DNA of 29,971 bases, from the NCBI RefSeq assembly GCF_001866055.1, contig NZ_MLQS01000022.1, positions 1 to 29,971 on the forward strand. The letters run 5' to 3'. Below the pieces are notes generated by a model. The model was not told where the DNA came from, did not search any database, and saw only the letters and a program-made list of their open reading frames with translations. Positions 1 to 29,971 of this stretch are shown one piece after another (position 1 is the stretch's first letter; each line of letters begins with the position of its first letter). This DNA is from Anaerobacillus alkalidiazotrophicus. Lineage in GTDB: Bacteria; Bacillota; Bacilli; Bacillales_H; Anaerobacillaceae. The translations under genes were made by a program, and so were the position numbers.

Positions 1-318
1 GTGGAGCCAGTCTTCGGATTTTTGAAGGCTAATTTGCGTTTCACTCGAATGTCTGTGAGGAGCAAAGAGAAAGTAGAAAATGAATTAGGCTTCGCGTTTA
101 TGGCGGTGAACTTAAGAAAGTACACCGCCATAAACGCGAACGGAACTAATGGTCATGAAAATAATCCAATCGAAAAAAGGTTCCGATCATCAAATACAAT
201 AATCGGAACCTTTTTTCTTTATTTTTGGCTAGTTATGTCCCAGCCTCTTAGCTTTGCTTTTTCAACAAAGTGTTATATGGTTACTGTAGAGATATCAATA
301 TGTTTCCAATCTGGCTGA
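1..318 (+). CDS. IS1182-type transposase, 3' end only (cut by window edge)
   Basis: Only the C-terminal part of a DDE transposase is present; the reading frame is open at base 1, so the GTG there need not be a start. The segment beginning EPVFGFLKANLRFTR followed by GFAFMAVNLRKY is the recognisable C-terminal block of IS1182-family transposases. The frame continues through a hydrophobic tail to a stop at 316-318. Two strong hairpins (91-140 and 173-216) lie inside the coding part. No inverted terminal repeat was recognised between this stop and the sortase operon, so the element's end is not defined. It marks the left edge of the iron island. Confidence 0.75.
   Translation: MEPVFGFLKANLRFTRMSVRSKEKVENELGFAFMAVNLRKYTAINANGTNGHENNPIEKRFRSSNTIIGTFFLYFWLVMSQPLSFAFSTKCYMVTVEISICFQSG
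91..140. repeat. Perfect 18-bp inverted repeat inside the transposase 3' end
   Basis: Bases 91-108 and 123-140 are exact reverse complements, separated by 14 nt. The arms encode FAFMAV and TAINAN of the transposase, so the hairpin and the protein share sequence. It may block read-through transcription or be part of the element's end structure. Confidence 0.8.
173..216 (+). terminator. Terminator-like hairpin at the transposase 3' end
   Basis: Bases 173-187 and 202-216 form a perfect 15-bp stem with a 14-nt loop. The left arm starts with six A and the right arm ends with six T, as in a bidirectional intrinsic terminator. It sits before the apparent stop codon of the transposase frame. Confidence 0.6.
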
Positions 319-354
319 ACTGACTTTATACATAATAATCTGATATGAAAATAT

Positions 355-386
355 AAAATAAAGTGTAAACTTTTGCACTTTATTTT
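355..386 (-). terminator. Terminator of the sortase/NEAT operon
   Basis: An 11-bp perfect stem (355-365 with 376-386) begins directly after the srtB stop codon at 387-389. In the minus direction the stem ends in a T-rich arm, as for an intrinsic terminator. Confidence 0.7.
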
Positions 387-1163
387 TTATTTAACTTTTT
401 TAGCATGTACAACTAACCTAGCATCTTCAAAATCGTAATCACATGTTGAAAGTGTCATAATTTGATCACCTACCATGACTTCGATATCTGTTTCAAAAAG
501 AGACCTTTTTACAATACTATCTAAAAATAATTGATAATCACTATTTGTAGAAAAATCAGTTTCAATATAATAAAAGTCTGTATTTGTAACGTAAACAGAA
601 AAAATTTCCCACTCGGTTTGTTCGTACAAATTATGGTATTCTATAACCCTAAACTTATTAAAAAAATATTCGTCTTTGAAGTTAATTAGTTCTTTGAACA
701 TACTACCATCTTTCATATTATGCCCATAAAGGATTGTATGAATATCATCGTTCACTCTTGAATTTCTAAAATCCATAAAGATGGAGCCAGCTCTAGCTTT
801 ACGTTTATTAACATTTCGATCTAAATAAAAGTCATTATCCTCACCCTTTACAACTGGATAATCAATGACAGTACCTGGAATTGTAATCCAGCCCACAATA
901 TCTTGATTAACTTCATCTAAAAGGAATTGAAATTTTTCTGTTATGACCTTTTCAACTTCTACTACTATATCATCTTCAATAGTTTTTTGTTCTTTAATTG
1001 GTCTAGTCATTTCGACATTATTATGGGCACTAACAGTACTTACTTGTGTTCGTAACTCATCATACATTTTGTTATTTCGATTACTTTCTAGTAAATAATC
1101 GGATACTATAAATATGGAAATACTAAGTAATATAACCCACGCAGCTGTTAAAAGCTTTTTCAT
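387..1163 (-). CDS. srtB: Class B sortase
   Basis: A membrane-anchored cysteine transpeptidase that joins proteins bearing an NPxTx-type sorting signal to cell-wall peptidoglycan. At 258 residues it is of normal SrtB length. A signal-anchor helix spans about residues 7-22, followed by a charged stalk and the sortase domain from about residue 80. The catalytic triad is visible: His148 in LYGHNM, Cys241 in TLSTC, and Arg249. The ATG at 1163 has an AAGGGG ribosome binding site. It is the last gene of a three-gene minus-strand operon after two NEAT proteins with NPKTG and NPQTS motifs, which are its likely substrates. The arrangement matches isd loci of Staphylococcus, Listeria and Bacillus anthracis. 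A different sortase class is unlikely given the context and the conserved H/C/R set. Confidence 0.93.
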   Translation of the reverse strand: MKKLLTAAWVILLSISIFIVSDYLLESNRNNKMYDELRTQVSTVSAHNNVEMTRPIKEQKTIEDDIVVEVEKVITEKFQFLLDEVNQDIVGWITIPGTVIDYPVVKGEDNDFYLDRNVNKRKARAGSIFMDFRNSRVNDDIHTILYGHNMKDGSMFKELINFKDEYFFNKFRVIEYHNLYEQTEWEIFSVYVTNTDFYYIETDFSTNSDYQLFLDSIVKRSLFETDIEVMVGDQIMTLSTCDYDFEDARLVVHAKKVK

Positions 1164-1213
1164 CGATATTCCCCTTACTTTTAAAACTAATATTTGTGTC
1201 TAAGACAAATGAA

Positions 1214-1273
1214 AGGCGAGGTTTCAAGATTTAAACTCCCCAGAATATCACGTCGAAGTGGGGAAAGCCGCCT
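1214..1273. repeat. Two-tier hairpin in the gap between the NEAT gene and srtB
   Basis: Outer arms at 1214-1218 and 1269-1273 (AGGCG/CGCCT) enclose inner arms at 1237-1242 and 1259-1264 (TCCCCA/TGGGGA). On the minus strand eight T (1274-1281 region) precede the structure rather than follow it, so it is not a typical terminator for srtB. It is more GC-rich than its surroundings and could be a regulatory RNA structure or an insertion remnant. Confidence 0.4.
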
Positions 1274-1332
1274 AAAAAAAACCTAGATTGTGACGATAAT
1301 ACATCATGCGCCTATTGTATGTACATATTACT

Positions 1333-1363
1333 TAAGACTTTCACTAATTAAAGGAAAGTCTTA
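1333..1363 (-). terminator. Hairpin just after the two-NEAT gene
   Basis: Perfect 10-bp stem, 1333-1342 with 1354-1363, loop 11 nt, starting 17 nt after the stop codon of the two-NEAT gene in the minus direction. There is no clear T tract, so it may be an attenuator or mRNA-stabilising hairpin that lowers srtB expression. Confidence 0.4.
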
Positions 1364-1379
1364 GGCTTTGATTAAAAGA

Positions 1380-2501
1380 TTAGTTCTTTCTCAAGCGTAA
1401 TGAATAAGTCGCACCAGCTAATGACAAAAATGCTATAGCGATATAAAACATCGAGAAAGTATCACCAGTTTTTGGATTTGCTATTTTTTCTGTTTGGTTT
1501 GAAGTGTTAGTTTCTTTTGTTTCATTAGTTTCTGTTTGTTTTGTAGTTGTATTATTTTCAGGTGTAGGTGTACTTGAAGCAACGTGCTCTACAGTCTCAC
1601 CATCTAATTTTTCTAAAGTACTTTGGTCAAAAACTAATTTGAAATCAACTCTCATGTTATTGTTAGCTGCAATATGAGTTTCAATAATAGCCGGTTCGTT
1701 AACATCAAATATTTCGAATTTGTATGTTGTTTTATCAGTTTCATTAATTATGTCAAGAAACGGTACAAAATCACCAGCACTGTTTTTCACACTAGCATCT
1801 GTTAGTGGGTTTGTAAAAGTTACATAAGCATAAATTTTTTCATCGACAAACTCCCAAATAGCGGGATTCAATAGACTTTGGCCCATCATAGAAGGGTTAC
1901 CATTATCAGTACGTACAGCATCAATTTTAATTGAATATTTACCACTTTTTTCAGAAGTGTCTATAGGAGTAGTTTCAGTTTGATTACCGTTATTTTGGTG
2001 TTCATTGTTGTTAGGTTGTTCGTTATCATTTTGTTGTTCTTCCTCTACCGAAGTACTTTGATCATCTTGTACCTCTTCCTCTGATGGTGGTAGTTCAGCA
2101 GTTTTTACTAAAGTATCTGTTAAGAAAACTAGGTTAAAACTTACATCCATTCCAGGTGGATTTTGATGATATTTTAAAACTGTTGGAGCTTCAATAGTAG
2201 CTACTTTAAATTTGTAAGTATTCGTGTCTATTGTTTCAGCAGGTGTTTCACTAACTCCAACACGTAAATTTGTAAGTGGAACAGTGGTAGAAAGTGTAAC
2301 TTCTATATCATTGTTCTGTACTTCAAGTTGTACTGGATTTACTAAACGACCATTTGCAGTTGAATAATCACCAGTTACAGTATGCCTTCCTTCAACCTGA
2401 ATAGTATATATTCCATTTTCGAAACTAGAAGCTGCAATACCATTAGCCATCGTTACGACAAATAAAAATATAGTAACCGCTAAAAATAGAATTTTTTTCA
2501 T
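1380..2501 (-). CDS. Cell-wall-anchored protein with two NEAT domains
   Basis: A secreted 373-residue surface protein expected to bind or relay heme. It has a signal peptide (about 1-24), a first NEAT domain (about 29-135), an acidic Q/N-rich linker (about 137-182), a second NEAT domain (about 186-300), a Thr/Asn/Glu-rich wall-spanning stretch, and a C-terminal sorting signal NPKTG (342-346) with a hydrophobic helix and the basic tail RLRKN. NPKTG-type signals are used by sortase B on B. anthracis IsdC. By eye, the usual NEAT heme-ligand tyrosine pair Y-x3-Y reads Met118-x3-Phe122 in domain 1 and Met283-x3-Phe287 in domain 2, so heme binding may be non-canonical or lost. It lies between the isdC-like gene and srtB in the minus-strand operon. 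Confidence 0.85.
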   Translation of the reverse strand: MKKILFLAVTIFLFVVTMANGIAASSFENGIYTIQVEGRHTVTGDYSTANGRLVNPVQLEVQNNDIEVTLSTTVPLTNLRVGVSETPAETIDTNTYKFKVATIEAPTVLKYHQNPPGMDVSFNLVFLTDTLVKTAELPPSEEEVQDDQSTSVEEEQQNDNEQPNNNEHQNNGNQTETTPIDTSEKSGKYSIKIDAVRTDNGNPSMMGQSLLNPAIWEFVDEKIYAYVTFTNPLTDASVKNSAGDFVPFLDIINETDKTTYKFEIFDVNEPAIIETHIAANNNMRVDFKLVFDQSTLEKLDGETVEHVASSTPTPENNTTTKQTETNETKETNTSNQTEKIANPKTGDTFSMFYIAIAFLSLAGATYSLRLRKN

Positions 2502-2529
2502 ATATTTTCTCCATTCCCTATTAAGTTTA

Positions 2530-2569
2530 AAAAGGAACCCTACGTTTATTAGATTTATAGGGTTCTTTT
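2530..2569 (-). terminator. Attenuator-type terminator between the two NEAT genes
   Basis: An 8-bp core stem (2535-2542 with 2558-2565) is extended by A/T pairs. On the minus strand it is followed by a run of T. It lies in the 110-nt gap after the isdC-like gene and could make that first gene more highly expressed than the downstream NEAT and srtB genes, as with partial termination in many surface-protein operons. Confidence 0.6.
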
Positions 2570-2611
2570 GAAAAAGTAGTAATTTAGTTGTAACTTAAAT
2601 CAATAGTAAAA

Positions 2612-3211
2612 TTAGCCCTCATTCCGAACAGCTTTTCTTTTATTAACAACAACTGTTGCCACTAAAAGTAACGACATTACTAAACCTAAACTTGATAAAG
2701 TAGAGAAAATAGTATCGCTTGTTTGAGGGTTTGAAGCTGTTGCAGCGCTTGAGCTTGAGCTTGATACATCATCAGAGATTTTCTTTAACGTGTCTTTTTT
2801 GAAAACAATACGATACTCAACATCAATACCGACTGCTGCTACGTGAGTGCCGATAATAATTGGAGCGTCAAGATTAGCTAGCTTAAATTTATATGTTCTT
2901 TGATCACCGTTTTCCTTAGTAATTTCTGCAGGCACCATATTTCCAGCGTTATTTTCATATTTTACAGGACTTCCTGAGATCGTGATGAATGCTACGATAT
3001 TTCCATTATTAACTTCTAATTTAGCAGGTTTAATTAAAGACCCCATAGTATCAGCAGCAGATAGTTTATCTTCTGTAATATGTAGTCCATCGTATGAAAT
3101 TTCATAAGTACCATCTTCAAGAACAGAAGCTGCACCTGTCCCAACGAAAGCTGAAAAAACAAAAATAACTGTTAGTAAACTAGCTAATAACTTTTTAACA
3201 TTCGATTTCAT
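2612..3211 (-). CDS. isdC: IsdC-like wall-anchored NEAT protein
   Basis: A 199-residue protein with a signal peptide (about 1-28), one NEAT domain (about 31-146), a Ser/Ala linker, sorting signal NPQTS (161-165), a hydrophobic helix and a basic tail. In Isd systems such a protein sits inside the wall and passes heme to the IsdE lipoprotein. I chose the ATG at 3211 because an ATG five codons upstream is part of the ribosome binding site (GGAGGA, 7-nt spacing). It is the first gene of the minus-strand operon. The second tyrosine of the NEAT Y-x3-Y pair is present (Tyr133), but the position of the iron-ligating first tyrosine appears to be Ile129. The size, single NEAT domain, NPQTx signal and srtB linkage support an IsdC role, but strict orthology is inferred. 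Confidence 0.85.
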   Translation of the reverse strand: MKSNVKKLLASLLTVIFVFSAFVGTGAASVLEDGTYEISYDGLHITEDKLSAADTMGSLIKPAKLEVNNGNIVAFITISGSPVKYENNAGNMVPAEITKENGDQRTYKFKLANLDAPIIIGTHVAAVGIDVEYRIVFKKDTLKKISDDVSSSSSSAATASNPQTSDTIFSTLSSLGLVMSLLLVATVVVNKRKAVRNEG

Positions 3212-3412
3212 CAATAATTCCTCCATTTGTTTAGTATTAAAATATAACGATAATAATGACTGAAAACTCTAAATTTAAAAATCCCCCCTAAACTAAATTT
3301 AAATTTTTTGAAGTTTAGTTGATGAAGAGCCCCCCTTGAACTCGGTAAAAGTATTAAAAGTAGTTTATGTACAAAAACCGAGTACTTGAAAATGATAATT
3401 ATTCTCAACTCG
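3212..3412 (-). promoter_or_regulatory. About 200-nt structured leader of the isdC-like operon
   Basis: From the promoter described in the next entry, transcription would give an unusually long leader. It contains a possible hairpin ACTCGGT/ACCGAGT (3340-3346 with 3377-3383), a second AACTAAA/TTTAGTT (3291-3297 with 3314-3320), and two runs of six G on the minus strand (near 3283-3288 and 3330-3335). No riboswitch family was recognised. Confidence 0.35.
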
Positions 3413-3448
3413 AAAATTAGAATAGCAAAGTGATATTCATTTAGTCAA
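3393..3448 (-). promoter_or_regulatory. Fur-controlled promoter of the isdC-like/srtB operon
   Basis: Minus-strand -35 TTGACT (3443-3448) and -10 TATTCT (3419-3424), 18-nt spacer. A Fur box TGATAATTATTCTCA (3393-3407) lies immediately downstream of the expected start site and matches the 7-1-7 consensus TGATAATnATTATCA at all but one informative position. Iron-bound Fur would block initiation. Confidence 0.75.
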
Positions 3449-3771
3449 TATATTTTTAATAAATATTTTTCAAATCATTTTAAACTAAGCCAAAATAATA
3501 TAAATAGTAGATTAGCCTTATCAGCTAAAAATAATTTATTTAAATCTATAAAATTGAATTGTGATTGAATGAAATAATCTAGATGAAATGAACGAAGTTC
3601 TAATTTTAGAAAAGAGTAAAGGGAGTATTTTCTAGAAGAAACTTTTCTGAGTTGTTAATGACAAAGAAAATCATTTTCAATTGAAAATTGATGCAAATTA
3701 TATCATATATACTCAATAAAAAACGTGGTTTTTATTACATTTTTGAAAAAGATTTTAAATGTAATTAGCTG
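3449..3771. other. AT-rich intergenic DNA between divergent isd operons
   Basis: No gene is seen here. The stretch contains a third, weaker Fur-like site at 3665-3679 overlapping a perfect 16-bp palindrome (3673-3688), and a 9-bp inverted repeat (3734-3742 with 3757-3765) just upstream of the plus-strand -35. These may be additional operator sites. Confidence 0.4.
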
Positions 3772-3831
3772 TTGACAGATAAACATTTTTGAATATATGA
3801 TTTAACCAAATGATAATGATAACTATTTTCA
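3772..3831 (+). promoter_or_regulatory. Fur-controlled promoter of the heme importer/chelatase operon
   Basis: -35 TTGACA (3772-3777) and -10 TATGAT (3796-3801) with an 18-nt spacer. Overlapping Fur motifs run through 3811-3831, including TGATAACTATTTTCA (3817-3831), covering the likely start site. The promoter leads into isdE at 3871. Confidence 0.75.
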
Positions 3832-3870
3832 ACTAAGAAAAAATTAGAAATTGATAACAGGAGGATTTTT

Positions 3871-4929
3871 ATGTTTAAAGTTAGTAGTAATTTTAGCACG
3901 GTTAGTAAAATAACAATTTCATTTTTACTATTATTATCTTTGTTTGTATTACTAGTAGGTTGTGACAAACAAGATAGTTTAGCAGATTCAGGTAAAACGG
4001 AAATAAACGATACTGATCAAACAAATGAGGTAGAAGAAAATAATGAAGGTAATGAAGAAGTAGAACAAACAAGTAATTTTCCACTAACAATATTTGATTT
4101 AGCAAATCGTCAAGTTACTTTTGAACAATTACCAGAGAGAATTGTGACTGTTATTCCAGCTGATATGGAAATTATATATGCGCTTGGTGGAGAAGTAGTT
4201 GGGCGCCCACAAAGTAGTTCAGGAATTGTGAGGCCACCAGAAGCAGAAGTTGCAGAGGATATTGGTTTTCCGAAGGGGATTAATTTTGAAAAAATTGCAG
4301 CGTTACAAGCGGATATGTTTATTGGTCATACGCGTTTAAATTTAGATGACGTACCGACTTTAGAATCTTTAGGACTTAATGTTGTCTTAACTCAAGGTGA
4401 TAGTTTAGAAGACATTATTAGTTTAATTAAAATGTATGGTGACCTATTAGATCGAAATTTAGAGGCTGAAGCATTAATTAATGATATTGAAAATACAGTC
4501 GAGGAAATTTTAGCTGCTAAACGTGAAAATCCAGTTAGGGTTTTAGTTTTATTTGGTACTCAAGATGAAACAATGGCCGCGCTGCCACAATCATTATCAG
4601 GTAACCTTTTTGAACTAGCGGGTGCTGAGAATGTAGCTAAAGATTTACCTAGGTTAGATATGTATCCAACGTATGCACAGTTAAGCTTAGAGCGAATTTT
4701 AGAGGCAAATCCAGATGCGATTTATTTTATGGCTCACGGTGATGCAAAAGCGGCTTTACAGCAATTTCAAACACAAATGTCACAAAATCCAGCTTGGAAT
4801 AACTTGGATGCAGTAAAAAATGAAAACATAATCGTATTACCACATGAGTTGTTTGGAACAAATCCAGGTCCGAGAATTGTTGATGCATTGCAGTTTTTGA
4901 AAGATAGTTTAGATAGTTTGGAGTATTAA
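3871..4929 (+). CDS. isdE: IsdE-like heme-binding lipoprotein
   Basis: The substrate-binding lipoprotein of a heme ABC importer, 352 residues. The signal peptide ends in lipobox LVGC with acylated Cys31, followed by an acidic linker (about 40-68) and a class III (helical-backbone, TroA-type) binding fold from about residue 70. Recognisable family features are PERIVTV at the domain start, IYALGGEVVGRP and the C-terminal NPGPRIVDALQFL. Met99 lies where an axial heme ligand could sit, but ligand assignment is not certain. A GGAGGA ribosome binding site precedes the ATG. It starts the plus-strand operon with isdF (1-nt gap) and an ATPase, divergent from NEAT/srtB genes; this context favours heme over siderophore. 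Confidence 0.85.
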   Translation: MFKVSSNFSTVSKITISFLLLLSLFVLLVGCDKQDSLADSGKTEINDTDQTNEVEENNEGNEEVEQTSNFPLTIFDLANRQVTFEQLPERIVTVIPADMEIIYALGGEVVGRPQSSSGIVRPPEAEVAEDIGFPKGINFEKIAALQADMFIGHTRLNLDDVPTLESLGLNVVLTQGDSLEDIISLIKMYGDLLDRNLEAEALINDIENTVEEILAAKRENPVRVLVLFGTQDETMAALPQSLSGNLFELAGAENVAKDLPRLDMYPTYAQLSLERILEANPDAIYFMAHGDAKAALQQFQTQMSQNPAWNNLDAVKNENIIVLPHELFGTNPGPRIVDALQFLKDSLDSLEY

Positions 4930-4930
4930 G

Positions 4931-6001
4931 ATGAATATATTATTTGCTCTTTTAAAACCAGTACCATCTAAAGAACCTAGTGAAAATAAAATGGAGCAAG
5001 GTGATCCGAGGAAAAAAAAACGATGGATAGTTTTAATTACTGCAATTTCTTTAGTAGTTTTATCGATTATTTACGGATTAATTACTGGTGCAGTATCCAT
5101 TTCAGTTAGTGATGTTTGGAAGGCGCTCTTTGGGAGTGAAGAGGGTTTGTATTCACAAATCGTCTATGATCTTCGCTTACCAAGGGTATTAACAGGATTA
5201 TTAGTTGGAGCAAGTTTAGCGACTGCAGGTGCTTTATTACAAGGTGTTATGAGAAACCCTTTGGCTGATCCGGGAATTGTTGGGGTTTCAGCAGGTGCAG
5301 GACTAGTGGCGGTTATCATGATGATTTTATTTCCATTGCATTTGCATCTTTTACCGTTAGGTGCATTTATCGGAGCGCTTACAACAACGCTTGTAATTTA
5401 TGTGTTAGCTAATACAGGGAGCGGTGGCTCTCCTTATAAAATCATTTTAGCGGGTATTGCCGTTAACTCTTTATTAGGTGCAGCTATGACTGCTGTGATG
5501 GTTTTATATAGTGATCGTGTTCAAGCTGTTTTACCGTGGCTTGCCGGTGGGTTAGGTGGAAGAAGCTGGCCTCATTTTTCGATTATTTTCCCTTATGCAA
5601 CGATAGGTTTAATACTCGCATTTTTTGCAATAAGGCATGCTAATTTACTTTTATTAGGTGATGAAGTAGCAAAACTTTTAGGGCATAACGTTGAAAAAAG
5701 TCGACTTTTCTTAATTATTTTAAGTGCCTTTTTAGCGGGAGCAGCTGTAAGTGTTGCGGGTTTAATTGGGTTTGTTGGATTAGTTGTCCCGCATATTGCA
5801 AGGATGTTAGTTGGGAATGATTATAAATTCCTCTTACCGATCTCAGCATTAGGTGGTGCTTTTTTAGTCGTGTTTGCTGATACGGCAGCTAGAAGTTGGT
5901 TTGACCCTGTTGAATTGCCTGTAGGTATTTTGTTGGCATTTTTAGGTGCACCTTTCTTCTTATACTTACTCCATAGAGGGGGAATAAAAGTTGGGAAATG
6001 A
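4931..6001 (+). CDS. isdF: IsdF-like FecCD permease
   Basis: The membrane permease of the heme importer, 356 residues, normal for one FecCD subunit. After a hydrophilic N-terminus with a basic KKKR patch (about 28-31) it has around nine to ten hydrophobic helices. Family motifs are [17 protein letters not shown] near the start, the conserved [11 protein letters not shown], and [16 protein letters not shown] near the C-terminus, the loop that contacts the ATPase. The start lies 1 nt after the isdE stop and the 3' end overlaps the ATPase gene, so the three are translationally coupled. The hydrophilic N-terminal extension of about 30 residues is slightly long for the family. Confidence 0.88.
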
Positions 6002-6803
6002 TGTATTAGTAGCAGAACATTTAGACTTATTTCGGTCATCGACTTTTTCAATTAACGATGTTTCATTTCAGTTAAAAAAAGGTGAAATTGTCAGTATTAT
6101 CGGCGCAAACGGTTCGGGTAAATCAACAGTTTTACGACTTTTAACGAAATTAATCAATCCAAACAATGGTTGTGTTTATTTAGAAGGCAAAAAAATTGCT
6201 GAAATGTCACAAAAGACAATTGCACAAAAATTAACAATGCTACCGCAAGTTCATGATCATCATCTTGATTTAACTGTTTATGATCTCATTAAATATGGAA
6301 GAAATCCATTCCAAAAGTGGTATGAAGGTGCGAGTGCTGAAGATAAGGACATAATTGAGTTTGCCATTTCGGCAACGAACCTAGAACATTTGAGATATCG
6401 ACCGCTACATTCGCTTTCAGGTGGAGAAAGGCAGCGCGCCTGGATTGCGATGTCGCTTGCGCAAACACCAAATATTTTACTACTTGATGAACCGACCACG
6501 TATTTAGATATATCACATCAGTTAGAAGTGATGGAATTAGTAAAAAGACTAAATGAAGAAAACGGCATCACGATTGTGATGGTTTTGCATGATTTAAATC
6601 AAGCTGCAAAGTATAGTCATCGTCTAATCGCAATGAAAAGTGGCAGTATTGTCCGTCAAGGTTCACCTAAAGAAATCTTTTGTTGTGACTTTTTTGAAGA
6701 AATATTTGGGATTGATGTCAGTATATATCATGATGAAGGTACACCGTTTTTTATACCAAAATGCTCTGTAGCAAAGCAAAAATGTAAAGTAATAGCAAGA
6801 TAA
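5991..6803 (+). CDS. FecE/FhuC-type ABC ATPase of the heme importer
   Basis: The nucleotide-binding subunit, 270 residues. Walker A is GANGSGKST, the ABC signature LSGGERQRAW, Walker B ILLLDEPTTYLD and the H-loop VLHDLNQA. The DEPTTYLD form is typical of FecE/FhuC ATPases serving siderophore, heme and cobalamin permeases. I chose the TTG at 5991, preceded by GAGGGGGAA; it overlaps the isdF stop by 11 nt. It completes a three-part importer and is followed 27 nt later by the chelatase genes, with no terminator seen between. Confidence 0.9.
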   Translation: MGNDVLVAEHLDLFRSSTFSINDVSFQLKKGEIVSIIGANGSGKSTVLRLLTKLINPNNGCVYLEGKKIAEMSQKTIAQKLTMLPQVHDHHLDLTVYDLIKYGRNPFQKWYEGASAEDKDIIEFAISATNLEHLRYRPLHSLSGGERQRAWIAMSLAQTPNILLLDEPTTYLDISHQLEVMELVKRLNEENGITIVMVLHDLNQAAKYSHRLIAMKSGSIVRQGSPKEIFCCDFFEEIFGIDVSIYHDEGTPFFIPKCSVAKQKCKVIAR

Positions 6804-6830
6804 AAATTTAAACTTCTGGAGGTTACACCT

Positions 6831-7754
6831 ATGAGTATAAAACAGAACATTTATCCATTTACGGCCCTTGTAGGTCAAGAAAATATGAAAAAAGCATTAA
6901 TTTTAAATGTAATAAACCCAGCCCTCGGTGGCGTTCTTATTCGCGGTGAAAAAGGAACCGCTAAATCAACGGCAGTAAGAGCTTTAGCAGATTTACTTGA
7001 ATCATTAAAAGTTGTTGACTTACCAATTAGTGCAACAGAAGATCAAGTAGTTGGATCACTTAACATTGAAGAAGCAATTAAAACCGGAGAAAAGAAGTTT
7101 GAACCTGGTTTATTAGCAAAAGCCCATAAAAATATTCTTTATATTGATGAAATCAATTTATTAGACGATCATATTGTCGATGTATTACTCGATGCAGCGG
7201 CGATGGGCGTTAATACAGTTGAGCGAGAAGGAATCTCTTATTCTCACCCAGCAAAATTTGTGCTAGTAGGGACAATGAATCCGGAAGAAGGAGATTTACG
7301 GCCGCAATTATTAGACCGTTTTGCTTTATCAGTTGAAGTAATCGGTGAACAAAATCCGAAAGACCGTGTTGAAGTTGTAAAGCGTAGACTTGCTTTTGAA
7401 AAAGATCCAGAAAGCTTTGTTACAGGATACGAGGAAGCACAGCAATTATTAGCTGAACAAATTATCCACGCTCAAAAAGTCATTCATGATGTAGTCGTTA
7501 CAGATGAAACGTTAGAAATAGCAGCAAAGATTTCAATTAAGTTAGATATTGATGGTCACCGTGCGGATTTAATGATGATTAAAACAGCAATGACAATCGC
7601 AGCTTTTGAAGGAAGATTACAAGTTGAAAAAAATGACTTACTAAAGGCTGCGACCCTCGTTCTTCCACATCGCTTAAGAAGAACTCCATTTGAGGATTAC
7701 AATCAAGGTTGGAGTGACATTGAGAAGCTCGTGAACGAAGAGTGCTTAGTGTAA
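6831..7754 (+). CDS. BchI/ChlI-like AAA+ chelatase motor subunit
   Basis: A 307-residue AAA+ ATPase of the magnesium-chelatase I family; such subunits form hexameric rings that drive metal insertion by the large subunit. Walker A is GEKGTAKST (39-47), Walker B ILYIDEI (102-108, Asp106-Glu107), and the sensor/arginine-finger block [18 protein letters not shown] is intact. The C-terminal helical lid ends with a GHRAD and LPHRLRR block. It has a GGAGG ribosome binding site and lies 27 nt after the heme ATPase gene and 12 nt before the D-like subunit. Housekeeping BchI is found in phototrophs; here there are no chlorophyll genes, and the neighbours are heme uptake genes, which suggests a role with heme or another tetrapyrrole. 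Confidence 0.9.
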
Positions 7755-7766
7755 TGGAGGTTTAAC

Positions 7767-9650
7767 ATGGAACAGCGATATGTGTACCCGTTTTCAGCAA
7801 TCATCGGTCAAGCACGTATAAAAAAAGCTCTATTGATGAACGTAGTTAATCCGAAAATTGGCGGTGTATTGATTACTGGAGAACGAGGAACAGCCAAATC
7901 AACAATGGTAAGAGCATTAGGTGATCTTCTTCAACAAACAAAGGTCGTCGACTTGCCACTAAACGTTACTGAAGAAATGGTTGTTGGAACAATCAAACTA
8001 GATAAAGCTATTAAAGAAGGAGTTAAAGAGCTTGAAGAAGGTCTTTTAGCGAAAGTGGATGGTCATATTCTTTATATTGATGAAGTTAACCTCTTGAGTG
8101 ATGGAATTACAAAAATCATTTTAGATGCCGCATCATCAGGGATAAACCGAGTTGAAAGAGAAGGTATTTCCTTTATTCATTCTTCTAAGTTCACATTAGT
8201 CGGGACAATGAACCCTGAAGAAGGTCAGCTATCGCCACAGTTTTTAGACCGCTTCGGACTTTATGTAACGGTTAAAGGAGAAGAAGATTTACAATCAAGA
8301 GTTGAGATTATTAAAAGACGTTTACAATATGAAGAAGATCCAAAGAAATTTTACTTATCATACGAAAAAGAAAATAAGCTTTTACGTGAAAAAATTGCTA
8401 AGGCAAAACAGCTAATTGAGTCAATTACTGTTCCTGATGGAATGATTGATTTATGTGCTAGTATTGCCCTTCAAGCAAATTGTTCAGGGCATCGTGCTGA
8501 CTTATATTTAATCGAAGCAGCTAAGGCGATTGCAGCACTAAATGAACAAAATTCTGTTTCAGTAAAACATATCGAGGAAGCTGCTCAATATGTCATCGTT
8601 CATCGAATGCGTGAGAAGCCAGAAAATCAACAAGAACAACAAGAAGAGCAAAACAATAACGAAAATCAACACGAAGAAGATCATGATCAACCAAATAATC
8701 CTAGTCAAGAAAATCAGCAAAATGACAACAATGATCGAGATAGTATGGATGAACTACCACCAACTGAACCACCACAAGATCAAGAAGATAATCAACTTCC
8801 TCAAGATAAAGAGTCGGTTTCAGATATTGGCGAACAATTTAAATTAAATAAAATTATCGCTTCTGAGAAAGATCGCCAAATTCGCAAAGGAAGCGGTAAA
8901 AGAAGTAAAACACGCTCAGGAACAAAACAAGGGCGCTTCGTTAAAGCGGCAATTTCAAGTGGCAAAGTGACTGATCTTGCATTTGTTGCAACAATTAGAG
9001 CAGCAGCTCCTTTTCAAAAATTAAGAAAAAGTAATGGAAATGTGATTACAATTACCGATGCTGATTTACGTAAAAAAGTTCGCGAAAAAAGAATCGGTAA
9101 TACATTGCTGTTTGTCGTTGATGCTAGTGGATCAATGGGAGCGCAACAACGTATGAAAGCAGTTAAAGGTGCTACGTTATCAATTTTAAATGATGCTTAT
9201 CAAAAACGTGATTCTGTTGGGATGATTGCTTTTAGAAAAGATACTGCCGAGCTCATTTTAGATATTACTAGAAGTGTCGATTTAGCACAGAGAAAATTAA
9301 GAGAACTGCCGACAGGTGGAAAAACTCCGCTTGCACACGGTCTCTTCTTAGGTTATGAACGTTTAAGAAAAGCGTTAATTAAAGATCAAGAAATTCTTCC
9401 AATATTAATTGTCGTTACTGACGGTAAAGCAAACCATGGTATGAATGGAACAGACCCTGTTAAAGAAGCTCTTGATATTGCACAACATATTGCTGCAACA
9501 GGAGTACAGTCTTTAGTCATTGACATTGAAAACAATTTTATTAATTTAGGTATCGCAAAAGAAATCGCTAAAGCATTAAATGCTGATTACTACAAATTAG
9601 ATGAATTAAAATCAGACAATATTGTTAGTGCGGTTAAAGCTATTTTATAA
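7767..9650 (+). CDS. BchD/ChlD-like AAA+/VWA chelatase subunit
   Basis: A 627-residue second motor/platform subunit. An N-terminal AAA+ domain (about 1-275) is followed by a Q/N/E/D/P-rich linker (about 281-350) and a C-terminal von Willebrand A domain (about 445-627) with an intact MIDAS motif DASGSMG (Asp452, Ser454, Ser456). The AAA+ domain is clearly a sister of the upstream gene product, sharing GTAKST, ILYIDE and GTMNPEEG. Unlike many BchD proteins, its Walker A (GERGTAKST, 38-46) and Walker B (Asp105-Glu106) look catalytically intact. Start ATG with GGAGG ribosome binding site. In class I chelatases the D subunit links the I ring to the large catalytic subunit, which is the next gene. 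Confidence 0.9.
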   Translation: MEQRYVYPFSAIIGQARIKKALLMNVVNPKIGGVLITGERGTAKSTMVRALGDLLQQTKVVDLPLNVTEEMVVGTIKLDKAIKEGVKELEEGLLAKVDGHILYIDEVNLLSDGITKIILDAASSGINRVEREGISFIHSSKFTLVGTMNPEEGQLSPQFLDRFGLYVTVKGEEDLQSRVEIIKRRLQYEEDPKKFYLSYEKENKLLREKIAKAKQLIESITVPDGMIDLCASIALQANCSGHRADLYLIEAAKAIAALNEQNSVSVKHIEEAAQYVIVHRMREKPENQQEQQEEQNNNENQHEEDHDQPNNPSQENQQNDNNDRDSMDELPPTEPPQDQEDNQLPQDKESVSDIGEQFKLNKIIASEKDRQIRKGSGKRSKTRSGTKQGRFVKAAISSGKVTDLAFVATIRAAAPFQKLRKSNGNVITITDADLRKKVREKRIGNTLLFVVDASGSMGAQQRMKAVKGATLSILNDAYQKRDSVGMIAFRKDTAELILDITRSVDLAQRKLRELPTGGKTPLAHGLFLGYERLRKALIKDQEILPILIVVTDGKANHGMNGTDPVKEALDIAQHIAATGVQSLVIDIENNFINLGIAKEIAKALNADYYKLDELKSDNIVSAVKAIL

Positions 9651-9657
9651 CGGGGGT

Positions 9658-9681
9658 GGGACAGAATCTCGCCCTTGTCCC
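9658..9681 (+). terminator. Hairpin in the chelatase D-H gap
   Basis: GGGACA (9658-9663) pairs with TGTCCC (9676-9681) in the 61-nt gap between the chelatase D-like and H-like genes. Only a short T run follows. It may act as a weak attenuator or as an mRNA processing site. Confidence 0.4.
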
Positions 9682-9711
9682 TTTAAATTAAAAGAAAGTA
9701 GGATGGCATGA

Positions 9712-12700
9712 ATGAAAATTACGATTATTTCAAATTCAAGTGCAGCGATGTCAGACTTAACTGCTGTTTTAAGAGAAATGGACGAACAAAATAAACGTGT
9801 GTTTTCTTTTAACCTTTTTGATACGTTTAGAGAATATAATGAAACAGAATTACAAGAACTGAAACAAGCTATTGTTGAAGCAGAATTTTTATTTTTAGAT
9901 ATGCATGCAGCTAGTAAGGAATTAGTACAAAGAGTTGTTGAATTTTCAACGGGTGTTACAAGCTACATAATTCCGATTGGCGGTGGCCCGAACCGGCAGT
10001 TTCATATGCTAAAAAACTTAAAGGATGATAGCCACGTTGAATTAATCCAAGATTATTGGCGCTTTACAGGTAAGGAAAATATTACAAACTTCTTATACTT
10101 TTTAGGAAGAGCTTATGGAGATTTGAAATTTTTACCTGAAGCAAATCCACCACAAACGTTAGAGCCTACCGGAATTTTTGACCCCAATACAAAAACACCG
10201 TATGCGACGTTTGAAGATTATGCAGATGCGGTAAATTTTGATAAAACGAAGCCTACGGTTGCATTACTTTTTACCGGGTTTAGCTTTCCGTTAAGAACAA
10301 TCGATATGGTTGAATTAATCGCTGAACGTATTAAACCATTTGCAAATGTGATTCCTGTAGCAACGACATCGTTAGGGAATTTAGATATTGAAAAACTTCG
10401 GTCGTTTTTAAACAATAGTGAAGAAACAAAAGCGAATTTGTTAATGAACTTTTTACCATTCCGATTAGGCATGGGTCCTATGGGCGGCGGCGGTGTAAAA
10501 CCGATCATCGATTTTCTAGAAGAGCTTAACATCCCATTGTTTCATGCTTTCTTTATGTCAAGTAGTACACAAGAAAACTGGGAACAGTCTGTTCAAGGAT
10601 TAGCTCCGTCAGAATACTTACTCAATGTGATGCTTCCTGAGCTAGATGGAAGTATTGAAACAATTCCAATTGCAGCGCTTGAAAATTTAAAAGCTGATGA
10701 GGAATATGGAATTAAATTTAAACGATTAGCACTAATTGAGGAACGAGTTGAAGAAGTGCTTAATCGTATGAAAAATTGGTTGAATCTGCAAAGAAAGCAA
10801 AATAGCGAAAAGAAAGTAGCGATTATTTGTTACAACTACCCGCCAGGCGAAGGCGGCCTTTTCGGAGCTTCGTACTTAGATACATTTGAATCGGTAGCAA
10901 ATATCTTAGGGTCATTGAAAAAAGAAGGCTATCAAGTTAACGACTTTACGGCTGACGAATTAATGGAAAAGTTTACGGCAGGAAAGCTTGTTAACTCTGG
11001 GAAATGGTCTGGAGATACTCCTAGCGATGATTTCATTCGTTATGATTCTAAAGCTCATGAAATTGCAATGCAAAATAAAGGATGGGCTGATGAGCTTGAA
11101 GAGCAATGGGGTAAATCGCCTGGAACTGTTATGACTGATGGAAAAGACTTTTTAATCCCAGGAATTATTTCAGATAATATATTCCTTGGCTTACAACCAA
11201 CACGTGGAGTTCATGAAAACCCAGAAAAAGCGTATCATGATCGCTCTATTTTACCTCATCACCAGTATTTTGCTTACTATCAATGGTTAAAAGATGAGTT
11301 TGAAGCTGATGTGATTATTCATGTCGGTGCTCACGGTACGTTAGAGTTTATGAAGGGGAAAGAAGTAGCGATGTCAGGTGATTGCTTGCCAGATTATCTA
11401 GTTTCTGATCTTCCGCATTTATATATTTACTATTCTGGTAACCCTTCAGAAGCGATGATTGCTAAACGTCGTTCACATGCGGTTTTAGTAAGTTATCAGT
11501 CTACACCATTTATGGAATCTGATTTATATGGTGATCTAGTAAAATTAGAGAGCTTAATGAGTGAACATGCGGAGACTGAGTTAAGTGGATTAAGACGAAG
11601 TGATGATTTATTAGCTACTATTATGGATGAAGCGAAAAAGCTTAATTTTAATTGTGAAGATCTTGAAGAAATTGAACATGAATTATATCGTATGAAACGC
11701 TCGTTAATACCAAAAGGTCTGCATTTATTTGGAGAAGGCTATTCTCATGAGGCAGCCGTTCAATATATGAAGTTTGTTTTACGCTATGACCGAGATAATT
11801 GCAAATCACTAAGAAGAATTTTAGCGGAGAATAAACAATTAGAGTATGATCAATTGCTAGATACTAATGAAAGTAGAATTTTGGCACAGTTAGATAAAGA
11901 AGCGAGTGAATTGGTAGACTTTTATGTTTCGACTCTTACTATTCCAAGTGATCATTTCAATACAGAAGAAGGAAATGAGGACTGCTTAAAAGCACTACAG
12001 TTCGGTTATCAGGCACTCGAAGCAAGTAAAAATTGTATGGAACTACCAGGTTTACTAAGAGCTCTAGACGGAAAATATTTACCTGTCCGTTTAGCAGGTG
12101 ACATGGTAAAACAGCCTGAAGTATTCCCGACAGGCTATAATCTTTATCAATTTGATCCTACTCAAGTACCAACAAAGTCAGCGGTAGCAACAGGTGAGAA
12201 TATCGGTAAACAAACGGTCGATCAATATTTAGCTAAACATCATAAATACCCACAAAGCATTGGTGTTATATTATGGGGCTTAGAAACATCTCGGACACAA
12301 GGAGAAACGATCGGTCAAATTTTATATTATTTAGGAGTTCGTGTAATTCAAGGCCGTGGCATGTTTGCACCGACATATGAAGTAATTCCAATGGCAGAGT
12401 TAAACAGACCTCGTTTAGATATTATTATTAACATTAGTGGTTTCTTTAGAGATATGTTCCCGAACTTAATGGAAGAATTACACCGTATCTTTAAAATGGT
12501 TGCAAAATTAGACGAGTCTGATGAGGAAAACTACTTTAAAGCTAATTGTAAAAAAGTTTATGAGCAGTTAATTTCACAAGGCTATTCACATGAAGACGCC
12601 CAAGATCTTTCATATGCTAGAATTTTCGGTCCAGTCGAAGGAGCTTATGCGACGAAGCTAACAACAGTGATTGAAACGAAAAACTGGGAAACAGAAGATC

Positions 12701-13347
12701 AACTAGGTGATACGTATAGTAACGGAATGCAGCACGTATATAGCTCTAGGTATCGAGGCGTACCGATGAAAGATCTACTTAATACCCACTTATCGGCAAT
12801 CGAAATTGTAAGCCAAGTAAGAAGTAACCATGAATTAGAAGTAACTGACTTGGATCATTATTATGAGTTCTTTGGCGGTATGGCTAAATCAGCAGAAATG
12901 GCTAGTGGTGGTAAAAAAGCGGAAATTTATATAAGTGATACGACTGGTGAAAAGGCTGAAACAGAAAGTGCTGAACATTCCATTAATCGTGGGGTAAGAA
13001 CAAGAGTGTTAAATCCGAAATGGATCGATGGAATGCTAGAACATAAATATCATGGTGTTCAGCATATGGTTGAACGTTTCCAAAATGTCCTTGGCTTAGC
13101 AGCTACGACAAACAAAGTAGAAAATTGGGTGTTTAGTAGCATGCACGAGACGTATGTAGCCGATCAAGAGCTAAAAGAAAGACTAAAAGAGAATAATAAA
13201 TGGGCTTATTATGACATGGTTGAAATTTTACTAGAATGCAACCAAAGAGGATATTGGGAAGCTACGGAAGAAGAGCTACAACAACTAAAAGAAACGTATT
13301 TAGAGTTAGAAGGTAGCATCGAAGAAAAAATTGGTGAACTAACTTAA
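9712..13347 (+). CDS. BchH/CobN-like catalytic subunit of a class I metallochelatase
   Basis: The 1211-residue porphyrin/corrin-binding subunit of an ATP-dependent chelatase. It reads as a full-length family member from an N-terminal domain beginning MKITIISNS to a C-terminus with MVEILLE. The core contains the metal/porphyrin-site motif HVGAHGTLEF (His537, His541), then AMSGDCLPD (from Ala553) and NPSEAMIAKRR. The MSGD...NPSEA.IAKRR pattern resembles BchH/ChlH more than CobN. Such proteins insert Mg2+ or Co2+ into tetrapyrroles with I and D partners, both encoded just upstream. No cobalamin or chlorophyll genes are near; the operon begins with a heme importer. A CobN-like protein, HmuS, from Bacteroidetes heme operons has been reported to remove iron from heme, so a dechelatase role is my preferred inference. 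Direction, metal and substrate are unproven. Confidence 0.88.
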   Translation: MKITIISNSSAAMSDLTAVLREMDEQNKRVFSFNLFDTFREYNETELQELKQAIVEAEFLFLDMHAASKELVQRVVEFSTGVTSYIIPIGGGPNRQFHMLKNLKDDSHVELIQDYWRFTGKENITNFLYFLGRAYGDLKFLPEANPPQTLEPTGIFDPNTKTPYATFEDYADAVNFDKTKPTVALLFTGFSFPLRTIDMVELIAERIKPFANVIPVATTSLGNLDIEKLRSFLNNSEETKANLLMNFLPFRLGMGPMGGGGVKPIIDFLEELNIPLFHAFFMSSSTQENWEQSVQGLAPSEYLLNVMLPELDGSIETIPIAALENLKADEEYGIKFKRLALIEERVEEVLNRMKNWLNLQRKQNSEKKVAIICYNYPPGEGGLFGASYLDTFESVANILGSLKKEGYQVNDFTADELMEKFTAGKLVNSGKWSGDTPSDDFIRYDSKAHEIAMQNKGWADELEEQWGKSPGTVMTDGKDFLIPGIISDNIFLGLQPTRGVHENPEKAYHDRSILPHHQYFAYYQWLKDEFEADVIIHVGAHGTLEFMKGKEVAMSGDCLPDYLVSDLPHLYIYYSGNPSEAMIAKRRSHAVLVSYQSTPFMESDLYGDLVKLESLMSEHAETELSGLRRSDDLLATIMDEAKKLNFNCEDLEEIEHELYRMKRSLIPKGLHLFGEGYSHEAAVQYMKFVLRYDRDNCKSLRRILAENKQLEYDQLLDTNESRILAQLDKEASELVDFYVSTLTIPSDHFNTEEGNEDCLKALQFGYQALEASKNCMELPGLLRALDGKYLPVRLAGDMVKQPEVFPTGYNLYQFDPTQVPTKSAVATGENIGKQTVDQYLAKHHKYPQSIGVILWGLETSRTQGETIGQILYYLGVRVIQGRGMFAPTYEVIPMAELNRPRLDIIINISGFFRDMFPNLMEELHRIFKMVAKLDESDEENYFKANCKKVYEQLISQGYSHEDAQDLSYARIFGPVEGAYATKLTTVIETKNWETEDQLGDTYSNGMQHVYSSRYRGVPMKDLLNTHLSAIEIVSQVRSNHELEVTDLDHYYEFFGGMAKSAEMASGGKKAEIYISDTTGEKAETESAEHSINRGVRTRVLNPKWIDGMLEHKYHGVQHMVERFQNVLGLAATTNKVENWVFSSMHETYVADQELKERLKENNKWAYYDMVEILLECNQRGYWEATEEELQQLKETYLELEGSIEEKIGELT

Positions 13348-13400
13348 TAAATAGGGTTGTAAAACATCGCTAGGATAATATAAGTAAGAAGATTGTAAAG

Positions 13401-13434
13401 CCGCGCTTATAGTAGAAATACTGGCGCGGTTTTT
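13401..13434 (+). terminator. Intrinsic terminator after the chelatase large subunit
   Basis: CCGCGC (13401-13406) pairs with GCGCGG (13424-13429), with an inner AGTA-GAAA-TACT hairpin and a following T5. It suggests at least partial transcript ending before the exporter genes, which may also have their own promoter in 13435-13500. Confidence 0.8.
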
Positions 13435-13507
13435 CTAATAAGAAAAACTAATGCTTTCACTATTTAAGAATAAGCGACAAGCCAAGCGATAGATTAGGAG
13501 CATGTAT

Positions 13508-14308
13508 ATGAATGAATATTCTATAGTAGTAAAAAATTTGTCAAAAAGCTTTAAAAATATTCATGCCGTAAAAAATATTAGTTTTCAAGTTGAAAAAGGC
13601 GGCTGTTTTGGTTTATTAGGTTCGAACGGTGCAGGGAAATCAACAACGATCAAAATGATGACTTCACTACTATCAATTGATTCAGGCGAAATTGAAATTT
13701 GTAGTAACAATATAAAAACACAACCGCTGGCTATACGAAAATTGATCGGTTATGTACCACAATCTTTGTCAGTCGATGGTACGTTAACCGCATATGAAAA
13801 CTTAATGTTATTTTCAAAGTTATACGGAATTTCAAAAAAGTATCGTAAAGACCGGATCACTCAAATAGTAAAAATGTTTGATTTAGAAGAGGTAGCAAAT
13901 AGACAAGTAAAAACTTTTTCGGGGGGAATGGTAAGACGCTTAGAAATTGGTCAAGCGATTTTACATAACCCTGAAGTATTATTTTTAGACGAACCCACTG
14001 TCGGGCTAGATCCAGTTGCTAGAAAAAATGTCTGGCATCACATTGAACAATTAAGAACTAACTATAATATGACAATCATTTTGACAACACATTACATGGA
14101 CGAAGCTGAGTCTATGTGTTCGAACATTGCAATCATGAGCCAAGGGGAGATCGTTGTTAATGGAACGTTAGCACAATTAAAAGAAAAAATCGGAAATAAC
14201 GACGCCAGTATGGATGATATTTATACCCATTTTGCTGGTAATTCGCAAATGAAAGGGGAATTAAAGGATGTCACAGCAACTAGACGTATGGCACAAAGAC
14301 TTGGTTAA
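13508..14308 (+). CDS. ABC-2 type exporter ATPase
   Basis: A 266-residue ATPase of the DrrA/CcmA-like exporter class. Walker A is GSNGAGKST, signature FSGGMVRRLEIG, Walker B VLFLDEPTVGLDP and H-loop TTHYMDEAE; the DEPTVGLDP form marks ABC-2 drug/lipid/porphyrin exporters rather than importers. I chose the second ATG (13508) because an ATG six bases earlier is too close to the ribosome binding site (TTAGGAG). The 3' end overlaps the permease gene by 41 nt. The substrate is unknown; position behind heme import and chelatase genes makes porphyrin or excess heme a reasonable guess, but general drug export cannot be excluded. Confidence 0.88.
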   Translation: MNEYSIVVKNLSKSFKNIHAVKNISFQVEKGGCFGLLGSNGAGKSTTIKMMTSLLSIDSGEIEICSNNIKTQPLAIRKLIGYVPQSLSVDGTLTAYENLMLFSKLYGISKKYRKDRITQIVKMFDLEEVANRQVKTFSGGMVRRLEIGQAILHNPEVLFLDEPTVGLDPVARKNVWHHIEQLRTNYNMTIILTTHYMDEAESMCSNIAIMSQGEIVVNGTLAQLKEKIGNNDASMDDIYTHFAGNSQMKGELKDVTATRRMAQRLG

Positions 14309-15086
14309 AGATAAAAATCCTATATTAAAGTTTTGGTCTGAAGTATTTGCGATTGTTGAATTAGAATGGAAAAAAATCAGAAAAGAACCGATTGAAATTG
14401 TCTTACGAGCGATTCAGCCTATTCTTTGGCTTGTCCTATTCGGTCAAGTATTTAGTCAAATAAGAGGTATTCCAACTAACGGAGCAACATACATTGAATT
14501 TTTAACACCAGGTATTTTAGCACAATCGATTACATTTCTTTCAATTTTTTACGGATTAAATATTTTATTAGATCGAGATTCTGGGTTAATGCAAAAATAT
14601 TTTTCTTCACCCATCTATCGATCCGCATTTATTTTAGGGAAAATGTTTTCGGCATCACTTCGGGCTTTAGGACAATTAGTAATAATCATCGTTATTGCAC
14701 TAGTGCTAGGTGTTAACCTCGATTTAACAATTGTAACTATCATTGGAGTTATTTTTACAGTTATTTTAGGTTCAGCATTTTTTGCCGGTTTATCAATTTT
14801 TATTGCCTGTCATATTCGTTCAAGAGAAGGGCTAATGGGGTTTGGACAATTAATTACGATGCCATTATTTTTTGCTTCAAACGCCCTGTATCCAATTTCG
14901 ATCATGCCCGGTTGGCTACAAGAAATCGCAATTGTCAATCCAATGAGCTATACTGTAGATGCATTACGAGGCTTTTTGCTTACAACACATACACCAACTA
15001 TTATCTTAGATTTCGGTATCTTATTGTGTGCTGTTATATTAATCCTTTTTGCAAGCACAAAAGTTTACCCGAAAATCCTAAATTAG
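14268..15086 (+). CDS. ABC-2 type exporter permease
   Basis: A 272-residue membrane protein with a cytoplasmic N-terminus of about 45 residues and six predicted hydrophobic helices, standard for ABC-2 permeases. The pattern RAIQPILWLVLFGQVF, then GLNILLDRDSGLMQKYFSSP, and near the end FFASNALYPISIMP and NPMSYTVDALRG, is characteristic of the family. It overlaps the ATPase gene, so the two form one exporter. A decayed copy of its last roughly 70 codons lies at 16691-16905. A hairpin terminator follows at 15114. Confidence 0.9.
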   Translation: MSQQLDVWHKDLVKDKNPILKFWSEVFAIVELEWKKIRKEPIEIVLRAIQPILWLVLFGQVFSQIRGIPTNGATYIEFLTPGILAQSITFLSIFYGLNILLDRDSGLMQKYFSSPIYRSAFILGKMFSASLRALGQLVIIIVIALVLGVNLDLTIVTIIGVIFTVILGSAFFAGLSIFIACHIRSREGLMGFGQLITMPLFFASNALYPISIMPGWLQEIAIVNPMSYTVDALRGFLLTTHTPTIILDFGILLCAVILILFASTKVYPKILN

Positions 15087-15113
15087 GTAGCTAGAACTAT
15101 GTGAAGAAAACAC

Positions 15114-15144
15114 AAACAGAAAGGCCCGTGTGGCCTTTCTGTTT
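15114..15144 (+). terminator. Terminator after the exporter operon
   Basis: Perfect 13-bp stem (15114-15126 with 15132-15144), loop CGTGT, starting 28 nt after the permease stop. It would end the plus-strand isd/chelatase/exporter region. Confidence 0.8.
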
Positions 15145-15282
15145 CACTTTACCTGTATCAATTGGTAAGTTATCATCGTAATGATCTCCGTGAAAGTGAT
15201 GAAGTTGCGGTTCACTAAATAAAGTGATCACAGTGTGGTACGATTTTATGTCCACAATCGTTACCTTACTTATTTTAACCAC
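15145..15282 (-). pseudogene. Possible remnant of an unidentified His/Asp-rich protein
   Basis: A short minus-strand frame encodes a coherent-looking segment with HHFHGDHYDDNLP, but it lacks a convincing ribosome binding site and runs into the terminator hairpin of the opposite strand, where the C-terminus becomes unlikely. It may be the relic of a longer gene. I do not recognise the family. The rest of 15283-15480 shows nothing gene-like. Confidence 0.2.
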
Positions 15283-15484
15283 TGCAATGAAAAAATAAAA
15301 TAAAACATTTAATGCTTAAACTGAATTGAAAATGACAAAATTAATAAGCAACAATATTTAACGAAAATGCTAAAACCTAAAAAGATTATTCTGTAATGGA
15401 AATTCTTAATTGAATGAAATTCGTATTTAAACATTAATAATCGGCTATGATATATAGTGAGATAATAATGGAGGTGAAAAGATA

Positions 15485-15640
15485 ATGGCAAAAGATGTAT
15501 TATGCGAAGTTAGCAACTGTACGTACTGGGCAAATGGTAATAAGTGTGCTGCAGAATCTATTTATGTAGTAAGTCATAAGGGAAAAGAAGCTTCAAAGCA
15601 AGAAGAAACGGATTGTAAAACATTTGAACCAGGAATGTAA
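15485..15640 (+). CDS. DUF1540 small cysteine protein
   Basis: A 51-residue protein with the DUF1540 layout: LCEVSNCTYW at the N-terminus, NKCAAESI, and ETDCKTFEP at the C-terminus, giving four spaced cysteines (7, 12, 21, 44) that probably bind a metal. Members are common in Bacillales and Clostridia and their function is unknown. It has a strong GGAGGTGA ribosome binding site and its own terminator, so it is likely monocistronic. Proximity to iron genes may be incidental. Confidence 0.85.
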   Translation: MAKDVLCEVSNCTYWANGNKCAAESIYVVSHKGKEASKQEETDCKTFEPGM

Positions 15641-15648
15641 TAGTTGAT

Positions 15649-15685
15649 AAAAATGGGTAGTTGAAGCGCTACCCATTTTTTTATG
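15649..15685 (+). terminator. Terminator of the DUF1540 gene
   Basis: Perfect 12-bp stem, 15649-15660 with 15669-15680, 8-nt loop, ending in a T run to about 15682. Confidence 0.88.
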
Positions 15686-15754
15686 TTTATTATTGATAAT
15701 ATTTTTCAATTGTATACATGCTTTACAAAAAAATTTAAAAGTATACTTTTGACA

Positions 15755-15808
15755 TTGACATTTTTTTAAAAAAGCTGAATAATATTTATAAAGTGATAAT
15801 GATTATCA
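15755..15808 (+). promoter_or_regulatory. Promoter with a perfect Fur box
   Basis: -35 TTGACA (15755-15760; a second copy at 15749-15754) and a candidate -10 TAATAT (15780-15785, 19-nt spacer) or AATAAT (15778-15783, 17-nt). The Fur box TGATAATGATTATCA at 15794-15808 is an exact 7-1-7 palindrome, the best in the window, and lies over the expected start site. Confidence 0.8.
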
Positions 15809-15836
15809 ATTTCGTATTTGTACTTGGTAAAAGTAA

Positions 15837-15888
15837 GATTTATTAAGAGAAAATGATCCATTTAGTGATCATTTTCTCTTAATAAATC
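15837..15888. repeat. Perfect 22-bp inverted repeat just downstream of the Fur box
   Basis: Bases 15837-15858 and 15867-15888 are exact reverse complements with an 8-nt loop. Any transcript from the Fur-box promoter would carry this hairpin near its 5' end. It has no clean T tract after it. It may be an mRNA-stabilising leader, a transcriptional block before the small gene at 15954, or a short Fur-controlled RNA. Confidence 0.75.
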
Positions 15889-15953
15889 CTATTATCATTT
15901 CAGGAGGAACTTTCCAAAACGATTGAATACTAGTGTTACTGGGGGTGAATTTT

Positions 15954-16157
15954 TTGTTATTAGTTTGTAAGAATCATATTAAACAAGGACTACAATATTT
16001 AAATGCACCTCATATTGTTCCAATCAAAGATAAAAATTTTCAAGGATGCTGTGTATTTTGCGAAAAAAAAGCAGAGTTTAAATTATTTTACTCTGTACCA
16101 ATTGCCAAAATTCATCGAATGAATATTTTAGAAAAGATAAAATTAAATAAAATTTAA
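15954..16157 (+). CDS. Small Cys/His protein with CxxH and CxxC pairs
   Basis: A 67-residue protein of unrecognised family. I chose the TTG at 15954 because GGGGGTGA lies 5-6 nt upstream; in-frame GTG codons further upstream would overlap that site. It has CKNH near the N-terminus and CCVFCEKKA in the middle, a C-x2-H/C-x2-C set consistent with a small zinc ribbon or another metal site, and a basic C-terminal tail. It follows a perfect Fur box and a 22-bp hairpin, so iron control is likely. No terminator is evident directly after it. The function is unknown. Confidence 0.6.
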   Translation: MLLVCKNHIKQGLQYLNAPHIVPIKDKNFQGCCVFCEKKAEFKLFYSVPIAKIHRMNILEKIKLNKI

Positions 16158-16381
16158 GTAAAGTAAACTTTGTTGTTGACTGTAAAGATTATTATATTTT
16201 ATATTTTAAAATTTAATATTGTATAACGAAAAAATTATAGTAGTGGAGTAAACTTTATTTAGATAACCCCAAAATCTATAATTCTTTTTGAAAGTGTACA
16301 ATCATTAATACTGTAAAAAAAGTCCAAATGAAACAAAATTAAACCCTGAATATTTAGAGTTAGCTGACAAAAGGAATTACA

Positions 16382-16474
16382 ATGAATTATATTCGCTTTA
16401 TATCGAATACTTTAAAAGTACTTGATGAAATCGGAGTGAAAATTTCTCTTAACGACTTCGGAAAAGGTTATTGA
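16382..16474 (+). pseudogene. EAL-domain (c-di-GMP phosphodiesterase) fragment
   Basis: A 30-codon frame ends with LDEIGVKISLNDFGKGY, matching the conserved EAL-domain segment normally written LGVKIALDDFGTGYSSL. Both sides are closed by stops or non-coding sequence and no GGDEF or remaining EAL parts are seen nearby. It is a relic. The surrounding 16158-16381 holds no recognisable gene. Confidence 0.6.
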
Positions 16475-16581
16475 CGATAATGTCATCTATAATAAAAGCT
16501 CGTTGGTTGGTGAGGCAAGCAGAATTTAGAACTTAGTTGCACTTATATTTTGAACTTAACTCACTCACTCATTCTATTAAA

Positions 16582-16612
16582 AAGGCTGTTGAGAATTTTT
16601 CTCAACAGCCTT
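16582..16612. terminator. Isolated 14-bp hairpin
   Basis: Perfect stem 16582-16595 with 16599-16612, loop TTT. No T tract follows on the plus strand. It stands between relics of an EAL gene and an exporter permease and could be the leftover terminator of a lost gene. Confidence 0.6.
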
Positions 16613-16690
16613 GATTTATAAACTAATAAATCTTTAATCATTTTAAAATTCCTCACTACTTATGGGATATGGACAGTTAATCATAAATGC

Positions 16691-16905
16691 AGTTATTTTT
16701 TGCTTCAAGTAGTACCTTATATCCAATTTACCCGGTTGGCTGTAAGCTATTGCCATTGTTAATCCGTTAAGCTACAAAATAAATGCTTTACGTAAATTCT
16801 TATAAGAAACGCATATCCAAATATTCTAGTAGACTTTGGTGTATTACTTTTTGCAGTAGCTTTAGTCTTGTGGCAAGTACAAAGGTATATACCAAAATTA
16901 AATGA
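16691..16905 (+). pseudogene. Decayed duplicate of the ABC-2 permease 3' end
   Basis: This stretch aligns by eye with about 14866-15086 of the intact exporter permease: it begins with the shared block TTATTTTTTGCTTCAA, keeps TATCCAATTT and CCCGGTTGGCT, and near the end has a similar CAAGTACAAAGGTATA/CAAGCACAAAAGTTTA segment. Frameshifts and in-frame stops prevent translation. It shows that a second exporter gene, or a duplication of this one, once lay here. Confidence 0.7.
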
Positions 16906-16981
16906 CTTTATCAACAGCCGGAGGACACATTACTAGAGGGAATGAAAAATAGTCTTATGTGGTAATTGTGACAATTATCAC

Positions 16982-17035
16982 TGAAAATGATTATCAATCA
17001 CAATAAAATATAGGTAATAATGATAATCATTTTCA
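16982..17035 (+). promoter_or_regulatory. Tandem Fur boxes before the NMT1-type ABC operon
   Basis: TGAAAATGATTATCA (16982-16996) and TGATAATCATTTTCA (17021-17035) each match the 7-1-7 Fur consensus with one mismatch. The second ends 20 nt before the ATG at 17056. Two operators suggest tight iron repression. Confidence 0.8.
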
Positions 17036-17055
17036 ATAGGGAGAGGGATACACTC

Positions 17056-18093
17056 ATGAATACTATGATGAAATTTGTGTTACTGGCTTTGTGTTTATTA
17101 GTTTTTGTCGGCTGCAGTACAGCAAAACAGGATGGGCAACATGAAGCACTTGGTAATGAAGCCGAAAAAACAAGTGTTAAGCAACCGGATGAAAAGGTAA
17201 ATGAAATGGAAAAAGTTAAAAATGATAAGGTCTTTACATTTTTAGCACCAAAATCAGCACCGGTATTACCAGCACTATTAATGGCTGACGGAGGAGCGGA
17301 GGATATTTCCATCGAAGTTAAGACTTGGGATACTATTGATCAATTATTAGCCCAAATTCAAGGAAATGAAGCAGACTTCACTGCTGTTCCTTTGAATGTT
17401 GCTGCTAACCTTCATGCAAAAGGTTTACCAATACAGTTAATTGATGTGAATACATGGGGTACGATTTTTTTAGTTACTACAGACACAAACGTCACATCTT
17501 TAGCTGATTTAGAAGGGGAAGAAATCTATGTTTCTCATAAGAGTGGCCCGCCAGATATTTTATTAAACCACTTTTTAGCAGAAGAAGGGATTAATGACAA
17601 AGTAACACTCTATTATTCAACACCACCTGAAATTTCACAAATGTTGATCGCGGGTAATATAAAGCATGCAGTTATACCGGAACCTGCATTGAGCGGTGTT
17701 CGACTACAATTAAAAGATCAGTTAGTTCAAGTAGTTGATTTTCAAGAATCTTGGCACGAAATTTATGGGTTGGATCTTCCCCAAGCTGGTATTATCGTAA
17801 ATAAGAAGTTTGCTGCCGAAAATCAAGAAGCGGTTGAGCAATTTTTACAAAGCTATCAAGAGGCGATTCAATTAATGAAAAAAGATCCAGAAAAGGTAGC
17901 GGATTTAGCCGAGTCTACTATAGGAATGAAAGCTCCTATGGTAAAGACTGCTTTAAATCATATGATGGTACATTCAGTTATAGCTAGTGATGCAAAACCG
18001 GTTATCGAGCAATATTACGAAATATTATTGCAGTCTCAGCCAGAAGCTATAGGAGGAAAACTCCCTGATGAAGGGTTCTATTTTTCAAAATGA
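17056..18093 (+). CDS. SsuA/ThiY (NMT1-type) substrate-binding lipoprotein
   Basis: A 345-residue lipoprotein. I start at the ATG at 17056 (preceded by GGGAGAGGG); an upstream in-frame ATG lies inside the Fur box. The signal peptide ends at VGC with Cys20, followed by a charged linker and a two-lobed periplasmic-binding fold of the NMT1/SsuA/NrtA/ThiY superfamily. Supporting segments are SLADLEGEEIYV, the PPDILLNHFLAEEGI block and VIPEPALSG. These proteins bind small organics such as sulfonates, pyrimidines or nitrate, not usually iron chelates. It is coupled to a permease and an ATPase, and then to a methyltransferase and a cupin. The tandem Fur boxes make an iron-related organic ligand likely, but the substrate cannot be read from sequence. 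Confidence 0.8.
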   Translation: MNTMMKFVLLALCLLVFVGCSTAKQDGQHEALGNEAEKTSVKQPDEKVNEMEKVKNDKVFTFLAPKSAPVLPALLMADGGAEDISIEVKTWDTIDQLLAQIQGNEADFTAVPLNVAANLHAKGLPIQLIDVNTWGTIFLVTTDTNVTSLADLEGEEIYVSHKSGPPDILLNHFLAEEGINDKVTLYYSTPPEISQMLIAGNIKHAVIPEPALSGVRLQLKDQLVQVVDFQESWHEIYGLDLPQAGIIVNKKFAAENQEAVEQFLQSYQEAIQLMKKDPEKVADLAESTIGMKAPMVKTALNHMMVHSVIASDAKPVIEQYYEILLQSQPEAIGGKLPDEGFYFSK

Positions 18094-18847
18094 TAAGTGG
18101 TTAACAGTAGCGGCGATTGTATTTATCGTTTGTGTATGGTGGATAGCATCTAGTTTCTATCCACCTATCATTCTACCTAGTCCGGCTGATACGCTCAAAA
18201 AATTTTACGAACTATTAATTGCTGGAAAATTAGTCAATGAACTTTTGATAACCATCCAACGGGTGTTGCTCGCCTTTACCATTTCCTTTTTGATTGGAGC
18301 TATTTTAGGAAGTTTAGTAGGGAAAACCAAAAACTTATATTTATTTGTTAAACCGATCATAACAATCATTCAAACAGTTCCGCCTATATCTTGGATCATA
18401 CTTGCAATTATTTGGATGGGGTTAGGTGGTGGAGCACCAATCTTTGTAGTTATCATTGCTACATTTCCAATTTTCTTTTTCAATGCCTCCGAAGGAATAA
18501 AACAAGTAAGTGAAGATCTCTTAGAAATGTCGACAATCTTTCAAGTAAAACCACAGCGTGTACTGTTAGATGTGTATGTACCTTCGTTATGGCCCTTCAT
18601 ATCTTCAGCGATTACCATTTGTATTGGGATTAGTTGGAAAACTATTGTCATGGCTGAGCTCCTAAGTAGTAATAATGGGGTCGGTGCAGCTTTAGGTTTA
18701 GCACGCTTACAATTAGAAACTGCTGAAGTATTAGCTTGGACACTATCCATCGTTATATTGGGAGTTACTTGTGAGCATATTTTTCAATATGTCAGTGATA
18801 AAACTCGTGTGGGGAAGGTGAGTAAAAGTTGGAAATTAAAGGGTTGA
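18068..18847 (+). CDS. SsuC/TauC-type ABC permease
   Basis: A 259-residue permease of the binding-protein-dependent (MetI-like fold) class with about six helices. The EAA-type coupling loop reads ASEGIKQVSEDLLEMS, and the motif GISWKTIVMAELL follows, as in SsuC, TauC, NrtB and ThiX-type permeases. The ATG at 18068 overlaps the binding-protein gene by 26 nt and has an AGGAGG site, so translation is coupled. It belongs with the flanking lipoprotein and ATPase. Confidence 0.88.
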   Translation: MKGSIFQNDKWLTVAAIVFIVCVWWIASSFYPPIILPSPADTLKKFYELLIAGKLVNELLITIQRVLLAFTISFLIGAILGSLVGKTKNLYLFVKPIITIIQTVPPISWIILAIIWMGLGGGAPIFVVIIATFPIFFFNASEGIKQVSEDLLEMSTIFQVKPQRVLLDVYVPSLWPFISSAITICIGISWKTIVMAELLSSNNGVGAALGLARLQLETAEVLAWTLSIVILGVTCEHIFQYVSDKTRVGKVSKSWKLKG

Positions 18848-19605
18848 CCTTTGCCCATAACAAAAAAACAATTTTTAAGGATTTCTCCATCTATTTACCG
18901 GAGCATGAGATTACTTGTATATTGGGGAATTCTGGAGTGGGAAAAACAACGTTATTAAAATTACTCGCAAATATACATCAAACTTATGCAGGTAGGATAG
19001 AGGGAAATCAAAAACAATTAAGTTATTTATTCCAAGAACCGCGCCTTTTACCTTGGAAAACCGTTTTTGAAAATGTGGAATATGTGTTACTTAACAAATT
19101 TTCGAAGTCAGATCGTAACAAACGAATTGTTGATATTCTTGATCAAGTAGGTTTGTTAAATGAGAAAGACGCTTTCCCGCACGAATTAAGTGGTGGGATG
19201 AGACAAAGGGTTGCGATTGCAAGGGCTTTTGTTGTAAATCCAGATATCCTACTACTAGATGAACCTCTTCAAGGTTTGGATATCGTTAAAAAACAAGAAA
19301 TACAACAATTATTACTCAACTTATGGGGGAAACACCAACCAACTGTTGTATATGTCACTCATGATATAGAAGAAGCGATTAGAGCGGGACACCAAATTTT
19401 TATTTTTAATGGGCAACCAGTGTTTGTTCAGTTTCAATGTTTTGTTCATACACCCATAATCAAACGTAATGAATTAAGCCATCAACATTATCTGCAAGCA
19501 GTAAGAACACATCTAATGTTGCAAATGAAGATGGCAAATGAGAATAAGATGAATGATATAAAAAACATGGTTGAACAACAATCAAAAGATCGAAAAATAA
19601 TTTAA
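18829..19605 (+). CDS. SsuB/TauB-type ABC ATPase
   Basis: A 258-residue ATPase with Walker A GNSGVGKTT, Q-loop FQEPRLLPW, signature LSGGMRQRVAIARA, Walker B ILLLDEPLQGLD and H-loop YVTHDIEEAI. FQEPRLLPW is typical of the sulfonate/taurine/nitrate ATPases. The TTG start at 18829 overlaps the permease gene by 19 nt and follows GGGGAAGGTGAG. The roughly 50 residues after the core are less conserved. It completes the importer. Confidence 0.88.
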   Translation: MEIKGLTFAHNKKTIFKDFSIYLPEHEITCILGNSGVGKTTLLKLLANIHQTYAGRIEGNQKQLSYLFQEPRLLPWKTVFENVEYVLLNKFSKSDRNKRIVDILDQVGLLNEKDAFPHELSGGMRQRVAIARAFVVNPDILLLDEPLQGLDIVKKQEIQQLLLNLWGKHQPTVVYVTHDIEEAIRAGHQIFIFNGQPVFVQFQCFVHTPIIKRNELSHQHYLQAVRTHLMLQMKMANENKMNDIKNMVEQQSKDRKII

Positions 19606-19627
19606 TTAAAACTAGGAGGAAACTCGA

Positions 19628-20389
19628 ATGAATACACTTCAAATGCCAGGACATTTATTTCTTGCAAGTCTAGGTAAGAAAATGCTACGCCCAGGTGGAA
19701 AAAAAGCAACAGAAAGAATTCTTAACCATCTTCAATTAAATGAAAACTCAACTGTTTTAGAGGTTGCTCCAAATATGGGCACTACCGCGATCCATTTAGT
19801 CAAGACGTATGGTTGTAAAGTTTATGGAGTTGATATCCATGGACCGAGCTTAGAGAAGGCAAAAGAAAATGTTCGCATTGCAGGCTTTGAGGACAAAATC
19901 TTCTTACAAATGGGTGATGCCAGGAAACTTCCTTTTGAGGATGAAACGTTTGATGCAGTTATTAATGAAGCAATGCTAACAATGCTGCCAAACAAAGATA
20001 AAAAGAAAGCTTTACAAGAGTATTATCGTGTTTTAAAAACAGGCGGACGACTTGGGACACATGATGTAACATTGAAAGTTCCTCCAACTGAAGAAATCAT
20101 GAAGCAGTTTTGGGAAATCTTAAAAATGATGGCGACTCCTTTATCCGTTATGGAATGGAATGAATTATACTCAGAGCTCCCATTTTCAAATGTAGATCTG
20201 CATACAGGGAACATGAGCTTACTATCGTTAGATGGACTTATTCGAGATGAAGGCTGGGAAGGTGCGATGACAATTTTAGAAAATGCCTCACGTACCAATG
20301 ATTCAAGAACAAGATTTTTAGAAATGGCTTCGTTCTTCTATGAAAATACCGATATTTTCGGCTACTGCACCGTTCATTCTACAAAATAA
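19628..20389 (+). CDS. Class I SAM-dependent methyltransferase
   Basis: A 253-residue enzyme with a UbiE/Methyltransf_11-like Rossmann core. Motif I reads VLEVAPNMGTTAIHLV, where the usual ExGxGxG is altered to EVAPNMG; the acidic SAM-ribose residue is in YGVDIHG; GDARKLPF and FDAVINEAML give motifs II and III; EYYRVLKTGGRLG gives motif IV. It begins 22 nt after the ATPase gene with an AGGAGGA site, so it is in the same operon. It may modify the imported compound. It could be a tetrapyrrole methyltransferase, but nothing in the sequence ties it to BchM. Confidence 0.82.
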   Translation: MNTLQMPGHLFLASLGKKMLRPGGKKATERILNHLQLNENSTVLEVAPNMGTTAIHLVKTYGCKVYGVDIHGPSLEKAKENVRIAGFEDKIFLQMGDARKLPFEDETFDAVINEAMLTMLPNKDKKKALQEYYRVLKTGGRLGTHDVTLKVPPTEEIMKQFWEILKMMATPLSVMEWNELYSELPFSNVDLHTGNMSLLSLDGLIRDEGWEGAMTILENASRTNDSRTRFLEMASFFYENTDIFGYCTVHSTK

Positions 20390-20411
20390 TTAATCGATGG
20401 AGGGAGTTACG

Positions 20412-20753
20412 ATGGAAATTAAATCACTAAGTGAATACCAAGAATTTAGTGAAACTAGCTTTAAAAAGCAAATCATCTTTCAAAAACAAGAAAGTGTTGT
20501 ATTTAAGTTGAATTTTATGCCGGGGCAAGCTCTTCCTTTGCATAAGCATCCAGGCACGCAAGTGTATCTATTAGTGTTAGAGGGTGTGGGGGAAGTTCAA
20601 TTAGAGGAAGAAAAAAAGAAAGTAACTACTGGTGATGTTATCCATGTTGATGGTGATGAATTATTTGCTTTTGCTAATACTGGTGATACAAAAACAAGCC
20701 TATATGTTTTCTTAAACAAAATTCCTGACGAACGATATGCGAAAAATATTTAA
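20412..20753 (+). CDS. Single-domain cupin
   Basis: A 113-residue conserved small beta-barrel. I chose the ATG at 20412 because the ATG 15 nt upstream is part of the GGAGGG ribosome binding site. Cupin motif 1 is visible as PGQALPLHKHPGTQVYLLVLEG with the metal-binding HKH, and motif 2 as GDVIHVDGDELFAFANTGD. It ends the NMT1-transporter operon before a terminator. It might bind a metal or a small ligand such as the imported compound. Confidence 0.85.
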   Translation: MEIKSLSEYQEFSETSFKKQIIFQKQESVVFKLNFMPGQALPLHKHPGTQVYLLVLEGVGEVQLEEEKKKVTTGDVIHVDGDELFAFANTGDTKTSLYVFLNKIPDERYAKNI

Positions 20754-20761
20754 TAGTTAGT

Positions 20762-20790
20762 AAAAAACTACGAATATATCGTAGTTTTTT
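20762..20790 (+). terminator. Terminator of the transporter-methyltransferase-cupin operon
   Basis: Perfect 12-bp stem, 20762-20773 with 20779-20790, five-nt loop, ending in six T, 9 nt after the cupin stop. Confidence 0.88.
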
Positions 20791-20897
20791 ATGTTACACA
20801 AATAAAACAATTTGAATAGTAAATACCTCGAATAGGCCAAGGACTGAGAACATATCTAATGAATAAAAAATGTTTTAATAAGGAGGAGCATGAATAA

Positions 20898-21302
20898 TTG
20901 GAATACATTGTGTTAAACTCCGATAGCTTACCCCTTGAGTGCTTATATTATGGATATACTTATGAAAAGTTAGTTTTAGGTTTAGAAAAAATGTTTCAGG
21001 GTGATCACCTTTTTATTACCAATAAAGGAAAGTATATTTCTAAAAAAGGTTGGTTTATTTTCGTTTTCATTAATGGAAAAAGATCTTTGGTTCGGATGAA
21101 GGATATTGAAGAAAATATTACAAATGATATGGTCAAACCTTTAATAGATTTAGAATTAGAAAAGAATTTTTTAAACTACCAGATTGACAAGTCCTTACTG
21201 GAGCGCGATTCATACATCTTTTATGAAAGCATTCAAAGACTAAAAAAATTAAATGTTATTTATAGACGTATGAAAAAAGGAATAGTAGAAAAAGAGTATT
21301 AA
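20898..21302 (+). CDS. IDEAL-domain protein
   Basis: A 134-residue cytosolic protein of unknown function. The TTG start follows AAGGAGGAG with an 11-nt spacing; no better start is seen. The C-terminal part has IDKSLLERDSYIFYESIQRL (about 96-115), which fits the IDEAL-domain pattern IDxALxxxDxxxF seen in small Bacillales proteins. A decayed paralogue lies at 26327-26622. An orphan Fur box lies 22 nt after the stop. No Fur box precedes this copy, whereas the decayed one does have one upstream. Confidence 0.7.
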   Translation: MEYIVLNSDSLPLECLYYGYTYEKLVLGLEKMFQGDHLFITNKGKYISKKGWFIFVFINGKRSLVRMKDIEENITNDMVKPLIDLELEKNFLNYQIDKSLLERDSYIFYESIQRLKKLNVIYRRMKKGIVEKEY

Positions 21303-21318
21303 CAGTTTAATCGTACAC

Positions 21319-21338
21319 TATACTGAGAATGATTATCG
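21319..21338 (+). promoter_or_regulatory. Orphan Fur box with a possible -10
   Basis: TGAGAATGATTATCG (21324-21338) matches the Fur consensus at 12 of 14 informative positions. TATACT (21319-21324) could be a -10 element, with no good -35 at standard spacing. No gene follows on the plus strand before the terminator at 21383-21427, and the gene beyond is on the other strand. Confidence 0.5.
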
Positions 21339-21382
21339 TTATCGTAGGGTGTCGGTTTAGGTCAAAGCTTTGGAAGAGAAGT

Positions 21383-21427
21383 AAAATAGAAAAAGCGAAG
21401 GAATTTAATCTTCGCCTTTTCTATTTT
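21383..21427. terminator. Terminator-like hairpin between the IDEAL gene and the permease
   Basis: Arms 21383-21400 and 21410-21427 pair over 18 positions with one mismatch, core GCGAAG/CTTCGC, with A-rich and T-rich outer parts. It could end transcripts in either direction: the IDEAL gene from the left and the permease operon from the right. Confidence 0.75.
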
Positions 21428-21528
21428 ATTCCACTCTTTAGGGGCTGTCAGACCTCACCTCAAAACTTAAGAAAATCAAAAAGATAGGTGGGGGTTGAAG
21501 GAAAATGCCCACTGATTGAAATTCAGCT

Positions 21529-23493
21529 TTATTTTATTTTCTTTAATAAATAAAGTAAATAAGGAGCACCTATCAATGTAACAACTAAGCCTGAAGGAAT
21601 TTCTTTTGGTGCTAACAGAACACGACCAATAAAGTCAGCGAAAGTTAATAAAAAGCCACCTAATAACATACTGAAAATCATTAACGGTAAATGAGAATAG
21701 CCAACAAGTCTTCTCGCAATATGAGGAGCTAAAAGACCGATAAACCCGATGGTCCCTACAATAGAAACAGCTGCAGTTGTTAAAGCTACGCCGATAATTA
21801 GAGCAATTACTCTTGTCTTTGGTACAGCTAATCCATGACTTGTAGCAACATCATCCCCAAAAGCTAAAGCATTTAATGATCGAGTAAGATAGATAGCGAT
21901 TGGAACAAGAATGATAAACAAAATGAGAGCAATGTAAACATCATTCCACCCTTTAGCATACGTACTTCCAGATAACCAAACGAGAGCAGCAGCGACAACT
22001 AATTTTGATTTAACAACTAAAATTTGAATGACCGCTGATCCAAATGCAGAAACAGAAATCCCCATTAAAGCTACTAATATTGGCTGAAACCCATTTTTCC
22101 AAGAAGTGATAAAAATAATTGAGATCGCAACAGTGGCACCTAAAATGGCACCAATAGGCAGCCAACTAACGGAAAGCGATGGAAACAGAACGAGGAAAAT
22201 CATTGCACCTGCCCCAGAAAGGGAAGTGATACCTAGGACGCTCGCATCTGCTAACGGATTTCTAAGCACTCCTTGAAACAATACACCACTTATCGACAAT
22301 ATCATTCCGATAATAAAAGCAGTTAACGTTCTAGGAATACGGAAGTTCCAAATGATCGTCGAATTCCACTCGGAAATAGGGGTCCACGTTGTTCCGTTAA
22401 ATGAAAATGATAGATACAAAACAATGATTATACATAAGATCGTAACTGGCAAAAGCCATGTAAGTGAGAGTGGATTTTTTGTTCCACCAAGACTTCTCTC
22501 ACCTCTTTTTTGCTTTTTAGCTGTTCGATAAGCTAAAAACATAAGCCAAGGGCCACCAATTAATGCTGTCATAGCACCAACTGGAATTTCTTGCCCAGGT
22601 TGGATCAGGCGGGCAACGACATCTGCTGAAATTAAGATGACACTTCCCCATAAGAAGGAATGGATAATCAGCGGCCTATGACCTTTTATACCGATCAGTC
22701 GAACGATATGAGGCGCAATTAAGCCGATAAATCCTATCACGCCAACAACACTAACAGTAACGGATGCTAAAATGATTGCAAGTGACCATGTAAATATTTT
22801 GACTTTCAATACGGATTGACCTAATGAAGAGGCAATATCTTCTCCTAACGAGAGTGTATCAAGAGATTTTCCAGCTATTATGGCAGCAATCACCGTTATA
22901 AAAATAAAAGGAAATGCAAACTTCACTCCAGTCCAATCTAATTGGATAAGTGTTCCTGCTCCCCATAAAAACAGTCCGCTCGTTTGATTTTCAAATAAGA
23001 GCTGCAATGCCCCTGTTACGGATGAAAATAGTAATGAGATAATGAGTCCTGTTAAAGCGACACGGACTGGGTTAAGTTCTTTACCAGCAAGAAACAAAAC
23101 TAGAATAGTAGAAAAAATGGCTCCAACTAAAGCAACAACAAAAGGAAACTTTCCAAGTAATGTAGGGAAGAAAACCATCACTAAAACAACTGCAAAAAAG
23201 GCACCAGCATTAATTCCAAGTGTACTTGCTGAAGCAAGGGGGTTATTTGTTAAAGTTTGCAAAATAACACCAGCTACTGCAAGGGCGCCACCAGCTAATA
23301 TTCCAATCACTAGTCTAGGTAAACGCATCCCTAAGACAATATCCTGAACTCTTCCTTGTACCCAAACTTCTGATAATAGTTGCTCTATTGAAAAGCCAGC
23401 TTGACCTTGAGTTAAGTGAACGATACTAACGATGGATAATAAGAAAAAGCCCCCAAATAACGATATGAGGGACTTCTTTTGTAACGTACACAT
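21529..23493 (-). CDS. FhuB-like double FecCD permease
   Basis: A 654-residue permease made of two fused FecCD units, about twice the normal Gram-positive length. Each half carries LRLPRL or FRIPRTLT near the start, a RNPLADAS-like block, and GFIGLIAPHIVR or GFIGLLAPHIARR near its end (the ATPase-contacting loops). The halves are joined by a basic loop (KKQKRGERS) near the middle. Such a fusion is known in E. coli FhuB; Bacillus systems usually encode two separate permeases. It starts 2 nt after the binding-protein stop and so is cotranslated with it. It probably carries ferric siderophore; heme cannot be excluded. Confidence 0.9.
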   Translation of the reverse strand: MCTLQKKSLISLFGGFFLLSIVSIVHLTQGQAGFSIEQLLSEVWVQGRVQDIVLGMRLPRLVIGILAGGALAVAGVILQTLTNNPLASASTLGINAGAFFAVVLVMVFFPTLLGKFPFVVALVGAIFSTILVLFLAGKELNPVRVALTGLIISLLFSSVTGALQLLFENQTSGLFLWGAGTLIQLDWTGVKFAFPFIFITVIAAIIAGKSLDTLSLGEDIASSLGQSVLKVKIFTWSLAIILASVTVSVVGVIGFIGLIAPHIVRLIGIKGHRPLIIHSFLWGSVILISADVVARLIQPGQEIPVGAMTALIGGPWLMFLAYRTAKKQKRGERSLGGTKNPLSLTWLLPVTILCIIIVLYLSFSFNGTTWTPISEWNSTIIWNFRIPRTLTAFIIGMILSISGVLFQGVLRNPLADASVLGITSLSGAGAMIFLVLFPSLSVSWLPIGAILGATVAISIIFITSWKNGFQPILVALMGISVSAFGSAVIQILVVKSKLVVAAALVWLSGSTYAKGWNDVYIALILFIILVPIAIYLTRSLNALAFGDDVATSHGLAVPKTRVIALIIGVALTTAAVSIVGTIGFIGLLAPHIARRLVGYSHLPLMIFSMLLGGFLLTFADFIGRVLLAPKEIPSGLVVTLIGAPYLLYLLKKIK

Positions 23494-23495
23494 AC

Positions 23496-24503
23496 CTAGT
23501 TGTTCACCAATGTATCTACAATTCTGTCAATAACCACTTTTGCAGATAGAGGACCACCAAATAACCATGCATCTCCACCTAAAGGATACGTGCGATTTTC
23601 TTCAACAAAGTTTAAACCTTTCCAAACATTGTTATCTTTTAGTTGGTTTTCGTAAATATTATCGTCATCTTGAACTACGTATAGGAAGTTTGCAGATTCA
23701 TAGTTTGTTAGAGCTTCCACACCAACTGTGCTAAATCCATATACTTCGAATTGCTCTGATACAAAAGGGTTGTTTAAACCAAGCTTTTCTAAGATAACAG
23801 AAGCTAAAGAGTTAGTTGTAAATACACGAATAGTAGGAACTTGATCAGCACTCCAAGCCTGTGTTAAAAGGACATCTTTTGTAGCTAAATCAGCATTTTC
23901 AATAACTGTTTTTGCTTCTTCATATTTATTATTTAAATCATCGAGGACTTCTACTGCTTTTTCCTCTTTACCAACGGCTTTGGCTATTTCGATAAATGTA
24001 GCTTCCATTTCAGCGTATTGGCTAAAGTTTTCATCACTTGGATATGGATCAAAAAATACAGTTGGAGCGATTGATTCCAACTGATCTCTAATAGCCTCAT
24101 GACGGAATTTTATCGCAATAATTAAATCTGGATTTAATTGTGCAATGGCTTCTAAGCTAGGCTCTTGACGAGTACCAACATCGACAACAGTCTCATCGAA
24201 CTCTTTTTCAATTTTAACCCAGTTATGATAATTTTCGATATCTGTCACACCTGCAGGTTGAACATCTAAAGCTAATAAGTTTTCAGCATATGTCCATTCA
24301 AGTGCAACAACATTTTTCGCAGGTTCACTTAATTCAACGTCTCCTAAAACACCTGAAATAACGATAGGCTCGACTGCTTCTGTAACTTCTTTTGTTTTAG
24401 GTTCCTCGTTATCTTCTTGTTTCGTAGTAGCTTCATTTTGAGAACAAGCAACTAGGGTTAATACAAAGAAAATCATCGATAATAAGATTACTAGTTTCTT
24501 CAT
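23496..24503 (-). CDS. Ferric-siderophore-type binding lipoprotein
   Basis: A 335-residue lipoprotein with signal peptide ending TLVAC (Cys20), an acidic/Thr-rich linker and a class III binding fold. The sequence NVVALEWTYAENLLALDVQPAGVTD is close to FecB/YfiY-type siderophore-binding proteins; GTRQEPSLEAIAQLNPDLII is the family's hinge-region block. The ATG at 24503 has an AGGAGG site. A Fur-box promoter lies directly upstream. Its permease follows with a 2-nt gap, and its ATPase is probably the divergent gene at 24723. The lack of NEAT partners favours a siderophore; FecB-like citrate or hydroxamate proteins are possible. Confidence 0.85.
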   Translation of the reverse strand: MKKLVILLSMIFFVLTLVACSQNEATTKQEDNEEPKTKEVTEAVEPIVISGVLGDVELSEPAKNVVALEWTYAENLLALDVQPAGVTDIENYHNWVKIEKEFDETVVDVGTRQEPSLEAIAQLNPDLIIAIKFRHEAIRDQLESIAPTVFFDPYPSDENFSQYAEMEATFIEIAKAVGKEEKAVEVLDDLNNKYEEAKTVIENADLATKDVLLTQAWSADQVPTIRVFTTNSLASVILEKLGLNNPFVSEQFEVYGFSTVGVEALTNYESANFLYVVQDDDNIYENQLKDNNVWKGLNFVEENRTYPLGGDAWLFGGPLSAKVVIDRIVDTLVNN

Positions 24504-24539
24504 GAAAATATTCCTCCTAAGATAGTTATTAAATAAGTA

Positions 24540-24587
24540 TGAAAATCATTCTCAACCAAATTATAGCTACTATTAAAAAAAATGCAA
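24540..24587 (-). promoter_or_regulatory. Fur-controlled promoter of the siderophore lipoprotein
   Basis: Minus-strand -35 TTGCAT (24582-24587) and -10 TATAAT (24560-24565), 16-nt spacer; Fur box TGAAAATCATTCTCA (24540-24554) overlaps the expected start site. Confidence 0.8.
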
Positions 24588-24628
24588 GAGAATATTTGAA
24601 AAAGCCCCGAGCTAAATACGAAGGATTA

Positions 24629-24675
24629 TTGACACTTGTAGGTGTTTAAACTATACTTATTGAGAATTAATATCA
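24629..24675 (+). promoter_or_regulatory. Fur-controlled promoter of the divergent ATPase
   Basis: -35 TTGACA (24629-24634) and -10 TATACT (24652-24657) with an ideal 17-nt spacer; Fur box TGAGAATTAATATCA (24661-24675), 12 of 14 informative matches, at the start site. Confidence 0.8.
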
Positions 24676-24722
24676 ATCGTTTGATAAGTAGTTCTGTATA
24701 AAAGTTGGTGGGGAGGATATGT

Positions 24723-25544
24723 ATGAATGAGGTTATTTCGACAAAATCTCTATGTCTAGGTTACGACGAGACGATTATTATCAAGGAATTAGATTTAGAG
24801 ATTCCCAAAGGGGAAATAACTGTATTTATTGGTGGGAATGGTTGTGGGAAGTCAACGTTATTACGTTCCATTTCTCGTCTACTCAAACCAAAAACCGGTT
24901 CGGTTTTTCTTGATGGAAAAGAAATTACTACTATTCCAGCTAAAGAAGTTGCAAAAAAGATGGCGATCCTACCACAATCACCAATTGCACCAGAAGGCTT
25001 GACTGTTTATCAACTAGTTAAGCAGGGGCGGTATCCTTACCAATCATGGATAAAACAATGGACAAAAGCTGATGAAAAAAAGGTTCAAAACGCTCTTCGT
25101 GTAACTAGGTTAATAGAATTTAAAGATAGGGCAATTGATGAATTATCAGGTGGACAACGACAACGTGCTTGGATTGCGATGACATTGGCTCAAGATACGG
25201 ATATTATTTTATTAGATGAACCAACAACTTATTTAGATATGACTCACCAAATTGAAATTTTAGATCTTTTGTTTGAATTAAATGAAAAAGAAAATCGAAC
25301 AATCATTATGGTTTTACATGACTTAAATCTTGCCTGTCGGTATGCACATAATATAGTCGCTCTTAAAAATGGAGCTATTTTTGCAAAAGGAAAGCCAGAG
25401 AACGTTATTACACTTGAAATGGTTAAACAGGTTTTTGATATGGAATGCCAAATATTAAAAGATCCATTATTTGGAACGCCTCTTTGTATTCCGCATGGAA
25501 GAGGGCGGTGTATTATACAGGAAAATAAGGTTGTTGGTGTATAA
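24723..25544 (+). CDS. FecE/FhuC-type ABC ATPase
   Basis: A 273-residue ATPase with Walker A GGNGCGKST, signature LSGGQRQRAW, Walker B IILLDEPTTYLD and H-loop VLHDLNLA. I start at the ATG at 24723 because it has GGGGAGG 6-8 nt upstream; a TTG at 24705 would overlap that site. It resembles the ATPase at 5991 (shared DEPTTYLDxxHQ and VLHDLN) but is a separate paralogue. Divergent from the lipoprotein and double permease, it most likely supplies their ATPase; it could also serve permeases encoded elsewhere, as FhuC does in Staphylococcus. Confidence 0.9.
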   Translation: MNEVISTKSLCLGYDETIIIKELDLEIPKGEITVFIGGNGCGKSTLLRSISRLLKPKTGSVFLDGKEITTIPAKEVAKKMAILPQSPIAPEGLTVYQLVKQGRYPYQSWIKQWTKADEKKVQNALRVTRLIEFKDRAIDELSGGQRQRAWIAMTLAQDTDIILLDEPTTYLDMTHQIEILDLLFELNEKENRTIIMVLHDLNLACRYAHNIVALKNGAIFAKGKPENVITLEMVKQVFDMECQILKDPLFGTPLCIPHGRGRCIIQENKVVGV

Positions 25545-26051
25545 GGTAGATATTAAGTGACTCTCTCCACAAAAGAACGAGGGTTAAAAAGAAATGAACG
25601 AATTATAAGATAGAATGCTAGATTTGAGGAAGAAAAGAAGAAAATACAAGAAGATTTTCATTTTCTTACGAAAGAACTGAAACCGTTGATCTTCAACTTT
25701 ACCAAAAAATCCTTTAGAAATTACTTTCCAAATGGTTGAAAGCCCTAGAGTGAAAGGTGTCATGGTGTGATGCCTGAAACCGATGATTTATAAAGAAGCT
25801 TTGGGCATTTTGCTAACAAAATGCTAACATTTACTTAAATAAGGGCCTAAATTAGAGGTTTTCCATTAGTTCTTTGAACTTTTTGGAAGCCTTTTTTTAA
25901 GTTCTTTCCTCACAGTGATTAACAATTTTTCAAAAGAACGATTTTTAGAGCAGTGATTATAATAGCGTAAGATGTCCTAAATTGGGAACACGCGGATTTT
26001 TACATTCCTCTAGAAAAATAAATGTTTTATATCAAAAATTATTCGGATTGC
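25545..26051. other. No intact gene; degraded coding DNA
   Basis: About 500 bases without a usable gene. A plus-strand frame broken by an in-frame TAG encodes a charged segment (EEEKKKIQEDFHFLTKELK, near 25629-25690), which looks like a relic of a coding gene of unknown family. The direct repeat TGCTAACA (near 25811 and 25822) is present. Nothing else is recognised. Confidence 0.4.
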
Positions 26052-26105
26052 TTGACGGTGAGAACTTATATCAATTAATATAAGTGTTAATGATAATAAT
26101 TCTCA
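26052..26105 (+). promoter_or_regulatory. Fur-controlled promoter of the decayed IDEAL paralogue
   Basis: -35 TTGACG (26052-26057), -10 TAATAT (26076-26081), 18-nt spacer, and Fur box TGATAATAATTCTCA (26091-26105, one mismatch). The control region seems intact although the gene behind it is broken. Confidence 0.65.
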
Positions 26106-26326
26106 ATCAGCTTATTGGCTGTTAATTTTGAACCTAATGGAGGTAATTTTTTTGTTTATTTACTTAATATTAGGTCAGAATCCTTAGGAAGTATTCCAAA
26201 TAAAACGTTTTTAGTACCCGATCTGTATACTACTAAAAATTAGGGTGTATTTATTAACGACACACTATATTGACTTAATTTATGTTGGAAAATTATCTGG
26301 AAATTTATGTTAAAGGAGAAAGGGAA

Positions 26327-26622
26327 ATGGACCGTCATTTTATTGCGACTAATAGCTTTACACATCAAATAGATTTTTTTGTTCATGCGATAACTATTCC
26401 GAGTTTTTAAAAATTAAAACATCGGATATTCTACACATTTCTAATGACTGCAAATTTATAGAAGGTTTAGGCTGGTATTTTTTAGTAATAATTAATGAAT
26501 GTGTCAATCTATATATAAGTAAGGAAGATTTAGATAAGTATTTTATGAAAGGATTACTTATTACTATGTTAGATATAGAATTGAAATTCAACTATTTAAA
26601 GTACCAAGTAAATGAGTCTCTC
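26327..26622 (+). pseudogene. Frameshifted and truncated paralogue of the IDEAL protein
   Basis: ATG at 26327 with AAAGGAG upstream encodes 21 matching residues (MDRHFIATNS...), then a shift of frame near 26389 and a stop at 26408-26410. In the second frame translation continues as DNYSEFLKIKTSD to NYLKYQVNESL (to 26622). The joined product (99 residues) aligns without large gaps with residues 1-100 of the protein at 20898: KGWFIFVFING vs LGWYFLVIINE, DLELEKNFLNYQIDKSL vs DIELKFNYLKYQVNESL. The C-terminal IDEAL motif is cut off at 26622, where unrelated DNA begins. Confidence 0.7.
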
Positions 26623-26945
26623 GTAATCGCGATAGAAGTTCATTCCAAAAACATGCAAGGCGACCTTCGGAGTTTCACCGCGTCGATGGCGCTTTTGAAA
26701 CACGAAGCGAATGAAAAGATTACAGAGGAAAATGACGGAAAAGACCTAAAACATAAGTATGTCAAGGATAAAATCTGCATCAAACGTTGTTAATCCTTCA
26801 ACAGATATGTTTTCACCAAAATCCCCACCATCACATTTGATATACCAACGAAATTTATAGCCGTCCATACTTTTCACCTCACAACTTAAGTATGGACATC
26901 GAAGTGTAAGGCTAAAAGCGTATACCGTCTAAAGACGGTGGAGTT
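26623..26945. other. Foreign-looking segment between two broken genes
   Basis: Inserted between the truncated IDEAL paralogue and the truncated TspO-like gene. Bases about 26640-26720 are clearly more GC-rich than the neighbours and keep an open plus-strand frame (EVHSKNMQGDLRSFTAS...). Near 26918-26935 a hairpin ACCGTC-TAAA-GACGGT occurs close to the right junction, resembling the subterminal hairpins of IS200/IS605-type elements. No transposase is visible. The identity of the segment is not established. Confidence 0.35.
26746..26868 (-). CDS. 40-residue ORF of unknown function, possibly truncated
   Basis: A minus-strand ORF starting MDGYKFRWYIKC, with a good ribosome binding site (GAGGTG, 6-7 nt before the ATG). 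It ends inside the foreign segment with TAG at 26746-26748. It may be the 5' part of a gene cut by rearrangement. No family was recognised. Confidence 0.3.
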   Translation of the reverse strand: MDGYKFRWYIKCDGGDFGENISVEGLTTFDADFILDILMF

Positions 26946-27231
26946 AGACCACGCATTTGGAAATTAAAATAAATAGGGGTGTCGCTACAACATAGACAGG
27001 TAAATCCCTTCTTGCTCTAGGAAGTTGACGAAGAACCCAAACGATTAAAAGTAAATAAATCAATCCCCAAATACTAAATACGTATCCAGCGGGGGTAAAT
27101 AAAACGTTCAAGCGATTGGCGATCTCAGAAGTTGTTTGATTATTAAATGGTAGGGCGTTTGCTAAATAATTGATCAAAATAACAAAAATTAGTGCAAATA
27201 AATTTAAGAGAAACCGTACCATACTAAACAC
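26944..27231 (-). pseudogene. TspO-like tryptophan-rich membrane protein, truncated
   Basis: A 95-residue product with hydrophobic helices and the block NALPFNNQTTSEIANRLN, then FTPAGYVFSIWGLIYLLL, typical of the longer TspO/MBR-like 'tryptophan-rich sensory protein' family of Bacillales (usually around 250 residues). Homology stops near residue 90, at about base 26955, where the reading frame enters the foreign segment and terminates. TspO proteins bind porphyrins, which fits the island's theme, but the truncation makes activity doubtful. Confidence 0.65.
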
Positions 27232-27394
27232 CTCTTTGTTTTAGTATTATACATATTCATAAATGTTAGACAAGATAACTATAATAGAATATCGAGGTAT
27301 AATAAGCCAGGCGCCTGTATCAATAAATTATAACTATTATTATTTCGTGGGATACTAATCATAGTATAGATACAAGTGTAAAGGGATGAGGACA

Positions 27395-27718
27395 ATGGAT
27401 GAAAAAGTTTTAATTGTAGAGGGAACTAGTGACCGTAAGCGTGTAAAAAAAGTACTTGATGAGCCTGTAGATGTGATCTGTACTTATGGGACATTGAGTA
27501 ACGAAAAACTAGAAACATTAATTTTTCCAATTGAAGATAAAGATGTTTATATACTTGTAGATGCCGATGATGCTGGTGAAAGCTTGAGAAAACAATTAAA
27601 GAGGGAACTGCCTAATGCGACTCATTTGTACACACAAAAAGGGTACGGGCAAGTTGAGACAACCCCAATTGATTACCTTACAGAAGTTTTACGAGGGTAT
27701 TTTCATGTGAAACAATAG
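27395..27718 (+). CDS. YusF-like Toprim-domain protein
   Basis: A 107-residue single Toprim-domain protein, similar to the N-terminal part of ribonuclease M5 and to B. subtilis YusF. Toprim motifs are IVEGTSDRKRV (conserved Glu) and ILVDADDAGESLR (the DxD motif). I chose the ATG at 27395 over one 9 nt upstream because AAAGGG is then 9 nt away. Probably a nucleic-acid enzyme or regulator of unknown role; it has its own terminator and no clear link to iron. Confidence 0.85.
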   Translation: MDEKVLIVEGTSDRKRVKKVLDEPVDVICTYGTLSNEKLETLIFPIEDKDVYILVDADDAGESLRKQLKRELPNATHLYTQKGYGQVETTPIDYLTEVLRGYFHVKQ

Positions 27719-27742
27719 TATTCTTGGAATTTAAAGTTTTAA

Positions 27743-27785
27743 ACAGATATTCCATATTTAATTGTGGATTTCTGTTTTTTTTGTG
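27743..27785 (+). terminator. Probable terminator of the Toprim gene
   Basis: An imperfect hairpin (ACAGATATTCCA paired with TGGATTTCTGT, with mismatches) followed by a run of eight T at about 27776-27783. Confidence 0.6.
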
Positions 27786-27944
27786 ACAAATGGTTATTTG
27801 TATAAGTAGGTCATTTTATGTTTCAAGTTATAAATAAAAAAAGAATAGGAAATTACCCCCAAAAAGAGTTCTTGATAAATAATGAGCGTTTCCACTTGCC
27901 ATATCTCTTCATATCTCCATAAAGTAAAATAAGATTATCATTTT

Positions 27945-28070
27945 AATTGAGTGAATTTCATAATGCCAATAACTTCGCCACATCAATCTGAATCTAGTTG
28001 AGAACGGTTTAACTCAACTAGATGTAGTATCTTAGTGGCGTTTAATCTATATTATGAAATTCATTGAATT
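27945..28070. repeat. 126-nt MITE-like interrupted inverted repeat
   Basis: Terminal arms 27945-27964 and 28051-28070 match over 20 nt with two mismatches (13 bp perfect at 27952-27964/28051-28063). Inside are two further complementary blocks placed symmetrically: CGCCAC (27976-27981) with GTGGCG (28035-28040), and ATCTAGTTGAG (27992-28002) with CTCAACTAGAT (28013-28023). The whole can fold into one long hairpin. No coding frame. It could be a miniature transposable element or a structured RNA. The rest of 27786-27944 shows nothing notable. Confidence 0.7.
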
Positions 28071-28072
28071 AC

Positions 28073-28094
28073 CCCATCAATTGAATTTGATGGG
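28073..28094. repeat. Short hairpin beside the 126-nt element
   Basis: CCCATCAA (28073-28080) and TTGATGGG (28087-28094), 6-nt loop. Followed by AT-rich sequence to the phospholipase gene; may be a separate hairpin terminator. The stretch 28095-28260 holds no gene. Confidence 0.5.
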
Positions 28095-28260
28095 CAATTA
28101 TTTTCATAAGAACCTGCCGATAAAAACAATTAAAACGTTATTGGTTCATGAGGGGAGCTTTTTTTCATATTATTTTATATAACAAGAGAAGAGTGTCATC
28201 TAAACGAATAAGTTAGACCCGTTTTCTAAACCAAATAAACCGGTAAAAGAGGTGTGAATC

Positions 28261-29718
28261 GTGATTAGAAACAGGCCGAAAACACTATCTAAAGTAGTAA
28301 CTGGATTATTTGTCACATGTGTATTATATGTAATATATGTAATATATGCATTTTCTTTTGGAGTTCTTATTTTTCATTTTCATCAATATTCGGAAAGCAA
28401 CTATCTTGAACAAAATCGGGTGGAACGTTTTTGGGGAGAAGAAATTTCACAGGATAGGGTCGTTTTAGTAGATGATAGGTATGAAGCTGGTATTGCTCGT
28501 ATTCATATGATTGAAAATGCTCAACATACATTAGATATCTCCTATTATACAATTCACCCTGGACAGTCTAGTGACATCTTTTTTTCTTATATTATTTCTG
28601 CTGCAGATCGAGGAGTTCAAGTTCGCCTATTGCTAGACGGAATTTTTCATAATTTGAAGGGTAATAGAAAAGGGATTCTATATTCTTTAGCATATCATCC
28701 TGGTATTGAATTAAAGTTTTATGAACCATTCGATATGTTTCGCCCATGGACGTGGAATAATAGGCTGCATGATAAGTTAATCATTGCTGATAAAGAGCTA
28801 GCAATGATCGGCGGACGAAATATTGGTGATAAATATTTCGCACCTGATGGGTATGAAGGTGCCTCAAACGATCGAGATGTCATTATTATTAATACAGGTA
28901 CCGAAAATGTTGAAGACAGTGGTATTTATGATATGAAAAATTATTTTGAGTATGTTTGGAACCATGATTTTTCTAAATTTCCATTATCTCAATTAACGAA
29001 AGCACAAGAGGAAAAGAGCCAAAAAACACTTTCAAATTTCAGGAGATATATAGGGAGTGGTGGTGGGCTTGATTACCAAGACATTGATTGGATTGAGCGC
29101 TCATTGCCAACCAACAAAATTACGTTTATCCATAATCCGATTGATCGTTTAAACAAAGAACCTTGGGTATGGTATGATATTACTCGTTTAATGGAAAATT
29201 CAGAAAAGTCAATTTACATTCAAAGCCCGTATATTTTACCTACTAACAATATGGTGAAGCATATAGATGTAAACGAAATTACTGCTGAAGATATAGTGAT
29301 ATTGACTAACTCACTTGCTGCTACCCCTAATAAGTTAGCGTATTCTGGATATTTAAGATATCGTGAATCAATCGCAAATTCTGGTGTGAATTTGTTCGAA
29401 TATCAAGGGCCTACAGAATCATTGCATACAAAAACATATGTATTTGATAGTAGAATTAGTATGATCGGCTCCTTTAACCTAGATCCGAGAAGTACGTACC
29501 TAAGTACAGAGTCAATGGTTGTAATTGATAGCAAACAATTTGCTGATAGCATAGAGAGTAAAATAGAAGATCATCTTTTATATGATAGCCTAAAGGTAAA
29601 ACATGATGGGGAGTACATTGATAACCCTCTTGTTGTAGAGGAAGACGTTTCCTTTTTTAAAGCAACGATAACGAAGAGTTTATCAATTTTCATGCGGTTT
29701 TTTGAATTTTTGTTGTGA
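28261..29718 (+). CDS. ClsC-like phospholipase D/cardiolipin synthase family protein
   Basis: A 485-residue membrane-anchored enzyme of the phospholipase D superfamily. The GTG start follows AGAGGTGTG. One N-terminal helix (about 14-36) is followed by two HKD motifs: LHDKLIIADKELAMIGGRNIGD (His170) and LHTKTYVFDSRISMIGSFNLDPRS (His389). The GGRNIGDKYF and SFNLDPRS wording matches E. coli ClsC/YmdC better than B. subtilis ClsA, which has two helices. It probably makes or remodels phospholipids such as cardiolipin; substrate unproven. It lies outside the iron region and next to an ISL3 element. Confidence 0.88.
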   Translation: MIRNRPKTLSKVVTGLFVTCVLYVIYVIYAFSFGVLIFHFHQYSESNYLEQNRVERFWGEEISQDRVVLVDDRYEAGIARIHMIENAQHTLDISYYTIHPGQSSDIFFSYIISAADRGVQVRLLLDGIFHNLKGNRKGILYSLAYHPGIELKFYEPFDMFRPWTWNNRLHDKLIIADKELAMIGGRNIGDKYFAPDGYEGASNDRDVIIINTGTENVEDSGIYDMKNYFEYVWNHDFSKFPLSQLTKAQEEKSQKTLSNFRRYIGSGGGLDYQDIDWIERSLPTNKITFIHNPIDRLNKEPWVWYDITRLMENSEKSIYIQSPYILPTNNMVKHIDVNEITAEDIVILTNSLAATPNKLAYSGYLRYRESIANSGVNLFEYQGPTESLHTKTYVFDSRISMIGSFNLDPRSTYLSTESMVVIDSKQFADSIESKIEDHLLYDSLKVKHDGEYIDNPLVVEEDVSFFKATITKSLSIFMRFFEFLL

Positions 29719-29782
29719 AAAGTAGGTTCTACGTCAAATGTTGGGGTAGATAGATCTTAGGCTACCGCGCTACGCTTGGTGG

Positions 29783-29824
29783 CCTTATCATTTTTCGAGG
29801 GAATTCCCTCGAAAAATGATAAGG
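29783..29824. terminator. Perfect 42-bp palindrome at the ISL3 end
   Basis: The 42 bases are their own reverse complement with no loop (centre between 29803 and 29804). It lies between the transposase stop and the terminal repeat and probably stops transcription in both directions. Confidence 0.85.
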
Positions 29825-29842
29825 GTTTTATACTAAAGCCTA

Positions 29843-29971
29843 CTATCCGACATGAGACCCTATTCTTTTATACTGATGTGACAATAATATTTTCGCTCGG
29901 AACCGATCAAAATTTCTAAAGCCAAAAGCATTTCTTTTTAAGACTTTTGTAGAATTATTTATCCCTTCCAA
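29843..29971 (-). CDS. ISL3-type transposase, C-terminal 42 residues
   Basis: The frame is open at the window edge and ends with TAG at 29843-29845. The visible residues contain NSTKVLKRNAFGFRNFDRFR, which is the conserved C-terminal block of ISL3 transposases (KxxKRxAFGFRxFxxFRxRIL). Confidence 0.8.
   Translation of the reverse strand: MEGINNSTKVLKRNAFGFRNFDRFRAKILLSHQYKRIGSHVG

Follow-up and report, generated by a model that had tools for sequence, protein, structure and literature searches.

HmuS of Bacteroidota (PDB 9d26, 9p4s) is a heme dechelatase which requires NADH and not ATP for turnover, carries the motifs HxGxHG (with the catalytic histidine) and DHxxEFxGG, binds heme at a Met79/His254 site at the head/neck, and shows that the chelatase fold can run in reverse (PMC12583661); the HmuS of P. 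gingivalis is the subject of a second paper (PMC13227078). Magnesium chelatase and CobNST use ATP to insert Mg2+ or Co2+ (PMC7689651). A Zur-regulated CobN-like gene is known from P. aeruginosa PA1922-PA1925, where it shares an operon with a TonB receptor gene and an ExbD-like gene (PMC4542158), and PMC7299338 describes a heme importer of the ECF type that has a Fur box. No literature was found on Trep_Strep with ECF and heme. The initial annotation considered a full I, D and H set in a sortase/NEAT context in Bacillales not to be a described system, and we likewise found no paper on such a system in the open-access literature. Nor did the literature yield a biochemical precedent for ATP-driven iron removal; since HmuS needs NADH and not ATP, removal driven by ATP would be without any precedent that we found.

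Here we analyse a 29,971-nucleotide stretch of the Anaerobacillus alkalidiazotrophicus genome (contig NZ_MLQS01000022.1), referred to as the window, which encodes an importer and a chelatase in one operon. We read this operon, with a probability of roughly 45%, as a Fur-controlled, ATP-driven demetallase that removes the iron of an iron-porphyrin, most probably heme, after import. Its genes follow each other in the order binding protein, FecCD permease, ATPase, then chelatase I, D and H, behind a promoter-like TTGACA-18-TATGAT site (3772..3801, (+) strand; 11/12 matches) and, just 3' of it, a Fur-box pair TGATAATGATAACTATTTTCA (3811..3831, no strand assigned) made up of two overlapping 15-mers with 3 and 2 mismatches. 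A further Fur-box-like site with 1 mismatch (3393..3407, no strand assigned) lies before the NEAT genes. Fur-box sites with at most one mismatch number 5 in the window, vs. 0.03 expected from 30 Markov shuffles; promoter-like sites show no excess over the whole region (31 found vs. 41.5 expected in shuffles). The four terminator-like hits on the (+) strand (5447, 5479, 5741 and 6566) are all within coding sequence. The arrangement noted initially, with importer, I, D and H behind a single Fur-box promoter and no terminator seen before the I gene, is confirmed. The gap between D and H (9651..9711, (+)) contains a hairpin with no T-run (fold of 9641-9715, -19.2 kcal/mol), and the operon likely ends at a hairpin with a T-run (13397..13433, (+); fold of 13376-13450, -19.7 kcal/mol), which is outside the list of terminator-like hits because its loop exceeds the limit of that scan. 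This hairpin lies between H and an ABC-2 exporter pair (13502..15086, (+); PF00005, PF01061).

The chelatase is complete: I, D and H are intact and encoded together on the (+) strand, as expected from the assignment to three-subunit class I metallochelatases. Subunit I (6831..7754; 307 aa), an AAA+ motor, has AAA_5 and AAA_lid_2 domains and a Walker motif, and subunit D (7767..9650; 627 aa) has AAA and VWA domains with the Walker A sequence GERGTAKST and the MIDAS sequence DASGS. Subunit H (9712..13347; 1211 aa), the predicted catalytic subunit with His541 and Asp1048-His1049/Glu1052, matches PF02514 with 1065 bits over profile positions 2-1089 of 1090, and its structure model has a pLDDT of 86.5; its matches in the PDB are ChlH, CobN and HmuS. 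Both HmuS motifs are found in H by pattern, as distinct from a residue alignment to HmuS: HVGAHG (H541) fits HxGxHG and DHYYEFFGG (H1049, E1052) fits DHxxEFxGG. However, the two proteins are 24% identical, and HmuS has membrane anchors at both ends and a methionine-rich insertion of ~120 residues. The window H shows no anchor, as its mean hydropathy over 19 residues peaks at 1.24, and lacks such an insertion, as no stretch of 40 residues in its 1211 aa contains more than 4 Met; it is also accompanied by I and D. The window H may work like HmuS, yet it is not an HmuS.

Magnesium chelatase (ChlH/BchH, ChlI and ChlD) shares the three-subunit make-up and is the best-scoring family for H, although H stays under the NCBIfam equivalog cut-offs of BchH (799 of 829) and, with a lower score, CobN (642 of 822); judged by these profiles, the chelatase looks porphyrin-type. 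ChlH has a histidine in its TDxxHY motif, like His1049, but in the alignment neither Glu nor GG follows it. The setting differs too, since H lies in a Fur-box importer operon and no chlorophyll gene is present among the scanned proteins. From the 30 ORFs of at least 80 aa listed in the window, 20 proteins were scanned with Pfam, and none is a chlorophyll, cobalamin or porphyrin-modifying protein; the claimed absence of chlorophyll and cobalamin genes is borne out for these 20.

In the mechanism that we favour, the importer would deliver an iron-porphyrin, most likely heme, which H would bind between His541 and His1049, inside its central cavity. The AAA+ ring of I and D would then spend ATP on deforming the porphyrin ring or opening H, Fe2+ would leave, and the porphyrin would remain intact, to be reused or exported afterwards. 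The ABC-2 exporter pair is possibly the exit for the metal-free ring; a similar adjacent pair is present less than 7.5 kb from H in 6/85 loci. Against this part of the scheme stands the terminator-like hairpin between the pair and H. If this reading is true, Gram-positive bacteria own an oxygen-free route to porphyrin-bound iron in which the ring is kept, and iron release is driven by a chlorophyll/B12-type ATP motor, unlike in the NADH-driven HmuS.

His1049 is kept in 23/26 aligned H rows and is found by pattern in at least 98 of 120 listed proteins. A bis-His pair as the mark of a heme dechelatase was rejected, because the pair is family-wide, riboswitch-type relatives included, and ChlH has the histidine too; the His541/His1049 pair consequently does not single out heme. 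Clade-specific residues were rejected as a discriminator as well, since only column Y388 separated the 6 Fur-group rows from the 19 others under the criterion used for these 25 rows, so that H is without a sign of iron specificity.

The window shares NEAT and sortase genes, Fur boxes and relatives of the binding protein with the Isd system of heme uptake (sortase B, NEAT proteins and IsdE/IsdF). Upstream of the operon and divergent from it, on the (-) strand, are genes for a sortase (387..1163; PF04203, 57.8 bits; class B as judged by its neighbours), a cell-wall protein with two NEAT domains (1380..2501; PF05031 in 2 stretches; NPKTG motif) and one with a single NEAT domain (2612..3226; PF05031; NPQTS motif). 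We take both motifs to be of the sortase-B type, and the Isd arrangement, in which a sortase and NEAT proteins that carry sorting motifs adjoin a binding protein and permease, is present. The heme motif of NEAT domains, YxxxY, is missing in 3/3 window domains at the heme-site position where aligned NEATs of the Paenibacillus Isd loci L097 and L098 carry it, and the window NEAT proteins had no match among solved structures at 1e-3. Those two loci have no chelatase in the 15-kb (L097) and 12-kb (L098) stretches concerned, whereas the window has one.

The binding lipoprotein (3871..4929, (+); PF01497, Peripla_BP_2) has Lmo2184 and IsdE as its nearest solved structures, with BtuF structures matching more weakly, and it stays under the IsdE equivalog cut-off (137.5 of 298.65). 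Lmo2184 binds heme, and the positions compared are the Met and the His (HG motif) that we take to be the heme ligands of IsdE. The window protein keeps the HG motif while the Met is not conserved, and the Fur-type binding proteins of L002, L004 and L092 are without the HG motif as well. The FecCD permease (4931..6001, (+); PF01032), which is followed by the importer ATPase (5991..6803, (+); PF00005), belongs to a lineage of importers beside NEAT genes: it groups 100/100 with the L097/L098 permeases that are divergent from NEAT genes, and an alternative placement was rejected (p-AU 1.4e-4). L097 and L098 have two importers each, and the window importer groups with the non-classical one, apart from the classical, sortase-side one, whose binding protein in L097 keeps IsdE's Met + HG pattern. 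Matches below 240 bits, namely the second importers of L097/L098 and another window permease (21529-23493), were left out of the permease tree and group apart on long branches in a separate one. The Fur-group permease differs from that of the sister chelatase operons. Chelatase and importer therefore have different evolutionary partners and were brought together. A point against our reading is that neither the D tree nor the I tree keeps the four Fur rows together.

The identification of an Isd heme importer in the initial annotation thus stands in part: the Fur box, the Lmo2184/IsdE relationship and the permease lineage beside NEAT genes are in its favour, but the NEAT domains are without YxxxY, the Met of IsdE is not conserved and the classical IsdE-type importer is another one. 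These deficits, together with the absence of HG from three Fur-type binding proteins and the near-likeness of Fur, Zur and riboswitch-type H in the column test, could be explained by demetallation of another substrate (iron-coproporphyrin, another iron-tetrapyrrole or various metal-porphyrins), the choice of metal being made by the importer instead of H. We regard this as rather unlikely, given that no solved structures are closer to the window binding protein than IsdE and Lmo2184 and that its HG motif is kept.

H belongs to a Bacillota family whose operons of importer, I, D and H fall into groups by regulator, in agreement with the H tree. The window and three other loci have Fur boxes, and Fredinandcohnia quinoae, an environmental species, is of the Fur type. 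Zur-like boxes are present at ten, five of which adjoin zinc-starvation genes and which include Paenibacillus and Gracilibacillus loci; like PA1922-PA1925, these resemble the window in placing chelatase H in a metal-starvation setting beside uptake genes, but the metal is zinc and not iron. Cobalamin riboswitches are present at 8 loci, all clostridial outer relatives, and CbiC, a marker of B12 synthesis, in 8/8 of their genomes. The H tree left out ORFs of at most 1050 aa (L019, L052, L054, L055, L079), the loci L081-L084 and L087-L091, which are repeats or have short flanks, and 24 loci (L105-L128); its P rows have no regulator label, and L019 is outside the box scan. The Zur-like-box sister operons and the riboswitch outer relatives suggest that the same machine serves the zinc and the corrinoid/cobalt economy elsewhere. 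It is conceivable, though we hold it only tentatively, that Bacillota I/D/H sets are general ATP-driven demetallases whose importers and regulators vary, for iron (Fur), zinc (Zur) or cobalt/corrinoid (riboswitch), the window being the iron version. If so, the substrate metal of database genes named "magnesium chelatase" or "CobN" can be predicted from how the regulators split on a single enzyme tree, and zinc scavenging from tetrapyrroles becomes a testable idea.

The riboswitch-type relatives also raise the question of whether the operon serves to salvage or synthesise B12, with a BtuFCD-like corrinoid importer, a cobaltochelatase of CobN-like H with I/D, and a Fur box of minor importance. 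The clostridial operons are of the same protein family and often have the identical importer, I, D and H set, BtuF structures do match the binding protein, and CbiZ is found near I, D and H in L065. We nevertheless find this improbable: cobalamin riboswitches (RF00174) are absent at the gathering threshold from the window and from 14 other Bacilli operon loci scanned, CbiC is present in 0/3 of the other Fur-box genomes, the CobN model scores lower than BchH, and in place of riboswitch and CbiC the window has a Fur box, a NEAT-side permease lineage and adjoining NEAT and sortase genes. Placement of H with CobN of B12 pathways, named at the outset as evidence against heme, applies to the outer relatives, while the window sits apart from them among the Fur and Zur rows. 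Least probable of all is that I/D/H inserts a metal, making a metalloporphyrin that the cell requires when starved of iron; the ATP-dependent insertion by characterised I/D/H sets and the best score against BchH would allow this. Against it, acquisition is what one would expect of a chelatase placed after an importer and a Fur or Zur-like box, the 20 scanned proteins include no porphyrin-modifying one, and HmuS shows that the fold can also work in the opposite direction.

A tie between H and NEAT genes was rejected, as NEAT genes were found in 5/28 and 1/13 genomes searched and within 4 kb of H only at L053; all 3 other Fur-box genomes have none. Elsewhere, none of 8 pattern matches in viral contigs was a relative, and plasmid relatives (159 records) were all below 60% identity. 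H was present in 0/7 and 0/7 genomes of the families of two genomes picked by a match to the window protein at 28261-29718, and in 1/17 of the family of G002, that one being G002 itself. The nearest H proteins are P0002 (81%) and P0003 (71%), the latter named Evansella caseinilytica by a source.

ORF calling with Pfam and NCBIfam scans bears out the gene content described in the initial annotation. On the plus strand of the window, an importer consisting of a binding protein (3871-4929), a FecCD permease (4931-6001) and an ABC ATPase (5991-6803), all assigned by ORF and Pfam, is followed by the class I chelatase subunits I (6831-7754), D (7767-9650) and H (9712-13347), assigned by ORF and Pfam/NCBIfam. 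Two NEAT proteins and a sortase (ORF, Pfam) occupy 387-3226 of the minus strand. A Walker motif is present in I, and D has both a Walker sequence (GERGTAKST) and the MIDAS motif DASGS. The operon is preceded on the plus strand by a promoter-like TTGACA-18-TATGAT ending at 3801 (11/12 matches), and a box search places an overlapping pair of Fur boxes at 3811-3831, the two 15-mers having 3 and 2 mismatches. With at most 1 mismatch, the 15-base Fur box occurs at 5 sites in the window vs. 0.03 expected from 30 shuffles. All terminator-like plus-strand matches from isdE to H lie within coding sequence, and a T-run hairpin is located 3' of H. The D-H gap (9651-9711) contains a stable hairpin without a T-run; GGGACAGAAT occurs once in the window.

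Across Bacillota there are further operons that combine a binding protein, permease and ATPase with I, D and H. The 120 of 357 H relatives listed from a protein search, which scored the 7995 candidates sharing the most words, range from 81% identity downward, with many from Paenibacillus and clostridia; a genome-contig scan confirmed 586 places, of which the best 80 were taken. H is scarce among sampled genomes, with matches in 6 of 398 from the class of G013 (four of the six at 44-49% identity), 3 of 397 from its order (partly the same genomes), 4 of 193 from the family of G004 and 1 of 17 from that of G002. Fur boxes lie near the operon start in four loci: the window, L002 (Fredinandcohnia quinoae), L004 (Cytobacillus massiliigabonensis) and L092 (family of L004). 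TCGTAATNATTACGA, which we take to be the B. subtilis Zur box, is matched with 0-2 mismatches in L001, L006, L007, L009, L011 (Paenibacillus), L048 (Gracilibacillus), L013, L094, L095 and L096 (2 mismatches in L009), where 10 shuffles give an expectation of 0.0-0.2 per locus (six of the ten loci tested). Because this box precedes an oxidoreductase gene in L013, 1.4 kb 5' of the gene for the binding protein, and a Fur-family regulator gene in L095, Zur control of the chelatase takes a further inferential step at these two loci. Rfam, covering the window and a total of 32 loci, places the cobalamin riboswitch RF00174 in L003 (cut at the contig end), L005, L010, L012, L017, L037, L064 and L079; it is absent from the scanned stretch of L008, L035, L053, L065, L066, L067, L074 and L078. 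In L093 (family of L004), the box search and Rfam found neither box type near the operon start and no riboswitch.

The H tree follows regulator type, with labels taken from upstream DNA and trees built from protein. In a FastTree phylogeny of 113 rows, the 10 Zur, 4 Fur and 7 riboswitch rows are each separated by a single branch from all remaining labelled rows, with supports of 99, 99 and 97, and the labels require 2 changes, the minimum for three labels, with 92 rows unlabelled. In a 37-row IQ-TREE phylogeny, support is 92 for the Fur branch, which includes P0002 and P0003 (rows without gene context), 100 for the Zur branch, which includes P0066, and 86 for Fur plus Zur; the riboswitch rows fall outside, in two branches rather than one. 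In the D tree, the window falls on the same side as the Fur and Zur rows (97), where L093 and three rows from Negativicutes also lie; the four Fur rows do not stay together in the D tree or in the I tree. Y388 of H is the sole column meeting our criterion for separating 6 Fur-group from 19 Zur and riboswitch rows.

Pfam identifies COG0523/cobW genes near L006, L048 (two) and L095, and BLAST clusters add a COG0523-like ORF in L011 and L094; a FolE2 gene lies near L011 and a FeoB-like protein near L048. Zinc-starvation-type genes lie near 5 of the 10 Zur-type loci, with neighbours scanned in part. Both COG0523 genes and paralogs independent of zinc have been described at Zur sites (PMC2770081). 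The Zur-like loci with their COG0523 and FolE2 neighbours could possibly constitute a zinc-from-tetrapyrrole system. In L002 (3281-4094), L004 (2903-3730) and L092 (2889-3716), a perfect TGTGA-N6-TCACA palindrome sits, beside the Fur box, between a divergent Crp-type regulator gene (called by Pfam for L002 and L004, by BLAST cluster for L092) and the operon, making oxygen or redox control possible there. The sole site in the window with at most 1 mismatch to this palindrome is at 16967.

In the permease tree, the four Fur-operon permeases group at 100/100 with one permease each of the Paenibacillus Isd loci L097 and L098 and away from those of the Zur and riboswitch operons; an alternative tree uniting Fur and Zur permeases is worse by 106 log units (p-AU 0.00014). 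The chelatase tree, unlike the permease tree, pairs Fur with Zur. This conflict between histories means that chelatase and importer were brought together, once or perhaps twice: the binding-protein gene leads in the window and the permease gene in L002, L004 and L092, and the permease tree does not separate the two options. L097 and L098 each have two FecCD importers flanking the NEAT genes, one per side. The sortase-side importer belongs to the NEAT operon; its permeases fall separately from the Fur-operon ones, and its L097 binding protein retains the IsdE Met and HG patterns. The second importer is divergent from the NEAT genes and preceded by Fur-box-like sites, as in the window, and it is with this importer that the Fur operons group. 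Only one of the two is of the classical IsdE type.

We propose that I, D and H of the window form an ATP-driven demetallase, supplied by the NEAT-side-lineage importer, that would act on an iron-porphyrin, most likely heme, a reading to which we assign a probability of about 0.45, slightly short of even. Beyond the observed gene content, Fur box, tree placement and importer lineage, we infer the substrate, direction, ATP use and fate of the ring. The best solved relatives of the window binding protein are Lmo2184 (5joq) and IsdE (2q8p). The NCBIfam IsdE model scores 137.5 for the window, 157.8 for Fur-type L002, 149.4 for the divergent L098 importer and 67.3 for one Zur-type protein, all under the cut-off of 298.65. 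In our alignment, the IsdE Met, which together with the HG residues we take to be a ligand, is conserved neither in the window protein nor in the divergent L097/L098 importers; the window protein, the aligned Isd-locus proteins and 10 of 10 Zur binding proteins retain the HG motif, which is missing from L002, L004, L092 and the riboswitch-type proteins. YxxxY is missing from the three NEAT domains of the window where the aligned L097/L098 NEATs carry it. In two sets of genomes searched, NEAT genes occur in 5 of 28 and in 1 of 13, the 3 other Fur-box genomes having none. The missing YxxxY, the unconserved Met, the uneven HG motif, the scarce NEAT genes and the single column Y388 all count against interpreting the system simply as one for heme. 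Cobalt insertion as the purpose of the Fur group is disfavoured by the distribution of CbiC, present in 8 of 8 riboswitch-type, 0 of 3 Fur-type (the window organism's genome lying outside the count) and 3 of 10 Zur-type genomes and in G798, the genome of L093 (12 of 22 in total). The outer relatives of the Fur and Zur chelatases are B12-linked, so that, depending on the root, the iron and zinc versions may stem from a B12-linked ancestor.

The proposed reaction is similar to that of HmuS, the CobN-like heme dechelatase of Bacteroidota, yet window H is not an HmuS: it has neither membrane anchors nor the methionine-rich insertion, and it is accompanied by I and D. ATP is not needed by HmuS (PMC12583661). 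The open-access literature (titles and abstract openings, few subscription journals) yielded no chelatase system with NEAT or IsdE, no cobaltochelatase-with-heme system in Firmicutes and no magnesium chelatase-with-Zur system.

In the methanogen loci L030 and L033 (Methanoregulaceae), one stretch holds H, a FecCD permease, an ATPase, an ABC-2 exporter pair, I and D. In L053 (rumen Clostridiales; 5124-11949), H is followed in one run by a Trep_Strep-like protein (scoring slightly below the Pfam threshold), then by a CbiQ protein, a double ABC ATPase and finally a NEAT protein, the latter likewise without YxxxY. In both L065 and L032, H clusters with I, D, an ATPase and a CbiQ protein. Staphylococcus lugdunensis is described as having a heme importer of the ECF type with a Fur box (PMC7299338). 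An adjacent ABC-2 exporter pair resembling 13502-15086 of the window lies at most 7.5 kb from H in 6 of 85 loci; a seventh, L070, has such genes near H, but separated. In the window, 16659-16903 is a decayed copy of exporter permease sequence from the 3' part of that gene (14832-15083; 67% identity over 256 columns). A perfect Fur box at 15794-15808 is followed by 1.2 kb without a plus-strand ORF of at least 80 aa. Fur-box-like sites at 16982, 17015 and 17021 precede an SsuABC/NMT1-like importer and then methyltransferase and cupin genes, making 16982-20753 a putative iron-regulated importer region.
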